A stretch of 64,000 bases of DNA from Coptis chinensis (Eukaryota > Streptophyta > Magnoliopsida > Ranunculales > Ranunculaceae), in the NCBI GenBank assembly GCA_015680905.1, contig CM027383.1, positions 40,050,501 through 40,114,500 of the forward strand, given 5' to 3'. The notes below the pieces were generated by a model. That model had not been told where the DNA came from and ran no database searches. It worked only from the letters and a program-made list of their open reading frames with translations. Position numbers and translations under genes: made by a program. Positions 1-64,000 of this stretch are shown here, one piece after another (the stretch's first letter is position 1; the number at the start of each line of letters is the position of its first letter).

Positions 1-728
1 TAGCTTAGCTGCAATTACCATGTGGAGGTTGGGGAAAATTCAACTGCGGATCTTCAATGGTTTCTTGTAGAATTCTTGAATAATTTGCTGAACCTTCCCA
101 ACCAGCAAGAACAAAAGTAAAACACATATCAAAGTCGCATGCACACATGACGTTTTGAGTTGGTATGCCCTTCCTCCCTCGATATGGTATTTGTACTTTA
201 CCAGATGGCACAACTATTGGAATGTGTGTCCCATCAATTGCCCTAATACAATTCTAACAAACAAAACATACTAAGCTTTTAATATCATATCACTAATATA
301 AAACCTACACCATATAAAACACATATATTTTAAAATGACAAAAGCCTCTAACATGCAAAAATTGTTACCTTGAACCACGGATAGTACTTATCGTCTTGTG
401 GTGTGTAGTAGTCATGTTGGGGGGGAAGTATAACTTCTTTCAAAAACTTACAAACAGCCTTCAACACTGTTTTGAAGTGTCGAGATACAGTCTCTCTATA
501 ATGTTGGAACTGATCGGCAACAGTTCTATTGGATTGGTTATGACCAATACTGTATAAGAATATACACATTTGTTCTTCCATAGTAAAAAACCGCATGTCC
601 CTAAGTAACCCCCTGACTCTTAAAATATCACAATGGTCATATAAGACATTTGCTTTCATCCGAAACATATCTATGGACCTATTTTCATTTCCTTCAAGAC
701 AATTGATCACATACTGCTTTCCTGACAA
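1..728 (-). mobile_element. PIF/Harbinger (HARBI1-like) transposase, 5' part, runs off the left edge
   Basis: DDE nuclease that would excise and insert a Harbinger element. The first exon (369-728, ATG at 728) encodes an N-terminal region with MSGKQYVINCLEG, FRMKANVLYDHC and a helix-turn-helix-like stretch (QSNRTVADQFQHYRETVSRH). A GT-AG intron follows (254-368). The second exon (19-253) holds the first catalytic Asp in IRAIDGTHIPIVVPS, then QNVMCACDFDMCFTFVLAGW. The family motif GSxHDxRVL, which carries the second catalytic Asp, reads GSANYSRIL here, so that Asp is Tyr and the enzyme is probably dead. A donor site at 17-18 suggests a further intron, with the rest outside the window. The family assignment is firm; inactivity is inferred from this one site. 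Confidence 0.88.
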
Positions 729-1173
729 TTAATCATTGTGATATGGTTGCTTATTGTATAGTTAGTATACTGAATAATAGCCTCCGTTGCAATCAATTTG
801 GCAACTTCCCATTCTTTGTTAGTTGTATCGGTCGAGGTAGACCTTGTTGAACTCTTATCTTTATCCTGTTGAATTTGAAAAAGAAATATATATATAATTT
901 ATGATACATTAGCAATATAGCAATATCGTTTTTTTTTTTCATATTTAAAAAACAAGAGTATATATTCCCTACTTCATTAAATATATACAGTGTATATATA
1001 TGTAATTTATGCTTCTTACATTTCCTTGGTGTGATCATTAAATCTACTCATTTCGAATGTGATTTGAGGTGATGTGTCAAAGGTTTCATATTCTCATTGC
1101 ACTAATCTTAGTCTTTATTTACTTGAATTTAGAGCAATTGTAACAATTTGAATTACTACTTATTATACAAGAA

Positions 1174-1203
1174 CTAGCCATGCTGCTCGACCTGTGGTCG
1201 AGC
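1174..1203 (-). mobile_element. Probable Helitron 3' terminus (hairpin plus CTAG)
   Basis: Read on the minus strand there is a perfect 8-bp stem with a 3-nt loop (GCTCGACC/GGTCGAGC, 1185-1203), then seven bases, then CTAG (1174-1177) followed by T. This is the canonical layout of a Helitron 3' end, which inserts between A and T. The element would extend rightwards from here. Its 5' end was not identified with certainty; candidates lie between about 3.3 and 13.36 kb. Confidence 0.5.
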
Positions 1204-1439
1204 CTGCTATTTTTTTAAACTTACTATGTCTGGGCTGTTAATTTTCAGGCTAAAGTATTTTGGTTAATGTACTTAATGCAAAAACGCATTTGTATAATGA
1301 ACACGTGGTAACAATTTCGTCAGCCACTTTGAGAGTTTGAGTTATTCAGAATTTCAGACAAAAAGTGGGGCCAAATGCATCTTTTCATTAGAGGAGGACC
1401 ACTTTTTATGTGCTTAATGCAGGAGGGAAAAAGAATAGA

Positions 1440-2917
1440 AGAATAGCACCTCGATTTTCTTGCAAGCCTCCTTGGTTTTCAAACCAATTTGGGTATACTT
1501 CTTAATCATCAATATGTGATTTTCAAGTTGTGAGTGGACATAAGTTAAGTTCTTCCTTAGCTTCTATAGCTTTCGAGGAAACTTCATGTAAAGCTGACGT
1601 GAAACTCTCCATTGCCTTTTTACTTTTCTCTTCTTCATTTCTAGATGATTCCAGCTCATTCAGGAGCTTGCTGAACACTTGAAGCTACAAGTATTTCATT
1701 GTTCAAAGCTTGCACCATCTCCACTTTGACAATCTTAAGCTCAGTAGTCAGTGATTTAACCATTCTTGATTTCTCCAATGCCTCTTGTTTGGCAGTATCA
1801 AAATCCCCCATCTAGTCTTCAAGATCCCTTCTCTGTCTCTCTACTGATATCTCTAAGGATTCCACCTTTGCTCTAAGAGATGCAACTTCAGCCTGTGTCC
1901 TGCAATAAGCCACTCTGTCCTTCTAACTACTACATCAAAGTAGTCAAAGACTGATGCAAATCTCTCTAACTGATTAGCTTCATGAGTGTGACTCTCAAAG
2001 CGGTTATGATATGCTTTGTGTGGAACTGTTAACGGAATGTTTTGAACACAGTTTATAGTTTACACATACGCAGTGCATCAAGGTCCAGTATATCTGGTAA
2101 TTTTCATAGACATGGTTGGATAGCTGATATGTGCTAAAAAGCTAAAATTCATGGGCGCTGTCCTAGTGCCCTGCCTGTCAACAAATTTAAAACCACAACT
2201 CTTCAAAGAGGCGCACGTGAGCTTCTATTCGACGGGCTAAAACTCTTAGCATTTCCTACATATATTTGTTACTGAAGTGAATAATATATTTGAAGAAGCA
2301 CTCTACGGTACATGTATATAGTATGCATTCCTACAATGCACATATAATTCGAATCTAATTATTTATTTTCACTCTGCAGTATGATAACTTGATAAGCAAA
2401 CTACTTATTAAACATCTTGTACCAGTACCAACTTCATTGAACATATTGCCATGTGGGGATATTCTAACAGCGTGCAGTATGATTTCTTTAATAGAACGTC
2501 GATCTAATTAATCAGTGGTTCCATCTTCCATTCCTCAACCAACTTAAATGCATATGATTCGGCTTTCTTAGCATTAATTACCTCAACTATAAGTTGTTTC
2601 TCAAGTTCTTGTTTTAGTTTGTATATGTTGGAGTCGGACAACATTGATCTCATTCGACCATTCCTCTTCAATTCCCTCTTTTATGCTGCCTCTACTCCTG
2701 CCAATTCCAATTCATCAGCCCAGAATTTCTCAATCTCAGTAGTCTCCTCTGCTCACTTTTGAGAAACTAAAGCTTCCCCAATCTTTTTAGTACCTCAGCC
2801 AATTTCTTCGTGGCCTTCAACTCCTCAAGAGCCAGAGCCTTCTCTTTCTCCACAGATGCTAACTGATCTTTCGAGTTCTCAAGTTCCTCCTGAACCTGAC
2901 TCAGCTGTGCCTGCAGA
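1440..2917 (-). pseudogene. WEB-family coiled-coil protein gene relic (chloroplast movement family)
   Basis: Two collinear blocks on the minus strand match plant WEB-family (DUF827) coiled-coil proteins. The first (2917-2521) reads LQAQLSQVQEELENSKDQL, then EKEKALALEELKATKKLAEV, and ends in KKAESYAFKLVEEWKMEP. The second (about 1900-1440) reads DFDTAKQEALEKSRMVKSL, then LLNELESSRNEEEKSKKAME and SFTSALHEVSSKAIEAKEEL. Intact family members help control light-driven chloroplast movement. Here stops and frame changes interrupt both blocks (for example a TAG within the run RRDLED-MGDFD), and sequence expected between them is missing. It is a broken copy, possibly brought in by a Helitron whose 3' end lies just to the left. 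The family call is good; the capture mechanism is inference. Confidence 0.75.
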
Positions 2918-3125
2918 TACAGATATGGTCCTTAATTAAATGAAAGTTGTTTTGTGCTATATCCTGATTTTGTAAGTCACCCATTCAAGTAATAAATAAC
3001 CATAACTCAACATACATATCCTATATCGACTTAAAGATAAATAAACTTAATGGTAGCTAAGTTGCCCATAATCTTGATATTTAAACCTAAAAATTGAAAA
3101 ATAATATAGTATAAAGATAAAAACT

Positions 3126-3239
3126 AACAATGGTTTTAGATCCAGCATTGTCGTCCCACAAATTGAGAGTGAATTCGCAGAGATTGTTGTTTCCCGCAAC
3201 CATGTAGTTCATCTGGAAAGAGTCACCAGTATAGTCCAT
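3126..3239 (-). other. Short coding-like stretch, unassigned
   Basis: A 37-codon open stretch on the minus strand starting at an ATG (3239) reads MDYTGDSFQMNYMVAG, then CEFTLNLWDDNAGSKTIV, and ends next to a GT donor-like site. The FTLxLWDDxA segment recalls OB-fold proteins of the replication protein A type, but the match is too short to assign. It may be part of the same captured tract as the WEB relic. Confidence 0.25.
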
Positions 3240-3240
3240 T

Positions 3241-6200
3241 ATGGAAGAGTCACCAGTGTTACTACATATATATTTCTTGTTAAACTATGTAGAAGAACCA
3301 CTAACAGATTTAACTTTGCGAATTTTTACTTTTTTTTTCCTACTTATATACTACACATGTTAGCTGGAAACTCATTAACCAAAATAAATGTAAAATATGG
3401 GATGCAGAAATGCGAAATCAAATACGACTTGGTTTGATTATTCTTCGTGTTTTTAATTCATGCTAGCGACTGTTGACATACATACTCTAGTTGTATTTTT
3501 TTTTTCAGTTTATATATGCTGAATAAAGCATTAGTTTAATATATAGGCGAAACATAATGGTATAAAAATGAATAATGAGAAACTTTAACATCTTGTACAG
3601 GTTCTCCAACATTACAATAGATTATACATAAGCAACTTAAAATAGGTAAAGTGTGGGCACCATTGATTCCCTCTCTATGCTTGATTCAAGTGAACTACTA
3701 CATCACATCATTCGTTTACATAAGAGAGACATTGCCTATAATTCCATTAAACAAAAAATCGTGAGTGTTATGATCATTGGCGCTATGTAATCATATATAT
3801 TCCTTTCATCAACTCTTCATCGTGATTCTATAAAGTGCTTTATAGCATGCTACCCTAGATTTAGAGTCATATTGCACACCGCCTTCACAATTCAAAACAT
3901 AAGCTCTTCATCAATTGTTACATATACAACATACATGATGGGAATACATTGCATAAATATATGTTCCTCTTGCAACCTGCAAGGAAAGAAACATTGTGAA
4001 TTACGTATACCCATCCTGAAGTCTAGAACTCAAGTCCTGGTCAGAGAACGTGTACATATTAGCACTTGAGATTCCAGAAATTTTAGAAAGGAAAGTAAAA
4101 GAGAGTGAAAATTAACCTACTTGTAGATAATAAGACAAAGGCAGTAGAAACTGCATAGCATTCTACTTTAATCAAGACTCTTTTACTAATGGATGAGAGC
4201 AATTTTGAGAATTAGAATCTCGTGATTTTTTTCAAAGGGATTACCAATTGAATTCAATCAATGATCATGGAGATATACATTGCTAATGCAATATTTGCGA
4301 GCTACTTCCAAGTGTTGAAAAGGTTAATAACGTTGTTCACATCAGGTTAGAAAACAAAGGTTTTAGGAAACTTGGAAATCTACGCACCTTTAACTCGTGA
4401 GTAACATTCAGATTGACCTTGAACGCCTATTGTTGACCTGAAGCTCCTAATTACTCTTTTGTGATCTTTAAGTACTCTTCAGTGGAATACAACTTCTTCA
4501 TATGTATCATCTAAATACATTGCTAAAAAGATTAAAAAGAAAAAGACATATGTTCTGGTGGAAAATATATTAACCCAAATTAACACATTAACATTAATAT
4601 GCACAAAAAACTTATGCTTAAGTTATAAATATGGCAAAGTAAATACAAAAGACACAGATAAAGAGATGGTGCATCTAGGCATTGGCAAAATAACCTAATT
4701 AAATGATGGAAGGCAGATTCTTCACCTTCCCAGCTTTTACCCATAGCCTTAAAAAAGAATCCAAATCGCTTACTTGTTAGTGATTCAAAGGAAAGACCAA
4801 CAAACAAAGTGCAGCAACATTTAATTTTCATCATTATCAGCAACGTAACATCATCCGATCACAACCATCATTGAAGGGTCGACTCTACAACTTGCTCTAA
4901 GGTACTCACCCATATCATTCTAAAACTTAGGTGACAAAGACCACCCCCCTTTTCCGTAAAACGTGGTGATGATTACAACATAACACTACAACAAACAGTG
5001 CTCCTCGACCAAACATACTACATACTACATAGACATGCAACAACCAACTTCTACTTGTATAAACTAAGATGACTAATAATATCTTAAAAAAGCAATATAC
5101 ATCGACAGTCATTGCATTTCCTATACAAAGGGCAAACATTGTTTCTATCGCTTCCATTATTACTGGAAAAAATGATATAAAAATTGTAAATTCATATAAG
5201 CAACACAAAAACAAACTCAAATTATTTTGAGAAAATTTACCTTCAATAAACTTCCATGACCAAATGTAAAAGATCATAAACAACTACACCCCAAACCAAA
5301 CAGATGCAAAAAAGTTCGTAACTCCAAGTAATTTGCAAACAAAGTCATAAGTTTAAATAATGAACTTCATTATTTTAATAAACAATCTCTTATGCTCTGT
5401 TAAGCCCAATGGATTTCTACATCCAATGCGACAATGCTGAACCAAATTTAGATAACACCGCTGAAAGACTACAAACCCATTTGTTATACTAATTGTGAAC
5501 CAAATTACAACACAATGGAAGTAGGGGAAGAGAAGAGACCATTTATCTCTATTCCAGCAACAAAACCCTAAAACATGAACCCATTTTATGCAAATTATAA
5601 ACCAACTCTAAGATCAAGAAAACCAAATCAACAAAAGAATATGAATAAAAAATGAATAAAAAACAAAAGTCTACATTCAAAAGAAAGACATAAAATAAAT
5701 GAAGTATACCTTCAAATGCTCAAGACCTATGTAAATGAATTTTTTTAGATTTAATTAACTACTAATGTTATACACTACTTGAATAACAGTACATACCTAG
5801 TAACAAACTGATCATCCACTGAAGTAGATTGAAAATAGTTGCAGGCCCCGACCATAGTTTGAACTCTAATGGGTTGACCCTCTGCAAGACAAAAATGATC
5901 TAAACCATGTGACCATGAATTACACAACATATGAAACACAACACAATGAATTTGCAAGCCCTACTCATATATTTACAATGGCATGAGAAAATCAAACCTT
6001 CTAAAGAAATTATAACTCATTCCTTCGTTTTTCTCAAGTAGTTGCCTCATTTGCACGCATTATATGCACACTGAATGAACGATGTGAAAAACAGAGTAAG
6101 AATACATCAGCTGTGTCGTAGCATTTTCAATGGTTCTTTGGGTTGGAGAGCTCTTGTTGTCAATGCCCACTCCAACAAATTTCTATATGCAAGTAAAACA

Positions 6201-9200
6201 ACCCAAAGCAAGAGCCTTACTTTCTCAAACATAAGCAAACTGCCCCACATCCAATACATAATAACAAAAGAAGTTCGCAAATCTTTAGCTTTATTTTTTA
6301 AGGAGAATAAAAAATAGAATAAAGAAATTGATTGAAAACCAATTTATTAATGGAAACATATTTTTTTAAAAAAGATTAAACTAATAATAATCCACATAGA
6401 AAAATTTGAGATCATATCACCTTCAAGGTTATCATATGGTTAATCCAAAGCTCTAAATATGCCAATTCTCTGGCATTGGTAGAGATAACTTTCAAACCTC
6501 TACACCAACCACCAAGAATCAAACCTCCAATCCAACAACAGTTCAATGGAATATATATGATGCCTATACAAATTTGAAAGTAATTTTTGGATATCCTTGA
6601 AGCTTCCTAGTGCCTTGTGTTAGTGTTGTTAATTTACGCGAAGTAAATTTCCCGGCTCTAGCTGCTATCTTAACTGATTTTGCTGACAACAACTTGTAGT
6701 CATGTCGCTGAATATCTTTGAAAGGAATTCAAAACTTTCATTGCACTGTTGGTAAGAATAATGAAATCAAACCCCTAAATTTTGGGTTATGCGTATCCAA
6801 TCAAACAGTTCCAGTTTTTTAAAGAATAGTAAATATACCTACAAAATCAAATAAATTTAGTTAAAAAGTCTGATTTTTTTTTTTTTTTTTTTTTTTATCA
6901 GTCCAACTTCCAAATCTCCATTTCAGCACAATATTTCCCCTCTTGAAGCTCTTCATGAATCCCCGAAACCAATCCATCAAAAATATTACACTTCTTGCTG
7001 ACTTTCAACACAAATCCTAACTTTAATCGATAACAAAACACTCTTTCCCTTTGATTTAGAAATGGAATCGCAACCCTTGCAGTAGCAAACCAAGGTGTAT
7101 TTAAAGAAGATGAGGGAAGATCATTACCTTTGTTTTAGCTAGCTTCAAACTTAAGTATGTTGCTGATAAACACACGCCCTTATCATTTTCGATTCTTTCT
7201 TTCTTCACTTTGAAGATTGAGAGAGAGAGGAAAAGAATTGATCAATGGCCATGTTTTTTTTGTGTGTGTTTGGGGGTGGGGGGGTAATATTCGTTAACCC
7301 TAAAATATATAAGAATACATAGTATTGTCAGAGAGAACGATCTACTATCAGGACGCGATTCATAAAACATACTGAAGAAATCCACATCAAAAATTCAAAT
7401 TTTAAGTAGCCTCTCGACCAGGAATGATGACAAAAGAAACCAAACAAACGCAATCAAATCAGAAAGAAAAAGCACAAAAAAAGCATGTGCAACATGGAAA
7501 GGAAAACCCACCTATATTCTCATAGACATCATTCCCCTCGGTCCACCCCAGTAAATTTTTTCTTACATTTCCCTTCTAGGTTTCTTGAAAACCAGCAAGT
7601 TCATCTAAGAGTCAACAACATACCCAGTATTAATAATTTAATATGCTGGTAAGTCGCATCATTTTTGTAGTGATTAAAATATACCTTCATCCAAATTGTG
7701 CAAGGTTTACATAGTATCCACCTTACCATCCGGATTGAGCTTTCTTGTTACTGTATGACCCTACAAAAGTAAAAGAAGCCTTCTCGGGGGGTTTTTTTTT
7801 TTTCTTGTTTTGCTTTTGAATTTTTTTCGTTAGGTTTGAGGAAGAGTTTTTCATATCATTCTATTTTTTAGTTGTTAATTACTTACTTACCCCTGGCGTA
7901 CATTCAAATAAAAGCGTATGTTTGGTTTTTGTTTTTCATAAGAACTGAAAAGACCGAATAGACTTCTATAAAATTACAAAGTAGACCAATTTCAGGGGTA
8001 TTTAAGTAAAAAAGAAAGTAAATATTTTCAAAATATGGGTTCTTTTAAAAAAATTGTTGACGTGGCTCCCTATGAGCATCCTGGGAGAAAGGGATATTAA
8101 TAGGTAGGAAGGTGAAAAGAGAAAGAATGTGAGGTTTAAGTTGGTCATTCATATGTTTGTTTAAATTAAATCTACTCAAAGCTTGACTTGAAAGGTACAT
8201 GCAGAATCCTTTTATAACTTCCACTCTTGAATGTTAAGTATGAACAAGTCTTCAGATTAAGAGTGTTAAGTGGTAAAGTGTGAAAATCAGCCAAACACAC
8301 CCAATTCTGACATGAATCACTTACAAAGATCACTAATCATCACAACAGAATCAAAGAAGAAAACTTGACAACAGAGTCCATAATTTGACCCAACACTAAT
8401 CTACTGCCTTTAACATTATCCCACAAGTTTTTGGTGTGTCAGTGCATTGCACTTCTCAAGTCATAGTTACAATCTTACCAATAGTGCAAAACTCAGCATT
8501 TTGGTGCATATTCTAGTATAACTATTTTTCTAAATCAGCCTACTTGCTATATTTGAACCTTAAAAGTATATAAGACTAAGCCATATGTAGAGCAAACCTA
8601 TATCTTATGACTGATAACATTCCATCTAGTGAGAAAAAAAATTGAACTTAAACTCTGGTATGTGGGAATTACTCGACTCTCAGAAGGACTCATCGAATAT
8701 GGATGGCATGATAGAGATATAGGGGGGGTCTACAAAGAACTACTCCTACAACTCAAGCAAGAGAATGTTGATGGATTCCTCAAGGCTGATTTTCTTATAG
8801 AAATTGGTGTAAGGGCGATTTTCTGACATAAACGGGGTAAGGGACAACTTCCATGGCAGCTATAATAGATGGCCTAAGGCAGCAAGAACAATGCAGAGGT
8901 CAATTCAGTATGGAGAGAAGCCAAAGTATTGGCTGAACATAAAAAACACATAGGACATTCTAACAGGACACTACAAGCCTTGTTCCTTATGCTAAGATGC
9001 TAACAGTAAACTCCATAAGCAAATAACATTTCAAATTCACATTACATTTACTCAAAGATATTTGAATCACATACATGCAATTATGTTCAAGGGATATCAT
9101 ATAACACTATGCCAATTACTGACTCAACAATGTTTGGGTCAACCTTACTCACTCTATCCCAAATAGTTAACCTAAACAACAAAGAAGAGAGCCTCAAGCC

Positions 9201-9280
9201 AGAACCCTAACAAAAGAACATAACCTATAACTCAAAATTATAAACCAAGTGTGGATGTTCTCAATCTTTCGGTAGCACTT
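3241..9280. other. Unassigned AT-rich interval
   Basis: About 6 kb of AT-rich sequence without a recognisable gene. Short minus-strand open stretches have plausible codon content (near 5797-5900, reading AEGQPIRVQTMVGACNYFQ, and near 6440-6720, reading KLLSAKSVKIAARAGKFTS). None could be tied to a family. There is a T-run at about 6870-6897 and a GT/G-rich run at 7254-7287. It may include the body of the Helitron whose 3' end lies at 1174. Confidence 0.4.
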
Positions 9281-9289
9281 CTAAATCTT

Positions 9290-10290
9290 CTACAAATCTC
9301 TTTCCTCAATGCTTAACAACACATCTCTTCTACATGCTTCTGACATGTGCAGAAAAGCTTCTCTCCATCCTTTGTCCTAAAATAAGGATATGGCTTTAAC
9401 ATAAGTCTGCCTTCCAATTTTGATACATATAGCCTCAATGATGTCAACACACTCTGTTATACTGAATTTGCCCCTCTTTTCGACTCTAGCATGTGATGCT
9501 TCAACTAGCATCTTGATAGCTTCCGTAAGCTCGGGTCCTTTAGGATCACTTCTTTCCCGCTTGTGAGAATGGCTTTGACTTTTGGTTTGAGTGCTTTGAG
9601 TGCCATAGTCATTATTTTCACGATTATTGCCACCCTCTGAAATTTGAACTTGAGGAGGCATAGGGGATTCAGCAGTTGCTTCTTTCTCACCATTCTCTTC
9701 ATTTGTTGAGTCGAAGTTATGGCTCACAGATGCTTTGTTAGATCCAGTCGCTATTGTGCCTCCAAAAATTATTTGCAAGTCTTTGTACTCGGGGCAACCT
9801 CGAACTCTCAACCTCTTTAAATGCTTGGCCTTTTTGTGAGTCTGTTTTTTGTAATAAAACAATTAACATAGTTTCAAAAAACATAATTAAAAGGAAGGGA
9901 ATACTAATAAATGATAATTGTTTATCACCTTTATATAATCATCCCACCATGAATCACTCGTAATAAAAGTACCTAATACTTGATTAAATCCCGTTCCACT
10001 AGCCTTTTCAACAAGCGCTTTGAATTCTCGAAACCTTTCTTTCATGTTTTGGTGCTGTTCTTGTATGCTTTTGGTAAATATTTAAGTCCAAATCTCATAT
10101 AATACTTTTTTCTCAAGTCGAGCCATTCATTCTTCGTGAACTTGCCATTAACTCTTTTAACACCGGGCGTAATCACATTTTCCTTTAACAACTCAATAAA
10201 GTACCCCTCTTGCTCTAAGTTCCATTCGGCTTCAACTTCTTTAGCTACCTCAAAAGGTTCCAATTCCAAAGGGACACTACTTGAATCCAT
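9290..10290 (-). pseudogene. MYB/SANT-like Harbinger accessory protein (ORF1), broken
   Basis: This is the DNA-binding partner of Harbinger transposases. Exon 1 (9929-10290, ATG at 10290) encodes MDSSSVPLELEPFEVAKEVE and a MYB/SANT-like domain with WNLEQEGYFIELLKE, KNEWLDLRKKYYMRFGLKY and MKERFREFKALVEKASGTGF, ending TSDSWWDDYIK at a GT donor. One frame change separates the first and second halves of this exon near 10045-10060. Exon 2 (from 9841) reads THKKAKHLKRLRVRGCPEY, an acidic/Ser-rich linker and KFSITECVDIIEAI. An in-frame TAG then precedes the conserved tail DKGWREAFLHMSEACRRDVL. Same strand as the transposase at 1-728 and in the expected ORF1-then-transposase order, but about 8.6 kb apart, which suggests separation by later insertions. 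Confidence 0.8.
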
Positions 10291-10899
10291 CTAAATCCAT
10301 CGAAAACAATTACTACAATAAACAAATTACTTCTATTTCCATAAAAACCCAACATTTTCACAAACACAGTTTCAACAGTATCAAAAAACACATAAAAAAA
10401 CATTTTCACAAATACTAATTGTTCTTCATATTAGAAAGCAATCAATTAACTTAAATAATACTCTTAACAAGTTAAAAATAAACTACAACGGATCTACAAC
10501 AATCAATGAATCAAATCAAATGAAAAATACCTTAATAAACAATTTTGATTAAAACCCCGTGAAGCTTTTATAGAGACGAACCAAGAGAATAACTTAATTG
10601 AACTGAAATCTAGTCGACTGAGAGAGACGAACCAAGAGAAATAATTTGATTGATTTGAAATCAATAATCACATGAACCTTGTTCTTCAATTGAGATTGAA
10701 AGGTCAATCTCTTTCACTTTCACCTTGTTCTTCAATAATGAATTTGAGATTTTCCATAGATAGAGTGAGATTTATGAAGGGTTTTTGTAAAAGAGTTGAG
10801 ATTTGAGGGTTTTTGCTACGTTATTTTGGAGAGAAAGTGTGAAACCAGGGGTAGACAAAAGGAGAAAGCTTAAAAAACAGACTTCCCGAAAATGAGTTT

Positions 10900-11041
10900 T
10901 TGGACTTTCCTGAAAGACATTTGTTTTGCTTTCTCACTTCTTATATTTTTAGCTTTCTGAGATTGCCAAACATGCTTTTGACTTATGTCCTTCTAGAAAG
11001 CTAGGAAGTGACTTATTGAGGTGTTGCCAAACGCCCTCTAA
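10900..11041. repeat. Candidate Harbinger terminal region with TAA flank
   Basis: Read inward from the right, the sequence starts GAGGGCGTTTGGCAACACC (11020-11038). A second TTTGGCA-type motif lies further in, around 10967. The outer flank is TAA (11039-11041), the usual 3-bp PIF/Harbinger target. It lies about 750 bp upstream of the MYB-like ORF start, where an element end is expected. The opposite terminus is outside the window, so the TIR pairing cannot be checked. Confidence 0.35.
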
Positions 11042-13136
11042 GTTTCAAGCAATGCCCAAATGCAGCCACAGTTAGTAAAGGACAAAGTTCCTTGTATGTT
11101 CGAACCATGCTCAGTAAAGCTGCTTAGAAAGCTTTATGCTGTGTCGATCTAAAGCCTAAGCTAGTGGCCTGAGGCTCACAGAACAATGCTGCTGGTCAAA
11201 AATTGGATATATCAGCTATGAATTTTCCCCATGAGCAAAGTACAGAATGATCAAAAAGATTTTGATGAACAAAAGCAATTTGATCATTCTATGTTTGATA
11301 AGAAACAGAAAATACTGATCTATGAGTCAAATCTTAATCAACTCAGATAAAAAAAGGTTTATCATCATTTGTTTACTATCGTTAGTTTGTAAGTAGTTTT
11401 CATCTATTCAGGTACAAAAATGCTACAAATTCATGATTTTCTTCAAATCCTACGGACTACTAGTCTTTGACCAAATCATCACCGACCCAATGAAAGAAAC
11501 TATATATTTGCAATTCAAGGAGGCGAAAGTTAACGTGCATTCTTTGATATAATCTTGAATCATTAGTAATGATCTTCAACTTTTTAGTGAAAGATAACTA
11601 TCTTCAGCATATTCGTGAAAGAAAGCCTATTGAAAAAATACAAGCTAATACACATAACTTACAACCTATGTTGCATGGACGCAGACACGGCTGTAACTCA
11701 AAAAAATAGGATGCGGACGCAAACTGGACGCGGGAATTAAATAATATATGTAATTTTATTTTATTTTAATAATTAAACATTACAATTTATAAACTAATTC
11801 ATATGTATCATAAAATTCATGATTACTCAAAATAAACATCCACAAAATTAAACAAACATATTAATATAGTATTTAATCAAATTTCTCGTAAGTCTTAACT
11901 TTTAAGTCTTAACAAAGCAAGAACCAAAATAAAACCCACAAGGCCACAAGAAACATAGTAATTAGTAAAGAAAGAGCCCTAGAATTCAACAAGACAACAT
12001 GACAGAAGTATTGATAGGAGCGACAGCGGCAAACTAAGCAAGTGTTAAAAGTCCTTGATTCTTCTTTTGGGTGTTCCAACAGAAGACAAAATGCTCAGAT
12101 CAGCCTCAACGGCAGCAAAAAGAGCCTCTACTACAAAAAAAAACACTAAAGACTAACCATCCTTTGATGAATCGCTAGTCGTTATTCTAGCTCATAAAAA
12201 TTAATCCTTGTTTGATTAGAAGTTTAGAACAAAAGGAGTAAAGGACAATAACGTTTTCTAACCTCACCTTTTATAAGCAAGTGAGCAGCAACCCCAGTCT
12301 TCAAGTCTTCATTCTTCAACAAAAAGTCAAACACAAACATCAAATCTCAAAACAAAGCGAGGTGAGAATGAGAATTAGTCAATTAGGTCGTGGGTTTAAT
12401 TGCCGACTTCAATCAGGACTTCAGGACTTCGCCACTTCAAAATCTCACAACATAAGAGAGGTGAGAATGAGAATGAGAATTAGGTCGAGGCCTTTTTTTT
12501 TTTTTTTTTTTTTTACTTTGTCTTTATTATTTATAGGTATTTTGGGTATATAAATCGCAATATTCAAATATTGTTTATTCCCTAAAACACTATTAAGATC
12601 AAATGTGTTCTATGCTCCAATGCATACTCTATCAATCTATCACTTTTATAATGTGTGATTCATGTAATGTCGGACTGAATGGAACAATAACATGTTAAAC
12701 AAATAAAAATTAATGCAGAGAACATAGTATCTAGGTTATTTTTGAACGTACAATATAATTTCTTTAATTGACTCTTGTTTTGTGTAAATTTAAGTAAACA
12801 AACAAACTAATAATTGAAACAATGTAAATCTTCAATAATCGTCACTAATATTGATGAATTCTTCTTTGTCGTCGATTATGCATTACCAGTGCTGAAGATA
12901 AAAAAAAAAAATCAGAAGAGTTAAGGTCAACAATTTATGAGGATCCTATTAGACGACGTTTATGCATGCTCTCCCATGTAAAGGTTTATATCAAAAAGTT
13001 CCTAGCTCATAAACATTGCCTCTTAAAAAAAATATAACCACACCAATCTTCCCGTCTTTAATTGTGGGTTGGTATTTTCCAACGGATTAATTCTATCAAC
13101 GTATTAAATATTTTATGCCCCATCAAGAAAATATAT
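11042..13136. other. Intergenic, no gene seen
   Basis: AT-rich sequence without recognisable coding content. It contains a patch of GGACGC-type motifs around 11675-11735, short imperfect repeats of GAGGTGAGAATGAGAAT around 12359-12480, and a T-run at about 12490-12513. Confidence 0.5.
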
Positions 13137-13358
13137 ATAAGTCGAGACTCTCTCTCTCGATAAGCAGAGGCAGTATAGAAAGCTTTGCCAATTTGGAGGT
13201 CTTTAGGTTTCTCAAGAAATCAAGAGTTTTAATTGAAAGAGAAGTCTACGTGGTGTCATTGTAGGGGATATTAGAAAAGGCTAATTCTCATATTAGAGTG
13301 CCACCTAGGAGAGAGAAAATCCTCCATTGGAGGTCTCTACTTTAGTATATATAATAGA
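13137..13358 (-). mobile_element. Helitron-like 5' end fragment
   Basis: On the minus strand this begins TCTATTATATATACTAAAG, followed by AGAGACCTCC, CTCTCTCCTAGGTGGCACTC and TAATATGAGAATTAG. A related sequence in the same orientation lies at 16785-16931, which is the 5' end of the neighbouring element. Two homologous, similarly oriented termini of this type suggest two copies of one family arranged head to tail. The 3' end of this copy was not located with confidence. Confidence 0.4.
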
Positions 13359-13440
13359 TTTTGGACCCGGGCATACACCCGGGATCTATTAAATATTTTG
13401 TGTGCTGAAAAGGCTTTACAAAATGTCTCACACAAATTTT

Positions 13441-14240
13441 CGAATCAGAATATATTTTTATTGAAAATAAACCGAAATTCGTTAATGAGCAGCGATTATG
13501 GTACATAAGTACTTGGAAACTAAGGGATCAAATTGAGATAGCCTCTTCACTTTATGGTATAGGATATTAATTCGTAATATTCAAATAGAATTATCTTAAA
13601 CTCGATCTAGCTTGTATAATAATTTTCTTAGATTTATGGTGATTTAGCGGCAAATTATCGAATCAGACTATATTTTTATTGAAAATAAACCGAAATACGT
13701 TAATGAGCAGTGATTATGGTGCATGAGTACTTGAAAACTAATAGATCAAATTGAGATAGCCTCTTCACTTTATGGTTTAGGATATTAATCTGTAATTTTC
13801 AAATATAATTATCTTAAACTTGATCTAGCTTGTATAATAGTTTTCTTAGATTTATGGTGATTTAGTGGTAAATCATCACTGCTCGGCTTAATTACGTACT
13901 AATGTGTATAAATCACTAAAATATTTATCAAATCACTAAAACAGATTGATTGTTTCCATATCGTCAAAGAATACACTACTCCCACTTGAAAATATTTCAA
14001 ATTGAGATAGCATCTTCACTTTGTGGTTTAGGATACTAATTCGTAATTTTAAAATGGAATTATCTTAAACTCGATCTAGCTTGTATAATAGTTTTCTTAG
14101 ATTTATGGTGATTTAGCGGTAAATCATCACCTCTCGGCTTACGTACTAATGTGTACAAATCACTAAAATATCTATCAAATCACTAAAACAGATTGATTGT
14201 TTCCGTATCCTCAAAGAATACACTACTCCCACTTGAAAAG
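13441..14240. repeat. Imperfect tandem triplication inside element A
   Basis: Three consecutive related blocks lie at about 13441-13658, 13659-13996 and 13997-14240. The first two start CGAATCAGA(A/C)TATATTTT and share AAATTGAGATAGCCTCTTCA and TCGATCTAGCTTGTATAAT. The third lacks the first roughly 90 bp. Copies two and three also share a longer tail ending in CACTACTCCCACTTGAAAA. Substitutions and small indels between copies point to a fairly old event. Confidence 0.85.
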
Positions 14241-15124
14241 ATTTATTACATGAACGTGTTCTACGATGAATTGATGAATACAAAAAAAATTCTCTTTAAA
14301 GAAAATGCGTTAATATACTTAGAATACTCCCCCAAGTATTTTCTCTTTTTCTAGGTGATTGTTTGTATAACAAAATATATTTATTCAATTCCAACAGGAA
14401 TAACAGAGAAGATCATGTCATTCTATGTCTTTCGTCAATGTGAACATGTCAAAGTGTTAACGTAAAATTAGGTGGGTAAAATGAGTAATGACCATTAATT
14501 TTTAGATTTGAACTATATAATAATCAAATGGATGGAAGAATAGTGTGTCATTCAAATAACATTCCCTTTCCAAACTTGAAGCTTCTAACATACACCTTAA
14601 ACTTATAATAAAATGCTCAAATATTCCATCTTATTTCACCTTTTTTCTTATTTCTTATAGTAGATTTATCTATTCTCAATATTTCTGCAAGCATATTGCA
14701 AAACAAAGTTCGGATAAATAAATAGTACCACAAAGTTCTTCTAATATTGCACTAATGTTGAAAGGGTTAAGTTTGATGGTATTAATAAAGTGCCACAAAA
14801 ATAAGTATAACAATAATTCACACAAACACTCTTCACTCTTTTGGACCAAAGAATTATCATCCATCAATTATCAGTAGAACACTTATAAGAATTTTAAACT
14901 TCAATATATTTTACTACAAAATTATTAAAATTCCTACAACCAAAAAATGTTTAGGTGGCTCTCTTTGCAACCAAAGTTTGTTACGTATCAAGTAAATATT
15001 GTTGAGTTATTGCAAGTTCAACTGTAGTTCTATCGCTTTGAAATGCTCATCACAATACAAATTCAATAATAGCTTTCTTATGTAATACCAAGAGTAGTTC
15101 ATATAGGACATTATATTATTATAC

Positions 15125-15250
15125 AACTTGGTAAGATCCTACTCCATGATGATATGGACATTCTATAAGCATCCACACCCATTTATGAAGTTAGAGAAGT
15201 GAAACATACTTGGCAGGATCATACTCCATGATATGGACATTCTATAAGCT
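15125..15250. repeat. Short tandem duplication
   Basis: Two copies of about 45 bp, at 15125-15170 and 15208-15250. Both contain ACTTGG, then GATC-TACTCCATGAT and ATATGGACATTCTATAAGC, with about 37 bp between them. Confidence 0.7.
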
Positions 15251-16514
15251 TCCCATATCTTTCAGCACTATCATATCTTTCTGCACTTGGAATGAGCGCA
15301 GATTTTGAAAATTTATTTTTAGCACTATCCCATCTTCCTGTACTCGGGAAAAAAAAACAAAACTTAGGAAACTAAAGACAGCCGCCTCGATCAGTTAATT
15401 TAATCCTCGCTCCTGAATGAAGTGATTTCACTCACTGTATCTTGTATTCGTTATAAGAGTCAGTTCCAATTTCTATTCCAGGAACTGAAATGAAATATAA
15501 GAAGGTTGTATATATTAAATTCGAGGAATGCCAATGTATTGTTTATAAATGAAATTAGTTAAGTACATATACTTAAGGTTTTGCTTACCATTTGGGATCT
15601 AAAGGAGATCGTCCCAAGTGCCAAATACAATTTTGCTTTTGAGTTTATTTGTGTTTCCCGATGATATCCGAATACAAAATCTAGATTGTTATAGTTAGCT
15701 CTTATAGTGATGGAAAAAGCTCTATGGATTCACATATAAACGTACTCTATTGCTCTATATATATTGAATAGAAAAACAACATCACATGCATAACCATGCA
15801 TTACATCTACCTGTCTTCCAAATATGACTATCGGTGATCGTTCGATCCTTTCATAGTGTTCTTAAACCGATAGAAGCATAGTACTCGACATTAATGAGAA
15901 ATAACTTGGGAGAGTTTGCAACTTGGCATTTGATCTCGTGTTAACTTTGACATTTTTTGAATCGAGTGTTCGAGTGTATGTATGTGAGAGGTTATGTTTG
16001 GATGATTATTAGATATATATCATTAGATTGTCTAAAGAAACAATGTCATACAAAGAAGCATAAATCAAATGTGCAAATAAAAGCATCCCTTCATAATAAA
16101 CCGATGTTCTTTTTACAGATCTAGACTTTCAATATGTATTATCATATTGTAGCCTGCATGTGTTTGAAAATCAGAATGAGATCCAAGAAAAAAAAATGAA
16201 AAGGAAGAAAAGTGCATATGTTAAAAATATGAGAGTGCGTGATGGGTATTCAGGCACTTACTTGGGAAGTATATTGGTCTACTTCTTAAGAAGTTAATAA
16301 CCAACAATAAATGCAAATTCCAAGTATATGAAAGGGTTATGCAAGTAACATTTTGAGTGTTATAATTTGGTATATCTCACATAATCCTTAGAGAATGTGG
16401 GGAACCGTAGGAAGCTGATTTTACACCATATAATAAGTTATTAACTGAAGAATATGTAGTATTTTTTAGGTCGCGTTAAAGATATATTCGAAATAAGTCA
16501 GTGTTTTATCATAG

Positions 16515-16765
16515 ACACTAAAAATGTGTGATTTGTAATAGGGAATTAGCTTATACAAATCACTTATTTTTTAGCAATTTTTTTTTATTTGTAAGTATAT
16601 AAGAATTAGAACACTAAAATTATTTGATTCGTAATAGGAAATTACTTTCTACAAATCACCTATTTTTTAGCAATTTTTTTTTATTTGATCAAATATATAA
16701 GAATTAGAAATACACTAAAACTCTCTAAATATAAGAATTAGAAATACATTCAAACTCTCTAAAAA
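16515..16765. repeat. Tandem duplication of about 100 bp plus a partial third copy
   Basis: Units start ACACTAAAA at 16515, 16611 and 16712. The first two share TTTTTTAGCAATTTTTTTTT and ATATAAGAATTAGAA. The third is only the distal part. They lie just inside the 5' end of element A. Confidence 0.75.
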
Positions 16766-17308
16766 GATTCCATGTATGTGGGATTGTAGGATATTAGAAA
16801 AGACTATATTTCATATATTAGAGTGCCACATATGAGAGAGAAAATATTATCTCTCATATTAGAGTGCCACCACATAGGAGAGAAAAAAAATCTCTTTTTG
16901 AAGTCTCTGCTTTAGTATCTCAATTAGTAGAGTACACCATAATTAACATGAACATTTAAATTGGACCATCCTTTTTTCTACCACTAAATATCCTTGATAA
17001 AATATTCAAATAAATTATTCAATACCTTTAAGAAAGACTAGTTCGTCATTTCAAAATTTACTACCATTTATACCCTTAAGATTACATAATACCTTAAGGA
17101 CATATATGTAAATTCAAGTCGGAAATCAACTACACGCAAGTATTCAATTGTTCGTGACTTAGCCTTCACATTAATTGTCAAACTATTACCATTTATACCG
17201 AATTTAAATGCAAGGAAACTAGCCGTCTCTCTCTTCATCTTCTCTTCTTCTTCTTATTCCCACATTTCTCTTTCTCTCTCTCTTAAAACCTAAAATCCAA
17301 ATATATAT

Positions 17309-17313
<5 letters not shown>

Positions 17314-17354
<41 letters not shown>
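17314..17354. repeat. (GA)n microsatellite
   Basis: About 20 uninterrupted GA units. A CT-rich tract precedes them (17221-17284) and an A-run follows at about 17482-17507. The polypurine/polypyrimidine context resembles a plant 5'-UTR, in front of the gene-fragment mosaic. Confidence 0.95.
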
Positions 17355-17357
<3 letters not shown>

Positions 17358-17599
17358 TGTATATCACAGACGTCTTTATCTTTTCTCTTTTATGAGTTTT
17401 ATCTTTCTCAAATCTCCCCTCATTCAGTTACCAAAAAAGAAATCTCCCCTCATTCGCTCTCTTTTAAAAAAAGCTAAAATCCAAAAAAAAAAAAAAAAAA
17501 AAAAAAAGATCCCCTCTCTACACTCTGTCGAAAAAACTCCTAAACCTGGGCAAACTCTTTGGTAACTTCTTCAGTTGTACGCTGCTTCTGAGCATCAGT

Positions 17600-19919
17600 C
17601 TGTTCAACAATCCATTTACGATGTTGGTACGGTTTGAGTAAGATAAAGGATGCCATGGTTTTTTATTCAAATAATAATGACTCCATGCTGTACCTAACGT
17701 CTATCATATGTGGAGGGACAGTTTCCAAAGAAGAACCAATTCAAGAAGATAGAGACTATAACACATCAGTAGCTTCTTCAAGCTCAGCCACATCAGAAAA
17801 ACTCTATCCTATTCTTAATGTTGTTGAGCCGTCTGACAGATCCCGTGCTTCCAGAGAATGTACTAGCGGTGTGAGCTTCGCTGATTATGGTAATTCGTTG
17901 TCAAGATTGAGTACAGAACAATATTGGTAGGTGGTACTCTGATGGTGATGGCAAAGTAGATGTGGCGCAAACGTCAATTCAACGTCCAGATAAAAATAAT
18001 CAGCAGCAAGGGTCGGGGAGATATTTCAAAATAATTTTGTAGATAAAACCAAAGAGTCTGGCAATAATGCTATTAGTAATCATGATCGTAGAGATTTCAG
18101 TCATGACAGATTTACAGACAGCAAATTGATTGTGATGGATCCCAAAGATAAAAGCTCATCACTTGATTCTGGTCGAAGTAGGCCTGAGCCAATGCTTGAT
18201 GATGTAGCTTAACTGGAAATACCATGGGAGCACTTTTATATTGGTGAAAGGATTGGTCTAGGTAATGGCTTCTACAGCGCTATAGTTTGTTGTTTGTGTA
18301 TACGTTGTGCATTCCTTTCCTCTGGCTATTCTTTGTCAATCTAATATAGCTCTCTACATTGATTATAGTGATCAAATTTCTCTATTTTCACTTTTAGAAA
18401 TATTAAGTTCTCTCCATCTTAATTGTTGGGGTTCCTGGTGGGGTAGCTGGTGGAGACTGTGGAGTAGTTACTTATGGTGAAATGCATTTTTTAAATATTA
18501 TCTTGCTTGGCTATAGTTCTGCTTTTGGTGGAATAGGCATATGGAGAAGTGTACCGTGCTGATTGGAATGGCATGGTGAGTCTCTCTCACACATACATAC
18601 ACATACACAGACACACACCACACCTGTCCCTTAGACATAGTCTACATACCATAGACATATGTATAACCATCATCTATTTTTTAGGTTTGATAAGAATGCA
18701 ATAAGCACCCATGTGAACATTTATATTTCCCTATTTTATTGTTCAAATGAAAATTACATTAGTCAAATATCATTATAATATGGTGCATACTTGAGACTGG
18801 GTGCCCAAGAATCTGCATGCTGACGAAGACAGCCCAACTAGATCAGCACTTCATAGCCCTATCATAATTTTATCATCCCACCTTGGACATTGTTATCCCT
18901 ATATCCCCACCTGGGAAGAGTTTAATATTCAATTGCTTAATGTTGAAGTCTCAATTTATAGTATTAAGGTTTTGTTGTAGTATTTGTTTATTTAGGAGCT
19001 ACATACAAGGACTACCTATTATCTATGGTTTTGTTGTGTAGGTCATTATATCCTGCTTTTGGCTATGTTGACTCAGGTGCCTGTTTTATTCTTAACAGTG
19101 TATGAGAGATTAATCATCCCACATCATTTAAGGCCGCTCATTCTTTTGTAATTACTGTTGCACCATATTATCCTTAGGATGAAAGAAGATTATTCTGTTT
19201 ATGTCATGGCCATGGAATTAAATTTCAGAGAACTCTTGAAAATTTCATGAAAATTTCATTTTTGGCAGGCAAAAAAAGTTTTAGTGCCCTGAAAATTTAT
19301 ATATATATTAATCATACAATTTAGAATGTTTTTCTTTTTTCAAAAACCTAGACGACTTTTTTTCAGCATTCCTAGAAACTTTGATCGAAACCGAAATTAG
19401 TTCCTTGGTCATAACTTTTCCCTCATCTTCTGCTGTTTAGTGTTAATGAGTTATGACTAAGATGTCTTGGTGAGATGAGTCGAAAAGAACAAAGAAAAAG
19501 AAAAAAAAACAATAATGGGCTTACAGTTTTTCTTGGATTCCTTTCTATGTATTAGTATTTTGTGCAGTCTTAAATAGTACTGATTTGTTCATTTGTGTTT
19601 TTTTTCTTTGTTGTTTGGTGTTGAACCTTAGGAAGTGGCTGTGAACAAGTTCTTAGATCAGGACTTTTATGGGGATGCGCTGGACGAGTTCAAAAGTGAA
19701 GTAAGTGATAAGTTGACTCACAATGTGTTATTTAAAGCATGATTTCTATTCATGAGCGTATGCACCTGTCTTTCCAATTTAGAACATTCTAAAGTAGTCC
19801 GGTGTTCTCAATTGCCAGGTTCGCATAATGCACAGATTGCGCCATCCGAATGTTGTCCTTTTTGTAGGAGTTATAACCCATCCTCCTAACCTCTCTATCG
19901 TCACTGAGTTTCTTCCTAG
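17600..19919 (+). pseudogene. Raf-like (CTR1/EDR1-type) MAPKKK fragment
   Basis: The N-terminal part of a plant Raf-like MAPKKK with introns retained. The first block (to 18261) ends in EIPWEHFYIGERIGLG. The next exons are 18537-18575 (AYGEVYRADWNGM), 19632-19700 (EVAVNKFLDQDFYGDALDEF) and 19819-19919 ([17 protein letters not shown], then [11 protein letters not shown]). All junctions have GT-AG signals. The ATP-binding lysine of the family motif VAVKKFLDQD is Asn here. There is a stop before the kinase domain, within DDVA-LEIPWEH. The next family exon, starting GSLYRI, is absent; the sequence switches to another gene inside the following intron. So the fragment covers roughly the N-lobe only and cannot encode a working kinase. 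Confidence 0.85.
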
Positions 19920-20075
19920 GTACAATTGGCCACTAAGCTACATGCTCTTTGTAGTTAGTTGAGCTCGCTAATAAATTGTTGTTGTTACCTATTTACCTGA
20001 GTTTTTACTGTTGAAAGAAAGCATATTTGTTAGCAAAATGCTTGGTACATCATTCTTTTCCTTATGTAAATGCAG

Positions 20076-20216
20076 GATCCTCTAAGAGGTGGTACAGATG
20101 ACTTGGTCAAAGATCTAATTGCTTTTATTCACATTGGTGATCAAGTGGCTCTTGCCAAAGGTGCAGTGGTCATCACTCCAAGGAGACGCATGGTCCCTGA
20201 GTTCATGGTGAAGTAG
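20076..20216 (+). pseudogene. Unidentified captured exon
   Basis: After a TGCAG acceptor there is a 46-codon open stretch (DPLRGGTDDLVKDLIAFI, HIGDQVALAKGAVVITPRR, RMVPEFMVK) ending in TAG. Its composition looks like real protein. It does not continue the Raf-like kinase on its left and does not match the NOM1 fragment on its right as I know that family. The source gene was not recognised. Confidence 0.45.
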
Positions 20217-20723
20217 GCTCGGAAAATCAGCCCTTTTAATCACACTTCAAATTCCAAGTGATGCAAAGCTTCAGGTTCTCATTACTCAAAACATCATATT
20301 TTTTTTTTGTATGTTGTGTTACTCTTGTAGCAGTAGACCGCCTGACACTCCAACATTTTTGAAGTTTTGATAACGATAACGTACCGTTATGAAATATTTG
20401 GTTAACTTGGTTCTGATAACTCAAGTTTTATCACATTTGGATATCTGTGCCTGACGTTGTGCTTCCCAACTAAAAATTGATTATTGATAGGACTAAAATA
20501 TGGCATTATTCCTATGGAAATTGCCCCTAGCAGTCCTACTCATTGTCCACATCTTTATGAACTCAACCTTTGCAATCCTTTTCCCAAACACATCCGAGTT
20601 ACTTAAGGAGTCTCCTTGGTGTTATATATAGTCTATGGAGACAAAATTTCTATATCTTGGTTCTTTTGGGTCTTTTGCTTTTCTATTGATTGGTTATTTT
20701 CTTCTTTTGCCCTTTCTATGTAG

Positions 20724-21333
20724 GTATGCTACTGGGTTTGCAGCTTTTGTTGCAGGCATGGCCTGTTTGGTTGGGGTTGACTTTAGTGCAAAACGGATTG
20801 CATCTCTAGCTAAATCATTTGAGGTATGCCTACTTTAATAAGTTAAATATATGTTACTGGAACTGTGTGCCTTCACACTTCAGTTTGTGTAGTTGGTCAA
20901 ATGAATCCTACCGTGTTTTATATATGCGGAAAATTATATGCTCAAATGCGACTTTCAGCTTCTGTATATTTTATTCTTTACAACAATCTTTTTTCTACTT
21001 GCAGGATGAGTTTATGAAAGAAGACAACATGTCCTTGCAAAATCTGACCCTTTTGCTATCTTAGTACACATTTGGTGTTTGCTCTAGGTTGGTGACCTCC
21101 ATTGCTGAAAAAAAAATGTTTTACAGTAGCATAATAATTTTGTATGGTACATACCAGCTTCATACTAGATTGGTAGAAAACTCATAATTGTTATTGTCTA
21201 ATAAGTTCTCCACCATCTCTAATAATCAACTTTGTGCTGGTAATTTTCAGTGATTTGATATCGACATTCTAAGCATTTTGAGCAAGTGATTGTTGGAGAT
21301 AGATGTTTCCACTATATTGACAATTTTACCAAT
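20724..21333 (+). pseudogene. NOM1-like (nucleolar MIF4G/MA3 protein) fragment
   Basis: Three exons with GT-AG borders match plant NOM1/SGD1-type nucleolar MIF4G proteins, which act in ribosome biogenesis. Exon 20724-20823 reads FAAFVAGMACLVGVDFSAKR then IASLAKSFE. Exon 21005-21087 reads DEFMKEDNMSLQNLTLLLS, a stop, then YTFGVCSR. Exon 21251-21333 starts SDLISTF and, after a frame change, ends EIDVSTILTIL. Only this short internal portion of the gene is present. Confidence 0.8.
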
Positions 21334-21485
21334 GTAAGTCTTCTTTCTTCTCTTTTTGGAAGTTTACCATGTGAACATAACAATAAGTTATGGATGTAAC
21401 CCATACCAATATGATCTTGACTTTATAAATCATCCTATCAACTCCTTCTTCTAATTGTTTATCTATACCTTCTATTTGTGAACAG

Positions 21486-21569
21486 ATGCAAGTAGCAGAT
21501 AAGAGTAAAAGCGCTAATGAGGATATTGCGGTGCTCTTTTTTCAGTTAGATTTGGCAACTAGAGATCTG
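21486..21569 (+). pseudogene. Possible UVR-motif protein exon
   Basis: A 28-codon exon-like segment between an ACAG acceptor and a CTG/GTATG donor reads MQVADKSKSANEDIAVLFF, then QLDLATRDL. The SKSxNEDxxxFFxQLDLATR pattern recalls plant UVR-motif (UvrB/C-like) chloroplast proteins from memory. The match is short, so the identity is tentative. It sits in the same orientation as its neighbours. Confidence 0.4.
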
Positions 21570-22126
21570 GTATGCTACTTTTTTTTCTGGCATACATTTT
21601 TGTTCTTGAAAAATTATTGTCAGGCGTATTTTAAAAATGGTTGTGTGCTTTGGATATGGAGTGGTATGAAATTGCTTAAGGATTGAGGAACAAACTTATA
21701 GATGTACCTCTATCAAACTTAAATGGTTATCTGGAGTAGAAAATTTGTTTGTTACTGAAAACTAAAAGTAGATATCACATTTCGATGGAATAATAACAAA
21801 GAAATATCTATCTTCTTGGTTTTATATTTTTTGCGGTTAACACCTTTTTTTATAATGTTATTAATTCATTGCTACTACTTTGAAATTGAGTTTTTGTAGA
21901 CTGTTTAAGTGACACTTTTTTAGATTGTGTACTTCCATGAGCATATCCTTGCATTAATAGACAAAGGCATTCTTGGATGTCGACCATAATTTTTTTTTGC
22001 ATAATTCAATCAGATTTTTACTTTTGAAAAGTTATAATGGTAAGGTTCACATGCTGACATGAAGGCGTATGATGATATTATGATTTACAAGTTTAGCAAG
22101 TCTACTATGGTTACGCTTTTACGCAG

Positions 22127-22485
22127 CTAGCTGAAGTTCTTCGCAATGGAAGTAATAATAACTCTTATGCTGTCATATTTGATGTTGGTAGTTCTGTAAC
22201 TAGAGTTCATGTTTATTGCTTTGACCAGAATTTGAATCTTGTGAAAGTTGGAAATGGGCTTGAACTCTTTGTTCATATACTTATACTTTAACTCACCTAC
22301 CATTTTTTTTTCTTTCCTAATGTGATCCTAATACTGCATATTGTGTGTGTAGCTAAAACCATGTTTGAGTGCATATGAAAGCAATTCAGAATTAGCTGTA
22401 GAGTCGTTTTCATCTTCATTAAAGCGAGCAGAAAGTGTTGTGCCTAAGGAGGTGCATGGTGATCGAGACACCAGTGAGACTTCAG
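22127..22485 (+). pseudogene. Apyrase (GDA1/CD39) fragment
   Basis: Two exons of a plant apyrase, which hydrolyses nucleoside tri- and diphosphates. The first (22127 to about 22270) reads [18 protein letters not shown], then [18 protein letters not shown]. It covers apyrase conserved region 1, whose usual form is DAGSSGSRVHV; here Ala and a Gly are changed to Val. The second (22353-22485) reads LKPCLSAYESNSELAVESF, then KRAESVVPKEVHGDRDTSE. No further apyrase exons follow. The pocket residues and most of the protein are missing, so this is a non-functional fragment. Confidence 0.82.
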
Positions 22486-22489
22486 GTAA

Positions 22490-24060
22490 TTTTTTAACTT
22501 TTATGTTACTATATTTTGTTTTGGGCTGAAATGCTCGATGATTATTGCTTGAGTAGTGTTATTGAAATTTGTTAGGATGATGGTTTGTAGGCTACATCAG
22601 GGGCAAGGCACTTGAAAGGTGACGTGTCGGTCTGTCGGATAAACTTTTGCAAGTAGTAACTCTCTTTCACTGGTGATTGTTAGTATAATATATTCTTGCT
22701 TATGTTGTGTAAATATACACTTACTTAGATTGTTCATTACTGAGAACTAGAAACCAAGAGTATAAGCTATCAAGAGCATATTTTTCTTTTCCGGATGAAT
22801 ACAAGATACGTATCCGGTAATGTTTTTGCTTTCTCAATCGCCTTATTTGTATGTTTGGCTCTATTCATGATATTAACATCTATGAGAAGATAGATTGAAG
22901 ATGAATGTGAATGGTTAGTATACTATTTTTGGTTTGATCGTATAGACCTCATACTTCCATTAGAATTTGAATCATATAATAGCAAAACTATATACTTCAT
23001 CATTTTAAGTAATTCTTTAAGATCTAAGATGTGTAGAGTTGAAAGAATATACCATACACTATATACCTCATTGCTTAGATAGTATTGTTTGGTCGATGGT
23101 TTATATTTAGATGGTTAGATGTGTCTTGCTTCTAAATTACTCTTTTCATGCCATGTCTTACATGCTCTCATAAAGAGATCAAGTAATATCTAATGCTAGT
23201 GTTTCTTATATACCTTACCCTTTCTAATGGTTATATTTTTTATTTGGGCATGTCTTTAAGGCACTATTATTAGATTATTGTGTGTTACTTAGGGATTTAA
23301 TCCATGGCTTAGAGAAAATCAGCAAAAACAAATATTGAAATAATAGAATACCGCAAAAAAATAAACTCTAATCCAATTTTTGTCTGATTTGAAAGTCCTT
23401 CAAAATTATGCAGTTGCAAGTTGCAGTTAAGGATCTCAAGACTACTCCTTAAAGATTTTTTATTTAGTAGAAGTTTTTAGTTATTAGTTTTTCTCATTCC
23501 CTTATGACAATTATGGGAGTAATTAATTTATCTTTCTCATTCAAATTTAGACGAAACAATTATTCTTCAATTCCTATGTTTCCTATGTTGAGTATGGTCT
23601 TTGAATCAAATTTATAATAAACAATTGCAATTCTTTGCATGGTTCCGTCTATAGAACCAGATAACATATTTTGTTAGATTATTTCAGTTGTCACTTTGTA
23701 AACAAGTGATCATACATACTCTTTTTAATACATTAAATTTGTCATCCACGTATATAACACATACTTTTTGCTAGTATAGATAATAGATAGGAAAAGTAGA
23801 TTTGTTTTTAAAATGTTCATATGTTGACCCGCATCTCCGCGTCCTAACTTGCGTCCAATGTGATTGACTGCATCTTAACCATGTTGACCGCGTCGGACAC
23901 GCGTTCGAGCCGAGTCCGCGTCCGACGCATGTTCGACGCGGACACAACTCTTTACTATGTGCGTCCGTGCTTTAGAGCTTACAACAAACTTCATACAGGA
24001 AGAGCATGCCCAAGTAGAATTTATTTTTTTCACCTTCCCTGTTACTGTTTCCAACAACAC
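22490..24060. other. Intergenic; GC-rich hairpin at 23890-23928
   Basis: Mostly AT-rich DNA without a gene. Between about 23829 and 23975 base composition jumps to GC-rich with many GTCCGAC/GACGCGG motifs. Within it GCGTCGGA and CGCG (23890-23903) pair with CGCG and TCCGACGC (23917-23928). A shorter patch of similar motifs lies at 11675-11735, so it may belong to a dispersed repeat. Confidence 0.55.
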
Positions 24061-24428
24061 TAAATGACACTGTATCCCAAAACAAAGCCTTCTGCAACCA
24101 AACTGTTTCTTTTAGCAAGCGGATATGAAGCCCTAGTCATGCATGGCATTTTCAGCTGCCTTCTCTACCAAAGTATCCACCCATATCAGAAACTAAATCA
24201 ATCAAAAGATTCTCATGCTATAGAACTCACGGTAGTTAACTTTCTGAGAAACAGAACTCATATCACTCACTATCCATTTTTGAACAGAAATAAATACCAA
24301 CTCGTCTTATCACTTTGTACACCAACAGACCTCAGAAAAAACAACAGATTGATTTTTTCCTATCCAACACCAGCAACAAAGACCACTTGTATTTTCTCTT
24401 TGGGAATATTAGTACCCAGCAGCCAATT

Positions 24429-27400
24429 TCAGGGGCTAACAACCTCTTCCACCGTCCGATGCAGGAGCTCCAGAAGATTTGCAGCTTTCCTCTTAGCACG
24501 GTCAGTGCCATTCTCTGACAAATCCTTCAGAGCTTCTTCCACCCCACATTCTTTTGAAGTCTTAAGATGCTTCCCATCAGCTGTACACAGTGACCACAAC
24601 ACAGCCGCAGCGTTCTCACGGTTGCGTGGTGATCCAGTCCTCATTACCTCCACCAAAACAGGGGTGGGCTCAGCTTGACCAATTGCCACCCTACCTTCTT
24701 GATGGCTTGCAAGGATTGCGAGTATTGCAAGTGCCTCATCTACCATTCCACCAGCAGCATCTGTAAGCAGCCTCATCAATGGCACAACAATTCCAGCTCT
24801 GACAGCTCTTACTTTGTTCCCTTGATAGATTGAAAGGTTAAATATGGCAGTGGCAGCATCCTTCTTCCCTCTAGGGCTGCCATGGCACAGAAGGTCAATA
24901 AGAGCCGGAATAGCTCCTGCTGCTCCTATAGCCACCTTGTTTTCATCTATGACAGACAAACTAAAAAGGGTTGCAGCTGCATTCTCTCTCGCTTCCATGC
25001 TGCCATTCTTAAGCACATCCACTATATCCGGTATTGCTCCCGCGTTAACGATACTTACCTTGTTAGTCTCATTTATGGAGAGGTTGAGAAGAGCTGTGAC
25101 TGCATGCTCCTGAGTCCTAGAATCAGGGGAAGACAATAATTCTACAAGCAGGGGAATGGCTCCGGCTTCCGCAATGCATACCCTATTATCACCATTTCTT
25201 TTAGCCAACAAACGGAGCTCACCAGCAGCTGCTCTCTGATCTTCCGGGTCTCTATTTGACAACTTCAGTAACAGTGCATCAATTGCTGCCCGATCGCAGT
25301 CTGAAACAGATGTACTTGACTTCCAGTTTTTGCACTCCCCCTGCTTCTTTGGCAGCTCAACGCCATTGCTTTCACACCATTGAGATATTAGACTTTTCAG
25401 AACATAATTTGGGGTGAGAGCAGTGTGTACCAAAGTTTGCTGTGTCTTAGGACAAGTTCTGTGCCCTGCATCAAGCCATTTCTGGATACAAGACCTCTCA
25501 TACGTCTGAAAAGGGCAAAGAATATAGAAAATACTAGAATCCCAATCGGAAAATGATTGCCAAACATCACAAATGAAAGGTAAGGGATATGGGAGATTAA
25601 ACCTGTCCAGTAGAGACAATCACAGGATCTTTCATCAGTTCAAGAGAGATTGGGCACCGAAAATCATCTGGAATGACAGGAGATCGGTGTTTGAAAAAGA
25701 TTTCCCCTTCAGAAGTGTCTGCATCAGGGTTTTCTGTGAGAACGGAATCTTTTAGCTTCTTAAGCAAGGCCGACATGTCCTCAAGACAGTCCCCAGGATC
25801 TCCACCACAGGAGAGCACCATTTCATGCAAAGAAAGAGACTCTTTCTTGAGATCGTTAATGGTCCTGAGCTGAAGCTTCTCCGATAGTCTTATTAAAATG
25901 GCCGGGTCGGGCTCTTTTTCTCTCTGTGCAGTTGACAAATCCATATGCAGTTGTACATCTGGCGAGTCTATTCTGTCTTTTGCCCTTCTGAACTGAGCAT
26001 GCACAAGTTCAATCTGAAAAAAAGACAAAAGAAGATGTACTCTGCACTTTACCTTCTGATCTTGTAGTGTTTAGAAGCAAAAATCATACATCCTATTTAC
26101 ATAGAAAAGAGAACCATGAAAACCACAGCTTCTGTAGCAAAGCTATATGAAGCAGGAGTTTTAGAAAGATTAACCCAAATCCTAGATGAATGAAAGTTAG
26201 TCATGGCCAGACCAGGTCACTTGATCAACTTTGCTAACGGTACCTGTTCTTGAACTTCTTCTGATATATCAAGCTTTTCAAAGGAAATGTCGCTCAATGC
26301 CTTCTCAATTTGTTCTGTCACCTCATGAAACTCTTTTGCAAAATCTTCCCATTGCAGAGCCTGGGAAAGATTATTCATTATTTCAAAAGTTGGTCAAAAG
26401 AACCAGTATTTCATCATTTTTAATTGAAAATAGGAAAAATACCTCTAAAAATGCATTCACCAAGACTAAAGTAATAATAGAGGCTTCCACGTTTAATAAG
26501 ATAAAGAAACGGTTGGATGAAGAAAGTATCATTATTCATAGTCATACTTATCAGGCAAGGAGACTGTCTCTACTTTTCAACTTATGAAAGGACAATTGTT
26601 CCATTAGAGTTCTCCCATTACCTTTCCTATGACCACATGTTTCTTTCCAGTCAAAATTATTTTTCAGGTGGAGAACAATTCGCATGCATGCTCATATTTG
26701 CTGAAATTAAACTAAATAATTGGCTTTCCATGGGATTTTTTCCCATATTCAAACACCACAAGTCCACAAACTCATAGCAGTGAGAGTAAATCAAGAAAAT
26801 ATTCTATTCCTCTATGCCAATAAAAAAGATAATCCCATTGTCGCATTATGTGATTGTGGTTCTAGCAATTCATTTGATATTCTAGTGCTTCAACCGCATT
26901 GAACCATTAAAACAATTTTCGTTCTTCCATTTTCTTTTTATCTTACTATTATTCCCACAATCTAATGATCACTTAAATTGACCTTCATCATGCAATACAA
27001 TTCAATTTCAGTAATATCACAAACAAGACCCAATTCAATTAAGCTAAAAATTGAGCTTAAAATCACAATCATTTAACCAACAACATAATCAAACAAGTAA
27101 TAAAAATCAAAACTTGAACGAAAAACAAAACACCCAAACACTAAAAAAACATTACCTGATAAAGCTTACTCCCATCATTAACAGATTTCAGTAGTTCATT
27201 AGCAGAATCCAAAGCAGCTTTCAATTCCTCAAAACCTTTAATAACATCTTCATCACTAATAACTTTATCACTATCTTTCAATTCTTCAAAAAGTGGACTT
27301 AACAGCTTAACTCTTCTTGTTAAATTACTATAAAGCTTCTTTGATGTATTTCTGCACTCTGGAAATCCATAAAACTTTTTCACTGTTTCAAGTAATTGTA

Positions 27401-27431
27401 TTACCAACTCTTTTGATGATTCTTCCATCAC
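24429..27431 (-). CDS. PUB14-like: U-box/ARM-repeat E3 ubiquitin ligase, PUB13/PUB14-like
   Basis: Plant U-box E3 ligase: it recruits an E2 and ubiquitinates targets, with relatives acting in immunity, cell death and flowering. Four exons join in frame at clean GT-AG sites: 27431-27156, 26360-26244, 26013-25603 and 25505-24429, giving 626 residues, close to the roughly 630 of PUB14. Residues 1-131 form the U-box N-terminal domain (start [20 protein letters not shown]). The U-box (about 246-319) reads [39 protein letters not shown] and [20 protein letters not shown], and is split by the last intron. ARM repeats fill about 345-620 (for example [40 protein letters not shown]). No lesion is seen, so it is probably functional. 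The ATG at 27431 is supported by family alignment of the N-terminus. PUB13 is the main alternative orthologue. Confidence 0.95.
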
Positions 27432-27550
27432 TTTTTCACCAAAATCTCAATAGCCCAAACCTTGATGAAATGATGGCTTGAATGGAAACTTGAGGATGGG
27501 AAAAAATGGTGTTTTGGACCAAGACTGGGTTTTGAGTCTTCATTCTTTGT

Positions 27551-27579
27551 TTGACCACGCTGTCCTTGCGCGTTTTATA
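27551..27579 (-). promoter_or_regulatory. Probable core promoter of the PUB gene: TATA box and W-box
   Basis: On the gene's strand a TATAAAA lies at 27579-27573, about 140 bp upstream of the ATG, a reasonable distance for a TATA box with a short leader. A WRKY W-box core (TTGACC on the plus strand, 27551-27556) lies just downstream. Both were found by inspection only. Confidence 0.4.
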
Positions 27580-28002
27580 GTGATATTTTATAACAGTAAA
27601 GTTTATAGTTAGTTGAGTGAGGGTAGTTTCGTACTTTTATTGATTTTTTTGTGGACTTGTCAAGTAAATTAATTTCAAACCCGTCCTACAAACGGGTACC
27701 ATTATATTAAATTATTCTAAAAAATATTTGAACTATGTAGATAGATCTATTTATAAGATATGAATATTACATTGGTCACTCATCCAAATTTCTTGCAACA
27801 TGAAAACCACACTCCATAAAATAATAATAATAATAATAATAACGCAATTTTATAAAAACCCTTCGAGTTCTTTTTGTTATTTAATAATAGAAGTTTTTGT
27901 GAGAATGTCCAATGAGGTGAAATTCATGTTGAATATACTTGAATAGCAACTCATTCCCAATCATATACTTGTCGAGACATTTCTACTACACATAAAACAA
28001 CG

Positions 28003-30158
28003 ATGTTTTGAGGTTAGTTCAATGCATTAGCATTTAATTTCTGATTTTCCGTTAAATATATTTTGAGATCAGTTTATTGCATTTGTATCCAGTTTTTTAT
28101 TTTATGTTAATTCATCTTTAAGGTTAGTTCAATGCAATTACATCCAGTTTCTTATTTCCTGTTTTTCAATTTTTGTTAATTATTCTTTGAGGTTAGTTCT
28201 ATGAATTTGCACTTAGTTTTGGATTGCGTTAATAACTCTATGAGGTTAGATTAATGCATTTGCATCCAGTTTCCTATTTCAAGTTAATTATCATTTGAGT
28301 TTAATTAGTTCAATGCATTTACATCCAGTTTTCGATTTCCCATTAATTATTTTTTAGGTTAGTTCAATGCATTTGCATCTAATTTTCGATTTCCAGTTAA
28401 TTATTCTTTGAGATTAGTTCCATGCATTGGCATCCTGTTTCCGATTTGTCGTTAATTGTTCCTTAAGGTTAGTTCCATTCATTTGCATCCAATTTCTAAT
28501 TTCCTGTTAATTATTCTTTAAAATTAGTTTCTTACAGTTGCATCCAGTTTTCAATTTTCCGTTAATTGTTCTTTGAGGTTAGTTTGATGCAGTTGCATCC
28601 ACTTTCTGATTTTATGTTAATTTTTCTTTGGGGTTAGTTTGATGCATGCAGTTTCATGTTGTTTCCGATTACCCATTAATTAATCTTTGAGGTTAGTTTG
28701 ATGTATTTGTATCCAGTTTCCGAGTTCCCGTTAATTATTTTTTGAGGTTTGTTGAATGCATTTAATTGCATCCAGTTTCCGTTTGTTTGTCAATTATTCT
28801 TGGAGGTTAATTAGTTCAATGCACTTGTATCCAGTTCCTGGTTTCCTATTAATTATTCTTTGAGATTAGTTCATTGCAGTGTTACATCCAGTTTTCGATT
28901 TCTCGTTAATTATTCTATGAGGTTAGTTCATTGCAGTGCTACATCAAGTTTCCGATTTACCGTTAATTATTCTATGAGGTTAGTTCATTACATTTGCATC
29001 CAGTTTTCAATTTTCATCCCACTAATTATTTTTTAAGGTTAGCTCAATGCATTTGTATCAAGTTTCTGATTTTCCGTTAATTATTCTTTGAGGTTAGTCG
29101 ATGCATTTGCATCCGGTTTTCGATTTTCCATTAATTATTCTTTGAGGCTAGTTAGCTGGATTTGCATCCAGTTTCCGATGTCATGTTAATTATTCTTTGG
29201 TTCAGTGCAGTTGCATCCAGTTTCTAATTTTCCGTTAATTATTCTTTGAGGTTAGTTAAATTCATTTGGATCCAATTTCCAATTTCACGTCAATTATTCT
29301 TTGAGGATAGTTTGATGCATTTGCATCCAATTTTTTATTTCCTGTTAATTATTTCTTTGAGGTTAGTTTATGCAGTTGCATCTAGTTTTTTTATTTTTCG
29401 TTGATTATTCTTTGAGGTTAGTTCAATGTATTTTTATCCAGTTTTTTATTTCTCGTTAACTTTTCTTTGGCATTAGTTCAATACAATTGCATCCAGTTTC
29501 CAATTTTTCACTAATTATTCTTTGAGGTTAGTTCGATGCATTTACATCAAATTTTGGATTTCCTGTTAATTATTCTTTTAGGTTAGTTCAATGCAATGTT
29601 TCATCTAATTTCCAATTTCCCGTTAACTATTCTTTGAGATTTTTTCAATGTATTTGCATCAAGTTTCCAATTTCCCATTAATATTCTTTGATGTTGGCTG
29701 TTTCAATGCATTTGCATCCAATTTTCCGATTTTGCATTAATAACTCTTTGAGATTAGTTCGATGCATTTACATCCAGTCTCCTATTTCCAGTTACCCTTT
29801 AATTATTCTTTGAGGTTAGTTCATTGCAGTGTTGCATCCAGTCTCTGATTTTCCGTTAATTATTCTTTGAGGTTAGTTTGATGCACTTACATACATTTTC
29901 CGGTTACCCATTAATTTTTCTTTGAGGTTTTATGCAGTGTTGCATCCATTTTCCTATTTCCCGTTAATTATTCTGAGTTAGTTCAATGTAGTGTTGCATC
30001 TATTTTCCAATTTCTCTTTAATTATTCTTTGAGGTTAGTTCAATGTTGTTGCATCCAACTTGATATTTCTCATTATTATCCTATTTCCCGTTAATTATTT
30101 TTTGGGGTTGGTTCAATGCATTTGTGTCCAGTTTCTGATTTCCTGATAATTATCAAAG
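28003..30158. repeat. Minisatellite, about 38 units of about 56 bp
   Basis: I counted about 38 consecutive diverged units. A typical unit contains TTAATTATTCTTTGAGGTTA, then GTTCAATGCATTTGCATCC and AGTTTCCGATTTCCCG. Unit length varies between about 49 and 73 bp through indels. Every unit keeps the order GAGGTTAG, ATGCATTTGCATCCAG, GTTAATTATTC. Spacers are not unique and the repeat is not palindromic, so this is a minisatellite rather than a CRISPR-like array. No coding role is seen. Confidence 0.97.
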
Positions 30159-30576
30159 TTAGTGTGTAATACCAACTTCTATTTATCATTATGTACAATC
30201 CTCAAAGCAGATAATAAGAATGTTCATCGTTTGTTAATTCATGTTAGCACGTAAAGAGCATGAACACTGATATGTTTATTGATTCAATGACCCTTTTTCC
30301 AAAAAACTCAGGTACTCCTCTTCATGGTTTAATATTTGAAAACCATTAGAGACAAATGTGGAATGTGGTCCGTGATAGAAGGCAAATAAATACTTAATTT
30401 ACTAATAGTGCAATTACAAAAAAAATCACTCTTAAAAACATGAAAATTTCAAAACAAACCTGTGATAAAAATTTCAATTTTGTTCTAAGAAAGAAATCTA
30501 TTAATTAGAAGAAAGAGTCGAATTAACACTGAATCACAGCATCACTCTATATTATAAATGAATTCAGATTGCAACA
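30159..30576. other. Spacer between minisatellite and NPH3 fragment
   Basis: AT-rich, non-coding as far as I can see. It lies inside element C. Confidence 0.5.
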
Positions 30577-30861
30577 CTAACAAAAACAAAAAGTTGGATA
30601 AGTTGCCTTTAAATATATATCAGCTGCTCTGTAGAGTCCATCATCAATAACTCGGGCATAGTCAAGCAAGATTTTAATGATAGCAATGAATTTTCGTAGA
30701 TCTAGATATGGATCAGGCGTAATTTCCACTAGATAAGAATCAATGAGTCGTCCAACCTTCAGGACTAAGCCATGACTTGGAGAACCAAGACCTTCAAATT
30801 CATACCCAAAATGTGATGCTTTTTTAGATTCTTTGTATTCGATTTGTTGCAAAGAAACCAA
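30577..30861 (-). pseudogene. NPH3-domain (BTB/POZ-NPH3) gene fragment
   Basis: A short fragment of the NPH3 domain of the plant NRL family, in which NPH3 is a phototropism signalling adaptor and substrate adaptor for CUL3 ligases. Diagnostic residues: VGRLIDSYLVEITPDPYLDL, then KFIAIIKILLDYARVIDDGL and YRAADIYLKATYP. The family form is DGLYRAIDIYLKAHP. The BTB domain and the rest of NPH3 are absent and the frame stops just after. It lies inside Helitron-like element C, so capture by that element is the simplest explanation. Confidence 0.75.
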
Positions 30862-32850
30862 GTGCTAAGAAATCCTTCATTTTATAATTGTAAGTGAGAC
30901 AAAAGTACTAATGAAGTAGCTTAAGGCTAACAAAAATATAGTAAAGCAATGCATGTGAAAGAAAATCAGCATTATATTATATTAATAGCACACCTGAATC
31001 TAAGAACATACACAACAACCAGGTTAGAAAATCAATCAAACGTACCCAACTGGGTTGAAAAACGCAGTACAGATTGCTTTAACTTTAAGATACATTAAAC
31101 ATTAACTTGTGAACCGAAAAATCGGGGAAACCGACTCCCACAAAATTTAAGAAATATCAAATATGAATTGTGTTGTGTGCCTGAACTTCAATTTTAAGAA
31201 AATAAATCCATATGAGCATATTACTCAACTATTATGGTACATGATCATGGAACCTTTTGGTTTCCCTAAAGTATCTATATTATCATGTAGGTTTATATTA
31301 TTTTAAAGTATGCATTTGAAGAATGGTAGTCTGAATGGAACAAATGTTCTAGCATAAACATATGTACACAATAAAATTAGTGCGACCAAAAAATTTAGAA
31401 GTACAGTTTCAAGTTTTGAATATATAGTCCAAAAACTTCACAAAACACAACCTAACTCAGTTATATCGTATTAGATTTGTGAGGTTTACTTATTATTATT
31501 ATTATTATATATATATACAGCCCGGCTCCTAAAAGGACCTTAAATAAGTATCAAATCTAAAACACCCACAACTTCACCTACAAAATGATATAAACCCTAA
31601 TCTTTTGTGCATATGATCTACTAACCATAAATAACATCTCTACAAAATATATATATATAGCAAAACATACCCTAAAAAATAAAAAAAATCTCATTTAGTC
31701 TACTAACTCACCTTCTGTTGAAAAATCTCCTATTTGTGTTTCCATGTAAGAATCTCCTATTTCTGGTAGCGCCACTAACACTTCCTGAGAAATTTATCTA
31801 CTCCAAAATGTCATCGGCATGCAAACTACTAACACACAAACTTTAAACATGTACAAAGTAATTCATTCTCACTTGAGTACACTACTAACACCAAGAACCC
31901 CATTCAAAATTTAAACAACGATCATGAACTTATCAGATTATGCAAATATAACCAAATAACAACCATGATAGTAAGTTTGGATGACTTCAACTTCTAAAGA
32001 TATTATGGATAGAATCATTGATGTCTACCCATGCACGAATTGGTCTAGAAATGCTCTTAGGAAATTAAGAGTGAAGAATAAAAAAATAACAACAACATAT
32101 TGAAACAAATAAAAACAATATAGAATATGAGGAAAAAAACACTTGGTTATCAGATCCATCAATAAGTAACTACATTTACATATTTAGGATGCACTGAAAT
32201 CTTATTATTATATCAAAAGAAGTTTATCCGTTAGCATGGATATGGGGCATGCTAATAACTATAGAAAAAGGAAATATAAGTCTTAAACACATTATATAAA
32301 ATACAGCTAGTAGATGAGGATTAGGTGAGTGAAAATAGTTACTTGAAAAAATTTATTGATAAAGAATTGCTCATATGAAAGAGAAGTTTAAAGCTCCGAA
32401 ACTATACATGTAAGGTTTAAAGCTTTAGATCCACTTACTAACGTTCTTATAGAACATACTAAAATATGTGAATAGTATATAGATAGTGACGACTAAAATA
32501 AATAACTTAACCTTCTCCCTAGATGAGGAAGTAGACTGAGTTGATAAACAATTAGGGTTGGTATATATACCTAAAATGCATGGTTTGTCAATCTCAGAAG
32601 TCACAGTCAAACGTACTAATGTTAGACTTGCATTACCTTCTCTCTTAACACTCCAAACTTTATGGTAAATACAAATCAAAAGAAAGAAGATTTTTGAAAT
32701 CAGCACATACTGGGGAGGTGTAAATTGAAGAACTCGAGAATATATGATACTTAGAAGTTCAAGAATTGGGACTTTTAGTTCCTATTTAGTTTTTTTCTCA
32801 CAGCTTGTTTCTCTAGCTTTTTTATCAACAATTTTTTTCTCCTGATTTGA
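30862..32850. other. Unassigned interior of element C
   Basis: AT-rich sequence with no recognisable gene. It includes an ATT/AT microsatellite around 31493-31516. Confidence 0.5.
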
Positions 32851-33247
32851 ATAGAGTCTCTCCTGTAATCTTTATTATTCTTTGTTTGAATGTGTATAGA
32901 TTAGGAATAGAAAACATAATTAATTAGGACTCTTGAAGAAGAGAGTCTCTTCTGTAATCCTTATTATTTTTTGTTTGGATGTGTATAGATTAGGAAATAT
33001 GAAACATAATTAATTAGGACTCTTGAAAATAGATTTAGTTTTCCTATTTTTTTTAATCCCCCTGGTTACGTGGACAGCCCCAATAAGCCCGAAAAGAGAC
33101 TGCTTTAAGACTATTGAAAATAGATTTAGTATATAAAGAAAACATAATTAATTGGGACTCTTACTTACTATTTTTTTTCCTATTTTTTCTTAATCCCCCT
33201 GCTTACGTGGACAACCCCAATGAACCTGAAAAGGGACTGCTATTATA
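32850..33247. repeat. Nested duplications at the 5' end of element C
   Basis: Two adjacent copies of about 90 bp (about 32852-32943 and 32944-33030) share GTGTATAGATTAGGAA and AACATAATTAATTAGGACTC. Closer to the end, a roughly 65-bp terminal block occurs twice (about 33040-33106 and 33179-33247). Each copy contains CCTATTTTTT, then TTAATCCCCCTG, TTACGTGGACA and GAAAAG(A/G)GACTGCT. Confidence 0.85.
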
Positions 33248-33851
33248 TATACTAGTTTTCGAACCCGTTCTATGAACGGGGGCCGTTATATTAAATTATT
33301 ATAAAAATTATAATACCTATGTGGATCTATGAGGTATAAATATTATATTGGTTTTTACTTTATTTTGTATGTGTGTTGTTCTTTGTCTTTTCCAGTTCGT
33401 TTGTGTAAGTGTTATCCACATATTCTATGTAGAGGTATGAGATATGCATATTATATTTTATTTTGAGCTATGAGATATGAATATTATATTGGGTTTCACA
33501 ATATTTTTGATGTGATTCCTATGAATATCATTAATTAGTATATCTCGTTGTCACGTTAGATAATGATACTTGGCTACACTATTAATAAATTATGATTGAG
33601 CATTTAGTAATGGTTTCTTGCTTTCTATGAAAAAAAAGTTAATTTTTTCAAGTTTACATCCATTATCAGCTATATTTTGTGTGTTTATGTAAATCAATTG
33701 AGAAATAATTGATTATGGACAGAGTAGAGGTGTCAATTAAAGGTGGGCGAAAACTGTAGGATTTGAGGAGAGAAGTTATTATGGGTTGTATTATCCCACA
33801 ACTATTTCGTTGTACATAGAACTTGTTGTTGATTGGAAATGATGCTATTTT

Positions 33852-34145
33852 TCAGTTTTTCAATGTAAATGGTGTAAATTTATAAAATTTTGTAATGGCT
33901 GAAAGTAATAGCAATGAACAGCAGTTGCACAGAAGAAATTTTATCAATGCATCTCTGTTGCTATTTATAATTATGTAATAGCTAGAGTCCTTCGTGTATA
34001 ACAAATGATATTGGACCACTTCCATGCAATACACGATCGGATTAACACCAAGACTTGTAAAAGCATTACACGCATTGTATGACCGAATGTGCTCACTTAA
34101 ATGACCCCGCGGTGGTTTACCCTCAAAAATTTGGGCTTCATTCAA
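33852..34145 (-). pseudogene. Helitron RepHel N-terminal fragment
   Basis: Minus-strand residues NEAQIFEGKPPRGHLSEHIR, then SYNACNAFTSLGVNPIVY, match the IRxYNxAFAFTSLGV segment near the N-terminus of plant Helitron RepHel proteins. In an intact protein this lies before the Helitron_like_N core. Here it lies downstream of that core (34995-35552) in the direction of reading, so the gene has been rearranged or two copies contributed. Confidence 0.65.
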
Positions 34146-34167
34146 CTGGAGGGTTACACCAGTTTGG

Positions 34168-34518
34168 CTATGACGCCTGCGAGAAAGTTGCCCTCTCTAA
34201 AAATCGAGGTGAACGAAATAGACTGAATTTTGGTACAACTATTCCTCCATCTCGCTGCAAGTCCCATGGCACTCTCCCACTAATGTAGGCTTTGATTGCC
34301 GGTTCAGAATCAGATTCAACCCATAACCGAAACCATCCCTTACTAATAGCCAGCTCTATGCCTTCAATGATAGCCCGACATTCAGCCCTAAAGTTGGATC
34401 CAATCCCGATATTCTTGCATAAAGACAGCTTTAAAAACACCTTCCGAATCTCACGAATAACCCCAATACCGACGGTCCTGGATTGCCAAAGGCAAAGACC
34501 GCCGGTATTTAACTTCAT
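34168..34518 (-). pseudogene. LINE-type RNase H domain fragment
   Basis: Minus-strand ORF with NFRAECRAIIEGIELAISKG, then WFRLWVESDSEPAIKAY, followed by GRVPWDLQ. This is the RNase H domain (RVT_3-type) found at the C-terminus of plant LINEs. The N-terminal beta-strand part LNTGGLCLWQSRTVGIGVIR is degraded; the usual form is LNTDGSS. It separates two RepHel pieces, so it entered Helitron B as a fragment or an insertion. Confidence 0.7.
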
Positions 34519-34994
34519 AACAGCTTTGCCTCGGTGGCACCCATGAACATTGCTTTGTTGTGGGCATCTCTCACCTGCTTATTAAGTTCCATGCTCGCAT
34601 TGTAGCCACATCCCCTTAAAGAATTGTTGCTTGCTTTCGACACCAATGAAAAACTACTAAATGAAACTTGTTCAATACTACTTATTTTGGTTTGCATGGA
34701 TATGCAAGAGTTGTAGAGTGGCAATGGAATTGCAAATATAGTCTTGGTTACATTATAAGTTACTTCTTGAGGTGACCTATCAAGAATCGCCATGTATATA
34801 GTATTAACAACAATATAAAAGTGTTTTGACTCAATGTTACATTTGTATGTCATATTATTCCATGCACACATTACCTGAGGAGAAGTGGGATTAGATAATA
34901 GGTACTACATGGAGACACATTTTGCAGGTTTTTCCTCTACGTCAATTTATAGTCTTACCAACACATTCTTTGATCTTCTATATATGTATAACCA
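34519..34994. other. Unassigned interior of Helitron B
   Basis: Open on the minus strand for 118 codons (34515-34871) but without a recognisable motif. Confidence 0.35.
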
Positions 34995-35552
34995 TCAACA
35001 ATGACTGTTTGACGTAAACGTCCACGCACCTATCCAAAGTAATCGACCTTCTAGTGTCCTTCTTTGTAGTCTAAAAGCCCAATATTGTCTCATACTAACC
35101 GTATCTCTTTTATGATCGTTTATATTAAAAACTCTTTCATTTTCCTCACTATTAGGAAATCTTCTATAAGGAATCCAAGGTCTATAGCCATCTTCACCAC
35201 GGGGAAACATTAAAGGATATTGCAAAGCCATGAATTTAGGATGCAATTCATTTATTCTCTCCAAACCTCCAACAATTATGTCCCTAAAATCATTAACATT
35301 AAATCCATCCCCTTTAATTAAAGTTGCAACTTCATTGCCAGTTGGCAGATTGTATTGTCTTCCATCACTCTGCCGAGAATTAATAAGTCTTAGGCAGACA
35401 TCAATCATTTCATCTTCTTTAAATATGTCTCTAGCCATCCTAAAAGACTGTACAACTTTATTGTGTTGATCAAACATTTTGATCAATCCATCAACAATTG
35501 CAGGATCAGGAAGTTCATTATATTCATTGAATATTTGCATCCTATTCTTCAA
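34995..35552 (-). pseudogene. Helitron RepHel, Helitron_like_N domain fragment
   Basis: A 185-codon open stretch matches the Helitron helicase-like N-terminal domain. It contains KMFDQHNKVVQSFRMARDIF, then VCLRLINSRQSDGRQYNLPT, NEVATLIKGDGFNVNDFRDI, RINELHPKFMALQYPLMFPR and GEDGYRPWIPYRRFPNSEEN, ending SMRQYWAFRLQRR. After that the sequence jumps to EGRLLWIGAW, skipping family residues, and stops. The HUH Rep nuclease and the Pif1-type helicase are missing from the window. Confidence 0.9.
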
Positions 35553-35554
35553 TT

Positions 35555-37047
35555 CATTTTTAGTCTTACCTATCTTCCCTCATGTAGAAATAAATTGAAA
35601 CATGGATCCTTCTCCACAACATATAGAGAACGTTGGAACAGATGATTTTCCTTTGTTGTTTCTTTCTTCTTCCCAAAGAATTGCTTCATAGTACATACAC
35701 AGTTGGTGGTCTAAAGTCATGAACTCCTAAAATATAAAAATTATTAGTGAATTGGGCAAACATTCTGAATAAAATATCAGAATTGAAGAAGAAAACACAT
35801 ACCATCACTGTTAGTATACTTGCTTAGATCACGATGAATTTTTTTTTTCCTTTTGCAAACGTTTATTCCTTTCACTGATATTTGTGATTTGAGATATTGA
35901 AGTCATTATACGACGCATAACATCTGTAAGATTCAAAGTACCTGTTTGGCCTGTGTAATAAAAAATATCAAATTTCAAAAACTTTAATTAATCTTCAACA
36001 GAATATAGAATACAATTTTACCTTTATTTGAACGCAAGTTGTGTTCCTTGGATGCCAACAAACGATTGCGTTTCTTTAAAGCCAACAAACGACTTCGATT
36101 AAGGCAAGCTATTTTAGCAGTCTGTTCCTTTGTAGATTCAACATTGACTGTTTGAGAATTATACCAAAAAGGTTCAACTTTAGCCATTTCTTGTGTAAAG
36201 GATATTAGAATTGTTGTGTCATTATAAAATCGGTAAGTTCATACCAAGACTATTGGTTAAATGATTGCTCATGCTCATTTAATTCCTGTGTGTGTATCAA
36301 TTCCTCTGTAATAAAGGCATAAAGAAAAAAAATAGATATCAGTTACTTACATCTATACAATATCTTAAAATCAAATGAGAGTATAAAACGGTACTTTTTA
36401 TTTCTCGCAGTTACATACCAAGGTGTGACTTTGACATTCCATTTGTTGTGGATGTTTTCTTCTATGCTCGCTTTAGCAATTTTTCTCTATGGATGCTCTT
36501 TGTATTTGCGCACATCATAATTCTTCTATGACGATAATGTTTGAACCTTCAATATATTCGCATAAGGTTAGACCCTTCAATATATTATTTTGTTAGAATA
36601 TTTATGAAGTGTGTAAAATAAAAATTAACACTTCGTACCATTATTCCTTTTCAAAGCAAGAATACATCGCCTATTGTACCGAGCTATTCGAGGTATATAT
36701 TTTTTTAGTTATCCATAAGGTAAACCTGAACAACTCTTCCTCTCTTTGCCTAAAGCTTTAACTCCTCTTATAGTCATTTGCTATTATTCAATCGCAGCTT
36801 GATAATGATTTAGAAATTGTCTTCTTGGACAAAGACTTACTTGATCAGACGCGGCAACCTTTGGGGCGTATAGGGAGTGCATTTGCAGCGGAGTTTGGAA
36901 CAATGCAGGTTTCGGAGTAGACTGATACATTGAGAGTTCTTGGTACTGACCCAATGGATTACCTTGTGAAGCCGAGAGTGATTGCATGTTGTGTTGCTTT
37001 TGCGATTTTGACGCTTTGATTTGTTTCACGTTTGGGTTTGCTTCCAA
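35555..37047 (-). pseudogene. Possible upstream RepHel remnants and an unidentified Gln/Ser-rich ORF
   Basis: Minus-strand pieces upstream of the Helitron_like_N domain. At 35984-36187 there is a basic segment RSRLLALKKRNRLLASKEHN, of the Arg/Leu-rich type often found at RepHel N-termini. At 36784-37047 an 87-codon ORF (MEANPNVKQIKASKSQKQHN, later MHSLYAPKVAASDQVSLCPR) was not recognised. Several stops lie between them. The association with RepHel is inferred from position only. Confidence 0.35.
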
Positions 37048-40000
37048 AGTGTCCTTCTTGCTAATGGGGTTTATGGTGTTAGTATAAATATTATACTGGA
37101 AGCCTTAGGATATAATCAGTGATATGATCAAGTTGCAGGTGTTGATCTTGAGCGACAGAAAAAACAATTTGCTTACAGCTTTTGTTAAGAGATTTTGTTT
37201 GGATAGAGTTCTAAGAGTTCTAAGACCTGTTAGTGTTACCTTTAAATTTTTAATTGTATAAGATTTGTAATTGTGTAAGAACCGAGTTAACTTTAGAGTT
37301 TTAATTGTATAAGACTTCTTGACATTTGAGTTGAATTTCTATGTAAGTAAGATTTTATATAATAGTAGGCACTCCTATATTCGACCAAGTAGAACTCACA
37401 CGACTTAGGGTTCTCGACGGTCTTCTAGTTCGTATGGGTTGGTACCTTTGGTTCAGGTGTAGTCACATCTTTTTCTCTTTAGCTCGAGGTAGTGATGACA
37501 CCGAGCAGCCTTAATTTGTTTACTAAGCGACCACCGTTACTAAGTCTAAGTCTCCATTGGGCTTCTCGACTTTCTCGATTCGTTAGATCCACATAAGCAG
37601 CTTCGATGGGTAACTTTTGTATAGGCGATTTATGATTCAAGATTTGAGTCACTGAACTTTGATGCTTTATGTGAGTTTGGAGAAAGCTTTGTCAAGAACC
37701 TTTGTTTCATCCGAGAGGGATGTTGTGATCCGAGCCTCTTTCCCGCAATTCTTTTTAGGACACATTTTGAAACTGTCTTTGGTTCCTATCTCCCTCAACA
37801 ATATAGCTCACGCTTATAATATTGATCGCTTAATGGTGGAATGGTGGTTATTCTATCTTCTCGCTTGTTAGAAAAGGATCTACGGAATTAAAAACTTGGC
37901 GTAACTTCATTAATTGGTGGATGGAGTTATCAAGGAGTTACATTCAACCACATAGAAAAATAAGCAATCAATTAAAACAAAAACAAAAATTTGTAGAGAA
38001 CTCACTAAGTGTTTCCCTATTTAGTACAACAAATTTTTATTGAGAGTTAAGTAGTTAACAACAGAAAAATATTCACATTGGGGCTCAACTAACATTAGAC
38101 TAAGCACCGCATTACTATCCTTTTCAAGTTGTATAGTGATCAATTAACCACCCAAATTGAGAGTACCGACTCGCAATTGGACGAAGATCTCTAGAAAAGA
38201 TTAGTATGAATTGACAAATTCATCAAAACCTTCAATTACCATGTGTAGGATCGCCAACATTTGCGATAAGAGAAGATAAGTCGTAGAGGCACATTGACAT
38301 CTAAGTATCTCTCGTCCACATACCGCATTACTGGCCGCATGTTCGCCTAGCTGTGGAATGGGATGTGAACACAAAGAAACCAAGCTTCAACACCAACCCC
38401 ATTTCCTCAAGATTGTAAATTGAAATACCTTTGCAAATTTATATCGAGAGTGTCCAAATATTTTTAAGTGGCGCAGAAACATATTCATGCCTCTTAACCC
38501 TACTAAACTCTTGTAACCCGACCAACACAATGTCTAGGCTGGGTTGGGCTGGGGTTGCCAGGATTAAACTCAGCTTTGGGTTCACGCGAGGGTTGTGTTC
38601 TACTTCCACCATTTCAACTCTTCTTCTTCCGAAATTAAATATTTAAGTTTCTATAAATCAAGACAATATGAACACAACACACTTAAATGCTAAAGAATAA
38701 TATATTATAGCCAAGCTCAAAATCGTTCATTTCTCAAATGTTTTCTTTTTCCAATATAAGCAATATTGGCTAAAAAAAGGAAGGAGCTATACATTTTCTT
38801 TGTCATTTTCTCAAGATCGACTTTGAAGGCCCTTAGATTGGTCGCTTTCGTGCTTGTGCTTCAGTTGAAGGACCCAACTTAGAGGGCTTCCCTTTCCTAG
38901 TCGTGGCCTCTATCTTCCTCTTCTCGGACTATCTTGACCTTTTGACTTCTTATCCTTGAATAACTCCTTTTGCCCTTCCTTAACATCCCTCATCAGATCA
39001 TCTTAGGTTCGTTACATGTACACTACCAACATCATCAGCTTGTACCGCATATCATAGTCTATTGCGGTGGTCATAACCAATGGACTCCCACTCTGTTCCA
39101 CACGCCAAATCAAGCTCATATCTTCCGGTTTATAGCTGATATGACTTTGGACGCAGATTTAGGAGGAGTCTTCCGGTGTATGCCAAATTCCACAAAATAC
39201 AATGAATTTCATGATATATGCCGATAGTTTCATGAATCGCATTCAGTTCATGAAGGTATCTAGTGGCATACTTGGTCAAAGCCTTTGGATGTTGGGCCCA
39301 AGGTCTTGGTTTGATTCCTACCTTCATGGGAAAAGGTATATAACCGGGTTATAAAATATAAGTTCAAGTTCTAACTATCAAAATAATGTTCGTGTATCGG
39401 CATTGAAATATTTAATGTCGGTACTTTTCGTCATCACAACATTAAAGGCGAAAAGTGTGATTCACCAAGAGAAGAAAATCCTTCGATGACACGGCCATCA
39501 AAATTAGAAGGGGATATCTTTGAGATATCATTTTTCAAAAATCTCAACAATACCCATACTTTGTTCCAGAGAGAAATTACTTCTAAAAGAAACCGACAAC
39601 CACATTTTGTCCTATTCCGTAAGATTAAAGATCAACAATAAGCCTACCGTCCGATATTCGAAATATTGCTTCCACCACTCCAAGAACGAGCTTATTGTAC
39701 TGTTAGGAATTCTAATCTGCATGGAGCTGCTAATATTTGGAAACCCGGATAAAAGAAAGAGAGAGATGAGAACAACTTATCGGAAGATAGAAAATTGAAT
39801 TTTCCGAGGATAGAAGGTTTGTGTAAAGAAACCGAAATGGCTATACCTAGAAGGAGTTGGCTGAGCAGGGGGTACCTAGGAGCTTGATATTCACCGCCCT
39901 TCAAGATGGAAATTATATGTTAGTTAAAAGAAGCATGAGTTTAGGTAAAGAAATAGCTAATAACGACAATCTTCTATAGAATAATAGAAAGGGTCAGAAT

Positions 40001-42220
40001 GGAAAAGATGGACGCATTCGGTAAAAAATAATTAAAGAATGATAAAAATAGTAGTATCGATCAAAACATGTTGCAAGATGTCAACGGGTTTTAATATAGT
40101 CTATCAACTAAACTGAATTATTCCAATTCTGATTGAGTGATGATTAGGGTAGGAGAGACCTTAGGGTATTCAAGCACAGGGAACGGGAATAAAACAATAT
40201 AGTGGAAGTGGTTCTAGTTTGATCTTGTAAGCCTAATCTAAAAGGAACTACAAAGGATTCATCAATCACAGCATGTGGTGGCCTCCTATCCCAATTATCG
40301 AAGAATGACCAAGCTCATTTCCATCCAATGGGTCCGATTGTGAATTCATAAGACCAAACCGGTTTTTCTTGCCTATGGACCATAAAATCGCCTTTAGCTA
40401 GCCTCCTATGTCCTAAAACATTGCATAAAGGGAAAGAGAAATAATATTTTTAACTTTTTAGTTGCAATCCATAGTGGATTGGAATGTAGTAGAAGGTAAA
40501 AGACTAAAAGATAACTTTTACTTGCAATCAAAACAATGAGCATTGAAAGATATCTTGACTCCATTGTTTCTATATTTTTTTGCTTAAATTCAAGTGTTGT
40601 TGGATATAAAATGGTGTTAGTGGTGAAGCTATAGATATGATATTCAAGTTCCAGGGAATTTTCTCCACATTGGTTGGATTATGGCCGGGTTTCATTATAA
40701 GAAAAAAAAAAAGGTTGGGGAAAGGTAAAAAACATATTTCAAAAATACGTTCTATATAAGTTGTTAAATAATGGTACACACCAAAAGCTGTGTGTGTTTC
40801 ACCTTTTCCCACCTAGAGACAATCAAACAAATGTGAAGCAAAACTACTTTGATTAAAGAAAAAAAATATGGATGCCACATATAATATTATACCAAGCTTG
40901 AGCACTCATATCCGTTTTCATTTATGTGGGAGGTGAGTTACAAAGTTTACATCCCCAAAAAACCCAGCTTTTGGCAAGGAGGCAACTCAAGTGGTGAACT
41001 GTTTCACATGACTTGGACCACTGGGATGTTTTAAATTTCGTTCGTGGAATTACAGCAAAAGTTATTCACACTTCGATGTGTATGATAAGGACCGGAAATA
41101 TAAATGTCAAGGCGCCTTACATACCCGAAAAGTGTGGTATGGAACAATGGGTTATCATCTCCCCAAAACTACCTTTTAGGTTGATGCTTTAAGCATTGCC
41201 TTGCCGCCATCAGGTGGAGATCATATTATGTCATAGCTGCCCCGGGAAGTATGCTCCGCTTCAGTTTTTCTTCTTCTTATAGTTTGTTAGTAGTTTTCTT
41301 TGTCATTTTGTATTTCCTTTTGGTATAAAAAAATATGAATAATAGTAGCCATTTTTTTTAATAACGCTCAATCGAGATTGTAATATGATAAGAGCAGTTC
41401 TTGATATACCGGGTGATTTGGTGAAGCTTATTTTTCTATGAAACAAAAAGCTTGTATTCTTCATTTCAATTTATGTACTTTGTTTCAGTTTTGTTTTGCG
41501 ACTTCAAAGATATACTTATAATAGATCAAGATAGTTGAATTATCGAGGTCAAGCTCTCAGTTTGTCTAAGCGCCAGGAGTTAGAAATTATTCTAGGCTCT
41601 TATGTTTGGGTTGGCTCTCTAGGGCATTTTATAGGATTTGATGATTGTCGTGGAAGATAAATACAACAAGATACACAATCGGGTAGTGTTAGTAGTTTAG
41701 CTAGTGCATACGTGGTAAGTTAAACCACCCCAAAACATAAAGGGGACTACTAAATTCACGCATAATAATAGGCAGGGGAAAAAAAGGGTATACTTACTCT
41801 TGAATTGGGGTTGGTCCTTGCAAATAAATTTTTTAGCTTTTAACTCATCGAACCCTTCAGAATCGGAATAAAACCCAATGGTACAAACTCTTCCCTCCAT
41901 TTCTTCCATGAAACCAACATCTTAACTGCTTTCATTGGGTTCATCAACCTTGCTACTAAAAATCTCGCCAACATGGCATCACCATAGTTCTGGAAAGCAC
42001 CAACAACAAATTAAACCAATACATTCATTTATAGATGTTATTGAATATCAAAACTATATAAACATTCAAATCAAAGGTTATTAACTCAAACAGACTTTTC
42101 ATCAAATTAATTCATAGCAAAGAACTATGAATTATCAAACTAAATATATCAAGGAACAACCAAAGAGTATAGAGAGCGTTACCAGAAAACTCTTACAAAA
42201 TTTTCCAAGGATCAAAAGCA
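37048..42220. other. Unassigned interior of Helitron B
   Basis: About 5 kb without a firm gene. Coding-like but broken stretches occur near 37600-37870 on the plus strand (a stretch reading IDRLMVEWWLFYLLAC) and 39130-39327 on the minus strand (KALTKYATRYLHELNAIHE). Near 41040-41160 on the plus strand a stretch reads SYSHFDVYDKDRKYKCQG. None could be assigned. Any of them may be captured host or transposon fragments. Confidence 0.4.
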
Positions 42221-42224
42221 ATAT

Positions 42225-42500
42225 TATTATAAGGATGTCTATGGATTTGGTTATGATCCACAAATGATGATTACAAAGTGGTAAGAATTGTTTGCAACTA
42301 TGACATTACTTCTAAAGGTTATAAAACAAATTGTCATGTCTCGAAGTTCATCTTTATTCACAAGGGCTAGTAATGCGAGAATGTTTGATGTTCCTTATTT
42401 CATTCATAGCCCATTCCAACACAAAAATAATTTAGTCCGAGGGACATTTTTTAATGGTGCAATTCATTGGTTTGGAAACCACATTATAGATTCGTTGTGA
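42225..42500 (+). pseudogene. F-box associated (FBA) domain fragment
   Basis: Plus-strand sequence reads YYKDVYGFGYDPQ. After a one-base frame change it continues DDYKVVRIVCNYDITSKGYK, then TNCHVSKFIFIHKG. In the first frame again it gives VPYFIHSPFQHKNNLVRGTF then FNGAIHWFGNHIIDS. These are hallmarks of the FBA domain of plant F-box proteins (YGFGYDPxNDDYKVVR and GxxFNGAIHW). The F-box itself is absent. It lies near the 5' end of Helitron B, so it is a likely captured fragment. Confidence 0.75.
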
Positions 42501-42656
42501 CCAGTCAAAGAATGGACTAAACTTCCATCAGCAGCATTCCAAACACAGATTCTGTAACACACCTTAATAAACACACATACGGAATAAATCATGGACAGCA
42601 TAATAAAACTTGGAGACAAAAACCAAAATTAATGCAGCTAAATTGAAACTCTTCTC

Positions 42657-42827
42657 GTGTCAAAAGGTAATTAATCTTTTTTGCAGAACGTGAAAAATGA
42701 GATCATCCCAATACCAAAAGCAAACCAAACCCAAAGATCTCGGGTGTCAAAAGGTAATTAATCTTTTGCAAGAACGCGTGAAAAATGAGATCATCCCAAT
42801 ACCAAAAGCAAACCAAACCCAAAGATT
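42657..42827. repeat. Tandem duplication of about 88 bp
   Basis: Two nearly identical copies, about 42657-42740 and 42745-42827. Both contain GTGTCAAAAGGTAATTAATC, then GTGAAAAATGAGATCATCCC and AATACCAAAAGCAAACCAAA. They differ by a few bases only, so this duplication is younger than the element around it. Confidence 0.93.
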
Positions 42828-43568
42828 CAAAAAATACAACAACAACAACGACAACAAACGCTGTTTAAGAAAGAAGGCTTACCAGTAAGAAGGGGTGTGA
42901 TCGAAGTCTGAGATGTTCAAAGGAGACGAAGTGGTGACTGGTGGAAACTCAAGCTTTGAAGTAGCATATGACGATTCGGGCTTCTGCGATTTGTGGGAGG
43001 AAGATACGAAAGATTTAGTCGTGGGTTTTTTTTTTTTTTTTTTGGAACAATCGTGGGTTTTTGATTCTATCAATTGATTTATGGGGTTCTTGGTACATGA
43101 TGTTTAAGGGTTAACACGTTTTTGAAATTTTTGTGATATCGGATGGATTGTGATAGTTGGTTTGAAGAAATAAGTTAAAGATAACCGATATTGGGGTGAC
43201 ATCCTCTTAGCTGATGTAGAATGAATGGTAAGTTCTCGTTTAATGGCTTAAGAGTAAAGAGATGGGTTAGCCGTTCTTCTTTGTAGAGAAAAGATGGGTT
43301 TGCATTTTTGTTGCCGGTAAACTTACTTTCATTTGTTGGTCCTCACTTTTAGGAAACATAATTAAGTGCGACTCTTAGTTTTCGCAGTTTTTTTCTCCTG
43401 ATTTTTCGTAATTAGTATGGACATCATCGGCCAGTTTTTTCTCCACTTTTTTCTCAATCTATCCTGATTTCTCGTGAGTAAAAAGGGTACTTAAAATTTG
43501 CCTACGTGGACACCATCAGAGAGCAGGAAAAGAGACTGCTATTATATATATATAAAGATATATAAAGA

Positions 43569-44720
43569 ATCGAGGGGTTTGAAAATTTCTGAAAATATCG
43601 AGACTGATTATGCCAGGTAAGACATTTCAGAACGAGTTGATTATGCCAGGTTTAACAAGAAGTTAACAGCTCATTTTCCCTCGTCCTCTTAACCATGGAT
43701 TGTATTCAATTTTGTAGTATTGTATTTGTACGTATATACTTTTTTTTTATAGTAGTATTTGTACGTATATATGAGAGGCGTGTTTAATAGATTTTATAAT
43801 TTCACACACGTGATGTCAAGTGCTTTGAAGATTGTTAGCTCGTTATAGCGCTATGAAATTATTTAATTCCGTTACTCGGTTACTCCTACTCTCCTAGTCT
43901 ACCTTATAGAATTATTAACCAAAGACATAAATCATTTAAATGCACCGCAACTCCCGTTGGTGATATGATGAATTGATGATGTTGTGCAAGAAGACGACAC
44001 TATCAATTTGGTGTGTCAAAAAGAGTACCAAAATGAAAATGGATCCTGCTATACATTTTTTTGGATCCTAAGACTCTTGTATGTCCATCGAAGTTTAGAG
44101 AATAATTTTTTCATTACGGTATCTTTAAAAGTAATGAACAGGTGCGATAACTCGACAAGGCAATGAGCCAATGAGGTTTCCTTTATTCCTTAATGTCTTT
44201 GAATTGAAGCCAACTAACAATAAAAAAATCCTATTCTCATTCTAATCCTTTTATAATCAGACTTAAGTTGAATGCAAAATTTAATAAGTCGATAAATTAC
44301 AGCCTTACTTTGATCATGTTGAGGTCGGAAGTCTTGTTCAAACTTTATGAATACAGGCAAATTGATTTCACCTAATGACCTAAAGCAACAACATACATGC
44401 ATATAGCACACTATCCAAATAAATCACATTCCCTCACTGAACCCAGGCTAACAAACTAACCCAGCACCTCTCGCTCCCTTTCTTTTTCTTCAGTTTGTTC
44501 ATATAGAACTGAGAGGATCGGGATATATCTGCTATTTTGTCTAAATGTACTTGAACAGTCGATATTGATGGATCTTTTTGGGGCAATCGATGAAAGGAAC
44601 CTAATTATATATTTGGAGGGGGTTTTAGGACATATATAAGTAAACAAACTCAAAATCGTTAGGACATTTCTAATTAGTTTTAGAGTTGGCTAATATTTTG
44701 TAGATATGATCTCTTAACTA
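43569..44720. other. Intergenic, no gene seen
   Basis: AT-rich sequence to the right of Helitron B. The open stretches here are short and carry no recognisable motif. Confidence 0.5.
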
Positions 44721-44729
44721 TTCTAAATA

Positions 44730-45096
44730 GGGGATGGTTGTTATATGCCTCAACTTAAAGTGACTCCAAAGTTATTCCGCCACTAAATGGCAATGAATTA
44801 TTAGAAGTTTATTTTTGGTGAAGATGTTCCGTACAAAAATCAGTTCATTTGAAGATCTAGCTACAACACGTTTAGAATGTTATTAAATTATACAACGCCC
44901 CAAATTTTTTTAAATTCATAACAACTTTTGACAATGTTAAACATGTTCAATTGAGTTGATTTTTTGTGGGGTAATTCTTCATCATGTGATGTATATCTCT
45001 ACAAAACAATTAGTCCTCAATTCATCTCGTAAGTCCACTTTTAGGAGTGGAGTAACTTTGGAGTCACTGTAAGATGGAATTCATATAACCATTCCC
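44730..45096. mobile_element. MULE-type MITE with 9-bp target duplication
   Basis: A 367-bp element flanked by identical TTCTAAATA (44721-44729 and 45097-45105). The inverted ends start GGGGATGGTTGTTATATG on the left and GGGAATGGTTATATG on the right, read inward. Further in, the arms share AGTGACTCCAAAGTTA(T/C)TCC (44759-44778 against 45049-45068 reversed). A 9-bp target duplication is the mark of Mutator-like elements. There is no coding capacity. Confidence 0.8.
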
Positions 45097-45216
45097 TTCT
45101 AAATATTGTCACAAATAATCAAAATAATCAAATTTTCTAAACTTGCCAAATATAATATAAAAATTTGTGAAAATGAACGGTCCAAAATTAGCAAAATTTC
45201 TTAATTTGTTGACTAT

Positions 45217-48200
45217 TGTAACGCCCGTATTTAAAATACGTATTTATCTATTTATTAATTAATTAATTTAATTATTTATTTAAAATTGGTTGGATTGGAT
45301 TTAGGATATGTGGGCCTGATTTCTGGGCCCGAGTCTATGTTGGGCTTGGGTTTGAAACCCAAGTATATATTCATATTGTTATGGAGAATAGTATTCTTAG
45401 ATAATAAAATATAATAAAAATGGAGGCAGAGATAGAAGCTGGATTGCTAGAGCGTTGGAGCGCGACGATTCGGACTAGGAGGGATTCGTCGAGCTGTTAA
45501 TAAAGGTGAGTAGTTATTTGGTTGTTGTGTTGCATTTTAATGATTATGGTGATATATATTTAGATGACGTATTGTGGTGTGTGGTATTCTTAACACGAGT
45601 GCTGCCAATGTCAGTTATGTCGTTGTTTTGCTATTTGACAATACGATCTAGCTAGCTTCACTCTTTGGAAGTGCTGGCAATGACATGGCACTGTAGGCAG
45701 TCCTAAATGCCTAATTTTATCAACCTGTAGATTGTCTCAGTTATCAATTCCTTGGTTGCTATTGATACAACCACAAGATTTTTGCATTATATTGGCAAGC
45801 AAGAACCGACGAGTGACAACTACAGCTTTGTTAGCTGAGCACTTGAGTACTCATGGCTTTTGGTTTTTCTTGTGTGTTGTTGTGGGATGGAATACGGTGG
45901 TCGGGTTATGGATTTGAGTCTGTTGTGTGGTTGGTGGTCGGAAAAAGAGCTGTTGGAAGCTCCCAAGACTCGTTAATGGCGTCGCCAAGCCACAGGAACA
46001 AATCGTCCTGATCGATTTGTTTGAACTCTTTGTTTTTATACTGTGATGTTAAATTGTTGGTTGTTGATGTATGATTGAATGTTGGATTGGTTGGGGGGTT
46101 GTCGAAGCTCGTAGAAGCCAGTAATGGAGGTTGAAATTATAAATCTAGTTTTGATGAAGAATAGTAATTGAATGATGTGAGGGTTTTGTGTGAATTAAAG
46201 TTGTAGGGGTTTTTGTTGTGAGTATTTTCGGTTAGGATGGAGTGCCGGACGAGTGGGGATTAGTGGTGGCTGGTGGTGGAGGAGAAGCTGCTGGCGCTGG
46301 AGGTGAGGAATCGAGTTGGAGCTTTCATTAAAGTTATAGGGTTTTTGTTCATGAACAAAACCGCTGGAAGGAGGAGGTGAGGAGTGGTGGCCGGCGTGAG
46401 CTGGTGCGGTGGAGGAAGAGGCTGTTGGAGCAGCTGAGGGAGACGACTTGGTTGGGCTTGGGCCTGGGTCGGGACCAAGTGGGTTGGTTTTGTTTGGGTC
46501 AAAAATCTATTTTAGTTTTTGGGCCGGTTTCAGTTCAAAGTTGTTTGGGCCAAAACTAATTAGTTTCCTTTGGGCCGGTTTCTAATTTTATGTGGGTTGG
46601 TCTTTATGTCCCTAATTGGGTCAGGTTGAATAAATAAGTTGGTTTAGACTTTTGGGGCCAGGTCTAAGGTTTGGGTTTGGGCTTGGCTAGTTGGGTCCGA
46701 ACCATTACCTTAGTCATGAGCCCAAAAGTCATGCACCTTGACCTTAGCCATGAACCAGGGCTATGACCCTTAACCTGTTGAACATGGAAACGCAGTTGGA
46801 CTTTGACTGTTGACTGTTGACCGTTGACTGTGGAAGGTTGACTTTTTCCAGTTTTTTTCACATATTTAAGAATATGGACAAATATAGTAATAGAATATTG
46901 TCGAAAATGGTATAATTTTGTTTGTCATTATCTAATTAAGATTTGACGTGAGTAGTGTGTAAAGAATATAAATACTGACACGTAATAAGAGGGGAATTCG
47001 TATAAGACTTAGATATGTACGTTTTTATGAGAATTAAACTACACATGGACTTAGATTCATGGACTTTAGTATTGGGCTTTGATGGTGACTTGAGTTCACA
47101 TAAATATATTGAACGAATACGTTACATGATTGATTACTATTATGAGTTGCTACGTAAATGAATTGTAGTATTTATGAAGGCTTGAGATATTTCATATGGT
47201 GTAGTGCAATATATAATTGGCACGTGAAATAATAAGTTTTGAGATTTGATATAGAGATATTTGGATATCATGCAATGAATAGTATTGGCACGTGATAATG
47301 GGGGATTGTAGTATAACGAGAAACGTTGAGCTTCAGTACAATTAAGTATACTGGCATGAGATAGAATAAGAATTATTCTGAGATATAAAGGTATGACACC
47401 TGAATAAATTACGTAACGAAAATCCTAGAATCTAGCTACCACAACTCATGTGATTTGGCCCTTGTGATGGGCGTATGTGATATGATTGGCTCTTCGGGCA
47501 TTTCAGTGAATCTGAATGGCCCTTTGGGCGTAAGGAATGTGATTGGCCCTTCTGGCGTAGCCGAATGGTGGCTTAATTATTTCGATCGCAAAATTAGAAC
47601 GAGACGCGCGATATTTTATGCCAAATAGTGGCAGTACTTATATAATGGCTTTCGTGTGAGGGTTACCTGGTGTGCGGCATCCCGCTTAGGGTAGTTACGC
47701 ACGGAGTGGTTCATTATGTAAGGGAAGGCATATGGATGTATATGTTCGGCGTTAGAAAGCGATTGTGGTAGCCAGGGAAACTAGGTAAGACATAGATACG
47801 ACGTGATTTTAGGGACACACAAAGAAAGCCTTAAATAATATAATTATGGTAATATGTAGGTTAATGATATATCTTTAGACAGATGATTGTATATGGTTTT
47901 GCATAAGGGTGGGTCAAACTAATTACTTGTGCAAAGACGACCCACTTTGTAATTGAGCATGAAATGCGGTAAGTATAGAATATGCTTGGCTGGTTATTAG
48001 TTTAGTTAGAACCTAAGGCGCCTCGTGGAGGAACTAAATGCCTTTGTATTATTGTCGGAAAGCTAAGGCGCCTCAGTGGAGGAACTACCTGCCTTAATTA
48101 TGGTACTTAAGGATGTCGTATTATTCGTTGGATGTTAAGGCGCCTCGGTGGAGGAACTAATTGCCTTGTTTAGTGTGTAAATATATGTATAAATATATAT

Positions 48201-48667
48201 TGTATTTTAGGGCTACTCACACCAAAGATTGTTTATAATGCTGACTGATTTGCATGTTTGCTTATCGGGTGTGTTCATTAAATGAACATAGTTGATAAGT
48301 CTTGACAGGTTTAGTGTTGAAGAAGGTTGGTTGCTGCTTGTGGTTTGCGTTAGCGTTGTATTTCAAGATATGTTTTGTTTTCCCTTGAGGTGATATAGAT
48401 TTTCAGTTGAGTCAAGGTTATTTGTATTTTCATTTGTAAATTTTAAATAAAGAGTTATTGAAAAGAGATTTGTAACCTAATCTTATTTGTGAATTTTTGT
48501 AATGAAGAAGACTTTTGTTTAATTGAAATTTTTATTGGTTTTTAATTATCCGCATATTTAAACTGTTTATAGGTTTTTGGAAGTTGAGAGTGCGTCACAC
48601 CTCGAAGATCGAAGAGTCGGGAACAAATATTGTTTTTCCGAATTCTGTCGAAATTCGGGGTGTGACA
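45217..48667. mobile_element. Solo LTR, 3.45 kb, probably Ty3/Gypsy
   Basis: Starts TGTAACGCCCGTATTT and ends TTCGGGGTGTGACA, with perfect 5-bp target duplications ACTAT at 45212-45216 and 48668-48672. No internal protein region or second LTR is present, so it is a solo LTR left by recombination. The length and the TGTAACGCCC/GGTGTGACA ends fit long-LTR plant Gypsy (Tekay/Del-like) elements; the family is inference. Internal repeats include three blocks of AAGGCGCCTC-GTGGAGGAACTA around 48019, 48065 and 48137, and TTGGCYCTT-type blocks at 47456-47560. Age cannot be dated without a partner LTR; the intact duplications suggest it is not very old. Confidence 0.85.
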
Positions 48668-48672
48668 ACTAT

Positions 48673-49222
48673 ATTCGATAGGGTTACAAATTTCAGATTT
48701 GAATAATTTTTTGTGACAATGTTTAAAGTAGTTGAAAGATTATATGTACAAAAAATTAGCCAAATCTAAAACTTAAAAATATCATAACAATCATGAGTTT
48801 GTTTACGTGTTTGTGTAATATATGTCCCTAGCTAGAACCCCTCCCTTATATATCACATGAACTTTCTTTAAGCCATGGTTCTTTGAAATTTTAGTAGGGT
48901 AGAAAACAAAAATTTTCTTAAAGATATTTAAAACAATTTGCTACCTATCCTACCAGAAAATTACTAAGGTACAAGCTTTTAGACTCTAGCAAGTCTCGTC
49001 TTCACCTAATAGATTCCTTATATCTCCTGCTTTGATACTACTAATTAAACAATAAAGAAATGGAAAAAAATTCCAATGTTTGATTCCTCAACTTCGCAGA
49101 TTAATCCACGGTATTATGCATTGAAATTTGCATGATTTTGGGTCAAGAATATAGTTTAGTAAGTACCTTGGTGATGGACTACTTAATATATATAAGTTGG
49201 ACGAAAATATGTTTAACACTAG
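48673..49222. other. Intergenic, no gene seen
   Basis: AT-rich sequence between the solo LTR and the Copia relic. Confidence 0.5.
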
Positions 49223-50035
49223 TGTTGATCTTGGATTCCCTAGAGTCGGGGCTAATTATTGCTTAGTGTGTGGCATGACATATGATCTGCAACGCTACTG
49301 CGGAGAAAATTTATTAGAATATGTCATATATGTAAAGTTCTACGTTTCTATAAGTGTGGACATCCATATCTAATAATTTCTATTATCATGTTTTAGGTTA
49401 TTTCACACCTAATGTAGGTTAGTATAAATATATAATTTTGAGTATAGAACAATAACTCAACACTCTGAACTCTAACCCTAATCAATCAATCAATCTCTAT
49501 TCTTCTCCATTTTTCTTCTTCTTAGTTTCTCTCAATATATCAATGTCACAATTCTCCTAACATCACCACTAACATGGAATTTAACATGGTATCGGAGCGT
49601 CAGGTTCAAATCAAAGTTTAGTGGTATACTAGGAGAGAAATCCCTTAACAACAATCAAAATCAATTTTTTTTTTTCAATTTTTAGTATTCAATTCAAGTT
49701 TCAATCTTTCTCATAAGAAGAAGTATTCAAGGTTTCGCAATCTCTCTGTTTCATTATTCTCCATGGTTCGAAGTCAGTATTCAAAGTTCTGCAATCTCTC
49801 GTCTCATTATTCTTCATGGTTCGAAGTCAGTATTCAAGTTCCGCAATCTCTCTGTCTCTGTAATCTCTCTGTTTCGAAGTAAGTGATATAGGGCGTGCAC
49901 GCCCTCTTCAATATTCAAAGTTCGTTTTCTCTCGTAGTTATCACAATCTCTCTTTATCTCGCAGTTTCTAGTAGAAGGCACGCACGCGCATGCGCTCTGG
50001 GCTGGTTACATAGGTCTCTAAAATTTATATTTACA
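49223..50035 (+). mobile_element. Ty1/Copia relic: 5' LTR, primer-binding site and leader
   Basis: An LTR-like segment from about 49223 (TGTTGATC) to about 49586 (TTTAACA) contains a TATA-like TATAAATATATAA near 49422. It is followed at once by TGGTATCGGAGC, close to the initiator-tRNA-Met primer site TGGTATCAGAGC used by plant Copia elements. The leader carries a roughly 58-bp duplication (about 49732-49845, sharing CATGGTTCGAAGTCAGTATT). No gag-pol region or 3' LTR follows, so this is a fragmentary fossil. Confidence 0.65.
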
Positions 50036-50077
50036 AAAAAAAAAAAACCTAACTAATTATTGAAATAGGGATATCGC

Positions 50078-50715
50078 CACTACTAAAAAAAGGGGTTATT
50101 GTGTCAATTTTTGGTGTGTCGGGTATGTGGAAAAAGAGGTTTGTTTGTATTAGGATCATGTTTGTTTTGTTGAGTCACTTCATATCGAAAAGAGACACTA
50201 CAAGTTTTTCAATTGTGTTAGTTCTACTAAAACCGACAGTACAACGCAAGTTGTTGTGTCGCTTGGATTAATACTTTGAGTGTAGTGTTTTCTATACTTC
50301 ATTAGACCGACACATCAAAATTCATCAAAATTTTCACGCTTTAGTGAAAAATTTCGAGTATCCCAAATTAATTTCGTGCTTACAATTAAGAAACCCACAA
50401 AAACACTCTCTGCCAGCCGTTTCTTTCACAAAAAGGAAAAAAAAAAGTCAAGCTTTCATATATAGACATTTTCGTAGTGCTAAAATAAAACACAATCATA
50501 TTTATAGCATTTACCAGAAAATGCTATAGATATATTCAATACGCCAAAAACAAACTCAATTAAAGTGATAGCGTTTACAACAAAATGTTATCAAATTCAT
50601 TGTGTGCTTTGGGGAATCACTATCAATAAAAGCATAGCATGGTGATTAATAGCGTTTTGTAAACGTTATCAAGCAAAATTCATAACGTTATGCTATCTAT
50701 GTTTCTGCAATAGTG
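50078..50715. mobile_element. Small non-autonomous CACTA-type element
   Basis: 638 bp starting CACTACTAAAAAAAGGGG and ending TTTCTGCAATAGTG, so both ends read CACTA(C/T)T inward. Sub-terminal repeats occur as GATAGCGTTTACAACAAAAT and AGCGTTTTGTAAACGTTATC. A 3-bp target duplication is not evident (CGC on the left, AAT on the right), which lowers confidence. Confidence 0.5.
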
Positions 50716-51044
50716 AATAGGGTCAATAAAATGTCCTGTCTCCATACCTACTAGCCAGACACTAAATAACAAAACTGACCTCAATTATAATTCACTTTGA
50801 AACTTCGTCCATGGTGAAATGTATTTATGTTGACTTCCATATAATAAAACAAGTAGATGATTTCACACTTGTAATCAGGTAACAACAATGACTCAATTGC
50901 CTAAGCACAATTCCACAACCACCTAAAGAAAAAAATAACACAGACTTGAAATGGAGCAGCTAACTTCATAAACATTATCAAATATACTTTTAAGACTACC
51001 TGTTGACTCACTCTCAGAAAGCAGGTAAGTTATGACCCTTACTT

Positions 51045-51150
51045 TGTTAAGGTTGAGTGGGCTCTCTATTCCTTCAAAAGTGGAGAGCAAAGTGGTGGTT
51101 TTTACTCTTTATCCTTAGTTTACTCATATAGAGAGTAATATTGAGGAATG
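51045..51150. repeat. Truncated relative of the Tourist-type MITE at 59828
   Basis: Starts TAAGGTTGAGTGGGCTCTCT and continues ATTCCTTCAAAAGTGGAGAG, then TTTTTACTCTTTATCC. It aligns along about 100 bp with the left half of the MITE at 59828-60132. Only this half is visible; the LINE begins shortly after. Confidence 0.5.
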
Positions 51151-51299
51151 GAAAGTGCATTATGTTTTTTTTTTGCTAAAAGGTAATTGATTAAATTAAT
51201 TTAAAAGGAGGTTACAAGAAAAAAGAATAATAAGAAGAAGGTTGAGATGGTCTATAGTGGACGTCATCAATTGTGTATCCACCATTGACTTACAAAAAG

Positions 51300-51886
51300 G
51301 TGTTGTCTTATGCAATGAATCTAAAGTAAGTAGTATAGTGGTTTTCCAAGTTCCTCATAAATGGAGGTCTAAATGTCCACCATTTACTTTCTCCCTTTGA
51401 TAAAGCCTCACCATGTCTTGCACAACTGTCCGCACCTAAGTTTGTCTCCCTCCAGGTGGACGTAATATTTATCCATGAAGATTTGGCCTTAAGCTATATC
51501 CACTTTGATTTGACCCTCCAATACATTTTATCATCTTAGAAAGCTTTGACCACCGAAGTCGAGTCCGATTCCACCCATATGCTCCTCCATCCCAAATCTA
51601 TTGCTTTTGAGACTCCTTCTATTATCGCAAAAGATTCTGCCATGTAGTTGGTTGTATTTCCTAAACCACCTGCAGCAGCCCACAAAAGAACTCCGTTACA
51701 GTCTCTAAGGACCACTCCCCAGCCTGACCTACCAGGATTGCCTCGTGAGCTCCCGTCAACATTAACTTTCACTATACCCGAGGGAGGAAGAAGCCAATAA
51801 CATTCCAGGATTTGCGGTGCTTTTCGAAGCCTGTGTTGCAAGTTAAAAGCATGTAGCACCTTCATATCTGCCAATGAATTGTTCAT
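51300..51886 (-). pseudogene. LINE RNase H domain
   Basis: The ORF reads GIVKVNVDGSSRGNPGRSGW, then GVVLRDCNGVLLWAAAGGLG, YMAESFAIIEGVSKAIDLGW and RSIWVESDSTSVVKAF. It carries the first catalytic Asp (NVDGS), the Glu (AESFA) and the next Asp (ESDS). After an in-frame stop the C-terminal region is still readable (SWINITSTWRETNLGADSCA), with family form REGNxxADxLA. Confidence 0.88.
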
Positions 51887-51927
51887 GGTACCTGATGAAA
51901 TATGATAAGCTCGTATGATGGCTCTTC

Positions 51928-52482
51928 TTACGAGGTAACAAATGTTAGAAATCTCGAAGGTTTCTGGTCATAAAGAACTTTGTTGCGGTTCTTCCATAGG
52001 CTCACCAAGCTTGTCAGGGAACAAGCCTTCCACATGTCAAGAATAAGAGAGTTGTGACGTTTGCCCTGCTGCATTATGTCATTGAATGATTCAATGTTGG
52101 ATTGAATGCTTAAAATCTCTTGGGCATGCTTCCACACTTTCTTAGCAAGTGAGCATTGGTATAGAATGTGTTCCAATGTTTCCCCTTCTTGTTGGCAGAT
52201 GCAACATCTATAGGCCAGCTGATTTTTTCTCTTTTGGAGCTGATCCTCCGTCCTAGAGATCCCTCGTATCAATTTCCAGTCAATACCTTGAGTTTTGGAA
52301 AGTACATGCGAACTCCATATAAACTTGCATGAAGCTAGTTGCAGTGCCTTCTTGCGGATATCTTCATGTGCTGCCGCAACTGAAAACTGCCCATTACTAG
52401 AGGAAATCCATATCCTCTCGTCTTCCTTAGTGCTGTCAGGCTGATGTAGAGTGGAGATATCAATGCCGATGTGATGCAACAC
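51928..52482 (-). pseudogene. LINE zf-RVT region
   Basis: The reverse transcriptase zinc-binding region typical of plant LINEs: FIWSSHVLSKTQGIDWKLIR, then RCCICQQEGETLEHILYQCS and LAKKVWKHAQEIL. The CxxCxxxxExxxHxxxxC pattern is intact. A frame change separates it from the upstream stretch (52460-52777), which contains WTVGNGRSINIWRENWL. Confidence 0.88.
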
Positions 52483-52697
52483 TTGGGAAATGGCAGTTGA
52501 GAAGTCTCATTGTTACCTTGGATGTAGTCAGCAAGCCGACCTTGAAATTTTGTGATCCCTTTGTGTTCTTCCGTGAAGAAGTCACAAGTTGGTTTTTGAA
52601 GGAGCCAATTTTCTCTCCAAATATTGATAGACCTGCCATTGCCCACTGTCCAGCCATGATGCTCTGCCATTTCTTTAAGAGCCCATCTAATCCCCTT

Positions 52698-53582
52698 TCA
52701 AACCGTCGGGTTCTTGTACTCAGACCAAGTCTCAACCCTATTGATATATTTGCCATGGATAAAAAAGGACCAGTCACCCTCTTCAGTGAGAAGGCACCAC
52801 AATTGTTTCATGAGCAAAGATAAATTAATATCTTTAAGTCTTCTTAATCCCAGACCCCCTTCAACCAAGGGTTTGCATGATTTCTCCCAAGATATTGTAA
52901 AAGACTTCCTTTCCGCAGGATTCTCGCTCCAAATAAAATTCCGAATAATATTCTCACAATTTTTGATCACCGAGGATGGCCACTTGTATATAGCCATATT
53001 GTGAACAAGAATGCTATTAAGCACATGTCTGGACAGAACCACTCGACCTTGAAAGGATAACATTTTCCTTGCCCACCCAGAAGCTCTCTTCCGAATCTTA
53101 TCCACTAATGGAGATAGAGCTGCTTTAGTCACTTTACCTATGATTAGCAGAACTCCCAAATATTTTTCTGGTAAATTGCCTTCTCTGATGCCTATGACCT
53201 CCTGAATCACTTGTTTCCTTCTTTGTGTCATCGGACTGAGGAAGATTCGACATTTCTCCTTGTTTTTGAGCTGCCTAGAAGTGGCCTGGTATCTGGTGAA
53301 AAGGTGGACTAGATGCTTGATGCATTTCTTGTTAGCATTACAAAAAAGGAAAATATCATCCACAAACATAAGATGTGAAGGGCTGCTATATTTAGAATTA
53401 ACCACTATATGTTGCATTTTGTTTTCTCTAACCAATCTACTGATGATCCTACTGAGACAGTCTTCCGCAATCGCAAAAAGAATGGGAGATAGGGGATCTC
53501 CCTGTTTGAGGCCTCTTCCTGCAGAAAAGTGTCCCTGTGGACCTCCATTGAGCATAATAGACATAGAGTTACTTTGGAACAA
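52698..53582 (-). pseudogene. LINE reverse transcriptase, C-terminal part
   Basis: It contains the RT motif AGRGLKQGDPLSPILFAIAE and the catalytic box as HLMFVDDIFLFCNANKKC, that is F-V-D-D where most LINEs have F/Y-A-D-D. Then follow NKEKCRIFLSP, LPEKYLGVLLIIGK and the thumb-like region (FQGRVVLSRHVLNSILVHN). The catalytic Asp of motif A is not here; it falls in the deleted tract between this piece and the next. Confidence 0.9.
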
Positions 53583-53760
53583 GAACTATGAAATTATTCT
53601 TCATTTATTGTTCCTTGATTACTATTCTTTCCACAATAGGACTCAACTTGAGGGCAAGAATCTTGGTAATAACCTTGAACACAAAGTTAGATAGACAGAT
53701 TGGTCTATATTTTCCAATTTGATTCACATTTTTCTCTTTTGGAACAAGAACTATGAAATT
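53573..53760. repeat. 23-bp direct repeat flanking the RT deletion junction
   Basis: An identical 23-bp sequence occurs at 53573-53595 and 53738-53760. On the plus strand it begins TTTGGAACAAGAACTATG. The right copy is in its normal RT context (VLVPKE on the minus strand). The left copy sits exactly at the deletion breakpoint, before SMSIMLNGG, so it looks like filler copied during break repair. Confidence 0.9.
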
Positions 53761-54945
53761 GGAATTAAATCAGAATGGCAGACGAGCTTTAATAAAGAAA
53801 TACTGAATAGCTCGTATTACATCCGATCCCACAATATCCCAACAATGATGAAAGAAAAACCTGGAAAAGCCATTAGGACCAGGAGAGCTATCTAGATTTA
53901 GGTGAAAGACGACTGATTTCACTTCTTCTGAAGATGGAATAATGGATAGAAGATCATTATCCTCTGCAACAACGTCTTGGGGCGTATTCTGAATGAGTTC
54001 CCTATCCATTATATGATCCACCTTCCTAGATTTTTCGGAGAAATGTTGGACGATATAATTGCTGATGTCTTCCTGTGTATCAAGAGTGATACCCTCCTCT
54101 GTCTTCATCTTTGCTATCAAAGATTTGGTTTTGTTTCGGTTGGCCATAGCATGGAAATTTTTTGTACTCCGATCATTATCTGTATCCCATTTTGTTTTGG
54201 ATTTTTGCCGCCAAAAATTCAGTTCTTGCTGTAACAAATGTTCCACATGATTTTCTTGGTCGACCATTTGCATAGTAAACTCCTCTATCACAGTACCCTT
54301 TTCAAAGATTGCATGCATCTTATCCAGCTTCTTGGTTTCTTCCTCCACTTTATATTTGATATTTCCAAATGTTTCCTTATTCCACCTCTTAAGTACACCC
54401 TTCAGACTTTTGAGTTTCTGTGTCAGAATAAATATAGAGTGTCCCAGAATAGGATCCTTCCAACTATCAAGAACCAGTTCTTTAAAGGTGGGATGAGAGC
54501 ACCACATATTAAAGAATTTGAAGGGAACATTTCTTGGCCGAGGAATGATGATGCTTCCTCCCATTAAAGGGGAATGGTCTAAACAGATTCTTCCCAAGAC
54601 TTTGTATTTCCAACCAGGATATTTGGTGCCCCAGTTCACATTACAGAACATTCTATCTAACTTCCCCAGAATCTTGAACTCTCCCACTTGTTTGTTCCAC
54701 CAAGTGAGCTGAAACCCACTGCTATGAACTTCCATCAAAAGGTTTTGGCTTACGAAATCTCGGAAATCATTCATGGATGAAGTAGAAGGATGATGTCCAC
54801 CTTTCTTTTCCGTGATGCTCAGATAAGCATTAAAATGCCCGAGAATTAGCCATGGAAGATTTAGAGGATTGATGATAGACATTTCTGTCCATAGCTGCCT
54901 CCTTTGGATATATAGACAATGAGCATGTACAATGGTGATAAGAGA
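53596..54945 (-). pseudogene. LINE endonuclease (C-terminal part) and RT N-terminal part
   Basis: The endonuclease segment reads LNLPWLILGHFNAYLSITEK, then GGHHPSTSSMNDF, GFQLTWWNKQVGEFKILGKL and RICLDHSPLMG. The family GDFN is GHFN here, a change at a catalytic Asp. The linker and RT start follow (SSPGPNGFSRFFFHHCWDIV). After a stop comes NSNFIVLVPKEKNVNQIGKY, then RPICLSNFVFKVITKILALK. RT sequence between that point and LNGGPQGHFSAGRG, including motif A, is missing. Confidence 0.88.
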
Positions 54946-56164
54946 TGATAAGAGCCCAAAACTGTAGTTTTAACTCCTTAACAATCATACTTTTAGACCA
55001 ATTATGTGAGTAATAAGTAAGAGTTAATATTGATTACGTGTTTTTATGCATTTCGTGCTTCAAAGTCAATTATAATGCGTAAATGTGCCACTTTGATGAG
55101 ATAAAGGAGCAAGGGTTGGTTGCTAAGAAGTTCTGTGATAAAGGCCAAGATTCAAGGAGACAAAGCCTTTGTAAAGCCCGGTCAAAAGCTGAAAAGTCAA
55201 GGTCAACGCGGGCAGAAACAGCATACAAAGTCAGCAGAACTTCCGAAGGCCATATCTTTGGACTCAGATCTCGGAATTGGGAGTAGCTTATGTCAAAACG
55301 ACCGGCTCGAAAAGAGCTTTCCAATGGTCCAAACCTTGGCCCAATCAGAGGAGCAGAAGTGGACGAAACATCTGTCGAAGCCAATCAGAGTGAAGAGCCC
55401 ATTTTGGACTAAAGAAATTGGGTTTTGGGCCCGATTTTCCCGCCCAAAACATGGCTCCAAGCCCATGCACGATTTTTGAATCTGGAAGTATAAAAAACAA
55501 AAGCTTGACTCTTTGTTAATGGCAATTAGGTTAGGTAGCAAAAGTAGTTAGGTTAGGAAGCTAATGTTAATGGAGTTTAGGGTTAGAAAAAGTTAGATCT
55601 AGATTAGTTAATTACTTAGTTTTCATTCCATTAATTAGTTTCATTCTTTGTTTTAGCTTAGTTATTTAAATCATTGAATATCATTCATTAGATAAATAAA
55701 ATAGTTGTTATTCATTCAATCATATCTTGTTCTTATTGTTCTATTAGATAAATAAAGTTAATTAGTTCTCCATAATCTAGTTTCATTTTCATTTATTTAT
55801 TAGCTTAAATCCTTAGATTTACTTATTTGTCATTATTAGTTTAATTCAATTATTGCATAAGTAGTTTCAAATTGAGTTTAAACAAATAAAGTTCAAATCT
55901 TTATATTATGTCTTGTTTAGATTCAATTGTTGGGAATGGTAGAATAGAAAATTCACATCAAATCATTACTCTCACCATTGTTCTTTTTGGGTTTGATAAG
56001 TTGAATTCTATTTAGTCTTGATAGATTGAGAGTGGAACGAATCCTGACTCTCTGATATTACTTCATTATTGAGAGTAGGAATATTGATATAAACACGTAT
56101 TTACGTAATTTGATTATTTGTGTTTACGCATAGATAGTTAGAATATGTAAAACGACTTTTATCA
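54946..56164. mobile_element. Solo LTR, about 1.2 kb, inside the LINE
   Basis: Starts TGATAAGAGCCCAAAACTG and ends ACGACTTTTATCA, flanked by the 5-bp duplication AGAGA at 54941-54945 and 56165-56169. Removing it restores the LINE endonuclease frame, which supports the borders. A TATA-like GTATAAAAAAC lies near 55487. There is no internal region or second LTR, so it is a solo LTR of undetermined superfamily, younger than the LINE it interrupts. Confidence 0.85.
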
Positions 56165-56359
56165 AGAGAGTCGTCCACTTTTACAGTAATGTGTTGATTT
56201 GAATAATGTAGAAGTGTCAGAGTCGGACTTGTAGCTTTCCATATAAGCCAGGGCTAGAGATTGGGAACTCTTTTCGGATCAGAATGAGGATTGGAGAAAA
56301 AGACAGTGTTCATCCCTAGCGTTTGCAGAAAAGATAGGGATATGTCACTGTGCATTATG

Positions 56360-56545
56360 TGCCAGTTGAAATGGAATAAATTAAAAAAAATCAAATGGCG
56401 CCACTTGAAGTGGCGCATAGAAAAACTTAGATGTCATTTAGCGTCAGTTGAACTAGAGTGGAATTGCATGTGCCCCCACCAAACCATTGAAGTGGGGTAA
56501 TAAGTGTGATGGTTTCAAATTACACCAGTTGAAGTGGCGTAGGAT
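56360..56545. repeat. Loose roughly 40-bp repeats with a perfect 19-bp palindrome
   Basis: Variants of CAGTTGAAGTGGCG recur about every 40 bp at about 56363, 56402, 56444, 56485 and 56528. The second is a perfect inverted repeat GCGCCACTTGAAGTGGCGC (56398-56416). Confidence 0.6.
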
Positions 56546-56654
56546 GTCCAAACCATTAGGTGCAAAAAACGTACTCTCTATCTTTAAAGTACTGTATAAT
56601 CTTTTAGAGATGCAGAGTGAATACCATTGGACTCAGCCTAAGAAACATCTTCAA

Positions 56655-57670
56655 CTGATTCAATTCAAACTCAAAACGACAATGTGGGATTTATTCTTCT
56701 GACGAAGATATATGCGGGTAAGAGTGATTATGAGCTTTATTATGCTGAATATGATAATGAGAAGTATTACAGAGTAACAAAGATCAACCACCGCCCGATT
56801 AACTACACTGCACCATCTTCGTTCCGGTCGTGGGTTCATGCAAGTTGCAACGGTTTGATATGTATATCTGACCACATGTCCAATGATCCTATCTATGTCT
56901 GCAATCCAATGACTTCCAAATTTTGGTAAAATTGAGCACACAAATCGTAGAGTGAATACGGTTACAGGATTTGGTTATATTCATGCTAGTAATGAATACA
57001 AGGTTGTTGCAATTATGATTCACGAACGGGATATCTGGCTGTTGCCAGGGCAGCTGGTTCTAGTGTAGGAATAAAGGACACTGAGTGGAGGAATAAAGGG
57101 AATGCTCCTCCAGACTTCTTGATGAGGTATTACACTACAGGAGTTCCTGTGAACGGATCTCTTCATTGGATGAACGAGAAACTTTTCTATTGTTCGTGGT
57201 TGTTACCGTCAGAAAATTATTGCGTTCGACTTGACGAGTGAAGAATTTCGAGTGGTTCCATCGCCACCTTGTTTCAAACCTGGCAGAAATAACGCTAATT
57301 TAGCGCTGTCGGGAGGGCTCCTTTGTGTGACTACATTCTGGTGAATGTCCTGAAATTTGGATGATGAAGGACTACATCATGGACTAAGGAATACAACATA
57401 TGGTGTGATTGAAGCCCAATACAGGTACAAAGTTTTTGCTCTTACCAAAGGTGGTGGACTTTTACTATGCCGCAATGAAATGGTTCTTGTTTTTTATGAC
57501 CCCAAAACTGAAAGTTTAAATAAAGGACATCAGATGTCATGAAAAATTAAGAAGCTTTGAAGCAGTTACTCACATGAAGAGTTTTGTATCACTAAAGGGC
57601 TATGCGCGAAGATCCAAAGAAGATTGCAGTGGAAAAGATGAAAGGAAGCAAGAAATCAGTACAAGAATAA
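56655..57670 (+). pseudogene. F-box protein pseudogene (FBA domain)
   Basis: Plus-strand remains of an F-box associated interaction domain, as found in SCF substrate receptors. Pieces in order: NVGFILLTKIYAGKSDYELY, HASCNGLICISDHMSNDPIY, VCNPMTSKFW (a stop follows), TVTGFGYIHASNEYKVVAIM, RYYTTGVPVNGSLHWMNEK, KIIAFDLTSEEFRVVPSPPC, SGGLLCVTTF, ECPEIWMMKDYIMD, MVLVFYDPKTESL and THMKSFVSLK. The CNGLI, NPxT, GSLHW and EIWMMKDY signatures are diagnostic. At least four frame changes or stops interrupt it. The N-terminal F-box was not found, so it is a pseudogene. Confidence 0.85.
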
Positions 57671-57710
57671 TGGATCGTCATTTCATTTTGTAATTGATTA
57701 TAACACTCAA

Positions 57711-58094
57711 GCTCTGTTTGGTTCAAAGAAAATTGAGAAAAATAAAGTGTTTTCTAAGAAATTGAAAACTTTGGAACGTTTGGTTCATAATGGAAAATGA
57801 AAAACTAGAAAACAGATTATTCAAATGTGTTCAAAGAAAGTTGTTTTCTATTTTTGACAGTGGAGGCCCCAACAGAGAGAGAGCTTTTAGAGATCCGCAA
57901 GTTTCAAAAGGTTTTGATTCGGTGCTAATCAAATTTTACAAGTCTATATACTCCCAAACTACACTCAACTATAACAAATTTTTTCATTTCCAACCAAACA
58001 CACAAAATTCAAATTCTTAGAAAATCATTACATGAAAACCAAATCAAAGAATATGTTTTCTTTTAGAATCAGATTTCAGTGAACCAAACACAGC
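57711..58094. mobile_element. MITE with TTTGGTTC-type inverted ends
   Basis: 384 bp. The left end is GCTCTGTTTGGTTCA and the right end read inward is GCTGTGTTTGGTTCA, 14 of 15 alike. Direct repeats CTCAA flank it (57706-57710 and 58095-58099). The 5-bp flank does not fit hAT (8 bp) or Mutator (9 bp) well, so the superfamily is open. It lies 40 bp beyond the F-box pseudogene. Confidence 0.55.
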
Positions 58095-58099
58095 CTCAA

Positions 58100-59040
58100 T
58101 CTTCTTATGTAATTATTGCATATTGATATAACTTTTTCAGTCATTCATCATCTGAAATTCATCGATTATAATATCAGTTGCGTGCTTGAACATAGAGAGA
58201 TAGATAATCATGATCAGTCTTTTTTATCTGGTAATTTAGTGACGTGAGCTAGACACTAATTGGCAAAGTTGCGCATGATATATATATCCCTGCAGTTTTC
58301 CCAAACTTTTCCAAAAGAAAGTGCTGGCAATGAAACAATAATGACCGAAACTGAAATTTCGTTCCTTGGGCAGTGTCACAGCACCCTCTAGATTCGAAGA
58401 AGATGCCCTTGATCACTAGTTACTAGCATCACTGCAACAGTGGTTCATATATATCTAGACTTAGTGGAGAGATATTTTAATTTCCACTTAGACAGACTTC
58501 TATCTCCTAACAATACAGTGCATCTTGTTGAACAAGTTAAAGCTTTCAAACTTCTGAAGAAAAGATCAAAATACCAGCCTGCCAGCTGCCTGGTATTTAC
58601 GACTGTGAATGAACTTGGTTTATATTTGATTGCTGTTTCTATAGTAGGAGGGTCACTGGGCCAAGCATGTACTCCGATATTTGCATTAGTCTGAAGTGCT
58701 ATATGCATGTAATCTGATATTTTTAGATTTTCTGGATGATGAGATATTAATTACCAATATATCAAAAAGATATAACACCCTTCTACTGAGATTGTTGAAA
58801 GAAATGATTTAGCTTTGAGTCACAAACAGGAGAAACTATGGCAAGAACATGAAGTTGCGCAATTATCAAACATATAGATAGATACGTACTCCATTTGGAG
58901 TCAGAGGGGAGAATGAGTTAAAGAGATGGAAAAGAAGGGAAACAGAAAAAGCGCGCAATCTACAGAATGAGCTATTGAAAGATATGCATATTGTCTTAAT
59001 ATTAGCAACTCTTCACCATGGTCTGGCAGGAAGCCCAGCT
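58100..59040. other. Intergenic 3' of SAUR
   Basis: No gene seen. A hairpin-forming segment AAATACCAG ... CTGGTATTT (about 58568-58597, 9-bp stem) lies here. The region downstream of the SAUR stop is AT-rich with possible polyadenylation signals. Confidence 0.45.
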
Positions 59041-59057
59041 AACATTAGCACTGAAAT

Positions 59058-59462
59058 CTACTCCATCTTTCCATCCTGCGCTAGTATACTTTCAAGCTCA
59101 CTTGATCGGCATGGAATAGTAAGGGCACCCTCGTGATTAAAACCATATTCGTCTGCCGCCTGTTCTAATAGCCTTCGGAATGAAGGATGTCTCAAAAAAT
59201 CCAATGCAACAACATATCTCTTGCGCTGGCCATCATGATCTATACCAATCACGGCAAAATGTCCTTCTTTAACATCCTCGGGCACTGACAAGGAATCACC
59301 AATTCCTTCAAATTCTTGATCAGAGCCATTGTAGTTGGAATGGGATCTCCTAGCAGGGGAAAGACTCCTTTGTAGCTTCTCTACCACTATCTTGAGATTG
59401 ATTATGCTAATCTTCTTTCTCATTCTGTTTATAGACTTGGCAGCCATGTTTATTATTGCCAA
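59058..59462 (-). CDS. SAUR family auxin-responsive protein
   Basis: A single intronless exon of 134 codons, typical of SAURs, which inhibit PP2C.D phosphatases and so promote plasma-membrane H+-ATPase activity and cell expansion. The basic N-terminus (SINRMRKKISIINLKIVVEK, LSPARRS) is the usual calmodulin-binding type. The SAUR core is complete: VPEDVKEGHFAVIGIDHDGQ, RKRYVVALDFLRHPSFRRLL, EQAADEYGFNHEGALTIPCR, SSELESIL. The ATG at 59462 is the first in frame; Met6 (MAAKSIN) is a possible alternative start. A TATA-like ATATATATTTAGC lies about 30-45 bp upstream. It looks intact. A Tourist-type MITE sits about 365 bp upstream. Confidence 0.95.
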   Translation of the reverse strand: MAIINMAAKSINRMRKKISIINLKIVVEKLQRSLSPARRSHSNYNGSDQEFEGIGDSLSVPEDVKEGHFAVIGIDHDGQRKRYVVALDFLRHPSFRRLLEQAADEYGFNHEGALTIPCRSSELESILAQDGKME

Positions 59463-59827
59463 TTAGTTGTCAAATAAGCAACTTAGATTGCTAAATATAT
59501 ATAGCATATGAAGGGGAGTAGGGGACTTTAAAGGACTATCTATGTGGGGGAACAGAAAGTATAAGTGTACATATATTACAGTTGAGAGATTTGAGAAAGT
59601 GCGTGGCTGAAGTAGAAGGCCGGGGAGGAGATAAGAGTGAGGCTGAAGGTAAGTGTTTGTGACTACACAAGGAATTTCATGGCTTTGTAAAAAAGCAAAA
59701 TATATTTGTGTTAAATGGATTTCATGAGTCAGTTTCCAAAGTAATATCCTCTTTTACTTCAGTGCACAAGTGTATAGCATAGCAAGTATCCTAAGTCATC
59801 TTCCTCTTTCTCAAGTAAACTTTCTAA

Positions 59828-60132
59828 GGCTGAGTCCAATAGCTCCCTATCCCTTTAAAAGTAGAACTAAAGTCAACAGATTTTACTCTCTATCATTAAT
59901 TTCTTCTTTATATATACAAAGGAGTAAAATCTTTTGTATATATAGAGAGTAAAATAGAGATAAAGAGTAAAATCCTTTGTATATATACATAGAAAAATAA
60001 TGATAGAGAGTAAAATATGTTGATTTTAGGCTTTTATTTTGTTGACTTTTTTGTTGACTTTTGTTGAAATTTCCATTTTATTTTATACTTTAACACTACT
60101 TTTAAAGGGATAGGGAGCCATTGGACTCAGCC
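59828..60132. mobile_element. Tourist-type (PIF/Harbinger) MITE upstream of SAUR
   Basis: 305 bp with inverted ends of about 37 bp that differ at one position (GGCTGAGTCCAAT(A/G)GCTCC, then CTATCCCTTTAAAAGTAG). Flanked by the 3-bp duplication TAA (59825-59827 and 60133-60135), as expected for PIF/Harbinger. The AT-rich middle includes TTTGTATATATA repeats and TTGACTTTTGTTGA. No coding capacity. Confidence 0.9.
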
Positions 60133-60139
60133 TAAAAGT

Positions 60140-61040
60140 CATACTAGCTATTAAGCAATAATATAAAAGCAACACTGGATAAACTACTACAATGAACAAT
60201 TATTAACACATCAAAATCGATGGTAAGATAAAAGAAAAACCTACGTCTGGCTCAAGTTCCCTAGAGAAGCCAAAATGTGGGCGTCGAGTCTAGAAGTTTT
60301 TTAGACTCGCGTTGAAGGCGGACCAAATATGTCACTATTCGTCTCATTATTTGCATGAGCAATTTTGATAGGGACTTTGTAGACCAGTAATCACTAGTTT
60401 TCCCATACAGTTTATGGACAAGCATTTTGTTTTCCCATTCTAAAAAGAAGCTTAATTGCCCTCCTAAACCAATCTTTTGTAATATGATTATAGGAAACGC
60501 AACTGCTTAGCTCACAACTGCCCAAAGTCTAAGCACCCAAAACACTTGAATTTGAGACCTCTTGTGATTTACTAGTTCTGTTGTACTCCAACCGCGCGCG
60601 TCGTAGCTAGGTACTTAATATCAGCCAATTTCATTATTTTCCTCAATCCCTTAATCAACTTTTGTTCCATAGAAGATATATATGCGTAAATCATAGAAGC
60701 TACTTATGAATTGGTCCAAACACAATTAGAGTAAGAAAACACGAGGCAGGATGGATGCGTACAAAAACAGACCAATTCACGTGAGAGAAGCCACAACGCT
60801 TTTACGTGATCCATATCCCATGATATGTCAATGTTTACGTTGTTCAGTCATGTCAACCTCAGAAGTACAGACATGGATTGAGGTTGGAAATTCATTTTAG
60901 CAAAAGTTCATGTAGCTAATTTAAACTGTAAAGAACCTTTGTCACAAATTCACAATTATTGTCAGACAGTTTCAGTTATTGAACATGCGCTCTTTAACAT
61001 TTGAACTTCAATATAGGGTTAGTTAGACACCTCCTCCCCC
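60140..61040. other. Intergenic, no gene seen
   Basis: No recognisable coding or repeat structure beyond a GCGCGCG patch near 60593. Confidence 0.5.
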
Positions 61041-61247
61041 CATTTTCACGCCCCATCCAATTCAACATATTTTGACCGTCACATTTTGACCGTTATCTCC
61101 ATGGTCAACTGTAGTGAAAATACCACAATACTCTCGACCCTCAACCATAGGGCTATTGCTAATTACTGTTATGGAGGTATTGTGGTATTTTTACTATAAT
61201 TGACCATGGTGATAACAGTCAAGATGTTTTGATAGGACGTGAAAATG
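61041..61247. mobile_element. Foldback MITE-like inverted repeat
   Basis: Two arms, about 61041-61131 and 61178-61247 reversed, share CATTTTCACG, CCATGGTCAA and AAAATACCACAATAC, with a loop of about 45 bp. The left arm has a duplicated TTTTGACCGT. The ends are blurred (GGGCATACC on the right against ACACCTCC on the left), and no target duplication could be fixed. Confidence 0.65.
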
Positions 61248-61259
61248 ATTGGGCATACC

Positions 61260-62700
61260 TTACATATGTCGGAAATTTAGGAAGAATGATGTTGTGACTG
61301 AGTTCGAATGATTGAACTACCTACATATCCAGTTTTCTGGAGAACTGGAATCAAGTCAGTTTGTAGTTCCTATTAGAATTTAGCGATCGAATGATCGATG
61401 GCGAATGGAGAAGATGGAGAGTGGAGAAGAATCATAGAATTCTCCTCCCCTTGTTTTGGTCACCTTCTTGTGCTTTATAACTTTCTTTAGTACTCCATTA
61501 ATATCAATTGAATGAGATCCACTTTTGGTGTTCTATTCATTGATGATATTTAGTGCTCATGTGTAACTGAAGGTGACTTGTCTCTTGGATTGTCTGGTTG
61601 ACCACGAACTGGGTGTAACGTAGCAATCTTATCAGCTATGGCTCTGGTCGCTCGTTCTAGCATGCTGGAGATGGTCACTCTAGTTTGTTTAGTACGAGCT
61701 AATTGTCTTTGGTGATGGACAAGTGTCTGATATTCATTGGACATGAATGTTAGGTACTCACAAATGCCAAAGCCTTGAGTTTAGGGACAGTTTGAGTGAA
61801 GACGATCATCTGATAAATGTGGTATGTCTATTACTGTAGTTTAAGTAATCCCAGTGAAGTTGCGCGTTAAATCATCACTACTGGCTACTACCTCAAATGA
61901 CACAACTAATTAGTTTATTTACTTTATCAAGCACAGTCTACTACGACTACAAATGGCATGCCCCCTAGTTTCTGTAGTTAGTTAGATGTTATTCACTGAT
62001 GAATATGTTGATTAATAACACAGATTAAATTGTTATAAAAGTTAAGCAACCTTTTAGGTTGGATTAGTATAATCAGGGGCCTTCTTTTCATTGAAACAGC
62101 AAATTTTCTGTAAACTTTAGAGGGAAGAAAAACTACGAATTAAGTACTGGCAGGCTTCCACGACTATCACGAAATCTCTGGTATATGGAGGCCTATCCAC
62201 TACTACAATGTAAGATCTAGATGCATCTACGAGTTGCTCCAGCTTATTCGATTTCTCTGTATGTCATTCTTGTGGGACAATGCTAATCTCCTTTGTGCTT
62301 GCCATTCCAATTTTATTAGAATCTAAAAAGTGAAAACACGTACAGGTTACGCAGACCCCGACCACCGAGAGTATCTATCTATAATACAATTTGAAAGTGA
62401 TACATAAGAAAGCTGCAAGGAGCATATTAGGGGGAATATGGCAACACCAGTATCTACTAAGACATGAAACTCTCATAGGCTTGTTAAATTGAACCAAGAG
62501 TGTAGTTTGTTAGTGTGATTGCCAAGAACACATAATCCTAACTAATGTTCTCAACTCACACAACTCATGATGTAGATATGAATGAAAGATTTTTAAAAAT
62601 TGAGGAAAAGCGATGTGTTTATTAATTGATGATAAAATTTGTTACGGTTTCTCTCTGGTTCACTCTTTCTCTCTCTTGTTTATACAGTTTTTTGTGATCT
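61260..62700. other. Intergenic, no gene seen
   Basis: The open stretches on both strands are short and unassigned, for example 61550-61744 on the minus strand. Confidence 0.4.
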
Positions 62701-62777
62701 GAATTAAATGAATCCTCTCTTCCTCATCCAGCCTTTTTGTAGTCTTCCCAAATGACTTTGACCCAACCTCCTTTCGC

Positions 62778-62857
62778 CACGTGTCTTCCCTTTTTCTATT
62801 CCCTTTCCTCAAATACTCCTGACATCTATCGAGATATTGGTCATTATGCCAATATCT
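62778..62857 (+). promoter_or_regulatory. G-box and 9-bp hairpin upstream of the right-edge ORF
   Basis: CACGTG at 62778-62783 in the context GCCACGTGTC. A stem AGATATTGG/CCAATATCT with an 8-nt loop lies at 62832-62857 and includes a CCAAT. Both lie 0.8 kb or more before the ORF at 63638. A regulatory role is conjecture. Confidence 0.25.
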
Positions 62858-63159
62858 TAAGTTTTAAAATACTAAAAGAAAACATATCTATGAGTACGAT
62901 ATTTGCCCACTATATCGCCCCCTCTCGAAATTTTGAAATTTTCATTTGAAATTTCAATTTTTCGAAAAGCGGTTATATCAGAGTACGGATTTGAAAACTG
63001 TCTGACCCAAATAACCACCCGGTCCAATATTTAACACTACAAACCTCAAAAAACGAACCGTCTCTTACTCTTTAGCTTCCTGGATACGCTTCTTCTCCAA
63101 CCAAATTTTGGTCTCATCGTCTTCCTTTTACCAGCAAGTTACACTCCCTTTCTTGAAAA

Positions 63160-64000
63160 GCCACGACTCTTGCAACCCAGCAGGTATGCTTCTTTTTTCC
63201 TGCACTTTATTAAGCTTTCTATACCATATATTGCAATACTTATTTTAGTAATACTAGATACAATAGTTTGTCTTAACTTTAGTTTCTAACATTTGAATCC
63301 CTTAAATATGCATTGTTTGTGTGCTAATGCTTATGCAATGACATACATTACTACCTTAAACTTCAAAACATGCAAAAGTTCGAATCTTTTTATTCATAAC
63401 CTTATTTGCATCTTTTTGTTTATTCTGGCTTAACTATCGGCATATATCACGATATTTCCAATATTCAAACACTATGTTATTCCGATAGATATCTACATAT
63501 CGGTATTTCCGATGATTTAACTTTTATATCGACATTTCTGATACTCTAATATCATGATGCTAATAATGTATTGTAAATCTTGAATTGACGATATTAAAAA
63601 TACCTTTGCCATCCCTTCTTTGTGTATAGTCGTTTCAATGACCAGTGAAGATACCACCTCTGATGCTAGCCTTCATTCTGAGGATACCATATCGGATGAT
63701 ATCCTTTCTGATGATATACTTCCTGATGATAGACCTCATAGCCAAAACTTTGCTTCCACTTCGACCACTCGATCTCGGCCTCAGATTTCTTGGGAACTAT
63801 TTTATGTTGTAGAAGGTATTCCCTGCCATCCCTTTACAACCAGTGACTTTGAATCTGAACGCGATACTATTGAAGATACCAGTCAATGGCGCGAAGGACT
63901 TTGCGGTTTTTTCATAAAGCGACCAAACCTAGCTTTAGTTGAAGCCACCTATCAAATTCCTTCCTCCCTTTATTTACAACATTATGTTGGTACTCGGGCT
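63160..64000 (+). CDS. Unidentified gene or transposon ORF with 5'-UTR intron, runs off right edge
   Basis: A pyrimidine-rich leader ends CAACCCAGCAG/GTATGC (donor at 63184). A TATAG acceptor lies near 63630, and an ATG follows at 63638 with 121 open codons to the edge. The N-terminus is acidic and repetitive (SEDTTSDASLHSEDTISDDI, then LSDDILPDDRP), followed by TRSRPQISWELFYVVEGIPC, HPFTTSDFESERDTIEDTSQ and WREGLCGFFIKRPNLALVEA. I do not recognise the family. It could be a host gene or the first ORF of a mobile element. The intron contains AT-rich TATCGG(C/T)ATTTCCGAT-like repeats. Confidence 0.5.

Follow-up and report, generated by a model that had tools for sequence, protein, structure and literature searches.

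A decayed mosaic of unrelated gene fragments with retained introns in Coptis chinensis, and a Helitron as its candidate carrier

Introduction

Between 17.6 and 22.485 kb of the Coptis chinensis DNA studied here (the window, a stretch of 64,000 nucleotides), blocks of exons follow one another on the plus strand only, with their introns kept, in the order kinase, exon B, NOM1-like exons, a 28-codon exon and apyrase. The question raised by this locus is from how many genes these blocks derive and what brought them together. Helitrons, rolling-circle DNA transposons that pick up gene fragments step by step, are one kind of carrier to be considered. The window is plant-like in its content, with a plant U-box ARM region (E-value of 6.2e-28) and members of the NPH3 and Auxin_inducible families. 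The mosaic is best read as a decayed gene-capture patchwork, which adds an instance but not a kind to a known class.

Source genes of the mosaic

An earlier note on this DNA had read the first block as the N-lobe of a Raf-like MAPKKK, and this was confirmed with both Pfam and PDB for exons within 18,213-19,919. These exons matched the Pfam family PK_Tyr_Ser-Thr (5.3e-13), and the closest PDB sequence was CTR1 (2.8e-29, the best among the 60 listed of 68 PDB matches at 1e-10 or better). The block comprises four exons (Table 1); three of them, of 39, 69, and 101 bases, make up the N-lobe together with the last part of a long exon 1. Of exon 1, only this last part (LEIPWEHFYIGERIGLG) lies within the CTR1 match; the start of the exon 1 region on its own (17,592-17,924) had no Pfam match. 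Decay of the kinase is apparent from exon 1, which shifts frame and has stops. The lysine of the VAVK motif of CTR1, for which exon 3 carries an asparagine, is presumably the catalytic lysine.

The identification of the last block as an apyrase was likewise borne out in 22,127-22,485, by matches to Pfam GDA1_CD39 (6.3e-14) and to the PDB apyrases 5u7x (2.6e-17) and 5u7p (1.1e-16). Both exons are open, but a motif in the first of them is altered with respect to DAGSSGSRVHV in 5u7x.

The three exons in 20,724-21,333 are tentatively assigned to NOM1. The earlier note had named this gene as well, but no support came from Pfam (0 families), from the PDB sequences (only an unrelated match, E 0.66), or from BLASTP against an approximate stretch of human NOM1. 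With this approximate query no alignment to the exons was obtained, and the matches of the query on its own were weak and limited to CWC22-type MIF4G proteins (0.027).

Exon B (20,076-20,274) had no Pfam or PDB match, and no Pfam family was found in the 28-codon exon. A possible UVR-type exon, which had also been proposed, did not hold up: Pfam gave no UVR family in 21,251-21,569, only a sub-threshold match to WWE_1 (0.087), and the open frame at 21,251-21,333 that precedes the supposed UVR exon is one of the three frames of NOM1-like exon c.

Two unrelated source genes, those of the kinase and the apyrase, were identified by database tools. The number rises to three if NOM1 is accepted, and to as many as five if exon B and the 28-codon exon each have a parent of their own. 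Of the "at least three, perhaps five unrelated genes" of the earlier note, the kinase and the apyrase therefore stand by tool and NOM1 tentatively, and the UVR-type gene finds no support.

Table 1 Features of the mosaic and of the candidate element around it (positions in the window)
Feature	Position	Strand	Remarks
CT-rich stretch with (AG)20 and A25	17230..17507		Upstream of the mosaic
Raf-like MAPKKK exon 1 (start not defined)	17602..18261	+	Three open pieces in two frames, with stops between them
MAPKKK exon 2 (AYGEVYRADWNGM)	18537..18575	+	Pfam and CTR1 match; out of phase with exon 1
MAPKKK exon 3	19632..19700	+	CTR1 match; N in place of the CTR1 VAVK lysine
MAPKKK exon 4	19819..19919	+	CTR1 match; ends with TEFLPR, then GT donor
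Exon B	20076..20274	+	Two stops in the best frame
NOM1-like exon a (tentative identity)	20724..20823	+	Frame reading
NOM1-like exon b (tentative identity)	21005..21087	+	One stop
NOM1-like exon c (tentative identity)	21251..21333	+	Two stops in the NOM1-like frame
28-codon open exon	21486..21569	+	Between AG and GT
Apyrase exon, first	22127..22270	+	Pfam and PDB match; 11-residue motif differs from DAGSSGSRVHV of 5u7x
Apyrase exon, next	22353..22485	+	Pfam and PDB match; open
Candidate Helitron 5' end, A followed by TCTATACTA	23772..23781	-	Element would start at 23,780
Candidate Helitron 3' end	13354..13400	-	CCCGGG hairpin, 8 nt, CTAT, then T

Introns, joins, and coding potential

Introns and GT-AG borders had been said to be kept, and borders do stand where the frames end; because they were placed on GT and AG by hand, this is a matter of consistency rather than an independent test. 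Each kinase exon is separated from the next by an intron, as are the two apyrase exons, which upholds the claim that retroposition is excluded; a processed retrocopy or chimeric retrogene was rejected on this ground. With the kinase and the apyrase, pieces of at least two unrelated host genes adjoin with their introns kept, as in transduplicated gene-fragment mosaics in general. The joins between the blocks are confined to 19,920-20,075, 20,275-20,723, 21,334-21,485, and 21,570-22,126, none of which overlaps an exon as drawn, and may fall inside introns. The CT/GA-rich stretch reported just upstream of the mosaic is there as well, with (AG)20 at 17,314-17,354 and A25 at 17,483-17,507. No second copy of the mosaic was detected in the rest of the window by tblastx of 17,600-22,600 (17,000-23,000 masked; no match at 0.01), and tblastn of the five block peptides against the window gave matches inside the mosaic only, one of them weak (0.64).

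Joining the exons as drawn yields a virtual spliced transcript of 1,695 bases, in which no frame runs through the whole mosaic. Its longest open frame, of 145 codons, leads from NOM1-like exon c through the 28-codon exon into both apyrase exons; 120 of these codons run from an ATG at 21,486, and in exon c the frame is not the NOM1-like one. It could be a product of chance, the odds of two in-phase joins being about 1 in 9. In favour of a single functional host gene, the 28-codon exon is open, as is each of the two apyrase exons, and all three are in phase. Against such a gene speak the unrelated families to which the blocks belong and the frames of the kinase and NOM1-like blocks, which are broken by stops and frameshifts. 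As to an artefact of assembly, no N runs are present in the window. Either of the two is considered very improbable. Similarly improbable is a mosaic that continues to be transcribed, with splicing from block to block. If it were so, the 145-codon frame might give a new chimeric peptide, or the RNA might act on the kinase and apyrase genes from which the fragments derive.

A candidate Helitron around the mosaic

In the reading that we prefer, genomic pieces with exons and introns alike, from two or more unrelated host genes (probably three), would have been copied into one place in the same orientation and would have decayed since, and the resulting transduplication mosaic would now be dead or almost so. 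The most likely carrier would be a Helitron, and the specific candidate is an element of 10,427 bp on the minus strand, with its 5' end at 23,780 and its 3' end at 13,354, in which the mosaic would be enclosed in antisense. We put the chances that the mosaic arose by transduplication, with a Helitron as the most likely carrier and 13,354-23,780 as the candidate, at about even. In favour is the presence, inside 4.9 kb, of intron-bearing fragments of a kinase and of an unrelated apyrase, each of them single in the window, and that of Helitron remnants elsewhere in the window (a transposase piece and 3' ends). The CTAT in place of CTRR, the antisense orientation of the fragments relative to the element, and a rival, weaker 5'-like end near 16.9 kb count against the candidate.

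The 5' end shows the TC after A that marks a Helitron (A followed by TCTATACTA, 23,781-23,772), although the string is short and could still be due to chance. The same letters start three of four maize junction rows given in PMC10095026, including those of Hel1-4 and Hel1158; the fourth row, that of HelA2, begins with TCTCTACTAC. A single instance of the exact string ATCTATACTA is present in the window (23,781, minus strand), with an expectation of 0.22 per window and of 0.004 in a single-strand stretch of 1,945 nt. No excess was seen for the 5' pattern with one mismatch (10 found versus a mean of 6.80) or for a relaxed pattern (3 found versus 2.7 expected). The A and T that flank the candidate ends are those required for Helitron insertion according to PMC4683698.

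In a Helitron, the 3' end should be preceded at some 10-12 nt by a G/C-rich hairpin, and at 13,354 a CCCGGG stem stands 8 nt before CTAT; its folding has a z of -3.77, with one of 200 shuffles folding as well. The last letters, CTAT followed by T at 13,357-13,354, are one base off the CTRR that should precede T, and for this reason the element was not filed as a Helitron. The site at 13,357 was first seen together with another CTRR 20 nt further on. Strict Helitron-3'-like ends (CTRRT) number two in the window, at 33,255 and 1,177, both on the minus strand, and a relaxed pattern, in which the last R was left free after the 13,357 site had been seen, adds that site, also on the minus strand, as a third. 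In 100 Markov sequences the means were 0.04 for the strict and 0.08 for the relaxed pattern, and the largest number was 1.

At 16,783-16,918 stands a repeat, degenerate and end-like, that is homologous to 13,258-13,348. The two may be the 5' ends of another family, and the repeat at 16,783-16,918 could also be the true partner of the end at 13,354, in which case the element would measure 3.5 kb and the mosaic would lie outside it. Downstream of the mosaic, the plus strand yielded no Helitron end; a plus-strand end at 23,771 was dropped because its hairpin is no better than shuffles (z 0.91, 160/200). The hairpin with CTAGT at 1,177 on the minus strand is strong and Helitron-end-like and was set aside since the 13,354 end is nearer to the mosaic. 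Ten of the open reading frames in or overlapping 13,275-17,700 and 22,894-23,114 had no Pfam family at the cut-off, with weak matches at 0.065 and 0.13. Tandem repeats of 218 and about 247 bases occupy 13,433-14,288, just inside the candidate 3' end.

Capture by a Helitron or a Pack-MULE had been put forward earlier. The Helitron now has a concrete candidate, but for the Pack-MULE no convincing pair of inverted repeats and target duplication emerged. A Pack-type element with terminal inverted repeats (TIRs), be it a CACTA such as Tgm-Express1 or a Pack-MULE, whose repeats have decayed or lie outside the ranges searched, is held to be quite unlikely. Tgm-Express1, nearly the same in form, packs exonic and intronic pieces of five genes into 5.7 kb (PMC1947982), and TIRs paired with a target site duplication (TSD) of 5 bases numbered four versus none in three nulls (with 6 bases, one versus one). 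In total, however, the 34 candidate TIR and TSD pairs compare with 26, 32, and 15 in the nulls, in a scan that covered repeats of up to 12 bases with 2 mismatches. Among the 25 longest of 95, the inverted repeats that bridge the mosaic are short, A/T-rich, and at 72-78 %, and the best CACTA-type pair (9/13, of 30 pairs) has unequal flanks. No convincing TIR with TSD of the Pack-MULE or Pack-CACTA kind was found in 13,000-17,650 and 22,486-24,430.

The mosaic might also have been assembled piecemeal in a repeat-rich intergenic stretch, by separate partial duplications or as filler DNA in double-strand-break repair, with no capturing transposon. This origin, which we think unlikely, fits a mosaic without certain transposon borders and the lone NPH3-family fragment (30,580-30,864, minus strand, 7.5e-20) 8 kb away on the opposite strand. 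It accords less well with up to five blocks on one strand within 4.9 kb and with the nested Helitron remnants nearby.

Other elements and genes in the window

A U-box/ARM gene (24,432-27,446, minus strand) lies downstream of the mosaic, tail to tail with it. A remnant of a Helitron transposase, an N-terminal piece, is found at 34,998-35,579 on the minus strand (Helraiser 7lcc, 2.7e-5; no Pfam match) and is followed downstream on that strand by a hairpin and an end of CTAG followed by T (33,252-33,290, with CTAG at 33,252-33,255). Remnant and Helitron-type 3' end are located 10-13 kb downstream of the mosaic, and a degraded partial copy of the latter (84 % over 51 nt) is present at 27,673-27,723. 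A degenerate array of about 34 copies of a 55-base repeat, with 73 % matches, extends from 28,006 to 30,154. Pieces of a non-LTR-type retroelement were detected at 51,539-54,969 on the minus strand (reverse transcriptase, 3e-11; RVT_3, 8.4e-18), as was a further RVT_3 piece at 34,171-34,578 (1.9e-7). An Auxin_inducible (SAUR-type) open frame is situated at 59,061-59,462 on the minus strand (8.1e-19).

Comparison with known systems

The locus would be one more case of transposons setting exons of unrelated genes side by side. Should the Helitron borders hold, it would offer an example, dated and decayed, of the capture of several genes in antisense; should they fail, it would show that such mosaics readily persist even where no borders can be seen. 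In neither case would the field be changed. Pack-MULEs and Helitrons that carry gene fragments are known in the thousands, some of them in chimeric transcripts (reviewed in PMC13317346). Our literature searches found no paper that joins Helitron with apyrase, Pack-MULE with multiple loci, or Helitron with AATCTAGT and hairpin.

With the Pack-MULEs and other Pack-TYPE elements as described in PMC13317346 and PMC8903248, the mosaic has in common that host gene fragments are shuffled and, presumably here too, carried by a transposon; unlike it, those elements depend on TIRs and target duplications, of which no convincing pair emerged here. The soybean CACTA element Tgm-Express1, which carries pieces of five genes, is similar in its length of about 5 kb, in its exonic and intronic pieces of unrelated genes, and in the GT-AG borders kept (PMC1947982). 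It differs in having inverted-repeat ends, of a kind not seen here, and chimeric transcripts that have been shown. The maize helA Helitrons carry 0-12 fragments each, with a mean of 3, which were gained stepwise (PMC3288121). They share with the mosaic the presence of several gene fragments within one stretch; the maize elements are complete, begin with TC, end with CTAG, and have related copies, whereas here one end is off CTRR and the borders are those of a candidate.
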